Assembly (NCBI RefSeq): GCF_030758415.1 | Contig: NZ_CP132334.1 | Location: forward strand, 2,244,001-2,308,000 | Length of the DNA stretch: 64,000 bases | Origin: Parvularcula sp. IMCC14364 | GTDB lineage: Bacteria > Pseudomonadota > Alphaproteobacteria > Caulobacterales > Parvularculaceae | Direction: 5' to 3' | Shown: positions 1 through 64,000 of the stretch, piece by piece | Layout of the letters: each line of letters starts with the position of its first letter | How positions within the stretch are numbered: the first letter of the stretch is position 1 | Made by a program: the position numbers and the translations under genes | Notes under the pieces: model-generated | Told to the model about the DNA's origin: nothing | Database searches by the model: none | Seen by the model: only the letters and a program-made list of their open reading frames with translations

Positions 1-401
1 GCCACCTGCGCGTCAAGTGTTTCCAGCTTATTGAGCGCTTGTTGATATGTCTGCCCGTCAAACTTATCATCTGGCTCGTGCAACCACGCCTCATCAGACC
101 ATTGGTGGTATTTAGCTGAAGAAAGGATCATATCACGAGGATCGCGCACAACATGAATACCGCGGAATTCCATTCGGTGCTTGATCCTTACCTTGGGAAA
201 ACGCCCATACGGATGAAAAATAATTTTTTTGTCTTTGCCTTGAGCAGCTTTCTCCAGAGTCTCCTTTCTCTCCTGGATATTATTGATCCGGGAAAGGTGT
301 ATATATTCAACGCCAATACGCGCTGCGAGCCCCTCAAAGATATTATTCATCCAGTTTGTACCGGTTTTGTGATGTGTTTTTATAGCTATATGGTATTTCA
401 T
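1..401 (-). CDS. Sulfotransferase, C-terminus outside window
   Basis: Probable PAPS-dependent sulfotransferase that would add sulfate to a glycan or other hydroxyl acceptor. The frame opens with ATG at 401 and stays open to the left edge (133 residues seen). An N-terminal KTHHKTGTNWMNN stretch matches the 5'-phosphosulfate-binding loop of the family. A later VVRDPRDMILSSAKYH stretch matches the 3'-phosphate-binding motif (RDPRD then Ser). A GAGG lies 12 bases before the ATG. It follows the second sulfotransferase on the same strand with a 93-base gap, so it is probably the last visible gene of the polysaccharide operon. Family assignment is firm; the acceptor is unknown. Confidence 0.8.
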   Translation of the reverse strand, partial: MKYHIAIKTHHKTGTNWMNNIFEGLAARIGVEYIHLSRINNIQERKETLEKAAQGKDKKIIFHPYGRFPKVRIKHRMEFRGIHVVRDPRDMILSSAKYHQWSDEAWLHEPDDKFDGQTYQQALNKLETLDAQV

Positions 402-494
402 GGATATATAGTTCCTCGACAGTTTTGCCGCCTTATATACAGCACGCAGATGTGCAAAGATAATTCAGTGCAATTATACGGAGCGCCATAGCAC

Positions 495-1373
495 TCAATC
501 TCGCCATTCTTCTGGCAGCCTGTCACCAAATCTGGACTGACAAAAATCATAAACTTCTGCATAATGATCGCGCAGTCGGCCAAAAGAGTTTTCATCAATG
601 GATTTGGTTTTAACTGAACGATTGATAACCTGATCAAAACTGGCTGGCTTAGCAGGCAACCCCAGAAATTTCTGAATGGCCGCGACAGTTTCAGAAGAAA
701 AAAGATTCTCATAAAAGCCGTAAAAGAGCATGTTTGCCGGGAACGCTTTTTCCAACTCAGTAATCGTTTTATCGTAACGCGTCCGTTCATAAAGCACACT
801 GGACTCGAAAGACTTCTCCAATTCTGCCCTGGCATCTTCAATCTTGCCTCTGGCCTGCTGATACTTAAGCTGTGACCAATGCCTGGAAGCAGGGTCACGC
901 ATTAGGAAGATTATCTTAAGTTTGATATCATGTGCGGAGAACAACGCTTCGACTTTCCGAAAATGATCCGCCTGCAGCATCATATAGGCAGGCGTGATCT
1001 CGCATAAATACTTTTGATCACTTCCGCACAGGCGGTCAAAATGATCGAGATACCCTTCCGGGCAATAGTCCATCCTTACTCGATCAATCAAGGCTTCCCT
1101 GTATGCTTTGATTCTCCTAAGACGCGATTTTCCCCCATGCACAGAGTGAGGCTTTGCCAACAGCGCCTCTGCAGTCGCCAGCTCAAAGTCACGGTTCCAG
1201 TCCCCTGACAGATGCGGCACATACCGCGTATCAAAATAATGAACTTCCTTGATTGGACTACAGGCAATTTCGTCATAGGTTCGCAGGAATTGAAACAGCC
1301 ATGATGTGCCGGCACGGGGCGCGCCGACCCCCATAATCATCGTCTTGCCGTTCAGCTTGGGATAACAGGACAT
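495..1373 (-). CDS. Sulfotransferase
   Basis: PAPS-dependent sulfotransferase of the carbohydrate (heparan-sulfate-like) type, 292 residues. The phosphosulfate loop GAPRAGTSWLFQFL is near the N-terminus and the 3'-phosphate motif IIFLMRDPASRHWSQLKYQ is mid-protein. I chose the ATG at 1373, four bases after the stop of the ABC ATPase gene. The frame can be extended to a TTG at 1424, but that adds a Lys-rich tail lying inside the ATPase gene. Its position directly behind the polysaccharide exporter genes suggests that it sulfates the exported glycan or a precursor. It is not closely similar to the partial sulfotransferase downstream, so the two may act at different positions. Confidence 0.85.
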   Translation of the reverse strand: MSCYPKLNGKTMIMGVGAPRAGTSWLFQFLRTYDEIACSPIKEVHYFDTRYVPHLSGDWNRDFELATAEALLAKPHSVHGGKSRLRRIKAYREALIDRVRMDYCPEGYLDHFDRLCGSDQKYLCEITPAYMMLQADHFRKVEALFSAHDIKLKIIFLMRDPASRHWSQLKYQQARGKIEDARAELEKSFESSVLYERTRYDKTITELEKAFPANMLFYGFYENLFSSETVAAIQKFLGLPAKPASFDQVINRSVKTKSIDENSFGRLRDHYAEVYDFCQSRFGDRLPEEWRD

Positions 1374-1377
1374 AAAG

Positions 1378-2151
1378 TCAGACTTCTTCTTTTCGATTGC
1401 GCGCGTCTTCTTCAAATCGTTCAAGTATGCTCGGATCCTGGCTGTATTCTTTCATCCCCCCCGCCTCAAGCCACAAAAAATGTGTACACAAATTTCTTAA
1501 TAAGGGAATACGATGGGAAGCGATAACAACAATGCCAGCACCTCCAACCATTGTTTTCATCCGCTCCTGTGCCTTATTTCTGAACTTGAGATCTCCAGCA
1601 CCAATCCACTCGTCCATCATCAGTATTTCCGGCTCAAAGGCTGTTGCTGTCGAGAATGCCAATCGCATAACCATACCGCGAGAATAAGTCCGCACAGGCA
1701 TGAACAGATATTCACCAAGGCCGCTGAACTCGGCGATGTCAGGCACGCGCTCCTCAGCTTCTGCTCTGGTCATACCCTGTATAAGCCCACTGAGTATGAT
1801 GTTCTGAATACCAGTTGCTTCCATTTTCATACCGATACCCACATTGAACAATGCAGATACTACCCCCTCAGAAGTCACCGACCCATGAGTAGGCGGCACA
1901 ATGCCGGCCATAACTTGCAACAAAGTGGTCTTGCCCGCACCATTATGACCGACAATACCAAGCCTGTCCCCGCCTGATAAAGAAAGAGAAATACCCTTAA
2001 GTGCCTCAACCCCCCCTTTTTTGCCACTGGCAAAGTTACCCCCAAGCGTACTGTCACTTTTGAGATTAAGCCTGTTAGCAACCACCGACTTGAAGCCGAG
2101 CGCTGGATAAATCAATGCCACATTATCAAGACAAACACTGGGCATCATCAT
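1378..2151 (-). CDS. Polysaccharide ABC exporter, ATP-binding subunit
   Basis: Nucleotide-binding subunit of an ABC-2 exporter of the KpsT/Wzt/TagH type, energising export of a lipid-linked polysaccharide across the inner membrane. Walker A is GHNGAGKTT (residues 69-77), the signature is YSRGMVMRLAFS, and Walker B is EILMMDEW. At 257 residues it lacks the extra C-terminal carbohydrate-binding domain found in Wzt proteins that recognise a capped chain end, so it resembles KpsT more. The ATG at 2151 overlaps the permease stop by four bases (ATGA), which implies translational coupling. Confidence 0.92.
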   Translation of the reverse strand: MMMPSVCLDNVALIYPALGFKSVVANRLNLKSDSTLGGNFASGKKGGVEALKGISLSLSGGDRLGIVGHNGAGKTTLLQVMAGIVPPTHGSVTSEGVVSALFNVGIGMKMEATGIQNIILSGLIQGMTRAEAEERVPDIAEFSGLGEYLFMPVRTYSRGMVMRLAFSTATAFEPEILMMDEWIGAGDLKFRNKAQERMKTMVGGAGIVVIASHRIPLLRNLCTHFLWLEAGGMKEYSQDPSILERFEEDARNRKEEV

Positions 2152-2978
2152 ATCCAGAAAATTATTTTACGGCGGCACAGCGCATAAAGGGTTACGCCCA
2201 ACGCCCAACCGACAACAGTTATGCAAAGGACAACAATCCAGCTCCCAACAGGTACTTCACCCCGCAGGATTGGTTCACGGAAGATCTCGAGATAGTGCGT
2301 AAAAGGGTTCCACCAAACATATTCTCCTAATCTACCCATAGAAGTAGGTACCCATAAGATGGGAGTCAGGAACAGCATGATGCGCATTACAGAACTTATG
2401 AAATGCTGCAAATCCCTGAATCGAGCGCAAATGCATCCCAAGAACAAATGCACCCATACTGCATTGATAATAAAAATCAGGAGTGCCGGAATCGTCCAGA
2501 ACATTACGGGGGTTATATCCACGCCCTGCCAGACCACAACGGCTGCAACAATAATAGAACTGAAGAAAAAAGTAACAAGGTTGCCAGTAATGCTCTGAAA
2601 TATAAAAACCGATATAGGTATTTTTGTCCCCTTGAGCCAATTGCTTGAGGACATGAAAATAACACATCCCTCACTTATTGAGCCAGTTATAAACTGCCAA
2701 ACAAGAAATCCAGAGCACAGAAATACGGCGAACGAAATATCCTGCACATTTGACAACCGCTCAAAAATAACAACCTTGACGAGAACGAACATACCAAATG
2801 AGAGAAATAGCCACGCAACGCCAAAAACGGTGCGCTGATACCTCTGCCTTAAATCTTCCTTGGACAAAGCCGTCCAGAGGCGCCACTGGAGAAGACCACT
2901 CCAGATGTCATCTCTCAGCACCTCCCAGAGAGGGTTGCTTTTCCGTGTAACAATTTCTGATGCGCTTGTCTCAGCCAC
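2148..2978 (-). CDS. Polysaccharide ABC exporter, permease subunit
   Basis: ABC-2 type permease (KpsM/Wzm/RfbA family), 276 residues. A hydrophilic N-terminus (residues 1-45) ending in LRQRYQRTVFGVAWLF, typical of the family, is followed by about six hydrophobic segments. These include VWQFITGSISEGCVIF, the WTIPALLIFIINAVWVHLFL region and a C-terminal SWIVVLCITVVGWALGVTLY helix. It forms the membrane channel with the ATPase encoded directly downstream (ATGA overlap). The gene starts 27 bases after the giant glycosyltransferase gene, so biosynthesis and export appear to be on one transcript. Confidence 0.92.
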   Translation of the reverse strand: MAETSASEIVTRKSNPLWEVLRDDIWSGLLQWRLWTALSKEDLRQRYQRTVFGVAWLFLSFGMFVLVKVVIFERLSNVQDISFAVFLCSGFLVWQFITGSISEGCVIFMSSSNWLKGTKIPISVFIFQSITGNLVTFFFSSIIVAAVVVWQGVDITPVMFWTIPALLIFIINAVWVHLFLGCICARFRDLQHFISSVMRIMLFLTPILWVPTSMGRLGEYVWWNPFTHYLEIFREPILRGEVPVGSWIVVLCITVVGWALGVTLYALCRRKIIFWI

Positions 2979-3005
2979 ACATGATCTCCGGTAAGTAGGC
3001 AGGCA

Positions 3006-6000
3006 TCACCCAGCAAATGAGGCTGGCTTGATATTTCTGAAAACGATTGTTCGCCAACTTTGGCCGACAAGCGTCATATCAGGATGGCTTTTAACTTCTT
3101 CATCGACAAATTTTTTGACATCCGGCCATTCATCCGCACCATAATCATCAAAAATGATGTAGCCTCCCCGCTTCACCAGAGGGGCGTAATTCTCGAAGTC
3201 GAGTTTGATGCTGGTATAGGCATGATCCGCGTCAATAACGATGACATCATACCGATCATCTGATGCCTCACGTATGGCAGAGTCTTCATGACTGTACCGC
3301 TTGATCAAGGTGTAATCGTGGTCGGAAACATGCATGGCCTGCATATTCTGACGCAGGTTGCTTTCGCCAACCTTCAGACCCGTCAGGATATCCGAAGCAT
3401 CGTTACCATAATACCCGTCGAGAGGGTCGATCATGGTCAGCTTTACTGTATCAAACCTGTCCCGGCAATGATCATAAATGGCACCAGCACCGACACCAAA
3501 TAGCGTGCCTATCTCCAGAACACTCAAACTCCTGCCCCGCACGGAACCGGCGACGAGAGAGCGCAAAACCGCATCCTGAATATCCGTCGCCACCCTTCCC
3601 CTGGAAGAAGATTCAAGTTCGCATATTCTTTTGGCTGCATAATAGAGGTTCTTGTCTTCCAGTTTCAGCCCTAGAGAACCTGCCCATTTCTCCTTGATTT
3701 CGGCAACATCGCGCGGTGTCAACGCCCGGTCAAAAGAGTTGAAGTTAATATCATTCTGCGTGGCAACGTGACTGAAAGCATCAACTTTCTCAGTCAGCAC
3801 GTGGATATCAGCGCCCGTCTTTTCTAGTTCACCAACCTGAGTGACAAGGGATTGACGCCGTGATTTTTCCTCAGCCACTGTGAGATTGAGGTTCTCAATG
3901 TCCTTCGTAACATCCGCCTCCATCTGTGTTATCCGGTCAGATAGGTAGTCTGTTATTTCATCGAATGACGAGTTCTTGTTCAGGAGTTCATTAAGCTGCG
4001 CGCGTATCTCCCCTTCCAGTTGAGCAACATGGTCCTGACTGGATAAGTCTTCCATACGCCCCTGCAAGAGGCTGATTTTCTCAGCAACGTCAGCAACCTG
4101 CCTGCGCGACTCGGCCTGAAACTCAGAGATGCGATCCTGCTCAACAGAGTCAGATACTCTTTTCTCTAACGCCGCAAGCTCACCAGACATATTCTGCAAC
4201 TTTTGGGCGACATCATTTTCCAGTGTGCTTAGCTGATTGCCGTCGGATTTCTGCTCCAGTGAATTGCGCAACTTCTCTAGCGCCTGCTCAAGGCTTGCCT
4301 GCCTTTCAGACAGATCATTTGCAAACCTGTTTTCGATGTCAGACAGCTTGCTCTCAAGATCGGAAGTATCATTTCTGGCCTTGGCTGACAGGATGCTTTC
4401 CAGTTCAGAAACCAGCGCCATGCCTGCCTTCTGATCCAGCTCATTATAGACGTTGGCAACCTCATGACGGAAAGCCTCAATATCTTCGCTGCCCAGTTTG
4501 CTTTCGAGGCTATTGGCAATCTGAGCTGCTGTGTCGTCGAGAAATGTTTCGAAGTCAGTGATTTTACTTTCCTGCGCTATTTGTACCGCACGCAAACTTT
4601 CCTGCGCGACTTGCGCGGAATCCAGAAGTTCACGAAGTGACTGCAACTCAAGCGTCAACTGTGTTCTGGCAGAAGCATTCGCGGCTTCCAGTTTTCGCTG
4701 TTCACTGGCCAGCCGCTGCACGACAGGGGTCGGCGCACGCGCAGCAATCTCTGACCGGAGGGTGCTGGTCAGGTTCTGAAAGTGTTGGGTGATACGGCGC
4801 TTTGTGTAGAGAAAGCCAAAGGCAACCCCACCGGCAAAACCCGCAAGAACCAGTCCGGCAAGAACGAGCCAGGGCCAGGGCGTTGACCCAAGCGGCGTCA
4901 GGAACGCAAGGCCAAGCGTTAGCAGCAACGCACCACCATATAAAAGGAACAGCGGAAAACGCCGTTTGAGAATGTCTTTCGACAACCTCATTCCCTTGGC
5001 TATGATTGGACGAAATCTGGCAGGCAAAAACTGTAGTAACATCGTCCCGGGCGTTCTGGCTGCCGTTCGAGTTTCCCCTCTAGGTGATTTTGCCTCCCGA
5101 ACTGCAGCTGAAGACTGCACAGAAGAATCTGTACGGACGGTATTTTGAGCTGGCTTAGCGGGCGTCACCGCGGGCTGTTGGGAGACTGTGTCTGTCATCA
5201 TGCCGCGCTCTGCTGCCACGGAAGAAGCTTCACCATCCAGAATATCAAAAGCAGGAATAACCTCAACAACGCCCCCCTTCTCAACATCTTCAAACCGGCA
5301 GAAATCAAGCGCATCCACTTTGGAGTCGAGATTGGCATTCAGAATTTGTGCGCCCTGCTCCATCACGGGGCCTGCCACCTCACGCCACGCATCCAGATGA
5401 ATATTTCTGTTTGGATTGGGAATATTATACTTGTCGCCCTTGCGTTGATAACCCTTGAAAAAATAATTGGGATTTTCTTTTTCCTCAACGATTTCAAGTT
5501 CTGTCCCGACACCGACTTCCTTGGCACCGTCCACAACCTCTTTGTAATTACAATCAACACCAAGAACATAGATGTTCCGGTAGCCAAGCATAGCGGCGAA
5601 AGCTGCTGTATGGCTACCAGTAGTGATTGTCGGTGCCTGTAGGACGGCAGAGTAACGCTTTAACTCATCAAAATTCAGCACACGTTCCTGATTTTTGACA
5701 GCACCGATCTCCTCAATGAGGTTTTGCCGTAACATGAAGAGGCGAATGCCTGTCTTGTGAGATGTTTCAATCAGTCTTTTGATTTCAGCTTTGTGGCTCA
5801 ACCCGACGACGAGATCGAGACAGCAATAATACTGTGGGTACCAGTTAATTTCGTCCCAGTAGCGGTAGGCAGCGTTCATGCCGAAAACGTCAGTCACCTT
5901 GAACCGGTCAAAATCAAACCCGGCAAGAGAGGGTCCATTGCCCAAAACGACAGCAGGTTTGGTCGCAGGGGATCCAATAAATTTGAGACCTGTTGTGTTC

Positions 6001-7886
6001 AGAAACAGGCCCCTGTGTTGCATCATGGCAGCTGCACTGTTTCGATAAAATTCAGGTATCTCCGTAGACACCTGATAATCCTGATTATCACTACCAGACT
6101 TCCAGCGCGACTTTGAAGAGGCAGAAGACAGGTTGTCAGCGACACAAAATTCCTGTGCGGAGCGATATGGCGCCTTGTGCCGGGCTGCCAGTATGGAAAT
6201 GATCGCCTGATCATGGCGGTGACCAAAATAGCCAAAAAGTTCACGTATCTTTGAAGGCGACAGCGTTGCCTGCCAGGCCTTGTCCTCAACTGCCCGGTTG
6301 CGCTCATCTGACGTTCCGCCATCGCGGCGCTGGTAAACCGGCGGCTCGGGATGCTTGTCCCCGGCCAGAATTTCCGGCTGCAGAGAATAGTCAAAGGCTT
6401 CCTGAAAGAGGTTACTGTACCGCCCACCAACCTTGTACCCCAGAAAACCAGCCCGCAAATGCGGCGCCATCAATTCTTCTGCGCTCGCCTGCATACCCGC
6501 AACGCAAGCATCTGACGTGAATGTCGAGTTCCACACCGGCCAGATGCTCTTATCGCTATGATCAACCAAGAGAATATCGTGCTCTTCAATTTCCGAAAAG
6601 CAGGTCTGCATGTCAGACAGGGGATAGATACCAGCATCCATCCAGACGACATTATCCCCCGCTTCCAGATAATGCCGGGCATGCCAGATCGCGTAAGCCT
6701 TGAAACCATAAGTCTGTACAGAGAAATAATCTTCAAAGAACGGCGCAGCCTGCCTGTCAAAATCCAGCACAAACACATTTTCAAGCGAGTGAAGAATATC
6801 TCTTTGTGCCTGTGTGAGGCCAAGATCGTAGACAAAAGCCGGATATGGTTTTTCATGATACTTTTGCAGACCCGCAATCATGGTCAGGCCACTGGCAAAA
6901 AAACCCTCGTCAAATGAAGAAATATAGACGCGATTTGTGCTGATGAGATTTTGTGACCGCACATATTTCAGCGTCTCAAGTGAGTCCGGCAGATGCGCCA
7001 TGCTGAACAGGCTTGAAAGGCTTTGCTTGTCACCATTATACGCCATGAAAACTTCCTTACGCTTTCCTCCGAGGTTGGAGGAGGACTTCCAGTTATCTCT
7101 AACGATTCCATCAGAACCATCTGTCAGACACCGAGCCAGTTTATCGATCCACTGATAGCTGGCAAACCCGTAATAGTCTTTGCTGGTGCGGGTTGTCTGT
7201 TCGAGGGAGACCGCTCTATTCCCTATTGTTTTCGAATCCTGATGGAGTGTGGCCTGCGTAAACTTTCTGTCGACATGCACGAAAGTTTTACCCGCATGGA
7301 CCGCACGCAGCCAATATTCATAATCAAAACAGTAACTCAAATCTTCACGGCAGGGCCCGATATCCGTGAAAACTTCCCGTCTGAAAAAGTTGGCAGGCTG
7401 CAAGATACCGACTGAATTCATCAGGCGGCTGCGTAACATATCAGGTTCGGCGTTGATGTAGACATCCTGCAGATAAACACCGTGCTGGTCCAGAAACTCA
7501 CCGCCACCGTAAATGAAATCGGCTTCCGGGTGCTCATGAAAATACCGAGCAACGTCGCGCAAGACATTCTCGTCAATGAAGAAATCATCCGTATTCAACC
7601 AGGTTATGATGTCGCCTGTTGCTTGAGCGAAGCCACGATTGATGACATCCATCTGCCCTTTGTCCTTTTCGACCATGAGGTGAACCCACGGCTTACCCGC
7701 TGCATAAGAACGCAACTTATCGGCTGTCCCATCCGAGGAGACGCTATCCATGATAATGTGCTCGTGTGGCAACGAGCTTTGCGTCGCAACACTTTGCAAG
7801 CATTTATCAACGAACTCAGCCTGATTATAGCTGGGGGTGACGATCGAGATGGTGGGTAGTTTTGTCATAAATACACCATCCCTCAT
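3006..7886 (-). CDS. Multidomain glycosyltransferase/coiled-coil/methyltransferase
   Basis: A 1626-residue membrane protein with at least six parts. Residues about 10-280 are a family 2 glycosyltransferase (ISIVTPSYNQAEFVDKCL; WLNTDDFF as the DxD region). Residues 317-560 look like another GT-A-type transferase (NVVWMDAGIYPLSDM). Residues 645-850 resemble DUF115/Maf and GT42 sialyltransferases (VVLGNGPSLAGFDFDRF, then TTGSHTAAFAAMLGYRNIY). Residues about 979-1030 are two membrane segments. Residues 1032-1390 are a long heptad-rich coiled coil. Residues 1450-1620 are a class I SAM methyltransferase (VLEIGTLFGVGAGAIY; VIVIDADHAY; GGYIIFDDYG). The ATG at 7886 overlaps the upstream stop (ATGA); an ATG at 7868 is the alternative. 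It lies just before the ABC exporter genes. I infer a scaffold that builds and perhaps caps the chain before export; this is untested. Confidence 0.8.
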   Translation of the reverse strand: MRDGVFMTKLPTISIVTPSYNQAEFVDKCLQSVATQSSLPHEHIIMDSVSSDGTADKLRSYAAGKPWVHLMVEKDKGQMDVINRGFAQATGDIITWLNTDDFFIDENVLRDVARYFHEHPEADFIYGGGEFLDQHGVYLQDVYINAEPDMLRSRLMNSVGILQPANFFRREVFTDIGPCREDLSYCFDYEYWLRAVHAGKTFVHVDRKFTQATLHQDSKTIGNRAVSLEQTTRTSKDYYGFASYQWIDKLARCLTDGSDGIVRDNWKSSSNLGGKRKEVFMAYNGDKQSLSSLFSMAHLPDSLETLKYVRSQNLISTNRVYISSFDEGFFASGLTMIAGLQKYHEKPYPAFVYDLGLTQAQRDILHSLENVFVLDFDRQAAPFFEDYFSVQTYGFKAYAIWHARHYLEAGDNVVWMDAGIYPLSDMQTCFSEIEEHDILLVDHSDKSIWPVWNSTFTSDACVAGMQASAEELMAPHLRAGFLGYKVGGRYSNLFQEAFDYSLQPEILAGDKHPEPPVYQRRDGGTSDERNRAVEDKAWQATLSPSKIRELFGYFGHRHDQAIISILAARHKAPYRSAQEFCVADNLSSASSKSRWKSGSDNQDYQVSTEIPEFYRNSAAAMMQHRGLFLNTTGLKFIGSPATKPAVVLGNGPSLAGFDFDRFKVTDVFGMNAAYRYWDEINWYPQYYCCLDLVVGLSHKAEIKRLIETSHKTGIRLFMLRQNLIEEIGAVKNQERVLNFDELKRYSAVLQAPTITTGSHTAAFAAMLGYRNIYVLGVDCNYKEVVDGAKEVGVGTELEIVEEKENPNYFFKGYQRKGDKYNIPNPNRNIHLDAWREVAGPVMEQGAQILNANLDSKVDALDFCRFEDVEKGGVVEVIPAFDILDGEASSVAAERGMMTDTVSQQPAVTPAKPAQNTVRTDSSVQSSAAVREAKSPRGETRTAARTPGTMLLQFLPARFRPIIAKGMRLSKDILKRRFPLFLLYGGALLLTLGLAFLTPLGSTPWPWLVLAGLVLAGFAGGVAFGFLYTKRRITQHFQNLTSTLRSEIAARAPTPVVQRLASEQRKLEAANASARTQLTLELQSLRELLDSAQVAQESLRAVQIAQESKITDFETFLDDTAAQIANSLESKLGSEDIEAFRHEVANVYNELDQKAGMALVSELESILSAKARNDTSDLESKLSDIENRFANDLSERQASLEQALEKLRNSLEQKSDGNQLSTLENDVAQKLQNMSGELAALEKRVSDSVEQDRISEFQAESRRQVADVAEKISLLQGRMEDLSSQDHVAQLEGEIRAQLNELLNKNSSFDEITDYLSDRITQMEADVTKDIENLNLTVAEEKSRRQSLVTQVGELEKTGADIHVLTEKVDAFSHVATQNDINFNSFDRALTPRDVAEIKEKWAGSLGLKLEDKNLYYAAKRICELESSSRGRVATDIQDAVLRSLVAGSVRGRSLSVLEIGTLFGVGAGAIYDHCRDRFDTVKLTMIDPLDGYYGNDASDILTGLKVGESNLRQNMQAMHVSDHDYTLIKRYSHEDSAIREASDDRYDVIVIDADHAYTSIKLDFENYAPLVKRGGYIIFDDYGADEWPDVKKFVDEEVKSHPDMTLVGQSWRTIVFRNIKPASFAG

Positions 7887-8545
7887 GAAACCCGCCGGGC
7901 GGCATAGATCAGGCAGACATTCTGTGCCTGCATGCGCAATTCGGCCATATTGGGGCTGGCTTTATACAACTCGAACAGGGCCGCGTCCGACGTCGACGCC
8001 ATGTCTGGCTGAAAGAGAGGCTCGGGGCCCATTACATTACCCACCGGCTCAACCCCGCCGCGCTGAAAAGACTGATGAAATGCAGCAAAACGGTCCAGCC
8101 AGAATGGTGTGGGCGTCGGTGCGATATAAAATTGCAGGGCATGGATCATCACACCGCCCGGCCGCAACATATCCCGGCACACATCAAGTGCCTCGGCAAT
8201 TTCTGAACTGCCAAACTTCTCGAACTCACCGCAAGAAAACAGCAGATCAAAAGCGATCTCGGCCCCAGATACCCGTTCATCCCCGCTCTTTGAGCCAGAA
8301 TATACTGAAACTTTCTCGATTTTCGTTTGCTGCATTTGAAGCGAGTAGGTTTCATTGTGGCGGATCAAACCATCCAGCAGGGATTTTTCACCCGGATTTA
8401 TTTCCGCAACACTTGCCATTTCGATACCACTCAGGAAATCCTGCACGGCTATCTGCTGGTAAAAGCTCATATTGAGACCTGCCGGAGACAACCCAGTCTG
8501 TTCCGCTGCGCGGAATGACTCATATTTTCTCACAAAATCAAGCAT
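7883..8545 (-). CDS. SAM methyltransferase-like protein
   Basis: A 220-residue cytoplasmic protein with the pattern of a divergent class I SAM-dependent methyltransferase. ASVAEINPGEKSLLDGL would be a degenerate cofactor-binding loop. FDLLFSCGEFEKFGSSEIAE followed by CRDMLRPGGVMIHA matches the usual strand-4 and post-strand-5 pattern ending in LxPGG. The canonical GxGxG loop is missing, so activity is uncertain. It overlaps the next gene by four bases (ATGA), which couples it to the giant glycosyltransferase. It may methylate the glycan or a sugar intermediate, or may only retain the fold. Confidence 0.6.
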   Translation of the reverse strand: MLDFVRKYESFRAAEQTGLSPAGLNMSFYQQIAVQDFLSGIEMASVAEINPGEKSLLDGLIRHNETYSLQMQQTKIEKVSVYSGSKSGDERVSGAEIAFDLLFSCGEFEKFGSSEIAEALDVCRDMLRPGGVMIHALQFYIAPTPTPFWLDRFAAFHQSFQRGGVEPVGNVMGPEPLFQPDMASTSDAALFELYKASPNMAELRMQAQNVCLIYAARRVS

Positions 8546-8693
8546 TTACGGGCAATTCTTGTCCAAGGGCACAATCTGGCTGACCAATCATCAGCGCGAA
8601 ATATCGGCCACTCGTAAAGCCTCACAAAGGTCTTCGCAACCGCAATCCTTTAAGAATGATACCAAACCTCGTGCCCAACAAAAGATGCCAAAA

Positions 8694-8727
8694 TCCGGAA
8701 CGCAAAAAATGCGTCTTAAAAACCGGA
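8694..8727 (-). terminator. Possible hairpin after the MBOAT gene
   Basis: In the 197-base gap between the MBOAT and methyltransferase-like genes, two nested inverted repeats can pair: an outer TCCGG/CCGGA and an inner ACGCA/TGCGT with an all-T loop. There is no clean T-run after the stem, so this may be an attenuator or processing site rather than a full terminator. The rest of the gap holds nothing I recognise. Confidence 0.3.
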
Positions 8728-8742
8728 TCCCCAGCAAAGTGG

Positions 8743-10161
8743 CTAAAACTGAAAATAGATAAAGGGGCTGGCATCAAGTTTCATGGCAGCAACAGCGATC
8801 GCTAGAGCGGTACCAATGAGCGCATAAGTTATCAATCGACCATACCTAATGGATTTCAATCGGCCCGATGCGCCTGAGATGATAAAAGTATCTACCAGCA
8901 GCGGCATCACAAGCAACACCAGTGGAATTTCCAACGATGCCAGACCAGAATCGTTACGAAGTGCCAGCAGTGCATTAAATACCAACTGTGTATCAGCAGC
9001 ATTTTCAGCTCGAAAGGGGACCCAGCAAGCGGCAACAAACGCCTGCGTCAATAGCCACGCAGCAAACGCAATACCCCACACCCTCCATTTTCCGGCTTTT
9101 GAATTCCCGGACGAGAAGCTTTGATCCCATAATCTATGAACGATCAATGCAGCGCCATGCAGAAAGCCCCACAGGACAAAATTCCAGCTGGCACCGTGCC
9201 AAAGACCGCCCAGCAGCATTGTCTTCATCAGGTTTTGGTTGGTCTGAAGCTTGGAACCCCGATTACCCCCCATCGGAATATAAACATAGTCGCGCAACCA
9301 GCCTGAAAGCGAGATATGCCAACGCCGCCAGAAATCTGCTATGTCACGCGAGGCATACGGAAAATCGAAATTTCTTGGTAACGCAAAACCCAGCATACGC
9401 GCGCAGCCTATCGCCATTGTGGAATAACCTGCGAAATCGAAATATATTTGGCCATAAAAGGCGAATGTCGCAGCTCTTATTGACGCGTTGTCATACCCGG
9501 CGAGGTCAGCAAATACAGGATCTACATACCCGGCAAGATGGTCTGCAAAGACAGCCTTGTAAATCAGTCCGATTACAAATAGCTTCAAACCAGTCAGAAA
9601 ATCATACTCGGAAAATCTCTTTTTCTCCTCCAGCTGAGGGATAAAGTCATGAGCGCGGACAATGGGGCCAGCAACGAGTTGAGGAAAAAAAGAAATGTAA
9701 AGTGCTACTTTAAGGAAGTCCGTTTGACGGCTAATTTCTTCCCTGTAAGCATCAACCAGATAAGAAACCGCCTGAAAAATATAAAAACTAATTCCAACTG
9801 GCAAAATTATATTCAATGTCGAATATGCGGCATTGAACCCAATTACGTTCAGTATATCCACAAAACTATCTGTAAAAAAATTGAAGTACTTGAAGGTCCC
9901 CAAAAGGCACAGTAATGCTACTATAGAAAGCGTGAGAATTAACTTCTTGCGATCAGGATACCTATCAAAAAGCTTCGGCCCGGCCCAGGCAACCATGATA
10001 ACCGCCGCCAAGAGAGCAAGAAAACGCCAATCCCAAGCTGCGTAAAACCAGAAACTGGCGATGAGTAAAAAGATATGGCGTAGTCTGGTAGTACCAATAG
10101 CCCAGTACGAGACCAAAGCCAGCAGGAAAAATATTGCAAACTGATATGAGGTGAATATCAT
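8743..10161 (-). CDS. MBOAT family O-acyltransferase (AlgI-like)
   Basis: Membrane-bound O-acyltransferase, 472 residues with about ten hydrophobic segments, of the AlgI/DltB/PatA type that moves acyl (usually acetyl) groups across the membrane to an extracytoplasmic polysaccharide. Family motifs are FWRRWHISLSGWLRDYVYIP and GGLWHGASWNFVLWGFLHG, the latter carrying the conserved catalytic His. The ATG at 10161 overlaps the stop of the SGNH-like gene by four bases. AlgI-type proteins usually work with a periplasmic SGNH partner, and one is encoded immediately upstream. The likely substrate is the exported glycan of this locus. Confidence 0.9.
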   Translation of the reverse strand: MIFTSYQFAIFFLLALVSYWAIGTTRLRHIFLLIASFWFYAAWDWRFLALLAAVIMVAWAGPKLFDRYPDRKKLILTLSIVALLCLLGTFKYFNFFTDSFVDILNVIGFNAAYSTLNIILPVGISFYIFQAVSYLVDAYREEISRQTDFLKVALYISFFPQLVAGPIVRAHDFIPQLEEKKRFSEYDFLTGLKLFVIGLIYKAVFADHLAGYVDPVFADLAGYDNASIRAATFAFYGQIYFDFAGYSTMAIGCARMLGFALPRNFDFPYASRDIADFWRRWHISLSGWLRDYVYIPMGGNRGSKLQTNQNLMKTMLLGGLWHGASWNFVLWGFLHGAALIVHRLWDQSFSSGNSKAGKWRVWGIAFAAWLLTQAFVAACWVPFRAENAADTQLVFNALLALRNDSGLASLEIPLVLLVMPLLVDTFIISGASGRLKSIRYGRLITYALIGTALAIAVAAMKLDASPFIYFQF

Positions 10162-11351
10162 TCCCTGCCCTCAACCAAGCTATCCGCAAGTTCATCTGCA
10201 AACCACGCACTGAAGACAGGCGCACCCTCACTGGTCAAATGGATAGTGTCGCGCCAGTATTTTTTATCATTCAAAGAAGCAAGCAAGGATGGATCGTCGT
10301 AAGTCAGGCAGTTCCTCGCCCTCACCATAGAACAGACGCCATTTAAATGAATAACTTCATCTGCAGAAATAGTTGGTGTGCTAAAATATATTACCCTCGC
10401 AGAATTGTCATCTCCCCAAGCACGAACAAACCGTGGCGTACGCTCTTCAATCAACCGGTTGCGGGCAAAATCAGCCTCCGGTGCCTGCTGCGAAAAATAA
10501 TCAAGAACGCTCTCTGTAGGCACAAAGTCAAACTCCCTTTGTGCTTTGATAGGTCGATAACCATATACGCCCCTTGTAGCAGACATTGTATCACGCCGTG
10601 ATAAAATACCTATACGCAAGAAATTGCTAAGGCCTGTTTCAAACAGGAATATTTCCATTTTTCTAAGGCCTGTGGCCCACTTCACATCTGCATCTATTTC
10701 CCTATTCCGTCTGATTTTTTCGGGCGTAAAAGGAGCTACAGCGCGGCTCATACCGTCCTGATTTTCCGTAATGGATTTGTAAGCCTGGCGTGCACGTTCA
10801 GGTGAAAGATAATCAAGCACGCGCTGCGCTTTAACATTCTCATGGGCCTTGGCGAGTGGATTCAGATCATATCCAGAATAGACTTCCAGCAGGAAGACAA
10901 TCTGAGAGTTAATAATATTTTTGCGATGGTCCCGAGGCAGATTTTCCAGCAAATATTCATTGAGAAAATTTCGCTCTGTATGGTTTGCGCCCATGAATGT
11001 CAGCTGAATAAGAGTATTTTCTACACCTTTCGAAGTAAGCTCTTTTGAAACCATTTCCCCATCAAGACCGCGCGCTGCCATGCTGCCACCATCAACAACT
11101 ATCAGCACCTTGTCCGGAGTGTGTTGCGCAAGCTTCATCCTGTAGGTTTTTGCAAGGCCGCCCACATCCGTCTGCGGGAGATGGCCCAATACAACAAGCA
11201 AAGTAGAAATGGTCATCATCGCCGCGACACCGCTTGCAAGCATCAAAAGTGAACCGGTCCGCACACGCGGCTTGTGATGTTCGTGGTCCGGGCCAACACG
11301 TATTCCCGCAATAACAGCCAGGGCAAGGATCGCTAAAAATATTCCCAGCAT
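10158..11351 (-). CDS. SGNH-like membrane protein, MBOAT partner
   Basis: A 397-residue protein with two N-terminal hydrophobic segments (about residues 1-17 and 33-57) and a large presumably periplasmic domain. VLIVVDGGSMAARG sits where SGNH/AlgX/AlgJ-type enzymes have the GDS nucleophile block. A late DTIHLTSEG matches the DxxH block that supplies the catalytic Asp and His. It probably accepts acyl groups from the MBOAT protein and places them on the polysaccharide. The start has a GAGGG 9 bases upstream. The Gly-Gly-Ser form of the first block is slightly unusual; overall similarity to known families is low. Confidence 0.65.
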   Translation of the reverse strand: MLGIFLAILALAVIAGIRVGPDHEHHKPRVRTGSLLMLASGVAAMMTISTLLVVLGHLPQTDVGGLAKTYRMKLAQHTPDKVLIVVDGGSMAARGLDGEMVSKELTSKGVENTLIQLTFMGANHTERNFLNEYLLENLPRDHRKNIINSQIVFLLEVYSGYDLNPLAKAHENVKAQRVLDYLSPERARQAYKSITENQDGMSRAVAPFTPEKIRRNREIDADVKWATGLRKMEIFLFETGLSNFLRIGILSRRDTMSATRGVYGYRPIKAQREFDFVPTESVLDYFSQQAPEADFARNRLIEERTPRFVRAWGDDNSARVIYFSTPTISADEVIHLNGVCSMVRARNCLTYDDPSLLASLNDKKYWRDTIHLTSEGAPVFSAWFADELADSLVEGRE

Positions 11352-11373
11352 TTTTGAATACCCTCAAAGAACC

Positions 11374-12285
11374 TTAGACTGACTGTTTGAAAGATGCTGC
11401 AGGCAGCATCAAGGGGCGATCAAAGTCGAGTTGGAATAATCCGCCTGAAAGCGGTGCCTTATCAATCTTTGTCGCGCTCAATCCCGCCCTTGCCGAGGTA
11501 ACAAAAGCTGTTTTTCCTTCGGCACCGCCAAAGACAATACTTGTTGGCTGTGGTACTGGCATTTCGATTGTCGCCACCGTTTCAGCGCTTTTCGGGTCGA
11601 GGCGGCAAATCTTGCTGCCTGCCCAGAATGCAACCCACAGGCCGCCTTCCCGGTCTACTGTCATACCGTCCGGATAGCCGAAGCCAGGCTCAAACTGCCT
11701 GAACAGGCGCTTGTTGGCAAAGCCTTCTAGCGTCAGGTCAGCTGCAAAAATCCGCTGATATTTTGAATCTGTGAAATACACACGCGAAAGGCTGGCATCA
11801 AAAGCTGGCCCGTTTGTGACCCCAAAACCACCTGCCAGTTGATGACAGGCCAGTTTTTCATCCAGCAGCCACCAATTCCCTGTATCCTCCTGCTCCGCAT
11901 CATCCATGGTCCCCGCCCAGAAACGCCCCAAGGGATCACATTTGCCATCATTGAAGCGGTTGCCAGGTAATTTTTTTTCCGGATCATGGATTGGCGCGAT
12001 GGAGACTTCCGGCTTGCCGTCTTCCACATCAAGCCAGGCAAAGCCTGTGCGTGTTGCGGCCACAAAACGCGCCCCTTCAGCTTTAGCAAAGCTGCCAATC
12101 ATCTCTGGAGAGGACCAGGATTTTTTTTCTGCCGTTTTGGTGTCATAGCGGTGCAGTTGCTTGCCCTTTATGTCCGTCCACCAGACCGCCTGCAGCGCGT
12201 GATCCCAGACAGGCCCTTCACCGAGAAGTGCCTCGGCAGGCCAAACACATGATAGGTTTTCAAGAGTTACGGCTTTCACACTCAT
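11374..12285 (-). CDS. SMP-30/gluconolactonase family lactonase
   Basis: Six-bladed beta-propeller hydrolase of the SMP-30/LRE family, 303 residues, which opens sugar lactones using a divalent metal. GEGPVWD near residue 22 supplies the metal-binding Glu. PGNRFNDGKCDPLGRFWAGTM and YFTDS blocks follow, as does YPDGMTVDREGGLWVAFW with its conserved Asp. It overlaps the upstream SDR gene by four bases (ATGA). A lactonase beside two dehydrogenases suggests a route in which a sugar is oxidised to a lactone or acid. The substrate is unknown. Confidence 0.85.
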   Translation of the reverse strand: MSVKAVTLENLSCVWPAEALLGEGPVWDHALQAVWWTDIKGKQLHRYDTKTAEKKSWSSPEMIGSFAKAEGARFVAATRTGFAWLDVEDGKPEVSIAPIHDPEKKLPGNRFNDGKCDPLGRFWAGTMDDAEQEDTGNWWLLDEKLACHQLAGGFGVTNGPAFDASLSRVYFTDSKYQRIFAADLTLEGFANKRLFRQFEPGFGYPDGMTVDREGGLWVAFWAGSKICRLDPKSAETVATIEMPVPQPTSIVFGGAEGKTAFVTSARAGLSATKIDKAPLSGGLFQLDFDRPLMLPAASFKQSV

Positions 12286-13034
12286 GCCGGGTCATGCAGT
12301 CTGGAGAGAACACCACCATCCGCATACAGGGTCTCACCGTGAATGAAAGCAGCCTTGCCGGAAACGAGGAAAACGGCGATTTCTGCCACTTCCCGCGTTG
12401 AGGCAATACGACGCAAGGGATGGGCTTCAGCCAAAGCCTGCAAGGCTTCAGGATTATCCTTGAAGCCTGCTTTCAGCATCGGCGTGTCTGTCGCTGCAGG
12501 CGCAAGGCCGCAGATACGAACCCGGTTCCCAAGATCCACAGCCATGGAACGCGTCAAGCCATGCAAGGCTGTCTTTGTGGTGGCATAAGCGACGAACCCT
12601 TGCTTTGTTGATTGAGCGTGCACCGAGCCGATGTTGAGAACAGTGCCCGCCACAGCCTTTTCAAGATCAGGCAACAAGGACTGGACAAGTCGAAAAGGCG
12701 CCAGCGTATTCACCTTGAATGATTGCAAAAAGTCATTTGCAGACAGATCATCAACCCCGCCAAGAACCTGAAGGGCACCGTTGTTCACAAGGGCATGCAA
12801 CGGCGCACCCGACAGTAAGGTCTGCACATCAGTAACGAGACTCGCCAGAGCCACATCTTCTACCGCAATCTTTTCCAGATCATGCTGAACAAAGCTGAAA
12901 TGATCCGACGGAAAGTCCGGTTCGCGCTGGTCCGTGCCAATAACGCGCCATCCCTTTTCCGCGAAGACCTCTGCCATCTTGTGACCAATACCACCGCATA
13001 CACCGGTGATGAGAATGTTTTTTGGCTCAGACAT
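12282..13034 (-). CDS. Short-chain dehydrogenase/reductase
   Basis: Classical SDR oxidoreductase, 250 residues. The N-terminal NAD(P)-binding motif is TGVCGGIG, then ALVNNGALQ, then a catalytic Ser-Tyr-Lys set with YATTKTALHG as the YxxxK. Asp in IGTDQRE after strand 2 suggests a preference for NAD. The ATG at 13034 overlaps the end of the upstream dehydrogenase gene by 8 bases; a longer TTG start at 13055 would add seven poor residues. It lies between the 2-hydroxyacid dehydrogenase and lactonase genes, so all three probably act on one sugar or sugar acid. Confidence 0.88.
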   Translation of the reverse strand: MSEPKNILITGVCGGIGHKMAEVFAEKGWRVIGTDQREPDFPSDHFSFVQHDLEKIAVEDVALASLVTDVQTLLSGAPLHALVNNGALQVLGGVDDLSANDFLQSFKVNTLAPFRLVQSLLPDLEKAVAGTVLNIGSVHAQSTKQGFVAYATTKTALHGLTRSMAVDLGNRVRICGLAPAATDTPMLKAGFKDNPEALQALAEAHPLRRIASTREVAEIAVFLVSGKAAFIHGETLYADGGVLSRLHDPA

Positions 13035-13962
13035 GTTTTTTAAGGAAATCCTCAATCATATCAATCGTCAGTAAACTGACGTGACGGCTGGCATCTACGG
13101 TATTGGAGCCACTATGGGAACCAAAGATGCACTGATCAAAATCCCTGAGGCGAGAGTTTGCCGGTAATGGCTCCACCTCAAATACATCCAGCGCTGCAGA
13201 AGCTACGATACCTGCCTCCAGCCCTTCGACCAGTGCGGCCTCTTCGATGACGGGCCCTCGGCCGACATTGATAACCCTGACGCCCGGTTTCAACTGAGGC
13301 AGAATACCGCGATTGAACATATGCCGCGTGTATTCGTTCAGGGGACAGGTAAAGATCAGGAAATCTAGCTCGTTCAGACCTTCCGGCCAGGGCAGATGCT
13401 CGACATCTACAAAATCCGCTGACTTGAAGTATGGATCATACGCCACGATCTCCATGTCGAGCGCTGCAAGCCTCTTGCAGGACTGACGCCCGATATCGCC
13501 GAAGCCGACCACGCCTGCCCGCTTGTTCCAGGTAGAAATACCCCCCGGTTTCAGCCACTGGTTCTCGGTCCGGATTTTTCGGTCCATCACGAACAGGTTG
13601 CGCGCGAGGCCAATCGTATAGGCGATAGCAACATCGGCCACTTCCCTGCCGAAAACACCGGGCGTATTCGAGACGGGAATGCCAAGCTCCTCACAGGCGT
13701 CAAAGTCTACATTGTCGATGCCAACACCCCATTTGACAGCAGCCTTGAGCTTGCCGCTCTTGCCGGCTTCGAACACACGCCGCGTCGCCGGGTCATCTCC
13801 GATGATCCAGCCATCAAAGTCTGGCAGCATCTTTATCAGCTCGTCCTCGCTCAATGTCTGAACAACAGTGGCAGCAACGCCTTCAAGCCCCTTTTCTGCA
13901 AAGACAGGGTAAAACTCATCCATCAGGTTGAGCATATTGGGACAGGTAACCAGTACACGCAT
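13027..13962 (-). CDS. D-2-hydroxyacid dehydrogenase
   Basis: NAD-dependent 2-hydroxyacid dehydrogenase related to phosphoglycerate dehydrogenase, 311 residues. It has the nucleotide-binding VVGFGDIGRQ, the catalytic Arg in INVGRGPVIEE, Glu in DVFEVEPLP and His in FGSHSGSNT. KWGVGIDNVDFDACEELGIP is typical of the substrate domain. There is no C-terminal ACT domain, so it is not a feedback-regulated serine-pathway enzyme. Its neighbours (CMP-sugar synthetase-like gene 9 bases upstream, SDR overlapping downstream) point to an acidic-sugar pathway instead. Confidence 0.88.
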   Translation of the reverse strand: MRVLVTCPNMLNLMDEFYPVFAEKGLEGVAATVVQTLSEDELIKMLPDFDGWIIGDDPATRRVFEAGKSGKLKAAVKWGVGIDNVDFDACEELGIPVSNTPGVFGREVADVAIAYTIGLARNLFVMDRKIRTENQWLKPGGISTWNKRAGVVGFGDIGRQSCKRLAALDMEIVAYDPYFKSADFVDVEHLPWPEGLNELDFLIFTCPLNEYTRHMFNRGILPQLKPGVRVINVGRGPVIEEAALVEGLEAGIVASAALDVFEVEPLPANSRLRDFDQCIFGSHSGSNTVDASRHVSLLTIDMIEDFLKKHV

Positions 13963-13971
13963 TTTCCTCGC

Positions 13972-14691
13972 CTACTCCCCGGGCAACAAGGTGCCTGAAG
14001 CGACACGCATCAATAGTGACTCAGCCATGAACCAGTCAGATGGCTCATCAATATCCACTGACTCAAGGTCAGGTGTAACATACATCACGGGGGCTTCACC
14101 GATACGCGCACCCGTTCTGGCAAAGCTGCTTTCGGTAAAAAGGTAGCCCACTGAATTTTCTTCCATATAGGGCGGCAAGTCCTGTGTCCGGATCAGGTTA
14201 GCCGGATCATGATTTATCGGCTCCCCCTCTGGCGTGTAGAATCTTGTCTGGTGTCTGTTCACTGTGAACAGGCTATCGGCGCTGCCGTCGTTCTTTGCTC
14301 CCTCAAAGGTGGAAAGCATGGCCTGGATCGTTTTGGGCGACAGCAAAGGGTTGGTTGTGTGGGTCATGAAATAATAATCTGATGGCTGATTTTTTATATC
14401 ATCCTCAAGTACCAAATTCATGGAGACAAAATCACCACATAATTCAGGTTTGCGATCGCGTATCAGAACACGTCCCGCGCCATCACCATCTCGAAGGCCG
14501 TTGTCCGCCAGTATTTCCCGGGCATCTGTATTGATAACAACCCGGTCAATCGCCTCGACCGACAACAGCGTATCGAGAATCCAGCGGAAAAGAGGCTTGC
14601 CCGCAATATCACGAAAGTTTTTGGAGGTAACGCGCGCGCTATGCGCTTTCATGGGCAAGAGGGCCGTCAGTGTCTTGTTATTGAACGTCAT
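13972..14691 (-). CDS. CMP-sugar synthetase-like cytidylyltransferase
   Basis: Nucleotidyltransferase of the acylneuraminate/Kdo cytidylyltransferase family, 239 residues. The N-terminal LTALLPMKAHSARVTSKNF corresponds to the family loop that binds CTP. GKPLFRWILDTLLSV, VVINTDAREI and YYFMTHTTNPLLSP follow, and SVDIDEPSDWFMAE is the usual late metal-binding segment. It should activate an acidic sugar as a CMP conjugate. No sialic, pseudaminic or legionaminic acid synthase (NeuB type) or Kdo synthase is present here, so the sugar is either made elsewhere or is unusual. The neighbouring dehydrogenases and lactonase are candidates for its synthesis. Confidence 0.82.
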   Translation of the reverse strand: MTFNNKTLTALLPMKAHSARVTSKNFRDIAGKPLFRWILDTLLSVEAIDRVVINTDAREILADNGLRDGDGAGRVLIRDRKPELCGDFVSMNLVLEDDIKNQPSDYYFMTHTTNPLLSPKTIQAMLSTFEGAKNDGSADSLFTVNRHQTRFYTPEGEPINHDPANLIRTQDLPPYMEENSVGYLFTESSFARTGARIGEAPVMYVTPDLESVDIDEPSDWFMAESLLMRVASGTLLPGE

Positions 14692-14735
14692 AAAAGCTCG
14701 GAGGAATGATTGTGAAAATCGCTTATAAGCAAGGC

Positions 14736-15722
14736 TTATCGCTGGTTATAGGCTTCGCTGTCGAGCCCTGAAGCGTCTTTTTCGTCTGCTTCCTGTTTTT
14801 GCAATGCCTTGTCTTGCGCCGGATAATAGTAGCGTTCCTTTTGCGCCCGTGACAGCTTACGATGCTCGTTATGCCCTTTGTAAGTGCCCCAGTACTGGGC
14901 AAACCGAAAGGCGACAATCTCCGATATGCGCGAAAAAGTCCTGCCTTCTGAAAATGCTGCCCTCATGTCCAGAGCGGTCCCGACCGTAAAATAGCGCACA
15001 AAATCCAGTAAAGAGAAATGCACCTCCGGCATGATGTCTCTCAGCACCAGCGCTTCGCGATAATACCGGTTCTGCGTTTGCTTTTGTGATTCTTCATGCA
15101 CATGGGTGACGGGCGCTGAAGCCACATAGGCAATTTTATGGCCAAGTTGCTGAAGCTGTTTGGCCAGGACCATGTCTTCAAGGCCGGTCACTTCTTCATC
15201 GAACGGGTATTGTTCCCAAACCTCACGCAGGATTGCAGCGTTCGCATTATTGCAGAAAAACCCCTCCTGCGGGATCGCATCGCCTTCGGGAAAGTACTTA
15301 TTGAACAAACGATGCTCGGAGAATTTTGTGACCTCATCATGCCCGACCTGCCGACCATAAGTGTAGGATGCCTTGCCAGCAACAAGCGGCTGAACCAATT
15401 CCTGAAGCCAACGATCGTGAGTCGGGATGCAATGTGCTGAAATAAAAACCAGATACTGCCCCCGTGCAAAGGCGCAGCCACGGTTCAGGGAGCGCCCGAA
15501 CGAAAACTCACTTTTTGAAATATGCGTGATACGGCAGTCATGGCACTCTGCGATCTCAATCGTTCTGTCCGTCGAGCCGGAATCGATGAGCACAATCTCG
15601 AAATCCAGACCATCAAGCCTCTGCTGCCGACAGGCCGCCAGCGCCTGATCGAACCACTTTTCCTCGTTCAAGGCACGAAAAACGATACTGATTTCGGGCG
15701 TTGTCACTAAACGGCCTTTCAT
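14736..15722 (-). CDS. Family 2 glycosyltransferase
   Basis: GT-A fold glycosyltransferase, 328 residues, cytoplasmic. It has ISIVFRALNEEKWFDQAL, the IVLIDSGSTDRT nucleotide-binding segment, GRSLNRGCAFARG, and YLVFISAHCIP in place of the usual DxD strand. A later TGLEDMVLAKQL holds the ED catalytic-base motif. The ATG at 15722 fits the normal family N-terminus; a TTG at 15785 would add 21 residues without family features. It is the first gene of the minus-strand polysaccharide run and is divergent from gmd across 236 bases. Confidence 0.85.
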   Translation of the reverse strand: MKGRLVTTPEISIVFRALNEEKWFDQALAACRQQRLDGLDFEIVLIDSGSTDRTIEIAECHDCRITHISKSEFSFGRSLNRGCAFARGQYLVFISAHCIPTHDRWLQELVQPLVAGKASYTYGRQVGHDEVTKFSEHRLFNKYFPEGDAIPQEGFFCNNANAAILREVWEQYPFDEEVTGLEDMVLAKQLQQLGHKIAYVASAPVTHVHEESQKQTQNRYYREALVLRDIMPEVHFSLLDFVRYFTVGTALDMRAAFSEGRTFSRISEIVAFRFAQYWGTYKGHNEHRKLSRAQKERYYYPAQDKALQKQEADEKDASGLDSEAYNQR

Positions 15723-15958
15723 GGGTGCGGCAATATTCAAATCACATATCCCGCACCTCTGTGAAAGTACATAACTCCCGACCAAAGACCAAGGCCAGAT
15801 CAGGATGAGCGAAGCGCAGCCAATGATACTGGTGAAGCGGATCGACTGAATATATCAGGATTAGCAATTGCCAGCCATGGTCTCATTCGTTAGAGGGGCG
15901 AGGGTGAATTGGGCGATTTTCTAGCCCTTGTAGATTTATGGATCAGCCAGGAAAAATG

Positions 15959-17032
15959 ATGACCCAGAAAAAAGCACTCATAACAGGCGTGACCGGACAG
16001 GACGGGGCCTATCTTTCCCGCCTCCTTCTGGAAAAGGGCTATGAAGTTCACGGGATTAAACGTCGTTCTTCATCTTTCAATACCAGCAGGATTGACCCGA
16101 TATACAAGGACCCGCATGTCGATGATGCGAATTTTTTCCTGCATTATGGCGACCTGACGGATTCGACCAATCTGATTCGGATCGTCCAGAGCATTCAGCC
16201 GGACGAGATTTATAATCTCGGGGCGCAGAGCCATGTGCAGGTTTCCTTTGATACGCCTGAATACACCGCCAATGCCGATGCTGTCGGCACGCTGCGACTG
16301 TTAGAAGCGATTCGCATCCTGGGCATGGAAGAAGCGGTAAGGTTCTATCAGGCCTCTACGTCGGAACTGTATGGCAAGGTGCAGGAAGTGCCGCAAAGCG
16401 AAACCACACCATTCTATCCGCGCAGCCCCTACGCAGCAGCGAAGCTGTATTCCTTCTGGATCACGGTGAATTACCGCGAAGCCTATGGCATGCATGCTTC
16501 TAATGGCATCCTGTTTAATCACGAGAGCCCGCTGCGCGGAGAGACATTCGTCACGCGCAAGATCACACGGGCCGTGGCCGCAATAGAACTTGGTTTGCAG
16601 GACAAGATCTATCTCGGCAATCTCGATGCCCAACGCGACTGGGGACACGCGAAAGACTATGTTGAGGGTATGTGGCTGATGATGCAGCAGGCACAGCCGG
16701 ATGACTATGTGCTGGCAACTGGCGAAATGCACTCTGTTCGGAAATTCGTCGAGCTGGCCTTCGCAAAAGTGGGCAAGCAGATTGAGTGGAAGGGCAACGG
16801 CGTCGATGAGAAGGGTTTCGATGCTGCAACCGGCAAAAAGCTGATCGTGATTGATCCACGCTATTTCAGGCCTGCGGAAGTCGAACAGCTTCTTGGTAAC
16901 CCGGCCAAAGCCAAAGAAAAACTTGGCTGGAGCCACAAGGTCAGCTTTGAGCAATTAGTACATGACATGGTCGAGTCTGACCTTGAAGTGGTGGCGCAGG
17001 AAAGCTGGCGCACACGTCGTACAGATGACTGA
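15959..17032 (+). CDS. gmd: GDP-mannose 4,6-dehydratase
   Basis: Converts GDP-D-mannose to GDP-4-keto-6-deoxymannose, the first step towards GDP-L-fucose. It is an extended SDR of 357 residues with the NADP-binding [14 protein letters not shown], the [15 protein letters not shown] segment specific to Gmd, and a catalytic YAAAK. I chose the second of two adjacent ATGs because an AGGA sits six bases before it; ATGs at 15956 and 15938 are alternatives. fcl follows after 20 bases, so the two are co-transcribed. Confidence 0.95.
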
Positions 17033-17052
17033 ACGAGGCAGGCGGGGCTGAC

Positions 17053-18012
17053 ATGCAGGATACCTATTCGCTTGACGGCAAAAAAGTCTGGGTAACGGGC
17101 CATCGCGGCATGGTTGGCGGGGCGCTTGTGCGTCGTCTGGCAACCGAGAATTGTGCGACCATTCTGACCGCTACTCGTAAAGAGGTTGATCTGAAGCGAC
17201 AAGAGCAGGTGGAAGACTGGATCAACACCAACAAGCCGGATGCTGTCTTCATTGCGGCCGCAAAAGTTGGCGGCATAGTTGCAAATGATACGTACCCAGC
17301 CGAATTTCTCTATGATAATCTGATGATTACCAGCAACATCGTTGAAGCCAGCTACCGTGCGGGCGTCGAGAAACTGATGTTTCTGGGGTCAAGCTGTATC
17401 TACCCCAAATTTGCCACACAACCGATTACAGAAGACCAGTTACTGACAAACTCGCTTGAACCAACCAATGAATGGTATGCGATTGCGAAGATCGCCGGGA
17501 TCAAGCTGTGCCAGGCTTATCGCCGCCAGTATGGCGCTGATTTCATCTCTGCGATGCCCACGAACCTTTACGGACCCGGCGATAACTTTCACCCGCAAAA
17601 CAGCCATGTGATTCCTGCATTGATCCGCAAGGCTCATGAGGCAAAAACAGACGGCGCCGCCTCCATGGAAATCTGGGGCACGGGCACACCGCGCCGTGAG
17701 TTTCTACATGTGGATGACCTAGCAGACGCACTGGTGCATTTGATGAAAATCTATTCAGATGCTGAGCATGTCAATGTTGGCTCCGGTGAGGACCTGACCA
17801 TTGAGGACCTCGCGCGCAATGTGATGGACGTCGTTGGCTTCGAGGGGGAACTGACGAAAAATACGAGCAAGCCTGACGGCACGCCGCGCAAACTAATGAG
17901 CGCTGATAAAATCAGGGGGCTTGGCTGGAAACCGTCTATTTCACTTCAATCCGGTCTGAAAAATGCCTATGACTGGTTTGTGGAAAATGAAGGTCAGTGG
18001 GCAGAGCGCTAA
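17053..18012 (+). CDS. fcl: GDP-L-fucose synthase
   Basis: Epimerase-reductase that completes GDP-L-fucose from the Gmd product, 319 residues. It has the N-terminal [16 protein letters not shown] Rossmann motif, [12 protein letters not shown], catalytic [21 protein letters not shown], and the [18 protein letters not shown] block typical of the family. It lies 20 bases after gmd and converges on a glycosyltransferase gene 11 bases away. Fucose, or another 6-deoxyhexose from the same intermediate, is therefore a probable component of the surface glycan. Confidence 0.95.
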
Positions 18013-18023
18013 TCTACTCCCCA

Positions 18024-19076
18024 TCATACTATCTCAATCCAGTCCAGTTTTGCCTGCCCCGACAAGCATCTGATACCGAGATCAATGCGATGCGCATCTT
18101 TCAAATCCGCAGGCACGTCAATCCTGGCCTGGTCAGCACTTTGCGGTGTTCCATCAACAGGTGCGCCAGCAAGGCTGTATTCAATATTGGTATCAGGCGC
18201 GCAGGACCGCCACTGAATAATAATCTGCTGCGGCCTGGCAGGTGACATATTCAGCAAAGGCACTTCGAGGGTTTCATCCTCAGGTAAACATATTGAATCA
18301 TCGGCGGCCGGAAAAAGTGACGTGACAATTTTTGCCGCTGATGCCGAGCCTGCCTTGAGGTGCTCAAGCATAAAACCTGTCATGGTCTTCGCTGCCGTAA
18401 GGCGTGAATGGTTGCGCCTCACAAGATGCCAGATTTCCCGGCGACGGCTTTCAGTAAATTGCGCCGTTTTTGTATCCTCTCCCATCAGGACACATGACAA
18501 AGGTTGATCGAGATGAGAGAAGGACAGTCCTGCCTGATAAAGCCGCATCCATAAATCCCAATCCATCGTATAATGCAGTGTACGACCAATACCGCCTATA
18601 CTCTCTATCGCCTCCCGCTTCACAAAACATGAAGGCTGGGAAAGAGTATTGCCCCGTAGCAGCAAGCGGGATGCTGGTTGCGCTGTTCGATGAAAACCAG
18701 TCGTGCGACCTTTTTCATCAACTATTGTGCTCTGCCCGGTGACCACATCCGGCGCAGCGTCACTCTCAAACACGGAAAGCACTTTCTCAAGCGCACCCGG
18801 CATGAGCGCGTCATCAGCATTCAGCCAGCCAAGATACCTGCCGGACACTTCATCCCAGCCGGTGCCGATGGCATCAGCCTGCCCCCGGTCTGGTTGATGA
18901 AAACGCTTGCTGAGAATACCGTCAAACCTGTTCGCCAGCGCGACAGTGCGAGGGTCATTTGATGCGTCCATCAACGCAACTTCAACCTGCACATCCTGCA
19001 CCTCTAGCGATTTCAGCGCGATCTCAAGGCGCGGATCGTACTGCCCGACAGGCACGACTATGGCAAAGTCATTCAT
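18024..19076 (-). CDS. Family 2 glycosyltransferase
   Basis: GT-A glycosyltransferase of 350 residues. It has FAIVVPVGQYDPRLEIALKS at the N-terminus, a VALMDASNDPRT nucleotide-binding segment, GQADAIGTGWDEVSGRYL, and WLNADDALMPG with the DxD-type metal site. TMDWDLWMRL is the acceptor-side motif. The last 110 residues (after about 240) do not belong to the catalytic fold and are beta-rich, perhaps an accessory domain. It is transcribed towards fcl and divergently from manC. The linkage made is unknown. Confidence 0.83.
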   Translation of the reverse strand: MNDFAIVVPVGQYDPRLEIALKSLEVQDVQVEVALMDASNDPRTVALANRFDGILSKRFHQPDRGQADAIGTGWDEVSGRYLGWLNADDALMPGALEKVLSVFESDAAPDVVTGQSTIVDEKGRTTGFHRTAQPASRLLLRGNTLSQPSCFVKREAIESIGGIGRTLHYTMDWDLWMRLYQAGLSFSHLDQPLSCVLMGEDTKTAQFTESRRREIWHLVRRNHSRLTAAKTMTGFMLEHLKAGSASAAKIVTSLFPAADDSICLPEDETLEVPLLNMSPARPQQIIIQWRSCAPDTNIEYSLAGAPVDGTPQSADQARIDVPADLKDAHRIDLGIRCLSGQAKLDWIEIV

Positions 19077-19226
19077 GAACCATACTGCTGAATTTGCTGA
19101 ACCAGATCAGTGATTTAGGGAAAGTTTTCAAACAAGTACAGACCGCTTTCCGGCTCCCCGGGTATCTTCTCTTGTCATGATGTTTATTTCTGCCTAAGGC
19201 TCCAGAGATGCAAAGGTGATATAGCC

Positions 19227-20315
19227 ATGGCAAAGATTTTTCCCGTCATCATGGCCGGTGGTTCCGGAACACGACTGTGGCCTGTTTCCCGCAAACGGCA
19301 GCCAAAGCAGTTTCAGGCTATTGTAACTGACCAGACCATGTTTCTGCAGACCGTCAGCAGGATTACACAAGGGCGCACCACGACCGCTCTGGATATAGCT
19401 GATCCGATCGTCATATGCGCAACTGCGCATGAACAAACGGTGCGCACACAGTGTGCGGAAAACAACATCACATTGTTAAAACTGATCTTGGAGCCGGTGG
19501 GCCGCAACACAGCCCCTGTCGCTGCGATTGCCTCTCTGGTTATTCAGGAGATTGATCCAGATGGCATCATCCTGCTGTTGCCCGCAGATCATCACATCGT
19601 TGATACAGATGGTTTCTGGCAGGCCGTTGCATCGGGCCTTCAGGTTGCGGAACAGGGACATATCACGACCTTCGGGATACAGCCAACACAACCGGAGACG
19701 GGCTACGGTTATATAAAAAGCGACAAGCAGCTGACCGAAGGGGTTTTCAGTATAGACAGCTTCCGCGAAAAACCTGATCGGGCGACAGCTCAGGAATATC
19801 TGCAAGCTGGGAATTATTTCTGGAATGCCGGTATTTTCCTTTTCAATGCAGCAGAGATGCTCACTCAATTCGATCAATGCGCAGCGGATATTCTTGAAAG
19901 CTGCAAGAAGTGCCTCACCGTTTCACAAAAACAGGAAACCTTTATTTTTCTTGATACGGATTCATTTTCTGCCTGTCGCGCCGAGTCAATAGATTACGCC
20001 ATTATGGAGCATACTGAACGGGGCGCTATTGTGGCACCGGTTGATATAGGCTGGAATGATATTGGCGCCTGGACAGCCGTCCGTGAGCTGCTGTCAGATG
20101 ATGACAAAAATGTTGTCAGAGGCGACGTCATGAGCGTCAACTCCGAAGGATGCTATATTCGCACTGACGGGCCATTGGTTGCCGCAGTAGGCCTTGAAAA
20201 TATAGTCATCGTTGCCACTGAAGATGCGATACTCGTGACCACACCGGAGCAGGCACAAAACGTCAAAAATATCGTGGCACAATTATCCGAAAGCGACCGC
20301 AAAGACCTTTTATAA
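19227..20315 (+). CDS. manC: Mannose-1-phosphate guanylyltransferase
   Basis: Makes GDP-mannose from GTP and mannose-1-phosphate, feeding gmd. The N-terminal VIMAGGSGTRLWPVSRKRQP is the pyrophosphorylase signature, followed by LEPVGRNTAPVAAIA, LLLPADH and FREKPDRATAQEYL. At 362 residues it is the single-function form, without the C-terminal cupin isomerase domain of bifunctional ManC. The isomerase step is probably supplied by the AGE-family gene 18 bases downstream. No phosphomannomutase is in the window. Confidence 0.93.
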   Translation: MAKIFPVIMAGGSGTRLWPVSRKRQPKQFQAIVTDQTMFLQTVSRITQGRTTTALDIADPIVICATAHEQTVRTQCAENNITLLKLILEPVGRNTAPVAAIASLVIQEIDPDGIILLLPADHHIVDTDGFWQAVASGLQVAEQGHITTFGIQPTQPETGYGYIKSDKQLTEGVFSIDSFREKPDRATAQEYLQAGNYFWNAGIFLFNAAEMLTQFDQCAADILESCKKCLTVSQKQETFIFLDTDSFSACRAESIDYAIMEHTERGAIVAPVDIGWNDIGAWTAVRELLSDDDKNVVRGDVMSVNSEGCYIRTDGPLVAAVGLENIVIVATEDAILVTTPEQAQNVKNIVAQLSESDRKDLL

Positions 20316-20333
20316 GGCCGGGCAATCATACGC

Positions 20334-21476
20334 ATGGATCATCCGCACCACCACTTTTTACGCTACCACGATTGGCTTGTTCAGTATGCCCTGCCCTTCT
20401 GGGCAAAAGCGGCAATCAATCCGGCTGGTGGTTTTCATGAAAAGCTAACCATGCAAGGCCAACCCGTCACGAATTGCGCTCGGCGTGTGCGTGTTCAGGC
20501 ACGACTGACGCAGGTCTACAGTATGGCTGCGTATTATGGCTGGTACGAGAATGCAGAAGCTGTTTCAGACCATGGGTGGCACTTCCTGACGAGAGACGGC
20601 ATGGCAGGAAGCGATGACAGAGCAGGAATAGCGCATCTGTTGAACCCCGATGGCTCCGTTCTGGACGGTCACAGGGACACCTACGCGCAGGCCTTTCTTC
20701 TCCTAGCAGCTGCGTGGCGCGTAAAAGCATTCGATGATCGCGCAGCAAGAGATATCCTTGAGCAGACAGTCGGTTTTCTGGATTCACGCCTTTCCCATCC
20801 TGCTGGTGGTTGGAAGGAAGGACACCCAGAAACCCTACCCCGCCGCCAGAACCCTCATATGCACCTGATAGAAGCATTTATGACGTGCCATGAAGCGACC
20901 GGAGAAAATATTTATCTGGAAAAAGCCAATCAGATATTTAATCTTTTTACTGACCATTTTTACGATATGGATTCCGGCTTGCTGCTGGAATTTTTTAATG
21001 ATCGGTTTCAGCCTGACACCAAGAGCGGTCATCTGATTGAGCCAGGCCATATGATGGAGTGGGTATGGCTATTGGACTGGTATCGTCGCCTCACTGGGAC
21101 ACAGACGCGTAACTACGCCGACAGACTGTATGCACAGGCAGAGCATATTGGCCTGAACGAAAAAACAGGACTTCTGTTCGATCAGGTGACAAAATCCGGC
21201 GACGTGATGAAAGAAACGAGTCGCCTCTGGACGCTCACAGAGTTGATCAAAGCGAGCATGGTGAATGGCAAGCTTGAGGCTGCAAACGGTCTTACAGGAC
21301 TGATGCTGGACAAATACTTGTCAGTGCCTGTTGCCGGCGGATGGTCTGATACCTGTGACAATATCGGTGTAACTGTTCCCGGGTTTATGGAAACGAGCAG
21401 TTTCTATCACCTGATCGGTGTTGGCGCAGAGATGAAAAGGTTGGGCCTGAATGAGCAAACCCAACCCTCAGCCTGA
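20334..21476 (+). CDS. AGE-family isomerase, probable mannose-6-phosphate isomerase
   Basis: An (alpha/alpha)6-barrel protein of the N-acylglucosamine 2-epimerase/AGE family, 380 residues. Family features are NPAGGFHEKLT, RRVRVQARLTQVYSMA (the Arg-rich active-site helix), AQAFLLLAAAW, NPHMHLIEAF with conserved His residues, LIEPGHMMEWVWLL and SRLWTLTE. AGE-family enzymes include mannose-6-phosphate isomerases. The position directly after a ManC lacking its own isomerase domain makes that the best guess, converting fructose-6-phosphate to mannose-6-phosphate. N-acetylmannosamine epimerase is the main alternative. Confidence 0.82.
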   Translation: MDHPHHHFLRYHDWLVQYALPFWAKAAINPAGGFHEKLTMQGQPVTNCARRVRVQARLTQVYSMAAYYGWYENAEAVSDHGWHFLTRDGMAGSDDRAGIAHLLNPDGSVLDGHRDTYAQAFLLLAAAWRVKAFDDRAARDILEQTVGFLDSRLSHPAGGWKEGHPETLPRRQNPHMHLIEAFMTCHEATGENIYLEKANQIFNLFTDHFYDMDSGLLLEFFNDRFQPDTKSGHLIEPGHMMEWVWLLDWYRRLTGTQTRNYADRLYAQAEHIGLNEKTGLLFDQVTKSGDVMKETSRLWTLTELIKASMVNGKLEAANGLTGLMLDKYLSVPVAGGWSDTCDNIGVTVPGFMETSSFYHLIGVGAEMKRLGLNEQTQPSA

Positions 21477-21481
21477 TTTGC

Positions 21482-24346
21482 CTAGATCGCTATATCGTCT
21501 TCCAAAGCAGCAATTGTGATATTGCGCAAAGTAAGCACATCAAGACCATCAGTGAAGATAACATCGCCTCCAAGCTCAATCATCTGCGCCGTTGCATCAT
21601 TCACGGATCCAAAGCCAAACGATGACAAATCCAGTGTGTCTTCATCATCCTTGAAATCAGTCACTTCTGTTTGCTCGTGACCTGACCCGAAAATAAATGT
21701 GTCGAATCCGGACTTGCCCGTCAGGACATCGTTGCCAGCACCACCAGACAGAATATCATCACCGCGGCGAGCATCAATTATATCATCACCAGAACCACCA
21801 AACATCTGGTCGTTGCCGGCACCACCAACAATCAGATCATCGCCCTCTTCGCCATGGATAACGTCATTGCCGCCATTGCCACGTAACTCATCATTACCAA
21901 GACCACCGAAAATTGTGTCCGTCAGACCCCGGCCTGAAACGAAATCATTTCCGTCACCCGCAAAGATGTCATCACTGCCACGCCGACCAGAGATATTGTC
22001 ATCACCGGCGCCACCGAAAATTCTGTCGCCGGAGTCACCCCCAATGATCTCATCATTACCATCGCCGCCGTCGAGGATGTCCTTGTCGCCACCGCCGGAG
22101 ATGATGTCGTCACCATCATTGCCGAAGATTGTGTCCTGCCCACCATTGCCGGTAAGGTCATCATTCTGGCCACCGCCACTAATTATATCAGCCCCGGCAC
22201 CACCAACGATGATATCCGCACCAGCATCACCATTCAACGTGTCCTGACCATTGCCGCCGTCAATGGTATCCTGACCGTCGCCACCAGAAATGATGTCATC
22301 ACCTGACCCGCCTGTAAGCTGATCAAAATCGTCACCGCCAAAAATACGGTCGTTACCATCTCCGCCGTCAATAATATCATCACCGCCACCGGTGGCATCA
22401 AAGTCGAAATAATCGAAGAAAAACGAATAGGGAGATGAACCACCCAATTCATTCTCGATAGAGATATTCAGGTCATACGTATCGCCGACATTGATTTCAG
22501 ACAGATTCGGAAAAGTGCCGACAACAATAAAATACGCCCCGGCGGCTCCAGGGACAAACTCAATGTATGAATCGAGTGCACGGCCCTGAAACTCTGACTC
22601 GCTTCCACCAGCCCCGTCCGCCGGATTGGAATCATCGTTGAAAGCAAGAAAATTACCAGTGCTGTCTGTAATGCCAATAAACGAATCCATGTCCCCGGAA
22701 GTGTTGTCAATGTCTGCAACAATACGCGCATAAGGATTATTGATTTGAACTCGGTAGATGTCGAGTTGACCGTTACCTGTACCCTGAACCTTCACATGCG
22801 GTATGGTAGTCGCATCCTCAATATCAGCGTCTGCGGACAAACTGAATGCACTGCTGATATCAATGGCTGAATTGAGCGTATCATTAGACGTTTCTTGCCC
22901 TGCAACCAACACACCGGACCCGAGGGAAATGCCACCGCCAATCGTTGGATCAATTTCCTGCAGCGCTGAGAGACCGTCAAAGTCCCCAATCAGAATATCA
23001 TCGCCAGCACCACCGTTGATCGTATCTGCGCCCAACCGACCGACCACGGCATCAGAACCACTACCAGCATTCAAGACATTGTCTGCATCATTCCCATCCA
23101 GCAAATCGTTACCGCCACCAGTTGTGCCATTCTCAATGATTGCGTTGCGCGCAATAGTCATGCCGCCTGTAACGCCCTCAACAAAGCTGATCAGCCCGCC
23201 ACCTGTTGCTGTTGCATCGATCGTTGCCTCACCGAGGAACACATATGCATTCTTAGAGCCGGCATAGGATATTTCATCAGTACCATCCGCATCCCAGATC
23301 GCAGAATAGAATGTACCAGATCCATTGCTGTCACTCAGGACATAAGTATCATTGCCCGTGCGGGTGGTCATGTCTGCGCCATAAATTTCCTGTATAGCAG
23401 CGATATCCAGAGCCATCGGTGTGCCCTGCCAGCCAAAACCATCCTCGGTTGAACCGCCGCCCAATAACTCCCACCCGTCATTATACGACATGGTTGTGTA
23501 GACACCCTGGTTGATTTTGCCCGTCCCAAAATCACTTTCAGCGCCAACGCCTGGAAAAAGATCCTGATCGTGACCATGCTCAAGACCAAGGCCATGGCCA
23601 ATCTCGTGGATCAATGTGATGAAGCCATACCCACCCTGCATAAGGCCTGCAGCATCCCAACCACGACCATCGTGGTTGTATTGTCCAGGGGAGCCAAACG
23701 GCGGGAGGACAATGCCGTCAGTTGTTGTCGTGGTGTTGCTGCTTGTATTCGGGAAGAAATGAAAACCGAGTGCACCGTCAGCATCGGTTACACTTTCGAT
23801 AAGGTTAGCCCCAGATTCATTGGCCACTTCTTGCAGCTGAATATCCGCCACATCATCCCACAACGCCATTGCCAGACGCATGGCATCACCGGCACCATCT
23901 TCATCCCAGTCATTGACGTTGTTCTGATCAAAGTCAGAGAATTTGAGATGATAAGTTATAGGGCTGGAATTGTCCCAAGCCGAATCGCCAACCAGCGCCT
24001 GAAGAACAGTTGAAAGCGAGCCATCGCTGAAACCTGACGCCGTCGTCTTTGCTTGAGGGCCGTCCGCCGTGCCGGAAGCATCGACAGGAAAATCATCAAA
24101 ACTTTCACTGAAAGTTGTCCCTGGAGCTACTTCAACAAGGTCCGTCGCCAATTGTATGCCACAACAGCCGCAGCCGCCCTTGCCGTCCATCTCATATTTG
24201 TTGGCATGATTGTAGTTCAGCCGGCTCAGCAAGCTGTCAACGTTAAGACCCGCTGCTGCCAGGCTGCTGCCAAACGTTTCTACTGAAAAACTGCTGGTTA
24301 TTACAGCTTCATCAGACAGTGACTGACGATCAAAAAAACCTGACAT
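21482..24346 (-). CDS. Serralysin-like RTX metalloprotease
   Basis: Secreted zinc protease of the serralysin (M10B) type, 954 residues. The zinc site LIHEIGHGLGLEHGHD is near residue 245, followed by a Met-turn (YTTMSYNDGW) and a first short RTX block (about 410-450). An inserted domain like bacterial pre-peptidase C-terminal domains follows (about 520-620, with YFIVVGTFP), then a long RTX block of GGxGxDxLx repeats (about 650-880). The end (DTFIFGSGHEQTEVTDF onwards) resembles a type I secretion signal. There is no Sec signal peptide. An unusual Cys cluster (residues 59, 61, 62) lies in the N-terminal region. No type I secretion genes are in the window. Confidence 0.88.
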   Translation of the reverse strand: MSGFFDRQSLSDEAVITSSFSVETFGSSLAAAGLNVDSLLSRLNYNHANKYEMDGKGGCGCCGIQLATDLVEVAPGTTFSESFDDFPVDASGTADGPQAKTTASGFSDGSLSTVLQALVGDSAWDNSSPITYHLKFSDFDQNNVNDWDEDGAGDAMRLAMALWDDVADIQLQEVANESGANLIESVTDADGALGFHFFPNTSSNTTTTTDGIVLPPFGSPGQYNHDGRGWDAAGLMQGGYGFITLIHEIGHGLGLEHGHDQDLFPGVGAESDFGTGKINQGVYTTMSYNDGWELLGGGSTEDGFGWQGTPMALDIAAIQEIYGADMTTRTGNDTYVLSDSNGSGTFYSAIWDADGTDEISYAGSKNAYVFLGEATIDATATGGGLISFVEGVTGGMTIARNAIIENGTTGGGNDLLDGNDADNVLNAGSGSDAVVGRLGADTINGGAGDDILIGDFDGLSALQEIDPTIGGGISLGSGVLVAGQETSNDTLNSAIDISSAFSLSADADIEDATTIPHVKVQGTGNGQLDIYRVQINNPYARIVADIDNTSGDMDSFIGITDSTGNFLAFNDDSNPADGAGGSESEFQGRALDSYIEFVPGAAGAYFIVVGTFPNLSEINVGDTYDLNISIENELGGSSPYSFFFDYFDFDATGGGDDIIDGGDGNDRIFGGDDFDQLTGGSGDDIISGGDGQDTIDGGNGQDTLNGDAGADIIVGGAGADIISGGGQNDDLTGNGGQDTIFGNDGDDIISGGGDKDILDGGDGNDEIIGGDSGDRIFGGAGDDNISGRRGSDDIFAGDGNDFVSGRGLTDTIFGGLGNDELRGNGGNDVIHGEEGDDLIVGGAGNDQMFGGSGDDIIDARRGDDILSGGAGNDVLTGKSGFDTFIFGSGHEQTEVTDFKDDEDTLDLSSFGFGSVNDATAQMIELGGDVIFTDGLDVLTLRNITIAALEDDIAI

Positions 24347-24419
24347 ATACGTGCTCCCGAGCGCTATTTTTTCATTAAACTACCTTATGGACGACGAATT
24401 TGCCAGAAATTAGGCAGCT

Positions 24420-24466
24420 AAAACAACAACGGCCCACAGCAAGAAAACAGTCTCGCTGCAGGCCGT
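24420..24466 (-). terminator. Rho-independent terminator after RTX gene
   Basis: Downstream of the RTX protein gene on the minus strand, a long hairpin has a perfect ACGGCC/GGCCGT base (24461-24466 with 29-34) and an imperfect upper stem. A TTGTTGTTTT tail (24420-24429) follows. It should separate this gene from the protease gene that follows on the same strand. Confidence 0.7.
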
Positions 24467-24488
24467 AAAAAAGCTGTTTGTTTCGTCG

Positions 24489-25973
24489 TCAGGCTACATC
24501 TTCCAGGATGATATTGCCGTTTGCGACAAAATCAGCTTCGGAAATAAAGTCCATCACATTTGTCAGCAGCGCCAGAGAAACAAAATCCTCTCCCACACCG
24601 TCAGCGTTAACGAACACCTCTGTCCCAGCATCTGTCGTGTTTAACAGGAGATATGCGGTTACTGGGTCGCTGCTGTCATAGCCAACAAGTACGTCGGAAA
24701 TATCAAGCAAGTCATTGGTGTTCAGTTCCGTTTCCGGGTCCAGGCGGTTAACGTCAAAATTGTTGATCGTGTCTGTTGTGCCATCAAGGATGCTGTACTC
24801 GAATGTGTCAGCACCGCTTCCACCGTCCATTGTTTTCACGCCATCACCAACGAGAAACAGGTCATCGCCCTTGTTACCAAACATGGTGTCATTACCGACA
24901 CCACCATCAAGGGTGTCTGCACCACTGCCGGCCGTAATAAAGTCATTGCCAGCCTCACCCATCAGAACATCCTGCCCGATGGCCCCCTCAATAATATCAT
25001 CGCCATTACCGCCAAAAATGGTATCGGCACCGCCGCCGCCAGCAAGTGTGTCATTACCTTCGCCACCGCGAATAAGATCCATGCCCTTGTCACCATTGAT
25101 TGTATCATCGCCGGTGCCACCATCCAAAATGTCGTTATTCGTGCCGCCAGAGATCGTGTCATTGCCGGAGCCACCTGAGATGGTGTCTTTACCGGAACCA
25201 CCTTCCAGAGTGTCATTGCCACCGTTTCCGAAGATGGTGTCAGCCCCGCCATCACCATTGATGATGTCATCGCCGCCCTGACCTAAAACGGTATCATTGC
25301 CCTTATTGGCTTCTATGCGATCACTGCCGCTGCCGCCTTCAATGACATCAAAGCCGTTACCGCCAATGATGAAGTCACGCCCTGCACCACCAAAAAGAAT
25401 GTCATTACCTGTTGCGCCGCGGATTATGTCAGCACCAGCCCCGCCAAAGATGGTGTCCTGACCACCGGATCCGGTTAGGTCATCATCACCGACGCCACCA
25501 TCGATGAAGTCATCGCCGTCACCACCACGGATCTCATCATTGCCATCGTCTCCTTCGAGACGGTCATTGCCATTGCCGCCATGGAGGAAATCAGCACCTG
25601 CGCCACCACTCAGGAAGTCATTGCCGCCTTCGCCATTAAGGCTGTCACTGCCGTCACCGCCGAAAAGGTCGTCATTACCGCCGCCGCCAAAAAGAATGTC
25701 AGCCCCGATCTCACCAAAGAGTTGGTCGCGCGAGGCACCGCCGCGCAGGGTATCATCGCCCCTGCCGCCGAAGAGGAAGTCACTGCCGTTATTGCCGCTC
25801 AGGATATCGTTCCCGTCGCCGCCAGAAATTTCATCATCCCCATTGCCACCTGAGATCGTATCTGCACCGGCCAGACCGCGAAGGACATCATCTCCCCCAA
25901 GGCCATTGATTGTGTCAGCACCGTCAGTACCCTCGATCAGGTCGTTACCGTTAGTTCCCGTAAAGTCAGCCAT
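24489..25973 (-). CDS. RTX calcium-binding protein, almost all repeats
   Basis: A 494-residue protein in which about residues 5-395 are tandem calcium-binding nonapeptides (GGxGxDxLx), with no recognisable enzymatic domain. The last 100 residues carry FEYSILDGTTDTINNF and LLDISDVLVGYD, typical of the non-cleaved C-terminal type I secretion region, and end in hydrophobic residues. The ATG at 25973 has GGAG seven bases upstream; an ATG at 25979 and a TTG at 26015 are less likely. It is secreted by inference and may be a structural or matrix protein. It lies upstream of the metalloprotease gene, separated by a terminator. Confidence 0.82.
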   Translation of the reverse strand: MADFTGTNGNDLIEGTDGADTINGLGGDDVLRGLAGADTISGGNGDDEISGGDGNDILSGNNGSDFLFGGRGDDTLRGGASRDQLFGEIGADILFGGGGNDDLFGGDGSDSLNGEGGNDFLSGGAGADFLHGGNGNDRLEGDDGNDEIRGGDGDDFIDGGVGDDDLTGSGGQDTIFGGAGADIIRGATGNDILFGGAGRDFIIGGNGFDVIEGGSGSDRIEANKGNDTVLGQGGDDIINGDGGADTIFGNGGNDTLEGGSGKDTISGGSGNDTISGGTNNDILDGGTGDDTINGDKGMDLIRGGEGNDTLAGGGGADTIFGGNGDDIIEGAIGQDVLMGEAGNDFITAGSGADTLDGGVGNDTMFGNKGDDLFLVGDGVKTMDGGSGADTFEYSILDGTTDTINNFDVNRLDPETELNTNDLLDISDVLVGYDSSDPVTAYLLLNTTDAGTEVFVNADGVGEDFVSLALLTNVMDFISEADFVANGNIILEDVA

Positions 25974-26229
25974 ATCCATACTCCAAAATGGTGATCGTTG
26001 TTCTCCATCTGGCAAGGATCATGCCATAGATTAAGAGTCAGGTAACCTTTTTTCCGAATCAAAACAGGGCTGAGGGTATTCAGCACAACCATTGCCTGCA
26101 AAATACGGGGCAAGCCAGCGCATATAGTGTTTTTTGCCGCTCTTTCAGATGCTTAATGGTATGAAAATACCCGTATGATTACTTAATATCGGACCTAGTG
26201 ACGCAGTTTTGGAAAAGTTTAGAGAGCAC

Positions 26230-26844
26230 ATGGAGCTAAAACACCTCACCATTCCCGAGATCATACTTATCACGCCGCCCAAATTTGGTGATGATCGCGG
26301 TTTTTTTTCTGAAACTTTTCGTCAGGAGTGGCTGGAGGCGTTGAACATTTCCACGCCTTTCATTCAGGACAACCATGCGCGATCGGCACATAAAGCTGTC
26401 ATCCGGGGATTGCATTTCCAGTACGGCGACGCAGCGCAGACGAAACTAATAAGGGTCGTCAAAGGCGCTATTCTGGACGTGGCCGTTGATATTCGCCATG
26501 GCTCTCCGACCTTCGGGCAGCATGTGAGTGCAGAGCTGTCTGCCGAAAACTGGCAGCAACTTCTGGTCCCGCGTGGCTTCGCACACGGCTATTGCACTTT
26601 GGAAGCGGATACAGAAGTAGTCTACAAAGTGGACAATTATTTTGCGCCGGACAGGGAAGCCAGCCTGGCCTGGGATGACCCCGAGCTGAATATAAGCTGG
26701 CCCTTTCCCGATGAGAGTATCATCCTGTCTGACAAGGACCGCACAGCACCACTTCTCACTGAAAGCGCGGTTTATTTTAGGTATGACCCCGCTATAAAAC
26801 CTTTTTCTGTCGCCTGCCTGAAAGAACCGGAAGTACATCAATGA
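26230..26844 (+). CDS. rfbC: dTDP-4-dehydrorhamnose 3,5-epimerase
   Basis: Cupin-fold epimerase of dTDP-L-rhamnose synthesis, 204 residues. It has [14 protein letters not shown] near the N-terminus, [20 protein letters not shown] with the catalytic His, [19 protein letters not shown] with the catalytic Asp region, and [12 protein letters not shown]. The ATG at 26230 is preferred over a TTG at 26209. Its TGA overlaps the ATG of rfbB by four bases. It is the first gene of a complete rfbCBDA set. Confidence 0.95.
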
Positions 26845-27893
26845 GATATCTCGTCACAGGCGGGGCCGGTTTTATTGGTTCAGCCGTCATCCGCCAGCTC
26901 ATATCCAATACAAAATACAAGGTATTAAACCTTGATGCATTGACCTACGCAGGCAACCTGTCATCGCTGGACGCGGTGGCACATCACGAACGCTATGAGT
27001 TTGTACAAGGCGACATTCGCGATGCAGAACTTGTCAGAGGAACCATCGCCGGCTGGCGCCCGGACATCATCATGCATTTTGCCGCTGAGTCTCACGTTGA
27101 TCGGTCCATAGACGGGCCTGCTGCCTTCATCGAGACGAACATCATCGGCACATTCAATCTTCTCTCCGCGGCTCTGGACTACTGGCGCGGACTGGACACT
27201 GAAGGTCAGAGACGGTTTCGCTTCCAGCATATCTCCACAGATGAGGTTTACGGCTCTTTGGGCGCAGAAGGCCTTTTCACGGAGAAGACACCGTATGCGC
27301 CCAACTCTCCGTATTCTGCTTCCAAAGCAGCTTCCGATCATCTGGTCCGGGCATGGGGGGAGACATATGCACTGCCAGTGATCACAACTAATTGCTCCAA
27401 CAATTATGGCCCTTACCAGTTTCCTGAAAAACTCATTCCCCTGATGATTATCAATGGACTTGAGGGGAAACCCCTGCCCGTATATGGCACTGGCATGAAT
27501 GTACGGGACTGGTTGTATGTCGAAGATCATGCCGATGGCCTGATACAGGTTAGTGAAAATGCCGTACCTGGCAGCACCTATAATCTTGGCGGTAATGCAG
27601 AGCATACAAATATGGAGGTTGTGCACGCTCTGTGCGAAAGCCTGGATAAAATAACGCAAGGCAAAGGGCCGCACAAAGATCTGATCACTTTTGTGACTGA
27701 CCGACCAGGGCATGATGCTCGCTACGCCATCGACTGCTCAAAAATAAAAACCGAGCTTGGCTGGACGCCAACTGTGAGTTTTGGGGAAGGTCTGGAAAAG
27801 ACCGTACACTGGTACGTCAATAACAAGAACTGGTGGCAGGACATAAGACAGAGAAAATACGCTGGCGAGCGCCTGGGGAAAGTTACCGCCTGA
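26841..27893 (+). CDS. rfbB: dTDP-glucose 4,6-dehydratase
   Basis: Extended SDR of 350 residues that forms dTDP-4-keto-6-deoxyglucose. It has [16 protein letters not shown], the [20 protein letters not shown] block, [11 protein letters not shown] with the Thr-Asp-Glu catalytic triplet, [15 protein letters not shown] with YxxxK, and [18 protein letters not shown]. Translation is coupled to rfbC by the ATGA overlap. rfbD starts one base after its stop. Confidence 0.96.
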
Positions 27894-27894
27894 C

Positions 27895-28803
27895 GTGTTA
27901 AACTTGAAAAAGAAAATTCTGATTACCGGACGCAACGGGCAAGTAGGCTCTAAAGTGGTGCAGCGTGCTGGCGACTTCGGATTCCACGCCTTTGCCCTGA
28001 ACCACACGCAACTTGATATAACTGATGCAGATGCGACCATGTCAGCCATCGGGCAGATCAAACCTGATATTATCATAAATTGTGCGGCATATACTGATGT
28101 AGATAAAGCTGAGAGCGACCAGAATGCTGCATATCAGTTAAATGCCGCAGGACCTGCCAATCTTGCCAAGGCCAGCTCTGACGATTGCGTGCTGCTGCAT
28201 ATCTCTACTGATTACGTATTTGATGGCAACCTGAACCGGCCATACAGGGAAGATGACCTTACAAACCCGCAAACAGTTTACGGCATGAGTAAGCTGCAAG
28301 GAGAACAACAGATTATATCCTTACACCCGAGGTACATTATTCTGCGTACGGCCTGGGTCTACAGCGAAACGCATCGTAACTTCCTGAAGACCATGCTGCG
28401 GGTTGGCCGCGAACAGGGTAAAGTGCAGGTTGTCAAAGACCAGAAAGGCTCCCCCACCCATGCTGCCGATATTGCGGAAGTACTGATAAAAATGGCTGAT
28501 TTGGCCCGTCGTGAGGAAATCAGCCAGGAAATTTCAGGCATTTATCATTATACAGGTGCTGGCCAGACAAGCTGGTATGAATATGCCTGTGCCATTTTTG
28601 ACCAGTTGCAACAGGAAACTGGCGAGAACATTCCTGTCACTTCCATTTCAACTGATGAATATCCGACACCTGCAAAGCGGCCCGCCTGGTCCGTACTCGA
28701 TATGGGTAAACTTTCAGACGACCTTGGCATCAAGCCTGTGCCATGGGAACACCGGGTCAGGGAAACAACCAGAAACATTATCCGTAAGGAGCATACTTCA
28801 TGA
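27895..28803 (+). CDS. rfbD: dTDP-4-dehydrorhamnose reductase
   Basis: NADPH-dependent reductase giving dTDP-L-rhamnose, 302 residues. It has the N-terminal [15 protein letters not shown] Rossmann loop, [36 protein letters not shown] with YxxxK, and RTAWVYSE. The start is a GTG at 27895, directly after rfbB; a TTG three codons later is possible. Its TGA overlaps the rfbA ATG by four bases. Confidence 0.95.
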
Positions 28804-29663
28804 AAGGGATCATTCTGGCCGGCGGGGCGGGCACACGCCTTCACCCGTTGACACTTGCCATGTCGAAGCAGCTATTGCCTGTCTATGACAAGCCGATGAT
28901 CTATTATCCCCTGTCCACCCTGATGCTGGCCGGAATTCGGGATATATTGATTATTACGACTCCTGAGGAGCAGCCCCGATTTCAGGCTTTGCTTGGTGAT
29001 GGTAGCGCCTGGGGAATAAACCTCTCTTATGTGAAGCAGCCATCACCGGACGGCCTCGCCTGTGCTTTTATTCTTGGTGAAGAGTTCATTGGTAATGACC
29101 CGGCCTGCCTCATACTCGGTGATAACATATTCTACGGATCAGGATTGATGGAAAAGCTGACTTCCGCAGCGGCCCTGACTGAAGGCGCACGGGTGTTTGC
29201 ATATTATGTGCGCGACCCTGAGCGCTATGGCGTTGTCAGTTTCGACGAAAATGACACGGCCACATCAATAGAAGAGAAGCCCAAGAGTCCAAAATCAAAC
29301 TGGGCTGTTACAGGACTTTATTTTTACGATAACAGCGTCGTTGAAAAAGCGAAATCGCTTACACCGTCAGCGCGCGGTGAATATGAAATTACCGACCTCA
29401 ACATGTTGTATCTGCAGGCACAGACACTGACGATTGAACGCCTGAGCCGTGGCTATGCCTGGCTGGACACCGGCACACATGAATCTCTTCTCAATGCTTC
29501 AAACTTTATTGAGACCATAGAGCAACGCCAGGGGTTACGCGTGGCATGTCCTGAAGAGATCGCTTACCACAAAGGCTTCATTGATGCAGGCCAGCTAAGA
29601 GAGCTGGCACAGCCATTGGAAAAATCAAGCTATGGAGAATATCTTCTATCCCTGGTGAGTTGA
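28800..29663 (+). CDS. rfbA: Glucose-1-phosphate thymidylyltransferase
   Basis: Makes dTDP-glucose from dTTP and glucose-1-phosphate, the entry step of the rhamnose pathway, 287 residues. It has the signature [70 protein letters not shown] and [11 protein letters not shown]. It is the last gene of rfbCBDA and converges on ggt across 15 bases. With the GDP-fucose genes it shows that the cell can make two 6-deoxyhexose donors for its surface glycans. Confidence 0.96.
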
Positions 29664-29678
29664 CTGTTCATGGCCAGA

Positions 29679-31442
29679 TTACTGCCCGGTCAGGACGACG
29701 CCTTCACGACGTGAGTCCGCTCCTCCCTCGATGCTGCCATCAGCTTTGAGCACAAACCCGTAAACGCCGCTGTTCAGGTCCTGTTGCTGAACCGCATGGC
29801 CAAAAGCCTCAAGATCAGCCAGACGCGCTTCATCAAGGGTGTTATCTTCCACCAGCACGCCGCCGCGGGGCACCACAATATTCGGCTGATCTATTGCCTC
29901 CTGCAAAGACATTTCCCAATCAATCAGGGCAACAAGTGTTTTGGCCACATAGCCGATTATCGCTGATCCACCCGGCGAGCCAAGCGCAGCATAAACGGAC
30001 CCGTCCTCATTCAGAACGATGACCGGTGACATGGAGGAACGCGGTCGCTTGCCCGCGGCCGCTGCATTGGCAACCTGCCTTCCGTCTCGCTCAGGCAGGA
30101 AGGAAAAATCTGTTAGCTGATTATTCAGTATCATGCCACCTGCCATCAGATGGCTGCCAAACGGAAACTCTACCGACGTTGTCATGGAGACAACCCGACC
30201 ATCGGCATCAATGATCGAGAAATGGCTGGTCGATGGCGGCTCTGGTGAAGCGTCCTTGCCCGGTGTTTCTGCTGAAGTACTCAAATAGGAGACAGGATCA
30301 CCGGCACTTACCTCAATCGAAGAACGGTCTTCCTGGATCAGTGCCGCCCTGTCGCTAATATAATCAGCCCTCAAAAGGCTCCCGACAAGATCGTCGGCAC
30401 TAAAGTCTGCTCCGCCCATGGAGACAGGGTCCGCCAGAAAAATGTTACGATCCGCATAAGCCAGTCGGCTCGCCTCCAAGAGGAGATGCCAGGCCGCAGG
30501 TGATGCGGGTGCTTTAGCTGCAAAGCCTGTCTGCTCAAGGAGCAAGAGGATCTGCAATACGGTGACACCACCGGAGCTGGGCGGTGCCATGGAACAAATT
30601 TTCTTTGTACGGTATGCCGCACATACCGGTGTGCGCTCCAGAGGCTGATAGCTCAGGAAATCATCCAGCGTCATTGTCGCAGCGCCAGCAGCAGCATTGA
30701 CGGCAAGGGCCATCTCTTCGGCAACCTGCCCCGCATAAAAGACAGCGGGACCTTCATCAACAAGATACTGCAATGTGGTGGCATAAGCCGGGTTTTTCAG
30801 CACATGGCCGACAGGCCAAGGCTCACCATCCGCATCCAGAAAATATGCCGCAGCTTTTTCACTCTGCCCAAGTCGGCCACGGGTCGCCATTCTGGAGATA
30901 CTCTGGTGAAGACGCGGCGTAACAGCAAAACCCTCCCGCGCGTGGTCTAGCGCCGGCGCAAGAAGTGTTTCCCATGGCAACGCGCCATGTTTTTCATGTG
31001 CCATTGCCAGCATGGCCACGACGCCCGGCACCCCCACAGAACGGCCCCCGGTGACGGCATCATAAAAACCCATAGGCGTGCCATCTTCATTCAGGAACAT
31101 CTCCGGTGTTGCACTGGCAGGGGCCGTTTCACGCCCATCATAGGACGTCAGTTTCTCCGTAGCCGGATCATAATGCAGCATGAAAGCCCCCCCTGCGAGG
31201 CCAGATGACTGTGGCTCCACCAGACTCAGCACGGCCTGAACAGCAATCGCCGCATCAACTGCGGTCCCCCCTTGCGCGAGAATATCAAGACCAGCCTCAG
31301 CCGCCAGTGGATGCGCCGCAGCAACCGCATATTGCCGGGTGCTTTCAGGTATTTCCGGAACGGTCGCATTTCCCGAGGGCGCTGGCTGTTCGCCGCACGC
31401 GGCCAACAGAAACAGTGAGCCAGTCATCAATTTGCGCAACAT
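29679..31442 (-). CDS. ggt: Gamma-glutamyltransferase lipoprotein
   Basis: Ntn-hydrolase that cleaves or transfers gamma-glutamyl groups, such as from glutathione, outside the cytoplasm; 587 residues. The N-terminus MLRKLMTGSLFLLAACG ends in a lipobox, so it is a lipoprotein. AHPLAAEAGLDILAQGGTAVDAA and GGRSVGVPGVVAML are family blocks. The predicted autocleavage nucleophile is Thr in STSHFSIID (about residue 405), and PPSSGGVTVLQ and GGSAII are also present. The ATG at 31442 has AAGGA five bases upstream; a GTG at 31466 would break the signal peptide pattern. It is divergent from a second self-processing hydrolase gene. Confidence 0.93.
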   Translation of the reverse strand: MLRKLMTGSLFLLAACGEQPAPSGNATVPEIPESTRQYAVAAAHPLAAEAGLDILAQGGTAVDAAIAVQAVLSLVEPQSSGLAGGAFMLHYDPATEKLTSYDGRETAPASATPEMFLNEDGTPMGFYDAVTGGRSVGVPGVVAMLAMAHEKHGALPWETLLAPALDHAREGFAVTPRLHQSISRMATRGRLGQSEKAAAYFLDADGEPWPVGHVLKNPAYATTLQYLVDEGPAVFYAGQVAEEMALAVNAAAGAATMTLDDFLSYQPLERTPVCAAYRTKKICSMAPPSSGGVTVLQILLLLEQTGFAAKAPASPAAWHLLLEASRLAYADRNIFLADPVSMGGADFSADDLVGSLLRADYISDRAALIQEDRSSIEVSAGDPVSYLSTSAETPGKDASPEPPSTSHFSIIDADGRVVSMTTSVEFPFGSHLMAGGMILNNQLTDFSFLPERDGRQVANAAAAGKRPRSSMSPVIVLNEDGSVYAALGSPGGSAIIGYVAKTLVALIDWEMSLQEAIDQPNIVVPRGGVLVEDNTLDEARLADLEAFGHAVQQQDLNSGVYGFVLKADGSIEGGADSRREGVVLTGQ

Positions 31443-31539
31443 GGTGGTCCTTTCCAGCAACGGCACGTATTATCGCGCCTTTGTAACCTCGCCTCGACTC
31501 ATTTCGCAATTGAAGGCGAAAGCAATGACAGGAAAAATC

Positions 31540-32547
31540 ATGACAGCAGCAAAAGCCGCGCCCGGCCCCCGCAACGCCATCACCGATGTTGACGGCATAT
31601 TAGTCGGTGAGGCTGTCGATCCTGATGCCATGACCGGCGTGAGTGTCATCCTGCCTGATCCGCCCTGTGTTTGCGGGGCAGATATTCGCGGTGGTGGGCC
31701 AGGCACCCGCGAAACGGGCACACTTTTACCGGAAACGCTGGTGGACAGAATTGACGCGCTCGTGCTTTCGGGTGGCTCTGTCTATGGCCTGGCGGCAGCT
31801 GACGGCGTCACGGCGGCCATGGGCGCAGACGGGCGGGGCTTTTCTCTCATCCCCCAGGAGGGTGTGCCGGTCTCACCCATTGTACCAGCGGCGATTCTCT
31901 ATGACCTCGCCAATAGCGGCAACAAGGATTGGGGTGACAAGCCTCCCTACACAGCACTCGGCGCCGAGGCATATGCCGCCGCGGGCCCGGAAGTGAAACA
32001 GGGGCGCGCCGGTGCAGGGTTTGGTGCCAGAGCGGGCGCCTATCCGGGTGGCCTCGGCACCGCTTCATATATTACTGAAGATGGATGGCAGATTGGTGCC
32101 ATCGCGGCGGTCAACAGTTTCGGCTCCCCCTATATGCCGGGCAGCGATTGCTTCTGGGCATGGCCTTATGAACTGAATGATGAATTTGGCGGGCGGCGAC
32201 CGGGCAAGGATATGCCGCCAAGTGAAGGCTTTCCGCCGGATACCAAGATCGGAATGCCGATAGCGCGAACCAATACCACCATCGCCGCTGTGGCTGTCAA
32301 TTTGGCGCTTTCCAAACCGCAGGCAAAACGGCTGGCGATCATGGCACAGGATGGTCTTGCCCGTGCCATCCGTCCGGTTCACGCCCCTGCCGATGGGGAC
32401 GTTGTATTCGCCCTCGGCACAGGCCGACTGGACCTGCCGGAGCCCGCGCCGCTCAGCATGACAAGACTCGGTACTCTTGCAGCAGACTGCCTGGCCCGCG
32501 CCATCGCGCGCGGGGTGTATACCGCAGAAGAGGCTGTAAAACCCTGA
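31540..32547 (+). CDS. P1 family self-cleaving peptidase (DmpA/NylC-like)
   Basis: N-terminal-nucleophile hydrolase of the DmpA/P1 peptidase family, which includes aminopeptidases and the 6-aminohexanoate oligomer hydrolase NylC; 335 residues. It has NAITDVDGILVGEA at the N-terminus, ADIRGGGPGTRET, LVLSGGSVYGLAAADGV, and ARTNTTIAAVAVNLALSK. By analogy with NylC the chain should split between Asn245 and Thr246, making Thr246 the catalytic N-terminus. There is no signal peptide. The ATG at 31540 has AGGA six bases before it; the ATG at 31525 is nearly as good. The substrate is unknown. Confidence 0.85.
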   Translation: MTAAKAAPGPRNAITDVDGILVGEAVDPDAMTGVSVILPDPPCVCGADIRGGGPGTRETGTLLPETLVDRIDALVLSGGSVYGLAAADGVTAAMGADGRGFSLIPQEGVPVSPIVPAAILYDLANSGNKDWGDKPPYTALGAEAYAAAGPEVKQGRAGAGFGARAGAYPGGLGTASYITEDGWQIGAIAAVNSFGSPYMPGSDCFWAWPYELNDEFGGRRPGKDMPPSEGFPPDTKIGMPIARTNTTIAAVAVNLALSKPQAKRLAIMAQDGLARAIRPVHAPADGDVVFALGTGRLDLPEPAPLSMTRLGTLAADCLARAIARGVYTAEEAVKP

Positions 32548-32633
32548 AAGAATTCAGCGTGAATTATCCTTGCAATCGCCCCTGCTTTGCGCTTTATACG
32601 GTCACTCGCAACGCAGAATCTGTTGCGTGAAAT

Positions 32634-32710
32634 GCACCGGTAGCTCAGCTGGATAGAGTACTTGACTACGAATCAAGGGGTCGGGAGTTCGAATCTTCCC
32701 CGGTGCGCCA
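32634..32710 (+). tRNA. tRNA-Arg (anticodon ACG)
   Basis: A 77-base cloverleaf with an encoded CCA end. Acceptor GCACCGG pairs with CCGGTGC and the discriminator is G. The anticodon stem CTTGA/TCAAG holds loop CTACGAA, giving anticodon ACG (read as ICG after deamination; Arg CGU/CGC/CGA). The T arm is GGGAG/CTTCC with loop TTCGAAT. It lies between the P1 peptidase and a convergent MarR gene. Confidence 0.97.
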
Positions 32711-32730
32711 TTCTCACAGATGTTTATTGG

Positions 32731-33213
32731 TCATGTGCCCGGGGTTGCTATGCCGCCGACATCAAGGACCGGGGCGGCGTCGAGGTCTTCTGCATCCAGT
32801 AACAGGGCGACGCGTTCCAGAGCCGCGATGAGGAAGGATTGCTCCCAGTCTGCAAGTTTCTGAAAACGTATTTCAAATCGCTCCTGCAGACTGTCTGGTG
32901 TCTCTTCAAGAGTTGCGCGACCAATGCCTGTCAGTTCCACCATAACACGGCGTTTATCCTGCTCATCCTTGCAACGGGTGACAGCGCCCCTCGCTTCCAG
33001 TTTGTCGATCAGCGTCGTGACAGTTGCCTGACTGAGAGAAACTTCCTTTGCGATTCTGCCTGCGGTCTCCTTTCCGGATTTGGACAGGACCTGTAACAGG
33101 ATGAGTTGTGATGGCGTCAAGCCGGACGATTTTGCCAGTGCACGTGAATTGATCTCTGTTGCCCGCAAAATCTGGCGCAGCGCAATCAGGGCGGCATCGG
33201 AGCGTTCAGACAT
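32731..33213 (-). CDS. MarR family transcriptional regulator
   Basis: Winged-helix regulator of 160 residues. It has LTPSQLILLQVLSKSGKETA, the recognition segment GRIAKEVSLSQATVTTLIDK, and the wing LEARGAVTRCKDEQDKRRVM, which carries the family's D(x)RR. It follows the BCCT transporter gene on the same strand after 36 bases, so it may be in that operon and control osmolyte or aromatic-compound genes. No operator could be assigned with confidence near it. Confidence 0.88.
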   Translation of the reverse strand: MSERSDAALIALRQILRATEINSRALAKSSGLTPSQLILLQVLSKSGKETAGRIAKEVSLSQATVTTLIDKLEARGAVTRCKDEQDKRRVMVELTGIGRATLEETPDSLQERFEIRFQKLADWEQSFLIAALERVALLLDAEDLDAAPVLDVGGIATPGT

Positions 33214-33249
33214 GTCGCAATCACCTCGTAATCGTGAGCTGGGCCAGCC

Positions 33250-34851
33250 TCATTTTCGGGACGGCATTTCCGTCATTAAGCCACGATAAAGACTGACGCA
33301 ACAGACCAGTAGAACAAGCGTGAATGGCAAGCCCGCTGCAATCGTGCCAGCCTGGAGCGAGGTCAGTGCCTGAGAGCCTCCGCCCACAAGCAGCACGATG
33401 GCCACCAGCCCCTCCATTGAGGCCCAGAACACGCGTTGAGGCACAGGCGCATGCAGCTTGCCACCGGCTGTAATGCTGTCGATGACAAGTGACCCTGAAT
33501 CCGAGGATGTGACAAAGAAAACAATCAGTAACAGGATCGCAACAAGGGAAGCAATTTCTGAAAAGGGCAGATTTTCCAGCATCTGGAACAAGACCAGAGA
33601 TACTTCACTGATGCCATCAGGCAGCGCACCAACGCCGCTGTCTACCTGCTCAAGCGCGGCGGTGCCAAAGGAGGAAAACCAGATAACAGAGACAACGACC
33701 GGCACAACCATGACGGCCCCTAGAAATTCACGGATTGTCCGGCCGCGCGAAACACGGGCGATAAACATCCCGACAAATGGGGACCATGAAATCCACCAGG
33801 CCCAATAGAAGATGGTCCAGCCATGGAACCACTCTGTATCATCACGACCTATCCAGTTACTGAGCCGCGGCGTGTCCAGGACATAATTCACGGCATTGGT
33901 GCCAAAGCTCTGCAGGATCGCTGCTGTCGGCCCTGCAATAATCACATACAGCAGCAACAGGATCGCAATCACGATGTTGACATTGCTGAGTATTTTGACA
34001 CCGCCATCCAGGCCCCGGATGACAGAGAAAATAGCCAAGCCTGTGATCCCGGCAATAAGCAGTATCTGGGTGCCGATGGAGCCATCTATGCCGAACAGAA
34101 ACTCAAGACCGTTGGCGGCCTGCCGGGCACCAAGACCAAGTGAGGTTGCCAACCCGAACAAGGTTGCAATGACGGCGAGAATGTCGATCAGATGTCCTGG
34201 CCAACCCCAAACACGCTCCCCGAATAACGGGTAAAATGCAGAGCGTATCGTCAGGGGTAATCCCTTGTTGAAGGTAAAAAATGCCAGGGCCAGCCCAATA
34301 ACCGCATAAATTGCCCATGGCGTTATCCCCCAATGAAAAATCGTTGCACTGAAGGCCAGCCGCCGTGCCTCTGGCGTCATCGCCTCGACATCAAGAGGTG
34401 TGCCGAACCAGTCCGTGTAATACGCCATTGGCTCAGCTGCACCATAAAACAACATGCCAATGCCAACGCCAGCAGAGAACAACATCGATAACCATGACTT
34501 GGTACTGAACTCTGGCCTTGCATCGTCCCCACCCAGTCTGATTTTCCCGAACCGGGAGAAGGCGATAAATACACAGAAAAGAAAAACGAGATTGGTCGCG
34601 ATAACAAAGAACCAGTCAAAATAATCCAGTGTCCAACTTCTGGCACCGGTCAAAAACACGCTGGCTGCATCAGGAAAAAGAAGCGCACCGACAACGAAGC
34701 TGAGGATGAGGCCAGCACTGACGAAAAAAACCGGATTGTGCAGATCCAGCCCCAGGAAATCTATATTATCCTGACCCGTTTGATACTCTGTATCATAACA
34801 GGATTCTTCAGGAGCAACATCTTCCGGCAAAATCTCGTTATCGTCACTCAT
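33250..34851 (-). CDS. BCCT family betaine/choline/carnitine transporter
   Basis: Secondary transporter for quaternary-ammonium osmolytes, 533 residues and about 12 membrane segments. Family motifs include FSTKSWLSMLFSAGVGIGML, FHWGITPWAIYAVIG, and FYWAWWISWSPFVGMFIARV followed by SRGRTIREF. VTSSDSGSLVIDSI follows later. An acidic N-terminal tail of about 40 residues may serve osmosensing. The ATG at 34851 overlaps the stop of the TPR-sulfotransferase gene (ATGA); a longer start at 34923 would lie inside that gene. The exact substrate is unknown. Confidence 0.93.
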   Translation of the reverse strand: MSDDNEILPEDVAPEESCYDTEYQTGQDNIDFLGLDLHNPVFFVSAGLILSFVVGALLFPDAASVFLTGARSWTLDYFDWFFVIATNLVFLFCVFIAFSRFGKIRLGGDDARPEFSTKSWLSMLFSAGVGIGMLFYGAAEPMAYYTDWFGTPLDVEAMTPEARRLAFSATIFHWGITPWAIYAVIGLALAFFTFNKGLPLTIRSAFYPLFGERVWGWPGHLIDILAVIATLFGLATSLGLGARQAANGLEFLFGIDGSIGTQILLIAGITGLAIFSVIRGLDGGVKILSNVNIVIAILLLLYVIIAGPTAAILQSFGTNAVNYVLDTPRLSNWIGRDDTEWFHGWTIFYWAWWISWSPFVGMFIARVSRGRTIREFLGAVMVVPVVVSVIWFSSFGTAALEQVDSGVGALPDGISEVSLVLFQMLENLPFSEIASLVAILLLIVFFVTSSDSGSLVIDSITAGGKLHAPVPQRVFWASMEGLVAIVLLVGGGSQALTSLQAGTIAAGLPFTLVLLVCCVSLYRGLMTEMPSRK

Positions 34852-36845
34852 GCTTGATACTCCGTTAGTGCCGGGCCAAGGGCTGTTTTCAAGGGGGATA
34901 AAAATTCTTCGTAATGCTTCCATTGGGCGACGCCAGACTGATAGATTGGCTGGCGTACCTGCTCGGAACTGGCCGTGCGCACAGACCGTTCCGTTTTGTA
35001 AAAATCGACACAGGCCTCTTCGAACGGCAAGCCGCAGAAATCGAGAATGCGCATAACCTGCGCCCTCAGATCGCTCACGACATCTTCATATTGCACACGC
35101 AGGATACGCCCGGGCAGCACGCTGTCCCAATGCTGCATCAAGCTGACATAATCGCGATAATACTGACCAACTTCCCGCAGGCCATAAGTGAATTCCTGTC
35201 CCTCTGCGAACAGTTGCTTGAACCCGCTGAAACAGCAAGCCATTGGTTCGCGGCGTGCATCAATGATTCGGGCGTTTGGCAGGATCAGATGTATAAGTCC
35301 AATATGACGAAAGTTGTTTGGCATCTTATCCGTGAAAAATGGCGCTTGCTGACGGTGTATGCGCGTATTGGCGATGTATTCCTCACCATAGGTCGCAAGC
35401 TGTTCTGGTGTCAGGTCATGCAGAATTGATGGGTATCTGGTTTCTTCAGCACTCGAAATACGCCCACGAAGACGATGAGCCAGTGACAGGATATTGGGCA
35501 ACTCCAACGTACCATCCACCTGACTATGCGTGGCAAGTATCTGTTCGAGCAATGTGGAGCCGGCACGCGGTAACCCGACAATAAAGATCGGATCAGGCGC
35601 AGCGCAACCCTTATTCACGTGCTTGCTGAAGAGGTCAGGCGTGCATATCTCTTTCTGGGCATTGATTTCAGCCGTCATCTTATCCGCATCATACCGGCTC
35701 TGAAGGCGTTTCAACTCATTTCCATGCTGATAAAATTCGAAGGATTTTTCATAATCAGCCCTGTCTTCATAAGCCTTACCCAAAGCAAAATTGAAGTGAA
35801 CGCGCTGCATATGGGTCAGATGAGATCCTGCAACAGCCTTTCTCATCCTGCCGATTTCGTCATCAGTAAATCTATAGGTCTTGAGGTTTGCCAGACTGTA
35901 AAAAGCATCACCATGCTCCGGCATCGCCTCATAGGCTGCACGATAGCTGGCAACAGCTTCTTCATTGCGGCCATACGTTTTCAGAGCGTGACCTTTTGAC
36001 GTTAGTGTCGCTGCATCATTGGGAACTTTTTTCAGGACTTTGTCGAAGTACTGAAAAGCTGTCTCATGATCACCGATCTGCATGGACTCGATGGCCAGAT
36101 GAGATTGAAATAGAGGGTTGTCCGGCTCCCTACCATGAAGGTATTTCGCCTGCTCCAGAGCCGCCTCGAATTTCTGCCGTTTGCGCAGAACCTGGATATA
36201 ATCCAGACGCAACTGCACATTTTCCGGCTCAAACTCAACGGCACTTTCGAGTAGAAACTCGGCATCTTGATAAATTCCGAAACGCGTACCTATTTCTGCC
36301 AGCAGGCGCATGGCTTCTGTATCTCGGGGGTGTTTCTGTAAAAAAATCCGGCACAGATCTTCTGCTTTTTGCAACTTGCCTTCGTGAATGAAATTCGTCA
36401 CCGCAAGCAGTTCTCGTGGCAAGCTGGTCAACCGCCGTAACTGAGCTTCAGCTTGTGAGGCCTGCGCGGCATCCCCCACCTGACGGAACAATTTCGCCTG
36501 CCATTGCCAACTGGCCGTCAGCGCCGGGTTGCTGCGATTGGCCTGCACATAAGCATGCAAAGCCATATCAACTTTGTTCAGCTCCCTGAAAACATGCCCT
36601 TCTTCCTGCCAGGCACGCCCAAAATCAGGTGCAAATTTTTTCAGATTTTCCAGTGTCTTCAGTGCAGGTGCATGGCGTTCAAGATAACGCTCACAAACGG
36701 CCTTCATGTATAAACCGTCAATGCTCTCGGGCTCATCGGACAATATATCGCTTATAACTTCGAGAGCTTTCCCGAAATTGTTTTCATAAATCAGTTTCTG
36801 AGCCTGCTTCAGCTGCCCGCCTGATGTCTCGCCGTTTTCCGTCAC
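34848..36845 (-). CDS. TPR-repeat sulfotransferase
   Basis: A 665-residue fusion of an N-terminal tetratricopeptide solenoid (about residues 10-390) with a C-terminal sulfotransferase domain (about 410-640). The TPR part shows repeats such as AVCERYLERHAPALKTLENL and AFQYFDKVLKKVPNDAATL. The sulfotransferase part has IFIVGLPRAGSTLLEQIL as the phosphosulfate loop and RIIDARREPMACCFSGFKQ as the 3'-phosphate motif. The TPR part probably binds the acceptor, perhaps a protein. The start is a GTG at 36845. It is translationally coupled to the BCCT transporter gene, an unexpected partner. Confidence 0.87.
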   Translation of the reverse strand: MTENGETSGGQLKQAQKLIYENNFGKALEVISDILSDEPESIDGLYMKAVCERYLERHAPALKTLENLKKFAPDFGRAWQEEGHVFRELNKVDMALHAYVQANRSNPALTASWQWQAKLFRQVGDAAQASQAEAQLRRLTSLPRELLAVTNFIHEGKLQKAEDLCRIFLQKHPRDTEAMRLLAEIGTRFGIYQDAEFLLESAVEFEPENVQLRLDYIQVLRKRQKFEAALEQAKYLHGREPDNPLFQSHLAIESMQIGDHETAFQYFDKVLKKVPNDAATLTSKGHALKTYGRNEEAVASYRAAYEAMPEHGDAFYSLANLKTYRFTDDEIGRMRKAVAGSHLTHMQRVHFNFALGKAYEDRADYEKSFEFYQHGNELKRLQSRYDADKMTAEINAQKEICTPDLFSKHVNKGCAAPDPIFIVGLPRAGSTLLEQILATHSQVDGTLELPNILSLAHRLRGRISSAEETRYPSILHDLTPEQLATYGEEYIANTRIHRQQAPFFTDKMPNNFRHIGLIHLILPNARIIDARREPMACCFSGFKQLFAEGQEFTYGLREVGQYYRDYVSLMQHWDSVLPGRILRVQYEDVVSDLRAQVMRILDFCGLPFEEACVDFYKTERSVRTASSEQVRQPIYQSGVAQWKHYEEFLSPLKTALGPALTEYQA

Positions 36846-36868
36846 CGCTCACCGTTTTCTGAAAACTC

Positions 36869-36900
36869 AAAAAGGAAGGCCATCAAATGATGCGCCTTCC
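36869..36900 (-). terminator. Terminator after TonB receptor gene
   Basis: On the minus strand GGAAGGC-G-CATC pairs with GATG-GCCTTCC around an ATTT loop (36874-36900), with one bulged base, followed by TTTTT (36869-36873). This is a classical intrinsic terminator between the TonB receptor and the TPR-sulfotransferase genes. Confidence 0.85.
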
Positions 36901-36932
36901 CCTTACTCATTCACGTCAGCCAGACTTGAAGT

Positions 36933-39587
36933 CTAGTATTCTACAGAAAATCTCAGGCCCACCGTACGGGGACGACTGACAGTTACGCGTTCCCGGTCGA
37001 ATACGAAATTGTTATTCAACTCAGAACGCTCATCCGTGACATTATCCACAAACAATACTGCGGACCATTTCTCATCGCGGATACCGGCAGAAAGATCCAG
37101 TTCAGTCCAGCCATCGATTTCTGCCCGATTGATCGTAATGATGTCGCTGAAAGACTCACTGGAATGCGTGACCTGCCCCTGGACATGTGCAGTGTATGGA
37201 CTGCTTTCCATATCCCACTCATATCGCGCCCGAATGTTGCCCTGGAATTCAGGGGCATAAGCCAGAGAAGTCCCGGCAACCACATCATTCGTTGGCGTGA
37301 GAACCTCGGTAATCTCTGTATCAAGAATGGATAAGGCACCCGTGATGTTCAGGCCGGGCACATCAACCGGCGCATATTCAAAGTCTGCTTCCAAACCTGT
37401 AATTTCCGCATTGGCCGCATTATCCGAGAAGAACAGGTTGGTCACACTTGGATCAAAAATAGTAGTCTGCAACTTCTCGATTTCAACAAAGAAAAGACTA
37501 CCATTCAACCGAACCTGATTGTCAGCGAGATTTGTTTTCCAGCCGAGCTCATAGTTTTTCACATCATCGGTATCAAGTGCAAATGGGACGGTAAAACCAT
37601 TGGGTCCTGCTGCACCACCAGGGCGGTTCAGAAGACCGGGACGGAAGCCCTCAGAATATGTTGCATAGATCAGGACATCATCATTCGGCGTCCAGGTACC
37701 GGTGATTTTGGTAATGACCCCGTCTGTTGTCGCCTTGTCTGGTGCGTTGAGGGCATTGAAAACCTGAAATGCCTGAGAACTGCTCAGACCTGTCGCCTCA
37801 ATATCAGCCTGACTGCTCACAACAATAGCGCCCGGAGGCGGATTGGAGGCAGAATCCAGTGCATATGTCTGACGCAAGCTGTCATCACAGCTGTTGATGA
37901 ACGTAAATACACCATCTCCATCGTAAAGGTCAGAAATATTGGTACCAAAAGCATTTTCATCAACCTGACTGAACAGATTACAGAAAGAAGCGTTCGCACT
38001 CCCCTCAAAGTCTACCTCAATGTCGTATTGGCGCGCACCAACCGTCAGGGCAAAGAATTCATTGAACTCGAAAGTTGCCTCGCCGAAGAAACCAATCTGC
38101 TCGTCCGTACGTTTAATATCATTGCGGAAAACCACATCAGCCGGGAAGGCGTCACGACTGGTCGCAAAAGCTGTGGGTTGTGCGAAGTTTGGCGGATACC
38201 CATCCGGGATACCGTCGTTGTTGGCGTCCACCTGTTGATTGCTTGGATATGCAAAATCATTGCGCTCCAGCAGTTCAAGGTCACTATAGAAAGCACCGAA
38301 TGTGGCACGCAGACGATGTTCGGCGGGAGTATTGAAGCGCAATTCCTGCGTCAGGATTTCCGTTTCTGTGGTTGAGGCAACATAAAGGTTTGGCTCATGG
38401 CAGGTGCCGGAAAGTGGCGCACTTGTGCTATAGGTCGTGTAGTAATCGCAAATATAATAGGGCAGATACTGACCAACGAAAAGATAATCCGTATAGTCAA
38501 CACGTTGCTCGGTATCACGCTTTGTGAAAGCTCCTGTGTAAAGGGCTTCCAGCGCGCCCAACCGGCCCTCTACTGTCCAGGCCGTGTTGTGGTAGTCATC
38601 TTCAATTTCATCCTGCTCAAAACGCTGAATTTCAAGATCATCCAGTTCAGGGTCCTGAAAAAAGACGCCATCAGATTCAATGCGCTGGCGCGAATGCGCA
38701 ACGAGCAAATTCCAGTCATCATTGAACTCATAAAGACCACTCAGACGGAAACCGGCATAGCTGGCATCGTTGAAGTCCTCTTCAACAAGGCCGCTGTTAT
38801 CCGCAGCTTCAAAATTGATATTGTTGCTCGGATTAGTGGAAGAAAAACCGGCCCGGTTTGGCCCGACCACTGTCCCGTTTGCCCGCACAGTCCCCTGAGG
38901 GCGATATCTGGCTGACTCTGACAGATCGCGGAAGCCCTGAACATTATCAATATAGCCCCCCTGCTGATCATTATAGATAACGCCGCGCAGCGCAAACTGA
39001 TCGTTTACCGGAATGTTGATTGTAACATCCGCTTTATAGCTTTCTTCCCCTTCCTCCGTAAAGGACGTGCCGAAATTGGCACGGGCAGAAAACTCACCAA
39101 GGCGTGGTTTGTTGGTAATCAGGCGGATGGTGCCTGCCTGGGAGCTGGCACCGAACAGTGTGCCTTGTGGGCCGGAGAGAACCTCCACCCGCTCAAGGTC
39201 AACAGCATAAACATCAAGGTTACGTCCCGGCTGTGAAACAGGCTGCTCATCAAGGTAAAGCGCCACGTTGGGAGCAAGGCCAGCAACCCCAGCAGTTGTG
39301 AGGTTAGGGGTCGTGGAGGCAAGCCCGCGTACGTAAATTGTGTTCTGGCCAGGTCCGGAGCCACCAGCGGTAACGCCCGGTAGCTGCACAAGATAATCCG
39401 AGAAAACGTCGATGCGAAGATCATCAAGCCTTTGCTCGCCCAGCGCCTGCACCGTTACAGGCACGTCCTGCTGGCTTTCTGTCCGCTTGGTGGCTGTTAC
39501 GACAATTTCGTCGACCTGCGCGGCGGCAGGCGAACATAAAACAGCAATTACGGCGATCGCAGATACGCCAGTCCTGGAAAATTTCAC
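36933..39587 (-). CDS. TonB-dependent outer membrane receptor
   Basis: An 884-residue outer-membrane beta-barrel importer. A signal peptide (about residues 1-23, ending SPAAAQ) is followed by a TonB box (DEIVVTATKR). The plug domain has YLVQLPGVTAGG, IYVRGLAST and VEVLSGPQGTLFGASSQAGT. The barrel contains NYELGWKTNLADNQVRLNG and ends in VGLRFSVEY with the usual terminal aromatic residue. The start is a GTG with a strong AAGGAG seven bases upstream. The family resembles alphaproteobacterial receptors for diverse organic ligands; no ferric-siderophore marker is seen. Confidence 0.93.
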   Translation of the reverse strand: MKFSRTGVSAIAVIAVLCSPAAAQVDEIVVTATKRTESQQDVPVTVQALGEQRLDDLRIDVFSDYLVQLPGVTAGGSGPGQNTIYVRGLASTTPNLTTAGVAGLAPNVALYLDEQPVSQPGRNLDVYAVDLERVEVLSGPQGTLFGASSQAGTIRLITNKPRLGEFSARANFGTSFTEEGEESYKADVTINIPVNDQFALRGVIYNDQQGGYIDNVQGFRDLSESARYRPQGTVRANGTVVGPNRAGFSSTNPSNNINFEAADNSGLVEEDFNDASYAGFRLSGLYEFNDDWNLLVAHSRQRIESDGVFFQDPELDDLEIQRFEQDEIEDDYHNTAWTVEGRLGALEALYTGAFTKRDTEQRVDYTDYLFVGQYLPYYICDYYTTYSTSAPLSGTCHEPNLYVASTTETEILTQELRFNTPAEHRLRATFGAFYSDLELLERNDFAYPSNQQVDANNDGIPDGYPPNFAQPTAFATSRDAFPADVVFRNDIKRTDEQIGFFGEATFEFNEFFALTVGARQYDIEVDFEGSANASFCNLFSQVDENAFGTNISDLYDGDGVFTFINSCDDSLRQTYALDSASNPPPGAIVVSSQADIEATGLSSSQAFQVFNALNAPDKATTDGVITKITGTWTPNDDVLIYATYSEGFRPGLLNRPGGAAGPNGFTVPFALDTDDVKNYELGWKTNLADNQVRLNGSLFFVEIEKLQTTIFDPSVTNLFFSDNAANAEITGLEADFEYAPVDVPGLNITGALSILDTEITEVLTPTNDVVAGTSLAYAPEFQGNIRARYEWDMESSPYTAHVQGQVTHSSESFSDIITINRAEIDGWTELDLSAGIRDEKWSAVLFVDNVTDERSELNNNFVFDRERVTVSRPRTVGLRFSVEY

Positions 39588-39893
39588 AACTATACTCCTT
39601 AAAAGTCAAAATATGGGATCGTAACTGGATGACGATGCAGACTGCATCTCGACTAAATCTCAGCTTATATTGCCCCGGGTGAGCGCCTGTACGGCAACTC
39701 GATGAAGCCGCTATAGCGCAATCATTCGAAAAACGAAACATTTACTATAGAAATAAATCAGGAAACCTCACAGCTTCTCGCGAAGGATTCCCCCAAATCC
39801 CCGCTTTATCTACGTGTCAACGGGCCTTTCCAGACAAGACCCTTGCTTAAATGAGCACCTAATTCTTAGTTTTTCGGGAGTTTTCGAGCAAAT
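39588..39893. other. Intergenic region upstream of TonB receptor
   Basis: A 306-base gap between the TonB receptor start and the end of the GNAT gene. Apart from the ribosome-binding site AAGGAG at 39595-39600 (minus strand) I see no gene, RNA or clear operator. It must hold the receptor promoter, but no -35/-10 pair stands out. Confidence 0.5.
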
Positions 39894-40367
39894 TCAAAGT
39901 TGCTTTTGCAAATACACCACGCCGGGAAGCGGGTTTTGGTAATATGCACTGGTTTGGGAAAACCCTGCGTCTGCATAAAGATGCAGCGCCGCTTCCAGAC
40001 GCGGCAGAGTGTCCAGACGCATGATGTGATATCCTGCAGCACGGGCAGCTGCGAGGACCTTTTTGACCAATGCCCTGCCTATACCCTGCCCCCGGCCGGC
40101 CGGGGGCACATACATGCGCTTCATTTCACAAATGGCCACATCCGCCATGGGGCGGAACGCCACACAGCCAGCCGGCGTACCATCAGCCAGTTTTGCCAGA
40201 AAAATATCGCCTTCAGGCGGTGCATAACACCCCGGAAGAGTTGCCAGTTCCTGCTCAAAACCCTGAAAACAGAGATCCTCGCCAAGATCCTCAGCGTACT
40301 CACAGAAAAGCCGGGCCGCCACTTTCAGATCTGTGGCGTTGCGGACCGGCTCTATTGTAAAAGTCAC
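39894..40367 (-). CDS. GNAT family N-acetyltransferase
   Basis: Acetyl-CoA-dependent N-acetyltransferase of 157 residues. ICEMKRMYVPPAGRGQGIGRALVKK is the acetyl-CoA site (split here as MYVPPAGRGQGIGRAL). RLDTLPRLEAALHLYADAGF is motif B. The GTG start shares its G with the TAG stop of gcvPB, so it is translated as the last gene of the glycine-cleavage operon. The substrate is unknown; operon membership suggests a link to glycine or one-carbon metabolism, but it could be incidental. Confidence 0.87.
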   Translation of the reverse strand: MTFTIEPVRNATDLKVAARLFCEYAEDLGEDLCFQGFEQELATLPGCYAPPEGDIFLAKLADGTPAGCVAFRPMADVAICEMKRMYVPPAGRGQGIGRALVKKVLAAARAAGYHIMRLDTLPRLEAALHLYADAGFSQTSAYYQNPLPGVVYLQKQL

Positions 40368-41941
40368 TACTCAGCTGCAAGGCTTGCGGCGTCGCCCTCT
40401 GGCGCTGTCCAGCGCAAGACAGGCTTGCGCGCAGCCCCTGTTTCATCCAGCCGCCGACGCGGCGCGTGAACGGGCGCAGCCTTGAACTTGCCTGTCTCTC
40501 CAGCTTTTGCCGATTTGGCCAGGGACAGCAGCGCATCGCAAAAACGGTCAAGCTCCTGTTTTGATTCAGATTCTGTTGGCTCAATCAGCATCGCCCCATG
40601 TACAACAAGCGGGAAATACATCGTCATTGGATGATATCCTTCATCAATCATCGCTTTGGCGAAATCGAGCGTATCAACACCTGTATCTGCCAGAAAGCGA
40701 TCATCAAACAACGCCTCATGCATACACGTCCCTTCAAAGGCCGGTGTCATTTCATCTTTCAGGCGAGCAAGAACGTAATTTGCATTGAGCACAGCATCTT
40801 CTGCGGCCTGCTTCAGGCCATCTGCACCGTGGCTCAGCATATATGACAGTGCCCGGACGAACATGCCCATCTGGCCATGAAACGCCGTCATGCGCCCAAA
40901 ACTCTGCCCCTCATCCTGTGCACGTTTTTCGACCAGCTCAAATCCATCCTGACCGGACACGACATATGGAATGGGAGCAAATGGGGCCAGCGCCGCTGAC
41001 AGGACTGTCGGGCCTGAACCGGGACCACCACCGCCATGCGGGGTAGAAAAGGTTTTGTGCAGATTGATATGCATGGCATCAATGCCCAGATCTCCCGGGC
41101 GCACCTTGCCGGTGATGGCGTTAAAGTTGGCGCCATCACAATAGAAATAGCCACCGGCCTCATGCACAGCATCTGCGATAGCGCGAATGTCCCGCTCAAA
41201 GAGCCCGCACGTATTCGGGTTGGTGACCATAATGCCAGCGACATCAGGCCCCAGCTTTTCGCGGAATGCCTCAAGGTCTACGCGGCCCGTCTTGTCAGCC
41301 GGGATAGAGTCAACCTTGAAGCCACACTGGGCGGCTGTTGCCGGATTTGTGCCGTGTGCGGATTCAGGTGCCAGCACACGAATGCGGGTTGCGGCCTCTC
41401 CGCGTGCTTCAAGCGCGGCCTTGATCGCCATCATGCCGCATAATTCGCCATGCGCGCCGGCTTTTGGTGACATGGCCACGGCAGGCATCCCTGTCATCTC
41501 TTTGAGCCAGGTCGCCAGTGTATCAATCAACTCCAGCGCGCCCTGTACAGTCGACACTGGTTGAAGGGGGTGAATGTCCCCAAAACCGGGCAGCCGTGCC
41601 ATTTTTTCATTAAGGCGCGGATTATGCTTCATTGTGCAGGAGCCAAGCGGAAATGGTCCCATGTCGATGGCATAGTTTTTCTGACTGAGGCGGACAAAAT
41701 GGCGCATTGCTTCAGGCTCAGCGAGACCAGGCAAGCCAATATTGTCCTGACGCGCCAAGCCACCAAGACGATTTTTGATACCCTTTGGCGCAGGCAGGTC
41801 AACGCCAGTGCCTTGCATGTCTCCCGCTTCAAAGATCAGAGGCTCCTCGATCTGCAGGGCGCGGTTGCCCGTGAAGGTAGCTGTTTCAGTCATCTCGTCA
41901 GTCTCCGGACGGGTGGGACGACCCTGGTTATTCATGGACAT
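40367..41941 (-). CDS. gcvPB: Glycine decarboxylase subunit 2
   Basis: C-terminal half of the split P-protein, 524 residues, carrying the pyridoxal-phosphate site. INLHKTFSTPHGGGGPGSGP contains the Schiff-base Lys. GSCTMKHNPRLNEKMA, SPKAGAHGELCGMMA and HGTNPATAAQCGFKV are family blocks. With GcvPA it decarboxylates glycine and loads the aminomethyl group on GcvH. The ATG overlaps the gcvPA stop (TAATG). The last 60 residues include a basic APRRRLDETGAARKP tail. Confidence 0.96.
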   Translation of the reverse strand: MSMNNQGRPTRPETDEMTETATFTGNRALQIEEPLIFEAGDMQGTGVDLPAPKGIKNRLGGLARQDNIGLPGLAEPEAMRHFVRLSQKNYAIDMGPFPLGSCTMKHNPRLNEKMARLPGFGDIHPLQPVSTVQGALELIDTLATWLKEMTGMPAVAMSPKAGAHGELCGMMAIKAALEARGEAATRIRVLAPESAHGTNPATAAQCGFKVDSIPADKTGRVDLEAFREKLGPDVAGIMVTNPNTCGLFERDIRAIADAVHEAGGYFYCDGANFNAITGKVRPGDLGIDAMHINLHKTFSTPHGGGGPGSGPTVLSAALAPFAPIPYVVSGQDGFELVEKRAQDEGQSFGRMTAFHGQMGMFVRALSYMLSHGADGLKQAAEDAVLNANYVLARLKDEMTPAFEGTCMHEALFDDRFLADTGVDTLDFAKAMIDEGYHPMTMYFPLVVHGAMLIEPTESESKQELDRFCDALLSLAKSAKAGETGKFKAAPVHAPRRRLDETGAARKPVLRWTAPEGDAASLAAE

Positions 41942-43281
41942 TACAACACCTCCTTCAAGGCCGTCGCAAAAGCTTCTATATAAGCAGGGGTGACATATTC
42001 CGTAGCGGCGACGATCAGCAGATCAGATTTATCCTCTTCCTCCGGCCACAGACGACCACCAGGCACACCTGCAAGAATGTTCTTCGCGGCAAGCTCTTCA
42101 ACCACGTCTTCCGCATTGCGCGGCAGTCGCAGTGTAAACTCATTGAAAAAGGACGTATTGACCAGTTCCACACCGGGTATTGCAGACAGCGTATCGGCAG
42201 CAGCACAGGCCGTTTCGTGGTTCAATGTCGCCAACTGACGCAAGCCCGCCCCGCCCAGAAGGCTCATATGCACCGTGAAGGCCAACGCGCACAGGCCGGA
42301 ATTGGTGCATATATTCGACGTTGCCTTGTCCCGACGAATATGTTGCTCACGCGTTGACAATGTCAGCACGAACCCGCGCTGCCCGGCAGCATCCGTTGTC
42401 TCGCCGCAAAGGCGCCCAGGCATCTGGCGTACATATTTCTGACGCGTGGCAAAGAGCCCCACATAAGGCCCGCCATAATTCAGGCTCACACCAATAGACT
42501 GGCCTTCTGCAACTACGATATCCGCCCCCATCTCGCCGGGGCTTCTCAATGCGCCCAGCGACACAACTTCAGTGACCACCGCAACCAGCAAAGCACCCTT
42601 ATCATGCGCTGCTTTTGCGATCGGTGTGAGGTCACGCACATTTCCAAAAATATCCGGCGTCTGAACAATGACGCAGGACGTGTCATCGTCAATCAGGTCA
42701 AGGATCTCGCCTTTCCCGTCTGGCGTGGCATGTGCCAGAACGACTTCATCCCCGATCAGTTCCGAATTGGTGCGGGTCACCGAGGCGTAGTGCGGATGAA
42801 GTCCGCCAGACATGATGACGCGCCCACGCTTGGTGATACGCTTTGCCATAAGGGCCGCTTCAGCACAGGCCGTCGAGCCATCATACATGGAGGCATTCGC
42901 CACATCCATTCCAGTGAGCGCAGCTACTTGCGTCTGGAATTCAAACAGATATTGCAGCGTGCCTTGCGCAATTTCTGGTTGATAGGGTGTGTAGGACGTG
43001 AGGAATTCCGAGCGCTGAATGATATGGTCCACTGTCGCAGGCACATGATGTTTGTAGGCCCCTGCCCCGACAAAAAACGGTCCTGCGCCGGCTGCACGGT
43101 TTTTTGCTGCAATCTCGCCCAGGAGTGATTCAACCTGCAACTCGCCCTGGTGATCCGGCAGATCGAGTGTCGGGTTCAGCGTTTCGCCTGGCACATCCGC
43201 AAACAGCTCATCAATGTCGGTGACACCGATGACCTCACGCATCTGCGCCCTGTCAATCTCGTTTAATGGCAAATATCTCAT
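41941..43281 (-). CDS. gcvPA: Glycine decarboxylase subunit 1
   Basis: N-terminal half of the split P-protein, 446 residues. It begins [20 protein letters not shown] and contains [54 protein letters not shown] and [17 protein letters not shown], all characteristic. It works as a heterotetramer with GcvPB. The two-gene form occurs in some alphaproteobacteria (Caulobacter, for example) and in Firmicutes, while others fuse the halves. Confidence 0.96.
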
Positions 43282-43321
43282 AACAATTACTCCAGCCCGT
43301 TACCGCGCAGGCTTCAACAGG

Positions 43322-43687
43322 TTATCCAATAAATTCTTTATACGCCGCTTCATCCATCAGCTTGTCCAGCTCAGATACGTCAGATGGCTTGATTTTCACG
43401 AACCAGGCCGCCCCTGCCGGGTCTTCATTCACTTTCTCAGGTGCATCCACAATATCGTTATTCACCTCGAGAATTTCTCCTGAAATCGGTGCATAAACAT
43501 CAGATGCCGCCTTAACGGATTCAACCACCGCCATGTCGTCATTCTGGCTAAAGGCCTTTCCTTTGTCCGGCAGTTCTACAAACACAACATCGCCAAGCTG
43601 TTCGGCGGCATGGGGGGTGATGCCAACAGTTGCAGTATCACCTTCAAGCTTTACCCATTCATGGTCTTCTGTAAATTTCAGTGTCAT
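43322..43687 (-). CDS. gcvH: Glycine cleavage system H protein
   Basis: Lipoyl carrier of the glycine cleavage complex, 121 residues, the normal length. The lipoylated residue is Lys59 in [38 protein letters not shown] at the N-terminus and WFVKIKPSD near the C-terminus are typical. It shuttles the aminomethyl group between GcvP and GcvT. It lies 21 bases after gcvT and 40 bases before gcvPA in the same operon. Confidence 0.97.
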
Positions 43688-43708
43688 GATTTATAATCCT
43701 CGCTTCCC

Positions 43709-44872
43709 TTACTTACCTCGATAATAACGCTGGGGGACAAAGGGCATTTCTGCCACTTCGGCAGGTACTGCCTTGCCACGGATCATCAACTGCACCGCCG
43801 CCCCAACATCAGCATGGTCAATATCCACATACCCCATGGCAACTGGCGCTTCAAAGGTAGGCCCAAAACCACCTGATGTGATTTCACCGATCCTGACGCC
43901 ATCCATGTTTTGAATTTCTGTCCCCTCACGCGCTGGCGCGCGGCCAGAGGGTTTGATCCCCACACGCATTTTTTCCGGCTTTGCTGAGAGTTGTGAGAGA
44001 ATGCGGTCTGCGCCGGGGAAGCCCCCTTCGGCGCGCCGCCGTTTGCCAAGCGCAAATGTGAGATTTGCCTCTACGGGGGTTTCTTTTGCAGTCATGTCAT
44101 GGCCGTAAAGACACAGACCGGCTTCCAGCCGCAGGCTGTCCCGCGCGCCAAGTCCAATCGCTTCAACATCTTGATGCGCCAAAAGTTTGCGCGCGACAGC
44201 CTCTGCCTGATGATCGTGTACGGATATTTCAAAACCGTCCTCACCCGTATACCCGCAGCGACTGATGAAAAACCAGATGTCATCCATCTGGGCAACATTT
44301 GCTGACATGAAGGGCATTTCCGCCACATCAACGCCAAGCGAGACAAGAATATCTGCTGCCTTGGGCCCCTGCAGCGCCAAAAGAGCAAGATCGGTTTTGA
44401 CATCAAGCTCGGCCCGGTCGCCAAGTTTCTCTTTCAGCAGTGCAAAATCCTGCTCTTTCACGGCAGCATTCACCACCAGATATAGCCAGCCCTGATAATT
44501 ATCGCCGGGCATATGGGTGATCATCAAATCGTCTTCTATGCCGCCCATATCGTTCAGCAGCAGGGAGTAACGAATCCGGCCTTCCTTGAGTTTGGCAATT
44601 TCACCCGGCACAAGCGTTTCGATGGCCGCGGCTACTTTCTTATGTGCTTCAGCGCTTCCATGCTCGACTTCCCGGGTTTTCAGGAAGCACTGCCCCATAT
44701 GCGATACATCAAAAAGGCCAGCCTTCTCGCGCACATGCAGATGCTCTTTCATGACACCAAGCGGGTACTGCACGGGCATTTCATAGCCTGCAAAGGGTAC
44801 CATCCTGCCGCCCAACTCCACATGAAGGTCATGCAGGGGCAGTTTTTTCAAATCTGTCTTTTCTTCAGACAT
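43709..44872 (-). CDS. gcvT: Aminomethyltransferase (T protein)
   Basis: Transfers the one-carbon unit from GcvH to tetrahydrofolate, releasing ammonia, 387 residues. It has PLHDLHVELGGRMVPFAGYE, YPLGVMKEHLHVREKAGLFD, VSHMGQCFL, RCGYTGEDGFEISV, and GLGARDSLRLEAGLCLYGHD with the conserved Asp for folate. It is the first gene of gcvT-gcvH-gcvPA-gcvPB-GNAT and follows the tandem glycine riboswitch. A GAGG lies four bases before the ATG. Confidence 0.96.
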   Translation of the reverse strand: MSEEKTDLKKLPLHDLHVELGGRMVPFAGYEMPVQYPLGVMKEHLHVREKAGLFDVSHMGQCFLKTREVEHGSAEAHKKVAAAIETLVPGEIAKLKEGRIRYSLLLNDMGGIEDDLMITHMPGDNYQGWLYLVVNAAVKEQDFALLKEKLGDRAELDVKTDLALLALQGPKAADILVSLGVDVAEMPFMSANVAQMDDIWFFISRCGYTGEDGFEISVHDHQAEAVARKLLAHQDVEAIGLGARDSLRLEAGLCLYGHDMTAKETPVEANLTFALGKRRRAEGGFPGADRILSQLSAKPEKMRVGIKPSGRAPAREGTEIQNMDGVRIGEITSGGFGPTFEAPVAMGYVDIDHADVGAAVQLMIRGKAVPAEVAEMPFVPQRYYRGK

Positions 44873-44909
44873 ACAGCCTCACCTCTGGGTTGCGCCTCTA
44901 ATCGCGCTG

Positions 44910-45092
44910 CCCCGGCTGTCGGTGAGACCTGAGAGTTTCCGCCAGACCTGACACAGGTCCGCTTGCTCCGTCGGTAGGGCTTCAAGCCCTTTTCCAGCCT
45001 TCAGTATGTTTCACGGTCCCTGGTGCCTGAGAGATTCCGGGGCGGTTGCTCCTTCGGCGCCGCACAAATATGTCGTGCGAACTCTCCCGTGA
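44910..45092 (-). promoter_or_regulatory. Tandem glycine riboswitch
   Basis: Two successive glycine aptamers in the leader of gcvT. On the minus strand the first (about 45090-45012) contains GGGAGAGTTCGCACG, GCGCCGAAGGAGCAA and ATCTCTCAGGCACC. The second (about 45004-44910) contains CTACCGACGGAGCAAGCGG and GGAAACTCTCAGGTCTCACC, closed by a GGCTG/CAGCC stem (44995-44999 with 44914-44918). These are the conserved cores of the gcvT motif. Such tandem aptamers usually turn the operon on when glycine is high. The gap to the gcvT start is about 40 bases, room for control of translation initiation. Confidence 0.95.
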
Positions 45093-45127
45093 GAACATTC
45101 ACTCTGACGAGTCGTTCAAGAATAGCA

Positions 45128-45157
45128 TATATAGATCAGCAAAAGCGAGTCTTCCAA
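45128..45157 (-). promoter_or_regulatory. Candidate sigma-70 promoter of gcv operon
   Basis: Upstream of the riboswitch on the minus strand, TTGGAA (45152-45157) and TATATA (45128-45133) are 18 bases apart. A start near 45120 would give a leader beginning shortly before the first aptamer. This rests on sequence match and position only. Confidence 0.45.
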
Positions 45158-45210
45158 TCGCCGCTGACAGACTACTTGGAAAAGTTGCTGGCAGCTTTTA
45201 TGTGAGCCCC

Positions 45211-45885
45211 ATGACCGATACGCAAACACCACCGTTCCAGATACAAATTGTGCCCGTCACGGCATTCCAGCAAAATTGTTCGATTATTCGTGCCGCCTCC
45301 GGCAAAGCTGCGATTGTTGATCCCGGTGGTGAGCCGGAAAAATTGCTTTCTGCGGCCGAACAGATGGACGCTACCATAGAGAAAATATGGCTGACTCACG
45401 GGCATCTTGATCATGCCGGTGCCACGATGGACCTCAAGGAGCGCACAGGGGCTACCATTGAAGGGCCAGCCAAACCAGAAACTTTCTGGCTCGATCAGAT
45501 CGAGACGTTCGCGGCCCAGTATGGGTTCCCGGGCGACAATCGCAACGTCACCCCTGATCGCTGGCTGGAAGATGGCGATATTGTTGAACTTGATGGCAAT
45601 GAATTCGGCGTGGTGACAACACCCGGCCATACGCCTGGCCATGTTGTTTTCTACAACCAGTCGGTGAAAATCGCCCTGGTCGGGGATGTCATCTTTCAAG
45701 GCTCCATCGGACGCACGGACTTTCCCATGAGTGATCCGCCGGCACTGATCCGCTCCATTGTGGAAAAACTCTGGCCGCTTGGCGACGACATGCGCTTCGT
45801 GCCGGGCCACGGCCCAATGTCCACTTTCGGGGCCGAGCGAAAGAGCAATCCTTTTGTCGCAGATCATGTTCTTGCTGGCAGTTAA
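45211..45885 (+). CDS. Metallo-beta-lactamase fold hydrolase (glyoxalase II-like)
   Basis: A 224-residue MBL-fold enzyme with the metal motif LTHGHLDHAGA (HxHxDH), VTTPGHTPGHVVFY with the next His, VGDVIFQGSIGRTDFP with the bridging Asp, and a final VPGHGPMSTFGAER His. It resembles glyoxalase II-type hydrolases such as YcbL and would hydrolyse a thioester such as an acylglutathione. The ATG at 45211 gives the normal N-terminus; upstream in-frame codons belong to the riboswitch leader on the other strand. Confidence 0.88.
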   Translation: MTDTQTPPFQIQIVPVTAFQQNCSIIRAASGKAAIVDPGGEPEKLLSAAEQMDATIEKIWLTHGHLDHAGATMDLKERTGATIEGPAKPETFWLDQIETFAAQYGFPGDNRNVTPDRWLEDGDIVELDGNEFGVVTTPGHTPGHVVFYNQSVKIALVGDVIFQGSIGRTDFPMSDPPALIRSIVEKLWPLGDDMRFVPGHGPMSTFGAERKSNPFVADHVLAGS

Positions 45886-45977
45886 AGCCTGGTATCTGTC
45901 ATCAGCGTTATTAGCGCTTGAAGACTCGCCTGTGGCTGACTAAACCTGCCGCAATTTGCGCGAAATCAGGTCAATTC

Positions 45978-48900
45978 ATGCCCAGAAGAACAGACATTTC
46001 CTCCATCCTCATTATCGGGGCCGGTCCTATTGTGATCGGTCAAGCCTGCGAGTTCGATTATTCCGGCGTTCAGGCCTGCAAGGCTCTCAAGGCGGAAGGA
46101 TACCGGATCATTCTCGTCAACTCCAACCCGGCGACGATCATGACAGACCCGGAACTGGCTGATGCAACTTATGTGGAGCCTATTACACCGGAGTTTGTGG
46201 AGAAAATCATTGCACGCGAACGCCCGGATGCCGTGCTGCCCACCATGGGCGGGCAGACCGCCCTGAATTGTGCGCTGGACCTTGAGCAAGCCGGTGTTTT
46301 CGAGAAATACGGTGTGGAGATGATTGGCGCTCGGGCCGACGCAATCGACAAGGCAGAGAATCGAGAACGCTTTCGCAAGGCAATGGACTCCATCGGTCTC
46401 GAAAATCCGCGTGCCACGACGGTTTCCGCCAGACCGGTGCTTGATGAAAACGGTACTGTCACCGGCTATGACCGGGCTGGTGCTGTGGCGGAAGCCATTC
46501 GCTATATTGATGAAATTGGCCTTCCGGCCATTATCCGGCCCGCCTTTACACTTGGTGGCACCGGCGGCGGCGTGGCCTATAACAGGGAAGAGTACGAGCA
46601 TATTATCCGTGCCGGGATCGATGCTTCTCCAGTCGGACAGATCCTGATCGATGAAAGTCTGCTCGGGTGGAAAGAATATGAGATGGAGGTTGTTCGCGAC
46701 AAGGCGGATAACTGCATCATCGTATGTTCAATCGAAAATGTTGATCCGATGGGCGTGCACACCGGCGATTCAATCACCGTCGCACCAGCAATGACACTGA
46801 CGGACAAAGAATATCAGATCATGCGCAACGCCTCTATTGCCGTATTGCGCGAAATTGGTGTTGAGACCGGCGGGTCAAATGTACAATTCGCGGTGAACCC
46901 TGAAGATGGCAGGTTGGTCGTCATCGAGATGAACCCGCGCGTATCTCGCTCGTCAGCGCTTGCCTCCAAGGCAACCGGCTTTCCGATTGCCAAAATCGCT
47001 GCAAAGCTGGCTGTCGGGTACACGCTGGATGAGCTGGACAATGATATAACAGGTGCAACGCCAGCAAGCTTTGAGCCATCCATTGACTATGTTGTCACTA
47101 AAATTCCGCGCTTCACCTTCGAGAAGTTTCCCGGCGCCAAGCCGCTCCTGACTACCGCGATGAAATCGGTTGGCGAAGCCATGGCCATTGGCCGCACCTT
47201 TCAGGAATCCCTGCAAAAAGCGCTGCGCTCCCTTGAAACAGGCTTATGCGGCCTTGACCCTATCGCCATTGAAGGCATCGGCGGCGATGATGACGTAAAC
47301 GCTGTACGTGCGGCCCTTGCAGCCCCCACGCCCGAGCGTCTGAGAGTGACGGCTGAAGCCTTCCGCCTTGGCTTGCCGATAGAACAGGTCCGGATCATCA
47401 CTAATTATGACCCATGGTTTCTCGACCAGATCCAGGGGATTGTTGATGCAGAGGAGCGCGTTGCGTTACGCGGTTTACCGACAGACGCGCAAAGCCTGCG
47501 ACAGCTAAAAGCCATGGGCTTTTCTGATAAACGTCTTGCACAATTATGCGATGGCACCGAGGAGGATGTACGCCAGCACCGACACAATCTGGACGTTCAC
47601 CCTGTCTACAAGAGAATTGATACCTGTGCGGCAGAGTTTGCTGCAAAAACACCTTACATGTATTCGACCTATGAGCCCGTCAGCGGGGAGCATGCATTAT
47701 GTGAGAGCCAACCGGAAGAGACGCGCAAGGCGATCATCCTTGGGGGCGGTCCAAACCGGATTGGGCAAGGCATAGAATTTGATTATTGCTGCTGCCATGC
47801 CGCATTTGCACTTGCTGATGCAGGCATAGACTCGATTATGGTCAACTGTAACCCGGAAACGGTGTCTACAGATTATGATACATCCGACAGGCTGTATTTT
47901 GAACCTCTGACAGAAGAAGACGTTTTAGAATTGATCCATGTGGAGCAGAAGAAAGGCACCCTGGAAGGTGTTATTGTACAGTATGGAGGGCAGACCCCAC
48001 TCAAACTGGCCGCGGGGCTGGATCGTGCTGGCGTGCCCATTCTGGGTACGAGCGTAGACGCAATCGACCTCGCTGAGGACAGAGAACAATTCAAGACGCT
48101 TGTGCAATCTCTGGGACTGAACCAGCCCAAAAACGCCACCGCTGGCGACAGGACCATCGCGACAGAAATAGCGGCTGAGGTTGGATATCCTCTTGTGACG
48201 CGCCCCTCCTTCGTTTTAGGCGGGCGGGCCATGGAGATTGTACGCGGGCCTGTTGATCTGGAACGCTATCTGAAAAATGCAGATATCGAGATTACCCCCA
48301 AGCTGCCATTGTTGCTGGATCAGTATCTTCAGAATGCTGTTGAAGTTGATGTGGACGCGCTCTCTGATGGGCAGGATGTGATCATCGCCGGGGTCATGGA
48401 GCATATTGAAGAAGCTGGCGTGCATTCAGGCGACAGTGCCTGCTCACTACCCCCCTATACGCTCAGTGATGAGACGATTGAAGAGCTGAAACGTCAAACA
48501 AAAGAACTTGCCAAAGCACTTGGGGTGGTCGGATTGATGAATGTTCAGTATGCGATCAAGGGTGAAACAATCTATATCCTCGAAGTAAACCCACGCGCGT
48601 CACGCACCGTACCATTTGTCGCGAAAGCCATTGGCCTACCGGTTGCCCGTATTGGCGCCCGCTTGATGGCAGGCGCAAAGCTCAGCGAATTCGTCATCAA
48701 AGAGCAGACCTATAAACACGTCGCCGTGAAAGAAGTCGTCTTCCCATTCTCGAAATTTCCCGGCGTGGACACTGTACTAGGCCCGGAAATGCGCTCCACA
48801 GGCGAAGTGATGGGAATAGACCGCGATTTCGATCGCGCCAGAGCCAAAAGCATGATTGGTGCCGGCGTAAAAACACCTCTGGAAGGCTGCGTGTTTGTCT

Positions 48901-49277
48901 CCGTAAAAGATTCTGACAAACATATGCTGATCGAGCCTGCCCAGCGACTGATCGATCTTGGATACACCCTGATTGCAACAGGCGGCACACAAGACTTCCT
49001 CAGTGAACAGGGGTTGGCGGTAAAGCGCGTCAATAAAGTGCTGGAAGGGCGGCCGCATATCGTCGATGCTCTTAAGAACGGCGAAGTCCAGATGATTTTT
49101 AACACGACGGAAACAGCGCAATCCGTTTCGGATTCACGCTCCATCAGAACGACAGCCCTGCAGCAGAAAATTCCCTGCATCACGACAATGTCTGGCGCCC
49201 GTGCGACCGTGCGTGCCTTGGAAGTTCTGCAAAAAGAGGTACTTGAAGTTTTGCCCCTGCAGGCTTATTATCAGTGA
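45978..49277 (+). CDS. carB: Carbamoyl-phosphate synthase large subunit
   Basis: Synthesises carbamoyl phosphate for arginine and pyrimidines, 1099 residues, near the usual length. It has two ATP-grasp halves. The first begins [20 protein letters not shown] and holds [12 protein letters not shown] and [13 protein letters not shown]. The second begins [20 protein letters not shown] and holds [14 protein letters not shown] and [13 protein letters not shown]. The C-terminal 150 residues are the MGS allosteric domain ([11 protein letters not shown]). The ATG at 45978 is chosen over a TTG at 45918. carA is not adjacent. It is followed by a terminator, then greA. Confidence 0.96.
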
Positions 49278-49301
49278 TCCTGATTACAAGAGAAGTTCAA
49301 G

Positions 49302-49330
49302 CCCGCATCGTTGATGCGGGTATTTGTGTT
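49302..49330 (+). terminator. Terminator after carB
   Basis: A perfect 8-base stem CCCGCATC/GATGCGGG with a three-base loop (49302-49320) and a T-rich tail, 25 bases after the carB stop. Confidence 0.75.
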
Positions 49331-49384
49331 CGTTTCACCGGACACGCAAAAAAATGACACACCAGACGAGAGAAAGCAGCAGAC

Positions 49385-49858
49385 ATGGATAAATTCCCTA
49401 TCACCAAGCAGGGATACGAAAAACTTGAAGCAGATATCAAGCATCTGAAGTCTGTCGAGCGCCCTGCAATTATTGAAGCCATAGCTGAAGCGCGGGCGCA
49501 TGGTGATCTTTCAGAGAACGCTGAGTACCATTCCGCCAAGGAGCGTCAGGGCTGGATTGAAGGCCAGATCATGGAGCTTGAGGACAAGTATACCCGTGCG
49601 CAGGTCATCGATGTCACCAAACTTTCAGGGGAAAAAGTGGTTTTTGGCGCTACAGTCACAATCGCCGATGAGGATACAGACGAGGAGAAGACCTACCAGA
49701 TCGTCAGCGACTTCGAAGCTGATCTCGACATGGGCAGGATTTCCATATCCTCACCGATTGCCCGCGCGCTAATCGGTAAGGAAGAAGGCGATAGCGCGGA
49801 AGTTGCTGCGCCAGGCGGGTCACGTTCATACGAAGTTATTGGCGTGGCATTCAAATAG
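49385..49858 (+). CDS. greA: Transcription elongation factor GreA
   Basis: Rescues backtracked RNA polymerase by stimulating transcript cleavage, 157 residues, the normal length. The N-terminal coiled coil begins [20 protein letters not shown]. The acidic tip is [20 protein letters not shown], with the Asp and Glu pair that enters the polymerase channel. The C-terminal FKBP-like domain ends [18 protein letters not shown] and SYEVIGVAF. It has its own ATG 107 bases after carB. Confidence 0.97.
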
Positions 49859-49865
49859 GGTAAGC

Positions 49866-49890
49866 AAAATTCCTCAGTACAGGAATTTTT
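49866..49890. terminator. Bidirectional terminator between greA and M23 gene
   Basis: AAAATTCCT (49866-49874) pairs perfectly with AGGAATTTT (49881-49889) around a six-base loop, with T-runs on both strands. It serves greA on the plus strand and overlaps the stop codon of the convergent M23 gene. Confidence 0.85.
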
Positions 49891-50350
49891 CCGGGTCAAT
49901 GGGTTGTCCTTTATCCCGTATTTCGAAGTGCAGATGCGGACCGGTGGCATTGCCTGTCTGCCCGACCAGACCGATCGTCGAGCCGGCAGAAACCATCGCT
50001 CCTTCAGAGACAAAAAACTCAGACAGGTGTGCATACCGCGTCTGCCAGTCCTCACTATGGTCGATAATGATGATGTTCCCATAGCCACTCTGGCGGCCAA
50101 CAACGCGGACATGCCCTGACGCAGCCGCCCTGACAGGCGTCCCGGTCGGCGCGGGGATGTCTATGCCATGATGAATACGCCCCCCCTGCCCGCCAAGTCT
50201 GTCTTTGGTAAGGGAAAACCCTGAATAGACTTTACCGTCAACCGGTGTTGAAAATTTAGGCGCGACAGCATTGCTGTCAGTGCTCGCACAGCCCGCCATA
50301 GCAAGGATAATCAACGCTGAAACAAGACTAGTTTTGATCGTTTTACACAT
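49874..50350 (-). CDS. M23 family peptidase-like lipoprotein
   Basis: LytM-type peptidoglycan-binding or peptidase lipoprotein of 158 residues. MCKTIKTSLVSALIILAMAGC is the signal peptide with lipobox Cys (cut after ILAMAG). The M23 domain has GRIHHGIDIPAPTGTPVRA, with the HxxxD metal pair, and ATGPHLHFEIRDKG, with HxH. All metal ligands are present, so it may be an active endopeptidase. ATG at 50350; an open upstream extension to 50617 overlaps the divergent fusion gene and lacks a signal sequence, so I rejected it. Confidence 0.9.
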   Translation of the reverse strand: MCKTIKTSLVSALIILAMAGCASTDSNAVAPKFSTPVDGKVYSGFSLTKDRLGGQGGRIHHGIDIPAPTGTPVRAAASGHVRVVGRQSGYGNIIIIDHSEDWQTRYAHLSEFFVSEGAMVSAGSTIGLVGQTGNATGPHLHFEIRDKGQPIDPEKFLY

Positions 50351-50440
50351 ACGCCCCAGATTAACAGACAAGGGTAAACCCGCTTTCAAAGCTATCGCTA
50401 AAATTTGGCCAAGACCAGCATTTGCTGATAAGCAGCCCGA

Positions 50441-52492
50441 ATGCAAAATGATGCCAAAAAAAAATGCTGGGTCATCAGTGATGGTCGCGCCGGTATGGAG
50501 AACCAGGCACTCGGGCTTGCCGAAGCGATAGGGCGCACCTTTCCGCTGGAAATTTGCATCAAGCGCATTGACGTGAAATGGCCATGGAAATTTCTGCCTG
50601 CCTGGACATGGGGACAAAATCCTTTTGGCAAGGTGGCATCTGTAACAGACCAGAATGGCGATGACGCTGAATTTGCGAACACGGCTGTTGCTGATACGAT
50701 GCCTGATCTCTGGATAGCGTGCGGCCGGCTGACCATCCCCCTGTCCATTGCCGCCAAAAGATCAGGACACAGCTTTGTCGTCCAGACACAGGATCCACGT
50801 CATCCGGCCAGAAACTTTGACCTTGTCGTCCCTCCCTATCACGATGCATTGGATGCGGAGAATGTATTTCCCATACATGGCGCGCCGAACCGGCTTGATA
50901 GCGCAAAAATCACTGCCGAAGCAGAACAGCTACGCACCCTGTTATCCCTGGAAGATCGGCCGGTTATTTCTGTTCTTATCGGTGGTGACAGCAAGGCATA
51001 TCGGCTCGACAGAAAACATCTCAATAATATCATCGACACGATCGAACGATTGTCGGAAAATGGGTCAACCATTCTGGTCACGACATCGCGCCGCACAGGC
51101 GCAGCAAATATACGCCAGCTTCGATTACGGCTTGAGGGGAAAAACATTTTCCTATGGGACGGCACTCCGCTCGGCCATCTGGCCAATCCATATTTCGCTT
51201 TCCTCGGGATCGCCGACCATATTCTGGTTACAGAAGAAAGCACTAACATGATCACCGATGCAGCTTTCACTGGCAAACCAGTCTCACTTCTGCCAATGTC
51301 AGGTGGCAGTGAAAAATTTGCGCGCTTTCATCGCGACCTTCAGGAGAAAGAGATTGTCAGGCTCGTGTCTCTTCCGCTGGAAAGCTGGACCTATGAACCT
51401 TTACGCGAAACAGATCGCGCCGCGCGCGAAATCGTGAGCCGATGGTTGGGGAATGACATGCTGCCCCCTCTTGAACCGGCATCAGCAAGCAGTACATATG
51501 CGCCTTCAGAAAAACAGAACGAAAGTTCAGCCATCATGTCAGACAATGCCGCAAGCAAACACGCCAAAGTCCTTATCATCGGCTCAGGGGCTGCCGGGTA
51601 CACAGCAGCCATTTATGCCGCCCGCGCCATGCTTGAGCCTGTGCTGATCAAAGGTCTGCAACCCGGCGGGCAGCTGACAATCACCACAGACGTGGAAAAC
51701 TACCCCGGATTTGCTGATGTGATACAGGGACCATGGTTGATGGAGCAGATGGAAAAGCAGGCACTGCATGTCGGCACGGAGATGATATCTGACATTATAA
51801 CTGACGTGGACTTTACAGCTCGTCCTTTCCGGCTGACCGGTGACAGCGGCACCACATATACAGCCGATAGTGTCGTGATTGCGACTGGCGCTCAGGCCAA
51901 ATGGCTCGGCCTGCCATCCGAACAGAAATTTCAGGGCTTCGGCGTTTCGGCCTGTGCTACCTGTGATGGATTTTTCTATCGGGGCAAGGAAGTTGCCGTT
52001 GTTGGTGGCGGCAATACAGCCGTTGAAGAAGCACTGTTCCTGACCAACTTCGCGTCAAAAGTGACTCTCATTCACCGCCGCGACAGCCTCAGGGCTGAGC
52101 GCATTTTGCAGAACAGGCTACTTAATCACGAGAAGATCGAAGTGATATGGGATAACGAAGTTGAGGAAGTTCTTGGCACGGAAGACCCCTTGGGTGTTAC
52201 GGCACTGCGGCTTAAGAATTTGAAAAATGGTGAAAGAACTGAACTCCCGGTGCATGGCTTTTTCGTTGCCATTGGCCATGCCCCTGCCACGGAAGTTTTT
52301 TCAGGAAAAGTCGACATGAAACAAAACGGATATGTCATCACGGCACCTGACTCTACCGCAACCAATATCCCCGGGATTTTTGCCGCAGGTGACGTTACAG
52401 ACGAAACCTACCGTCAGGCAGTAACTGCTGCAGGCATGGGATGCATGGCCGCCCTTGAAGCGGAAAAATTCATTGCAGAACAGGAAGCCTGA
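50441..52492 (+). CDS. trxB: ELM1-family/thioredoxin reductase fusion
   Basis: One uninterrupted frame of 683 residues. Residues 1-345 are a DUF1022/ELM1-family domain ([57 protein letters not shown]), related to plant mitochondrial fission factor ELM1 and with glycosyltransferase-like features. Residues 372-683 are a complete thioredoxin reductase: FAD loop [20 protein letters not shown], redox pair Cys505/Cys508 in [14 protein letters not shown] loop [16 protein letters not shown], and [18 protein letters not shown] linker of about 25 residues joins them. An in-frame ATG at 51536 could start a separate reductase, but no good ribosome site precedes it. It may be a true fusion. Confidence 0.85.
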
Positions 52493-52966
52493 TCACGGCG
52501 CCTGGTAGGCGTGCGCGATCATTTTGGTGCCTTCAAAAACGGCTCTGTCTTCGACGTGATACTCGTCGACAAATACGAAATCGAAGATCCGGTCTTCTTC
52601 AACATCGCGGTGAAGCATGACGATAAACATCTCACCAGAGACGGGTTCAGGATCAACTGAAATGCTGATATTCGTGTTCAGTCCGTCTTTAATGTAAGTG
52701 TGCCCAACATATATTTTGCCATTAGGCTTACCGTCCGTAAACGGATGCATCACCAGCCATCCATTCCCGTCTATCTTGACTTCCGGGAAAATGAACGTTG
52801 AGCCGTTGCGCGTCGCACCTTTTGTCTTGATCCAGTTATCGCTGCCATCGCCCATCGTTATTTCAGCTCTTGTGGGGGATGGTTCAGCTACCGTTACGGA
52901 CTCTGATATAGATGTGCAGGCAGACAACATCGCAACCATGAAGCATGTAAGTAATGTGTTCTTCAT
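52493..52966 (-). CDS. Small lipoprotein, DUF7282-like
   Basis: A 157-residue predicted lipoprotein; MKNTLLTCFMVAMLSACTS ends in a lipobox Cys. The rest is one beta-rich domain with GNGWLVMHPFTDGKPNGKIY, GLNTNISISVDPEPVSGEM and FDFVFVDEYHVEDRAVFEG. This arrangement recalls the DUF7282 extracellular domain known mostly from archaea; I hold that match loosely. Function unknown. GGGAG lies nine bases before the ATG. It is convergent with the fusion gene, whose stop it abuts. Confidence 0.75.
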   Translation of the reverse strand: MKNTLLTCFMVAMLSACTSISESVTVAEPSPTRAEITMGDGSDNWIKTKGATRNGSTFIFPEVKIDGNGWLVMHPFTDGKPNGKIYVGHTYIKDGLNTNISISVDPEPVSGEMFIVMLHRDVEEDRIFDFVFVDEYHVEDRAVFEGTKMIAHAYQAP

Positions 52967-53017
52967 ATCCAGGCACTCCCCTTTTTGAGAGTAGCATGAA
53001 GGGCAATCTCAGCCTTG

Positions 53018-53446
53018 TCAAAATGTGGTAGATAACTTTTGCAGCATGATCACAAATGCGTCGCGCTCCTCCCGCGACAGGCCCTCTTCAAGCCTTGAAG
53101 CAAAATTCTGTACCTGCCCTGAAATGCTTGAATACAGACGCTCCCCCTTTTCAGAAAGGTGCAAGTGACCAATGCGGCCATCTGTATGAGACGATTTTCT
53201 CAAAACAAGCCCCTGATCGATCAGGGACTTAACCGCCCTGCTGACGATACCTTTATCCATGGGCGTGACAGAAACAATACGCTGTGCACTTGCCCCGGGT
53301 TGATCCGCAATAGCTGCCATAACCCTCCATTGAGAGAGGTTGAGATTGCTCTGCTCTCGCGCAATGACAGATGTTCTCTGGGAAATCTGGTCCGCCAGCA
53401 ATACCAGCTGATACGGCAAAAAGGTCTCAAGTTTGATGGCTTCCAT
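53018..53446 (-). CDS. MarR family regulator of the tyrosine operon
   Basis: Winged-helix repressor or activator of 142 residues. It has LSQWRVMAAIADQPGASAQR, the recognition helix segment VSVTPMDKGIVSRAVKSLID, and wing QGLVLRKSSHTDGRIGHLHL. It is divergent from hppD across 86 bases that contain a perfect palindrome of MarR-operator type, so it probably controls both itself and the hppD operon, with an aromatic pathway intermediate as effector (inference). Confidence 0.88.
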   Translation of the reverse strand: MEAIKLETFLPYQLVLLADQISQRTSVIAREQSNLNLSQWRVMAAIADQPGASAQRIVSVTPMDKGIVSRAVKSLIDQGLVLRKSSHTDGRIGHLHLSEKGERLYSSISGQVQNFASRLEEGLSREERDAFVIMLQKLSTTF

Positions 53447-53477
53447 AATACACTTGACAGCAAGGGGAACAATAATT

Positions 53478-53493
53478 AGTTGTTATCACAACT
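53478..53493. promoter_or_regulatory. Predicted MarR operator
   Basis: AGTTGT-TATC-ACAACT, a perfect 6-4-6 inverted repeat midway between the divergent marR and hppD genes. The form resembles known MarR-family sites with TTGT/ACAA arms. A TTGACA lies at 53454-53459, so the palindrome falls where the -10 region of an hppD promoter would be and binding would block it. Confidence 0.6.
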
Positions 53494-53532
53494 TGTTTGA
53501 ATTGCAACAAAATTTATCCTTGGGAGAATATC

Positions 53533-54627
53533 ATGGCTGACCTTTTCGAAAATCCGGCAGGCCTTGACGGGTTTGAGTTCATTGAATTTTCGAGCCCCGA
53601 GAAAGGTATTCTCGAGGGTGTGTTTGAATCCATGGGCTTTACAGAAGTTGCACGCCATCGCTCCAAGGATGTGACGTTATGGCGCCAGGGCGGCATAAAT
53701 CTGATCACAAACTACGAGCCACGTTCTGCTGCATGGTTCTTTTCCAGAGAGCACGGCCCCTCGGCCTGCGGTATGGGATTCAGGGTTCGCGATGCAAAGC
53801 AGGCTTACGACTATCTGATCAAGCAAGGTGCAGAGCCAGTTGAGGTTAAGACAGGGCCGATGGAACTGTGTCTTCCTGCCATTCGCGGTATCGGTAACGC
53901 AATCATCTATCTGATCGATCGTTATACTGATAATGGCCCAGACATTTATGACATAGATTTTGAGTATCTCGAAGGGGTTGAGCGCCAGCCAAAAGGAGCG
54001 GGTTTCAACGTCATCGATCACCTTACACACAATGTATATACAGGCCGCATGGCGTACTGGGCCGACTTCTATGAGAAGTTGTTCAACTTCAAGGAAATCC
54101 GGTTTTTCGACATCAAAGGTGAATATACCGGCCTCACATCAAAAGCCCTGACAGCACCTGATGGAAAAATCCGTATCCCGCTGAACGAAGAAGGTGAAGG
54201 CGGGAAAGGCCAGATCGAGGAATTCCTGCGTGACTTCAATGGCGAAGGCATACAGCATATCGCGTTCTCTTGTGATGATCTTGTGGCCTGCTGGGACAAC
54301 CTCAAGGCATGCGGCATTCCTTTCATGACAGCCCCGCCGGAAACATATTACGAAATGCTGTCCGAGCGGCTGCCAGATCACGGCGAAGATACTGACGCCT
54401 TGAAATCCCGTGGCATCCTGCTGGACGGTACAACGGAAGGCGGAAAGCCCCGTCTGTTGTTGCAGATTTTCTCTGAAACACAGCTCGGTCCGGTTTTCTT
54501 CGAATTTATTCAGCGCAAGGGCGATGACGGATTTGGCGAAGGCAACTTCAAAGCCCTGTTCGAGTCCATAGAGCGCGACCAGATCAATCGCGGCGTTTTG
54601 AGCGTTGAAGAAAAGGCCGCATCATGA
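53533..54627 (+). CDS. hppD: 4-hydroxyphenylpyruvate dioxygenase
   Basis: Non-haem iron enzyme converting 4-hydroxyphenylpyruvate to homogentisate in tyrosine breakdown, 364 residues. Two vicinal-oxygen-chelate halves are visible. The iron ligands are His in [10 protein letters not shown], His in [11 protein letters not shown] and Glu in [20 protein letters not shown], the last segment also being the family signature. The ATG at 53533 follows GGGAGA by five bases; a TTG at 53497 is rejected. It overlaps the next gene by four bases. Confidence 0.96.
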
Positions 54628-55175
54628 CCCTGCCAAAGCTTGATGGTTTTCACCACGTTGCCTATCGGTGCAAGGATGCGAGGGAGACTGTCGAATTCTA
54701 CGAAAAAGCGCTTGGCGCGGAATTCGACATTGCCTTTGCTGAGGACCATGTGCCTTCTACTGGCGCCTATGATCCGTATATGCATGTTTTCCTGAAAGTC
54801 GGGAACAATAATGTCCTCGCATTTTTTGAATTACCGCAGCAGCCTGAAATGGGCCGGGATCTGAACACGCCTGAATGGGTGCAGCACATCGCACTGCGCA
54901 CAGCATCTCTTGATGACCTGCTGACCATGAAGAAACATCTGGAAGCGATGGGCCTGGACGTGCTTGGGCCAACCAATCACGGGATATTCAAGTCCATCTA
55001 CTTTTTTGATCCGAACGGGCATCGTTTGGAGGTTGCAGCTGATACTGGTACTGAGGATCAGTTAACAGAATTGAACCGGGTCGCGGGCGACATGCTGGAA
55101 GAATGGTCGAGAACCAAGAAAGCCCCACAGCATGCAGCATGGCTGCATGAAGCAGCCCGCGAAGATCATGACTAA
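54624..55175 (+). CDS. VOC family (glyoxalase/dioxygenase-like) protein
   Basis: Single vicinal-oxygen-chelate protein of 183 residues. [22 protein letters not shown] opens the fold (split here as [18 protein letters not shown]). [18 protein letters not shown] supplies a second metal His, and [13 protein letters not shown] the Glu. It is translationally coupled to hppD (ATGA). Its place in a tyrosine operon suggests a dioxygenase or isomerase acting near homogentisate, but no such activity can be assigned from sequence. A C-terminal [18 protein letters not shown] tail is unusual for short VOC proteins. Confidence 0.82.
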
Positions 55176-55201
55176 ACGACACGCCTGGATGATATAACCC
55201 A

Positions 55202-56218
55202 ATGAAGCTTTCCACACTGAAAAATGATACACGAGACGGCGCCCTGTATGTTATCTCGACCGATTTAACCCGCTGCCTTGCTGCTGACCACGTCGCCGGG
55301 ACGATGCAGCAGGCTCTTGATAACTGGCAGGACGCAGTACCTGAATTGCAGAAACTTGCCGACAAACTCAACGGTAATCCTTCAGAAGGCGAGAAGTTTG
55401 AGCAGGACAGATGCCACTCTCCTCTTCCGCGTGCGTTTCAATGGGCTGATGGCTCCGCTTATGTGAACCACGTTGAACTCGTGCGCAAAGCCCGCGGTGC
55501 CGAAATGCCAGCCTCTTTCTGGACTGACCCCTTGATGTATCAGGGCGGCTCCGATTCTTTTCTGGATCCCCGCGCAGATATTCAGATGCCTCAGGACGAA
55601 GGCTTTGGCATTGATATGGAAGGTGAAATTGCCATCATTACAGACGATGTGCCAATGGGCGTATCGGCTAAAGATGCGCTATCACATGTGAAACTTGTCA
55701 TGCTGGTAAATGACGTCAGCTTGCGGGGCTTAATACCCGGTGAGTTGAGCAAAGGCTTTGGATTTTTCCAGTCGAAACCATCCAGTGCTTTCAGCCCCTG
55801 CGCGGTAACAACTGACGAACTTGGTGAAAGCTGGAAAGATGGCAAACTGCACTTGCCGCTGCTGGTAACCTACAATGGCACCGCATTTGGCAAGGCAAAT
55901 GCTGGCATCGATATGACGTTTAACTTCGGCCAACTTATTGCCCACGCAGCCCGAACACGCCCCCTTGAGGCCGGTACGATCATTGGCTCTGGTACTGTTT
56001 CAAACAAACTTGAAGACGGTACACCTGGCAAACCTATCGCAGAGGGGGGAGCAGGATACTCTTGTATTGCAGAGATACGGATGATTGAGACAATCAACCA
56101 TGGCCAGCCCTCGACCCCGTTCATGAGATTCGGAGACCGGGTTGAGATCGAGATGCTGAATCATACAGGACAATCCATTTTTGGCCGGATTGACCAGATC
56201 GTGGAAAAGTCTGCTTAA
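55202..56218 (+). CDS. Fumarylacetoacetate hydrolase family protein
   Basis: FAH-family hydrolase, 338 residues, the likely last step of tyrosine breakdown, splitting fumarylacetoacetate to fumarate and acetoacetate. It has LPRAFQWADGSAYVNHVELV, the metal-binding FGIDMEGEIAIITDDVP and MLVNDVSLRG segments, QSKPSSAFSPCAVTTDEL, and IGSGTVSN. The lone FAH-type gene after hppD supports this step, though other family members act on different diketo acids. Homogentisate dioxygenase and maleylacetoacetate isomerase genes are absent here. Confidence 0.88.
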   Translation: MKLSTLKNDTRDGALYVISTDLTRCLAADHVAGTMQQALDNWQDAVPELQKLADKLNGNPSEGEKFEQDRCHSPLPRAFQWADGSAYVNHVELVRKARGAEMPASFWTDPLMYQGGSDSFLDPRADIQMPQDEGFGIDMEGEIAIITDDVPMGVSAKDALSHVKLVMLVNDVSLRGLIPGELSKGFGFFQSKPSSAFSPCAVTTDELGESWKDGKLHLPLLVTYNGTAFGKANAGIDMTFNFGQLIAHAARTRPLEAGTIIGSGTVSNKLEDGTPGKPIAEGGAGYSCIAEIRMIETINHGQPSTPFMRFGDRVEIEMLNHTGQSIFGRIDQIVEKSA

Positions 56219-56230
56219 GCAGACTTTTTT
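56205..56230 (+). terminator. Terminator overlapping FAH stop codon
   Basis: AAAAGTCTGC and GCAGACTTTT form a perfect 10-base stem around TTAA, with T-run to 56230. The FAH stop codon TAA lies in the loop, so the last codons form the 5' arm. Confidence 0.85.
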
Positions 56231-56258
56231 AGAGAAGCGTACAGTATATCTTTTGAAG

Positions 56259-56732
56259 TTATGAAGCTTCAAAATACAGGTTCTCGTCACTGGTGGAAAA
56301 AATGAACTCCAGCTCTTCTTTTGTCAATTTATCTAGGAGCTGGATGCCATAGCCATCAAACCTGCTTGAGCGAATAATACCGTTCTTGCGAATATCTTCG
56401 AATACGATCTGTATAGAAGAATCCTTGCGACATTCGAGGTAGTGAGTTGCCGGACGGAATGTCAGTCCAAAGGGAGATACTTCTACTATGGCACCGTCCA
56501 GGGAGAAACCACGGTTAGGGAAGTTAAGGCGGGCAATCGCAAAACTTTCATGACGTTCTGCCTGACGACGATCCTTGTGACGCTTCACATCCTTTTGCAA
56601 CTTCTTAGCCAGCTTGGCAGATACTTTGGTCGAGGGCGGTGTATAGCTCGCACTTGAATAAGCGACAGGGTCAACTTGTGATGTTTGTTTTTCTGCCTCT
56701 GGCGCTCTTTTTTTCAATAACCCTTCCAGCAT
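56259..56732 (-). CDS. PilZ-like domain protein
   Basis: A 157-residue soluble protein. After a variable N-terminus with basic segments (LAKKLQKDVKRHKDRRQAER), the second half has the layout of a PilZ domain: RRQAERH (RxxxR-type), then GAIVEVSPFGLTFRPA ((D/N)xSxxG-type), then a beta barrel ending in YGIQLLDKL. PilZ domains bind cyclic di-GMP; the first Asp of the second motif is Glu here, so binding is uncertain. It starts two bases after the MotA/ExbB-like gene and is probably translated with it. Confidence 0.6.
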   Translation of the reverse strand: MLEGLLKKRAPEAEKQTSQVDPVAYSSASYTPPSTKVSAKLAKKLQKDVKRHKDRRQAERHESFAIARLNFPNRGFSLDGAIVEVSPFGLTFRPATHYLECRKDSSIQIVFEDIRKNGIIRSSRFDGYGIQLLDKLTKEELEFIFSTSDENLYFEAS

Positions 56733-56734
56733 GA

Positions 56735-58114
56735 CTAACCTCTCGATCCGGTTGCTCGAATATCAGTAGTATGATCAGCTGCTTTAGCCCCCTCCGCAGC
56801 AGAACCTTTTTTCTGACTTCGGTATAGCGCCCCAAGCATGTTTTTGAGCTGTGCTATATTGAGCTCCTCTGAATCTTCCTTCAGTTCCTTAGACAGCTCA
56901 GCACCTTGCTGTTCTAAATCTGAGGCTGGTTCTACCGGTTGAGGCGTATGCATCTTTTTGTACATGAGGCGCAGAATCTTTGAATTCTGGTCTTCTTTCT
57001 CAGATTGTTCGGCCGCAATAAGTGCTGTTAATTCGGTCAACTCATTACGCAAATCAGTTGTATGCGAAACCTGATGAAATGCCTCAATAGATCTGGCAAG
57101 CGCCGTATGCACAACTTTACTTTGATCAGACAGTGTCCTCAAAGAGCCAGTCATTTCAGTTGTCATTTGGCGGTTATCATTTGCCTCTATAACGAGCTTA
57201 TCGACTGTGCGCGTTAATTCACGGATCGCCCTGCTCTGGGCATTAGTCATGTTTACACAATGCCGGGCTGTGCGCATCAACAATGCGAGACGACGCTCCT
57301 CGATCTGTGCCGGGTAGCCTCCCGCATTATCAGCACGCTCCATGCCTTCATGAATTTCCACTGCATTCGACAACCAGTCAGAAAAATCTGATTTCAAAGC
57401 GCCGCCAGTCTTCACCAAAAGCTGCAACATAAGGCTCAGAACCAGCGATGTTACGAGACCAAACAACGAAGATGAAAAGCCCGTGGCCATCCCGCCGAGT
57501 GGCTTCTGTAGGCTTGTCATCAAACCTGCAACCACAGTCGTTGGGTCACCGGCCGTGAGATCCAGGCCACCAAGAATATCACCGACAGATGCCAGCGTAA
57601 CCATGAGACCAACGAATGTACCGATCAGGCCAAGGAAAACGAGAATGCCGGAAATATAGCCAATCAGTGCGCGTACATCATTCAATCTTTCGTCAATACC
57701 TGCCAGAAGTGTCTGCATGGTTGATGCAGAGATCTGCAATTCCTTGTCTTTCAGCAACTGCTCTGAAAGCAACTGATAAGACTGGCCAAGAATGAGTGGT
57801 TTCTTGAAGACAATACCAAGCTGTCTGCATCTTGCATATTTCGCAGCCATGTGGGCATCAGGATTCTGCTCAGCTTGCCGAGTGTCATCATACATTTCCA
57901 CAAGCGCATAAAATGCGTGATATTCATTTCTAAGCGTGAGCTGCGCCTGTCCCACAAGGATGACACCAAAGAGGAAAGTACCCAAAATGGTGAAGTTCAG
58001 TGGCGGATTAGCCTCAACACCACTCCTTATAAAATCAAACTGCCATACAGACATAGCAATCATGATAGCGAGGATAATAAATATCCTGGTTGATTGCACC
58101 TTCAAGCTGTTCAT
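56735..58114 (-). CDS. MotA/TolQ/ExbB proton channel family protein
   Basis: A 459-residue inner-membrane protein with hydrophobic segments near residues 9-27, 40-60, 150-175 and 205-235. FLGLIGTFVGLMVTLASV and MATGFSSSLFGLVTSLVLSL are the family's two pore helices. A cytoplasmic C-terminal tail of about 220 residues, partly helical, follows. It should form a proton-driven rotor or stator with a MotB-like partner, and the divergent gene at 58256 encodes one. No flagellar genes are nearby. Confidence 0.85.
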   Translation of the reverse strand: MNSLKVQSTRIFIILAIMIAMSVWQFDFIRSGVEANPPLNFTILGTFLFGVILVGQAQLTLRNEYHAFYALVEMYDDTRQAEQNPDAHMAAKYARCRQLGIVFKKPLILGQSYQLLSEQLLKDKELQISASTMQTLLAGIDERLNDVRALIGYISGILVFLGLIGTFVGLMVTLASVGDILGGLDLTAGDPTTVVAGLMTSLQKPLGGMATGFSSSLFGLVTSLVLSLMLQLLVKTGGALKSDFSDWLSNAVEIHEGMERADNAGGYPAQIEERRLALLMRTARHCVNMTNAQSRAIRELTRTVDKLVIEANDNRQMTTEMTGSLRTLSDQSKVVHTALARSIEAFHQVSHTTDLRNELTELTALIAAEQSEKEDQNSKILRLMYKKMHTPQPVEPASDLEQQGAELSKELKEDSEELNIAQLKNMLGALYRSQKKGSAAEGAKAADHTTDIRATGSRG

Positions 58115-58255
58115 GATGATACCCTGCTCATTAGTCGTGTCCGTACTATTATTCTACAGCACTTAATTTAGCCTTAACCATGAACGGGCTATAAGGTTAC
58201 TGACTATGCAGACCGAGCGTCTGAAAAAAGAGTTAAGTAACGGTAAAATACTCAA

Positions 58256-58813
58256 GTGGCACAAGCGCAGGAAGAAAATCACTGGCCAGGGTTTGTTGAT
58301 GCCCTGTCAACCATCGTCATGGTGGTCACTTTTTTGCTGATTATTCTGGCGATCGCGATTTTCATCATGTCTTTGAGCATCGCAAAAGTGCCGGTGCAAG
58401 TTGGTGAACAAACACCCCCTAACATGCCCTTCAAACTGGAAATTGAAGTTGCCGACAAACCAATTTCAGATGAGGCCGATCCGCAACTATCAACCGTCAG
58501 ACGAACCGAAAACGCCTTGAAGCTTGGCTTCTCAAGCCTGACGGTTGAGGTTGACGAACAGTCGAAAGGCATGGTCGCTGAGTATCTCGCTGAAAACAGC
58601 GCGACCTTACAGGACAAGTCACTCTCAATATCAAGCTACTACGACCCTAACATTACGGCCTATACGAAGGCAAAGCGGCTTGCGTATTACCGCGCCATGT
58701 CTATCCGTAATGTATTGCTGGATAATGGTTATGAAGCGCCGCAGATTAATATCCACGTCAAGGAAGCGCATGAGCAGGATTACGTAAACTCGGTCATTGT
58801 GCACACTGACTAG
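58256..58813 (+). CDS. MotB/OmpA-like stator partner
   Basis: A 185-residue protein with one N-terminal membrane helix (about residues 17-40). Asp15 in WPGFVDALSTIVMVVTF sits where MotB has its proton-carrying Asp. The periplasmic part (residues 75-185) resembles an OmpA-like domain (AKRLAYYRAMSIRNVLLDNG) but is short and lacks the full peptidoglycan-binding signature. The start is a GTG with a weak ribosome site; an in-frame stop lies just upstream. Its TAG stop lies in the CTAG target of the adjacent insertion sequence. Partner of the divergent MotA/ExbB-like protein by inference. Confidence 0.75.
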   Translation: MAQAQEENHWPGFVDALSTIVMVVTFLLIILAIAIFIMSLSIAKVPVQVGEQTPPNMPFKLEIEVADKPISDEADPQLSTVRRTENALKLGFSSLTVEVDEQSKGMVAEYLAENSATLQDKSLSISSYYDPNITAYTKAKRLAYYRAMSIRNVLLDNGYEAPQINIHVKEAHEQDYVNSVIVHTD

Positions 58814-58822
58814 GCTCAGGAC

Positions 58823-59260
58823 TCATTGATTGATCCAGAAGATTATCGTAGCTGCGATGCAGATGCTTGAGAAGTATGTGTGAGCACAGCGGTCATAGCG
58901 GGTGGCGACGCGCCGCCAGTCTTTCAGTCTTCCGAACATGATCTCGACTTTGTGGCGTTGTTTATAGAGAGTTTCGCAAAACTCCGCTGGATGACGCCGT
59001 CCTTTTCGCGGTGGGATGCAGGGCTGAATGTTTTTAGCGGTGAGAGCACTGCGAAACTCATCGCTATCGTAACCCTTGTCGCCGATCAGGGTTTTCGCGC
59101 CCTCCGGCAGTGCCGGATAGATCAGCTTTGCGCCGATATGATCGCTTGTCTGTCCAGCCGTCAGGCACATGATCAGCGGGCGTCCCATGTTATCGACAAC
59201 GGCGTGAAGTTTTGAGTTCAAGCCGCCTTTTGTGCGTCCAATGTGCCTGGGAAAAGCCCC
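58823..59260 (-). CDS. IS transposase, frameshifted part (orfB)
   Basis: C-terminal half of the transposase, read in the -1 frame after the slippery heptamer. The joined reading continues as HIGRTKGGLNSKLHAVVD, the standard IS427-group sequence, which confirms the frame change. The second catalytic Asp is in LIGDKGYDSDEFR and the Glu in YKQRHKVEIMFGRLKDW. The full product would be about 254 residues. Confidence 0.9.
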   Translation of the reverse strand, partial: GAFPRHIGRTKGGLNSKLHAVVDNMGRPLIMCLTAGQTSDHIGAKLIYPALPEGAKTLIGDKGYDSDEFRSALTAKNIQPCIPPRKGRRHPAEFCETLYKQRHKVEIMFGRLKDWRRVATRYDRCAHTYFSSICIAATIIFWINQ

Positions 59261-59586
59261 TTTTTTAAAAGGCTGGACGCGGTGCGATGGGCTTTCAAAT
59301 GCGTGGCGTCAATCATCAGCGTTTCGGAAACGTCCCCTTGCGCAGACAGGTTCGAAAAGATGCGATCAAAAACGCCCAAGCGGCTCCAGCGGATAAAGCG
59401 ATTGTATAAAGTCTTGTGCGGACCATATTCCTTCGGCGCATCACGCCAGCGCAAACCGTTGCGGATCACGAAGATGATCCCGGACAATACACGCCTGTCG
59501 TCAACGCGCGGAACACCATGGGATAAAGGAAAATACGGCTCAATCCGTGACAACTGCTCTTTCGATAACCAAATCAAATCGCTCAT
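59218..59586 (-). CDS. IS transposase, upstream frame (orfA)
   Basis: N-terminal half of the DDE transposase, 122 residues. LIWLSKEQLSRIEPYFPL and NGLRWRDAPKEYGPHKTLYN are typical of IS427-group proteins, and the first catalytic Asp is in LMIDATHLKAHRT. The ATG at 59586 has a strong AAAGGAGG seven bases upstream; a GTG at 59616 is less likely. At A-AAA-AAG (59260-59266, minus strand) ribosomes can slip back one base into orfB. Confidence 0.9.
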   Translation of the reverse strand: MSDLIWLSKEQLSRIEPYFPLSHGVPRVDDRRVLSGIIFVIRNGLRWRDAPKEYGPHKTLYNRFIRWSRLGVFDRIFSNLSAQGDVSETLMIDATHLKAHRTASSLLKKGLFPGTLDAQKAA

Positions 59587-59824
59587 TGCAAAGCCTCCTT
59601 TGCAATCTTGAATCACCGTTCGTATCAGATCACAAGATTAATAGGTCCTGAGCCTAGGATCTTCTCCGCTCAAGCATCAATTAAACTGGCGCCTTTTCTC
59701 TGGCCTGCTTTATGAATGTGACCTGTTGCCGTCAGCACTAACGAGACGCCAGCGCCAATTTCATGCCCCAGACTTTCCTAGCATCATGCATGATGAAAAA
59801 CGAGTGACCTAAAGTTCAGGTTCA

Positions 59825-62800
59825 TTAAACTGTCGTTACAGCAAGCTCACCGATAACCCCACCACCACCGTCAGTCCACGTATAGGTGGTTGTCGAACCA
59901 ACCGTCGAGACAGATGAGAAGCCCGTCACATCTACTATGTCCCCTGTTGCATTCACCAGAATGCTGAGGCTGTTGTTGCTGTCAGTCACGGATTGGATAT
60001 CTGAGAGATCAAGATCAAGGTCGGCATCAACGTTACCGTCAGAGAAATCAATGATTTCCACATCTGACAGAATGTCAAACAACCCAACCTCATCTACAGT
60101 CGCTGTTGAGGCAGTTTCGAGTACGACCGTGTCCTGACCAGTTCCACCATTGATGGACGCTGCTGAAGTATCGATCAGATCATAATCAATCAGGAAAGTA
60201 TCGTTACCAGCGCCGCCATTGGCAGTGTCTGCTCCACCATTGGTATCGATAGTGTCATTGCCGTTGCCGCCATTAAGGACATTATCACCACTGTCGCCAC
60301 GCAACACATCACCTTGAGAAGAGCCTGTGATGTTTTCAATATTTGTGAGCGTATCACCCTGAGCATCACCGCCAGAACCTGTGCCTGCATCGAGGTCAAC
60401 TGTTACACCAGAGCTGGAGCTGGAATAATCTGCAGTATCTGTATTAGCACCGCCATCCAAATCGTCTGCACCGGCACCGCCAGTTAGCGTATCATTGCCG
60501 TTGCCACCAAGAAGTGTATCGTTTCCAGCGCCGCCGATAAGATTGTCAGCGCCGCCATTGCCGGTGAGTACATTATCATTACCGTCACCAGTCAAACTAT
60601 CTGCGGCGCCCGTTCCAATAACATTTTCAATGCCGCTCAATGTATCACCAGCAGCATCACCACCAGACCCAGTGCCCGCTCCAAGATCAACTGTCACACC
60701 GGCACCTGATGCAGAATAATCCGCAGTATCAGTACCAATACCACCAGCGAGCGTGTCAGCGCCCCCAAGCCCTGCAAGCGTATCATTGCCTGAGCCACCA
60801 GTCAGGACGTTTGCAGCAGAACTCCCCGTTAGAGTGTCATTGCCGGAACCGCCTGTGGCATTCTCGAAGTTGCTGATCGTGTCACCAGCAGCATCACCAC
60901 CGGAAACTGTATTGGTATTCAGACTAACAGAAACACCCGCGGTGTCAGAAGCATAAGATACAGTATCTGTGTTGGCGCCGCCATCAAGATCATCTGCCCC
61001 CGCACCGCCTTCAAGCGTATCGTTGCCCGCACCACCAGCGAGCGTGTCAGCGCCGCCAAGCCCTGCAAGCGTGTCATTGCCTGAGCCACCTGTCAGGACG
61101 TTTGCAGCAGAGCTCCCCGTCAAGGTATCATTGCCGGAACCGCCTGTGGCATTCTCGAAGTTGCTGATCGTGTCACCAGCAGCATCACCACCGGAAACTG
61201 TGTTCGTGCCGAGATTCACGTTCACACCGCTACTGTCAGACGCGTAAGAAAGTGTATCGGCATCTCCGCCGCCATCAAGAACGTCAGCACCCGCACCACC
61301 TTCAAGCGTATCATTACCAGCACCACCAGCGAGAGTATCGGCACCGCCAGCGCCCTGAAGGTTGTCAGCGCCGCCATTGCCGGTGAGTACATTATCATTA
61401 CCGTCACCAGTCAAACTATCTGCGGCGCCCGTTCCAATAACATTTTCAATGCCGCTCAATGTATCACCAGCAGCATCACCACCAGACCCAGTGCCCGCTC
61501 CAAGATCAACTGTCACACCGGCACCTGATGCAGAATAATCCGCAGTATCAGTACCAATACCACCAGCGAGCGTGTCAGCGCCCCCAAGCCCTGCAAGCGT
61601 ATCATTGCCTGAGCCACCAGTCAGGACGTTTGCAGCAGAACTCCCCGTTAGAGTGTCATTGCCGGAACCGCCTGTGGCATTCTCGAAGTTGCTGATCGTG
61701 TCACCAGCAGCATCACCACCGGAAACTGTATTGGTATTCAGACTAACAGAAACACCCGCGGTGTCAGAAGCATAAGATACAGTATCTGTGTTGGCGCCGC
61801 CATCAAGATCATCTGCCCCCGCACCGCCTTCAAGCGTATCGTTGCCCGCACCACCAGCGAGCGTGTCAGCGCCGCCAAGCCCTGCAAGCGTGTCATTGCC
61901 TGAGCCACCTGTCAGGACGTTTGCAGCAGAGCTCCCCGTCAAGGTATCATTGCCGGAACCGCCTGTGGCATTCTCGAAGTTGCTGATCGTGTCACCAGCA
62001 GCATCACCACCGGAAACTGTGTTCGTGCCGAGATTCACGTTCACACCGCTACTGTCAGACGCGTAAGAAAGTGTATCGGCATCTCCGCCGCCATCAAGAA
62101 CGTCAGCACCCGCACCACCTTCAAGCGTATCATTACCAGCACCACCAGCGAGAGTATCGGCACCGCCAGCGCCCTGAAGGTTGTCAGCGCCGCCATTGCC
62201 GGTGAGTACATTATCATTACCGTCACCAGTCAAACTATCTGCGGCGCCCGTTCCAATAACATTTTCAATGCCGCTCAATGTATCACCAGCAGCATCACCA
62301 CCAGACCCAGTGCCCGCTCCAAGATCAACTGTCACACCGGCACCTGATGCAGAATAATCCGCAGTATCAGTACCAATACCACCAGCGAGCGTGTCAGCGC
62401 CCCCAAGCCCTGCAAGCGTATCATTGCCTGAGCCACCAGTCAGGACGTTTGCAGCAGAACTCCCCGTTAGAGTGTCATTGCCGGAACCGCCTGTGGCATT
62501 CTCGAAGTTGCTGATCGTGTCACCAGCAGCATCACCACCGGAAACTGTATTGGTATTCAGACTAACAGAAACACCCGCGGTGTCAGAAGCATAAGATACA
62601 GTATCTGTGTTGGCGCCGCCATCAAGATCATCTGCCCCCGCACCGCCTTCAAGCGTATCGTTGCCCGCACCACCAGCGAGCGTGTCAGCGCCGCCAAGCC
62701 CTGCAAGCGTGTCATTGCCTGAGCCACCTGTCAGGACGTTTGCAGCAGAGCTCCCCGTCAAGGTATCATTGCCGGAACCGCCTGTGGCATTCTCGAAATT

Positions 62801-64000
62801 GCTGATCGTGTCACCGGCAGCATCACCACCGGAAACCGTGTTCGTGCCGAGATTCACGTTCACACCGCTACTGTCAGACGCATAAGAAAGTGTATCGGTA
62901 TCTCCGCCGCCATCAAGAACGTCAGCACCCGCACCACCTTCAAGCGTATCATTTCCGGTGCCGCCGCGTAACTCTTCAGCCGCGGCCGTACCGGTAATCT
63001 GATCATTGAAATTAGAACCGATAACACGTTCAATACCGCTCAGTGTATCACCTTGTGCATCACCACCAGTACCCGCACTACCATCCAGACTGACCGTAAC
63101 GCCAGAAGAAGATGTTGCATAAGTAACTGTATCAGTATCTGCGCCACCAATAAGCGTATCAGCACCAGCTCCGCCATTCAGCGTATCATTCCCGCTGCCA
63201 CCGTTAAGCGTATCATTTCCGTCAGCGCCAGAAAGGGCGTCGTTGCCACCATTGCCAATCAGTGTGTTTGCAGATGCATTACCGGTCATTGCATCATTGC
63301 CCGAACCGCCAGTTGCGTTTTCAAAGCCGTTGATTGTGTCACCTGTAGCATCACCACCAGAGACAGTATTCGTTGCAAGATTGACCGTTACGCCTGTTGT
63401 GTCAGACGCATAAGAGAGCGTGTCTGTATTTGCTCCACCGTCAAGGTCATCAGCACCCGCGCCCCCTTCAAGGGTATCATCGCCTGCACCACCGCTTAGT
63501 GTATCATCACCGCCTGCACCAAACAGATTATCTGCGCCTGCGTTGCCGGTGAGCACATTTGCACCACCATCACCAGTCAGCGTATCAGCAGCCCCACTAC
63601 CGAGAATATTTTCAATTCCTGTGAGTGTGTCACCCTGGGCATCACCGCCAAGGCCTGTACCGGCCCCGAGATCAACCGTTACGCCTGAACCTGATGCAGA
63701 ATAATCAGCAGTATCGATATTGGCACCACCATCGAGATCGTCTGCACCGGCACCACCACTGAGCGTGTCATCTCCTGCACCGCCAGAAAGCGTATCATCG
63801 CCACCTGCACCAGACAGCGTATCGGCACCGCCGTTACCCGTCAGTACATTATTGTTTCCGTCACCAGAAAGCGCGTCATCTGCCGCTGTACCAAGAACAT
63901 TTTCGATACCATTCAATGTATCTCCGGCAGCATCGCCACCGGAACCTGTTCCTGCAGCAAGATCAACCGTAACGCCGCCCGTAGAGGCTGAATAGTCGGC
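59825..64000 (-). CDS. Giant RTX repeat protein, N-terminus outside window
   Basis: C-terminal 1391 residues of a larger secreted protein; the frame is open through the right edge. It is built from alternating blocks of calcium-binding nonapeptides (GGAGNDTLEGGAGADDLDGG) and a spacer of the DTVSYASDTAGVSVSLNTNT type followed by GGDAAGDTISNFENATGGSG. The last 120 residues are non-repetitive (VLETASTATVDEVGLFDILS and onward), ending GGGVIGELAVTTV, consistent with a type I secretion signal. It is probably an adhesin or matrix protein. Its middle carries an 819-base nearly identical tandem repeat. No secretion genes are visible. Confidence 0.88.
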   Translation of the reverse strand, partial: ADYSASTGGVTVDLAAGTGSGGDAAGDTLNGIENVLGTAADDALSGDGNNNVLTGNGGADTLSGAGGDDTLSGGAGDDTLSGGAGADDLDGGANIDTADYSASGSGVTVDLGAGTGLGGDAQGDTLTGIENILGSGAADTLTGDGGANVLTGNAGADNLFGAGGDDTLSGGAGDDTLEGGAGADDLDGGANTDTLSYASDTTGVTVNLATNTVSGGDATGDTINGFENATGGSGNDAMTGNASANTLIGNGGNDALSGADGNDTLNGGSGNDTLNGGAGADTLIGGADTDTVTYATSSSGVTVSLDGSAGTGGDAQGDTLSGIERVIGSNFNDQITGTAAAEELRGGTGNDTLEGGAGADVLDGGGDTDTLSYASDSSGVNVNLGTNTVSGGDAAGDTISNFENATGGSGNDTLTGSSAANVLTGGSGNDTLAGLGGADTLAGGAGNDTLEGGAGADDLDGGANTDTVSYASDTAGVSVSLNTNTVSGGDAAGDTISNFENATGGSGNDTLTGSSAANVLTGGSGNDTLAGLGGADTLAGGIGTDTADYSASGAGVTVDLGAGTGSGGDAAGDTLSGIENVIGTGAADSLTGDGNDNVLTGNGGADNLQGAGGADTLAGGAGNDTLEGGAGADVLDGGGDADTLSYASDSSGVNVNLGTNTVSGGDAAGDTISNFENATGGSGNDTLTGSSAANVLTGGSGNDTLAGLGGADTLAGGAGNDTLEGGAGADDLDGGANTDTVSYASDTAGVSVSLNTNTVSGGDAAGDTISNFENATGGSGNDTLTGSSAANVLTGGSGNDTLAGLGGADTLAGGIGTDTADYSASGAGVTVDLGAGTGSGGDAAGDTLSGIENVIGTGAADSLTGDGNDNVLTGNGGADNLQGAGGADTLAGGAGNDTLEGGAGADVLDGGGDADTLSYASDSSGVNVNLGTNTVSGGDAAGDTISNFENATGGSGNDTLTGSSAANVLTGGSGNDTLAGLGGADTLAGGAGNDTLEGGAGADDLDGGANTDTVSYASDTAGVSVSLNTNTVSGGDAAGDTISNFENATGGSGNDTLTGSSAANVLTGGSGNDTLAGLGGADTLAGGIGTDTADYSASGAGVTVDLGAGTGSGGDAAGDTLSGIENVIGTGAADSLTGDGNDNVLTGNGGADNLIGGAGNDTLLGGNGNDTLTGGAGADDLDGGANTDTADYSSSSSGVTVDLDAGTGSGGDAQGDTLTNIENITGSSQGDVLRGDSGDNVLNGGNGNDTIDTNGGADTANGGAGNDTFLIDYDLIDTSAASINGGTGQDTVVLETASTATVDEVGLFDILSDVEIIDFSDGNVDADLDLDLSDIQSVTDSNNSLSILVNATGDIVDVTGFSSVSTVGSTTTYTWTDGGGGVIGELAVTTV
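60543..62953 (-). repeat. 819-bp tandem repeat, about 2.9 copies
   Basis: Units start at 60543, 61362 and 62181; the first two are full length and the third stops matching after 62953. The unit is 273 codons, so the frame is kept. Copies look almost identical at DNA level; the third has a few single-base changes after about 62799. Within each unit a roughly 291-base (97-codon) segment occurs twice with more divergence. This is a recent tandem duplication inside an older repeat. Confidence 0.93.

What the first reader, a model, noticed from the sequence alone, without database searches (positions are those of the whole stretch)
3006..7886. Six-part glycan-assembly protein beside an ABC exporter
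Two glycosyltransferase-type domains, a GT42/Maf-like domain, a membrane hairpin, a coiled coil of about 350 residues and a C-terminal methyltransferase are in one chain, encoded directly before the exporter genes. In the O9a O-antigen system WbdD uses a coiled coil as a ruler between a chain-capping methyltransferase/kinase and the polymerase. This protein could join polymerase, ruler and cap in one chain. Against this, the ATPase lacks the Wzt domain that reads the cap, and there is no kinase domain.
Basis: partly seen in the sequence, partly recalled or inferred. Interest (0 to 1): 0.78.

Follow-up and report, generated by a model that had tools for sequence, protein, structure and literature searches.

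The report
Glycan builder with built-in cap arm
One bacterial protein carries glycan-building domains, a membrane anchor, a long coiled-coil arm and, at the arm's tip, a sugar-methylating enzyme that probably caps the growing chain; relatives carry the same kind of arm with other caps, which makes a proposed ruler for surface-sugar length testable.

Summary
ORF 3006-7886 (-), 1626 aa, has six parts: GT2; a GT8/DUF1647-like domain; a GT42/DUF115-like domain; a two-helix membrane hairpin; a 354-residue coiled coil; a C-terminal MeT1/MycE-type sugar O-methyltransferase. A Wzm/Wzt-type exporter follows directly. The hairpin-coil-enzyme end is a mobile module: 18 proteins found, 14 with a GT-type domain in the same chain, 4 stand-alone; coils of 62-354 residues, the window's longest. 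An exporter ATPase lies nearby in 15 of 16 loci long enough to judge. Two relatives with 82-93% identical synthetic regions end in a methyltransferase and a sulfotransferase; two others share the sulfotransferase (69%) on unrelated synthetic regions. Best reading: polymerase, ruler and cap in one chain. That format is reported for Klebsiella O12 WbbB and nearly for O7, in the opposite order, so this is a new variant of a known kind. Unusually, neither this exporter nor the genome shows the Wzt cap-reading domain, which 11 of 15 module-linked ATPases do. Ruler and cap are inferred, not shown; two of the three GT-type domains lack an expected catalytic residue.

The parts
3006..7886 (-). 1626-aa six-part glycan-assembly protein, whole ORF
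7101..7862 (-). GT2 glycosyltransferase domain (aa 9-262)
   Evidence: Pfam PF00535 E 5e-20; own HMM
6087..6986 (-). DUF1647/GT8-like domain (aa 301-600); reads DAG where glycogenin has DAD; conserved GHRxDQ
   Evidence: DAD of glycogenin is recalled
5274..6044 (-). GT42 (CstII)/DUF115-like domain (aa 615-871)
   Evidence: profile E 2e-8 to CstII; Foldseek CstII; alignment A3
4812..4952 (-). two-helix membrane hairpin (aa 979-1025), both ends predicted cytoplasmic
3750..4811 (-). coiled-coil arm, 354 aa (aa 1026-1379)
3027..3749 (-). C-terminal sugar O-methyltransferase (aa 1380-1620), MeT1/MycE/TylF type, with its own conserved N-terminal stretch
2148..2978 (-). ABC-2 exporter permease (Wzm-like)
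   Evidence: Pfam PF01061 E 5e-16; NCBIfam galactan exporter permease below cut-off
1378..2151 (-). ABC exporter ATPase (Wzt-like), 257 aa, without Wzt_C domain
495..1424 (-). stand-alone sulfotransferase, 309 aa
   Evidence: Pfam PF00685 E 2e-11
7883..8545 (-). 220-aa methyltransferase-like protein (Pfam matches below cut-off), ATGA overlap with the big gene; homologues in L027, L061, L066
13972..14691 (-). CMP-sugar synthetase (PseF/KdsB-like); possible donor route for the GT42-like domain
   Evidence: Pfam PF02348 E 8e-17; PseF-like below cut-off
13027..13962 (-). 2-hydroxyacid dehydrogenase, conserved beside the CMP-sugar synthetase
12282..13055 (-). SDR oxidoreductase, often beside the CMP-sugar synthetase in relatives
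14736..15785 (-). GT2 glycosyltransferase, often beside the CMP-sugar synthetase in relatives

Best explanation
The protein is an all-in-one assembly machine for an ABC-exported surface glycan. The N-terminal GT2, GT8-like and GT42-like domains work at the cytoplasmic membrane face and extend a lipid-linked glycan. The hairpin anchors them with both ends in the cytoplasm. The coiled coil holds the methyltransferase at a set distance from the synthetic domains. When the non-reducing end of the chain has grown far enough to reach it, the enzyme O-methylates the terminal sugar and growth stops. The neighbouring exporter then moves the chain out. Shown by computation: the domains, the module, its mobility, the exporter context and the lack of a Wzt_C match. 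Inferred: glycosyl transfer by each domain, methyl capping, the ruler effect, and the order of events.
For: Domain content and coil. Methyltransferase of a class that acts on sugars: top Foldseek hits are MeT1, with CalS11, MycE and MycF among the 50 listed; MeT1 blocks the 1-OH of a mannoside precursor of a polysaccharide (PMC9883506 passages), though that is the reducing end, not the end proposed here. Module hairpin-coil-methyltransferase in 18 proteins. ABC ATPase in 15 of 16 loci of 15 kb or more, the window included, while the own genome has 4 ABC-2 permeases above cut-off in 3.4 Mb. Wzt_C hit in 11 of those 15 ATPases, linking the module to capped-glycan exporters. Natural cap swap L033/L035: synthetic region 82-93% identical, terminal enzymes unrelated, ATPase 76% identical over 190 residues and 66% over an overlapping 228; reverse swap L035/L038: sulfotransferase 69%, synthetic region 21-26%. 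Precedents O9a, O12, O7 (PMC11231755; PMC3482155).
Against: No Wzt_C in the window's ATPase and no match in its genome, whereas the paper states that all its terminated O-antigen examples have such a module. The GT8-like domain reads DAG where a DxD is expected. The GT42-like domain has Tyr at the position aligned with the CstII catalytic His (alignment; role of His188 recalled). The full chain could not be modelled; coil pLDDT is mostly below 50 and the GT model is poor. The coil periodicity is mixed, 3.45 and 3.8. One module-bearing locus, L028, shows no exporter in 21 kb. Nothing shows that the glycan is a repeating polymer or that the methyl group is terminal.
Confidence: 0.55

Rival explanations
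1. Decorative cap on a tether. The methyltransferase caps some or all chains, but length is set by coupling of synthesis to the reader-less exporter, as in Klebsiella O2a/O1. The coil only keeps the enzyme near its substrate.
For: The exporter groups with ATPases that lack Wzt_C. In O1 a terminal pyruvate is not needed for length control and the exporter lacks the module; O2a length follows transporter stoichiometry (PMC11231755 passages). L033 and L035 have closely related ATPases but different caps.
Against: An extended coil is described as a marker of the termination strategy with a ruler; a short flexible linker would serve a tether. 11 of 15 module-linked ATPases have a Wzt_C hit.
Confidence: 0.27
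2. Fixed-length assembly line. The GT domains each add one sugar to make a defined, non-repeating oligosaccharide, which the methyltransferase finishes; no ruler is needed.
For: Relatives carry large mixed sets of GT2, GT4-like, DUF115 and FkbM domains in one chain. The GT42-like domain and the CMP-sugar genes are shared by loci with otherwise different synthetic regions, as expected of a conserved linker sugar.
Against: A coil of up to 354 residues would be out of proportion for an oligosaccharide of a few sugars (inference).
Confidence: 0.1
3. Internal decoration. The methyltransferase or, in relatives, the sulfotransferase modifies repeat units along the chain rather than the end.
For: Sugar O-methyltransferases among the listed folds act on small glycosides or nucleotide sugars (MycE, MycF, CalS11; their roles from entry titles).
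Against: Position at the far end of a long membrane-anchored arm, and coupling to Wzt_C exporters in relatives, fit an end-specific enzyme better.
Confidence: 0.08

Closest known systems
WbbB of K. pneumoniae/Raoultella O12
   Same: Polymerase GTs, coiled-coil ruler and terminator in one polypeptide, ABC-exported glycan (PMC11231755)
   Different: Terminator is an N-terminal Kdo transferase and the GTs are C-terminal, and its exporter has the cap-reading module; here GTs are N-terminal, a methyltransferase is C-terminal, a membrane hairpin lies between, and Wzt_C is absent
ORF6 of K. pneumoniae O7
   Same: Methyltransferase-bearing terminator, coil and GT2 modules in one chain
   Different: N-terminal methyltransferase plus kinase, opposite order; closest fold of its methyltransferase is CgnL there, MeT1 here; its export machinery is said to take only terminated glycans. 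One of its polymerase GTs is a separate protein
WbdD of E. coli O9a/O8
   Same: Coil-borne cap enzyme attached to the membrane beside an ABC exporter; O8 form is methyltransferase only
   Different: WbdD is separate from the polymerase, attached by an amphipathic helix, with the enzyme N-terminal; none of the 28 PDB sequences in the profile search up to E 10 is named WbdD, nor are the 50 folds listed
K. pneumoniae O1/O2a system
   Same: Exporter ATPase without cap-reading module; a cap may still be added (O1 pyruvate)
   Different: In the passages I saw, length there follows transporter stoichiometry, with no coil-borne terminator; here the cap enzyme is on a 354-residue coil
MeT1 of Mycobacterium hassiacum
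   Same: Closest fold to the C-terminal domain; methylates a sugar at the end of a glycan precursor
   Different: Recombinant stand-alone enzyme acting on the 1-OH, the reducing end (that C1 is the reducing end is general knowledge); no coil or anchor is mentioned in the passages seen

Membership tests
Coil-borne chain terminator of ABC-exported glycans (WbdD/WbbB kind, functional class) | Cap enzyme at the far end of an extended coiled coil | tested here: met
   An enzyme of fitting kind sits there; that it caps is not tested
Coil-borne chain terminator of ABC-exported glycans (WbdD/WbbB kind, functional class) | Membrane association on the other side of the coil | tested here: met
   Hairpin predicted; Lys/Arg counts before/within/after the hairpin over 20 proteins 76/16/41
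Coil-borne chain terminator of ABC-exported glycans (WbdD/WbbB kind, functional class) | ABC (Wzm/Wzt) exporter in the same cluster | tested here: met
   15 of 16 module loci incl. the window
Coil-borne chain terminator of ABC-exported glycans (WbdD/WbbB kind, functional class) | Exporter ATPase carries a cap-reading (Wzt_C) module | tested here: not met
   257-aa ATPase, no Wzt_C; no match in genome. Hit in 11 of 15 module-linked ATPases, only 3 of those 11 above Pfam's cut-off
Coil-borne chain terminator of ABC-exported glycans (WbdD/WbbB kind, functional class) | Coil length sets glycan length | not testable with these tools
   needs mutants and glycan gels
WbdD family proper | Sequence relation of the methyltransferase to WbdD | tested here: inconclusive
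   None of 28 PDB sequences up to E 10 is named WbdD and none of the 50 folds listed; I did not check that WbdD is in those copies, nor compare the two directly
GT42 (CstII-like) sialyltransferase | GNGPSL and TxG sequence regions shared with CstII | tested here: met
   GxGPSL invariant in 10 of 10 aligned sequences, its Asn in 9 of 10; TTG in 10 of 10; profile E 2e-8. CMP-binding role is recalled
GT42 (CstII-like) sialyltransferase | Catalytic His (His188 of CstII, recalled) | tested here: not met
   Aligned position is Tyr; alignment there is uncertain
TylF/MycE/MeT1-type metal-dependent sugar O-methyltransferase | SAM-binding ExGxxxG and paired acidic metal-site motifs | tested here: met
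   Invariant in 7 of 7; folds; Pfam TylF and CmcI matches to the window's protein are below cut-off; metal role of the acids is recalled
Group 2 capsule export (KpsC/KpsS dependent) | KpsC/KpsS (PF05159) in the genome | tested here: not met
   0 matches in own genome; E. coli control rang

The most novel reading that the evidence does not exclude
These bacteria use exchangeable anchor-coil-cap cassettes: one cassette can be spliced onto unrelated glycan polymerases, and one polymerase can receive a methyl or a sulfate cap. In the branch that includes the window the exporter has lost, or never had, the cap reader, so the ruler and cap fix chain length without a checkpoint at export. That would be a third mode between the O9a mode (ruler, cap and reader) and the O2a mode (no ruler, no reader).
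Probability: 0.35. Interest if true: 0.72.

Novelty: new variant of a known kind. Interest (0 to 1): 0.55.

Why it matters
The paper read here names two systems in which a coil ruler for chain length is established, E. coli O9/K. pneumoniae O3 and K. pneumoniae O12 (PMC11231755). This family offers a natural series of coils (62 to 354 residues) and a natural cap exchange on a closely similar synthetic region, so the ruler idea and the need for a cap reader can be tested separately. The window's protein has the longest coil of the 18 and no reader, which puts it between the two described modes.

Tried and rejected
Considered and dropped:
- Ruler doubtful because no kinase is present: dropped, since O8 WbdD is a plain methyltransferase.
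- Group 2 capsule: no KpsC/KpsS match in the genome. Seven Wzy_C/ligase-type places are present.
- Frameshift or assembly fusion: a homologue with the same order exists in L027 (47% identity over 1143 alignment columns).
- A clean link between the methyl cap and Wzt_C: not found. Window, L027, L033 and L072 have the methyltransferase without a Wzt_C hit.
- Tandem-repeat growth of the coil: the two short arrays found lie outside the coil.
- Plasmid carriage: none of 293 plasmid records has a place covering 80% of the query; the 15 listed match only within residues 1-319, mostly the GT2 domain. The methyltransferase alone hits 2 records weakly.

Rows left out of counts:
- L067 (from G215, one of the 16 genomes) has a weaker methyltransferase-like stretch near its N-terminus, no hairpin and no coil, so it is not among the 18. 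It has no exporter hit; with it the exporter count is 15 of 17.
- L068 and L069 are contigs under 7 kb and were left out of the exporter count; the L069 protein runs off its contig.
- Two hairpin helices pass the threshold in 14 of 18; L028, L041, L061 and L072 show one. In one search a second helix of mean hydropathy 1.5 or more is found in 17 of 18, L041 being the exception (0.26). L066 has four hydrophobic stretches, so its coil could be counted as 212 or 303 residues.
- In one search hairpin ends were set by eye for L028, L040, L041, L061 and L072. Two of 18 coils had shuffles as strong (L028 3 of 60, L040 1 of 60).
- Sulfotransferase calls: L035 is above the Pfam cut-off; L028 and L038 are below it, L038 being 69% identical to L035.

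Led nowhere: the model of the GT8-like/GT42-like part was poor (pLDDT 53). The survey of terminators most likely to overlap (Mann 2019, Glycobiology; seen only as a reference) is not held, so it may already list related loci. Searches for prior description of this module listed no paper whose title or abstract start describes it, but I opened only three papers and most subscription papers are not in that library.

Papers: PMC11231755, outline, abstract, passages and part 1 of the Discussion; PMC3482155, passages; PMC9883506, passages; others, search listings only.

Full report
What is there. The ORF at 3006-7886 on the minus strand encodes 1626 residues without interruption. It overlaps the upstream 220-aa gene by ATGA and is followed after 27 nt by an ABC-2 permease and then an ATPase. 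The genome is a single 3.4-Mb contig. A 90%-identical partial copy lies in a MAG named Aquisalinus, so the host is probably of that genus or near it.

Domains. Pfam finds GT2 and Methyltransf_24 above cut-off, and DUF1647 and CST-I below it. A profile of ten sequences of the third domain hits CstII sialyltransferases at E 2e-8, and the fold search agrees (E 3e-4). The second domain resembles glycogenin/GT8 only weakly (E ~0.01, prob ~0.98, on a poor model). Two cautions apply. The second domain reads DAG where a DxD would be expected, and the third has Tyr where CstII has its catalytic His (role of that His recalled). Their activity is therefore not certain.

The arm. Two hydrophobic helices at 979-997 and 1007-1025 are followed by 354 residues with strong helical periodicity: z 6.8, 0 of 60 shuffles as strong, against -0.7 to 1.9 for the four folded domains and 0.1 for the linker. 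The periodicity is mixed, with peaks near 3.45 and 3.8. AlphaFold with three sequences predicts helix nearly throughout but with low confidence, and a confident methyltransferase apart from a weak stretch of about 20 residues. Over 20 proteins (18 with the methyltransferase, 2 with a sulfotransferase) Lys/Arg counts before, within and after the hairpin are 76, 16 and 41, so both ends are probably cytoplasmic.

The methyltransferase. The closest fold is MeT1, with CalS11, MycE and MycF among the 50 listed of 259 matches at E 0.001 or better. MeT1 blocks the 1-OH of a mannoside precursor of a polysaccharide (PMC9883506 passages); that is the reducing end, so MeT1 supports action on glycans but not the end proposed here. 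The SAM motif and the DxDH and DDY acids are invariant in 7 of 7 aligned sequences.

Relatives. A homologue with the same six parts in the same order is in L027 (1454 aa, 47% identical), next to the same exporter type and the same CMP-sugar genes. In L028 the parts are split over two genes: GT2, GT8-like, GT42-like, hairpin, a short coil-like stretch and a weakly recognised sulfotransferase in the first; hairpin, a 62-residue coil and the methyltransferase in the second. Both are MAGs whose names (Pseudomonadaceae, Aggregatilineales) may be wrong. A profile of the methyltransferase found it in 16 of 299 genomes of the order and in 2 of 398 drawn from the phylum, at E 1e-15 or better, the window's genome counted in both. 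The DNA around the 12 hits not already in hand was fetched.

The module. Across everything fetched, 18 proteins have hairpin, coil and methyltransferase in that order; the second hairpin helix is unconvincing in L041. Fourteen have a GT-type domain in the same chain; four (in L028, L040, L041, L068) are stand-alone, like WbdD. Coil lengths run from 62 to 354 residues. The ABC ATPase lies in 15 of 16 module loci of 15 kb or more, L028 being the miss; the search that found the module did not use the exporter, and the own genome has only 4 ABC-2 permeases above cut-off. Wzt_C is hit in 11 of those 15 ATPases, 3 of them above the curated cut-off. The window, L027, L033 and L072 show none, and the window's genome has no match.

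Natural cap swap. L033 and L035, from the same unnamed genus, have synthetic regions 82-93% identical, 61% just before the hairpin, 49% in the hairpin and proximal coil, 26-30% in the distal coil, and unrelated terminal enzymes: the methyltransferase in L033 and a sulfotransferase in L035. Neither ATPase has a Wzt_C hit; they are 76% identical over the 190 residues compared and 66% over an overlapping 228, and the permeases 66%. Conversely, L035 and L038 share the sulfotransferase at 69% while their synthetic regions are 21-26% identical. L036 has yet another, barely recognised domain (Methyltransf_25 E 0.13) on a related arm. The arm with its enzyme therefore behaves as a cassette. Since closely similar synthetic regions and related exporters occur with two different caps, I infer that this exporter type does not read the cap. 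Among the 16 best matches of the window's ATPase in the fetched loci (itself the first), seven short ATPases of this kind are 41-49% identical to it and eight Wzt_C ATPases 33-39%.

Donor. The GT42-like domain occurs, alone or fused, in many of these loci together with a CMP-sugar synthetase, a 2-hydroxyacid dehydrogenase, an SDR and a second GT2, not always all four. This fits a CMP-sugar donor. Because the set is shared by loci with different synthetic regions, the domain may add a conserved linker sugar rather than part of a repeat. That is inference.

Known systems. In O9a the coil of WbdD separates cap enzyme and polymerase; O8 uses a methyltransferase only; O12 WbbB puts polymerase, ruler and terminator in one chain; O7 ORF6 nearly does; and the paper says all its terminated examples have the cap reader on the exporter ATPase, while O1/O2a exporters lack it (PMC11231755: outline, abstract, passages and part 1 of the Discussion; PMC3482155: passages). 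What differs here is the order (GTs first, enzyme last), the transmembrane hairpin, the different methyltransferase, the missing reader, and the evidence that caps are exchanged. The survey most likely to overlap (Mann et al. 2019) could not be read.

Verdict. Observation confirmed; interpretation partly supported; new variant of a known kind. Mechanism confidence 0.55.

Noticed in passing
L033 10361-16369 (+) and L035 11836-17724 (-): Giant proteins (2003 and 1963 aa) 82-93% identical over their first 1500 residues but ending in a methyltransferase and a sulfotransferase respectively: a natural cap swap.
   Followed up: yes
window 11374-15785: Gluconolactonase, SDR, 2-hydroxyacid dehydrogenase, CMP-sugar synthetase and GT2 in a row; the last four recur in many relatives beside GT42-like domains. 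Looks like a route to an unidentified CMP-activated sugar; no NeuB-type match in the row.
   Followed up: partly
window 7883-8545: Methyltransferase-like 220-aa protein overlapping the big gene by ATGA, with homologues in L027, L061 and L066; role unknown.
   Followed up: no
window 21482-24346, 24489-26015, 59825-63916: Three large proteins rich in RTX calcium-binding repeats, the first with a weak metallopeptidase match.
   Followed up: no
window 34848-36845: TPR repeats fused to a sulfotransferase domain, a second sulfotransferase gene in the window.
   Followed up: no
L028 15524-19693 (-): 1389-aa mosaic with GT2 and DUF115-like stretches and, by reading only, methyltransferase-like parts and a hydrophobic tail; another giant mosaic on the contig labelled Aggregatilineales.
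   Followed up: no
L072 6025-6960 (-): Stand-alone sulfotransferase 61% identical to the coil-borne one of L035, next to a module-bearing protein that ends in the methyltransferase.
   Followed up: no
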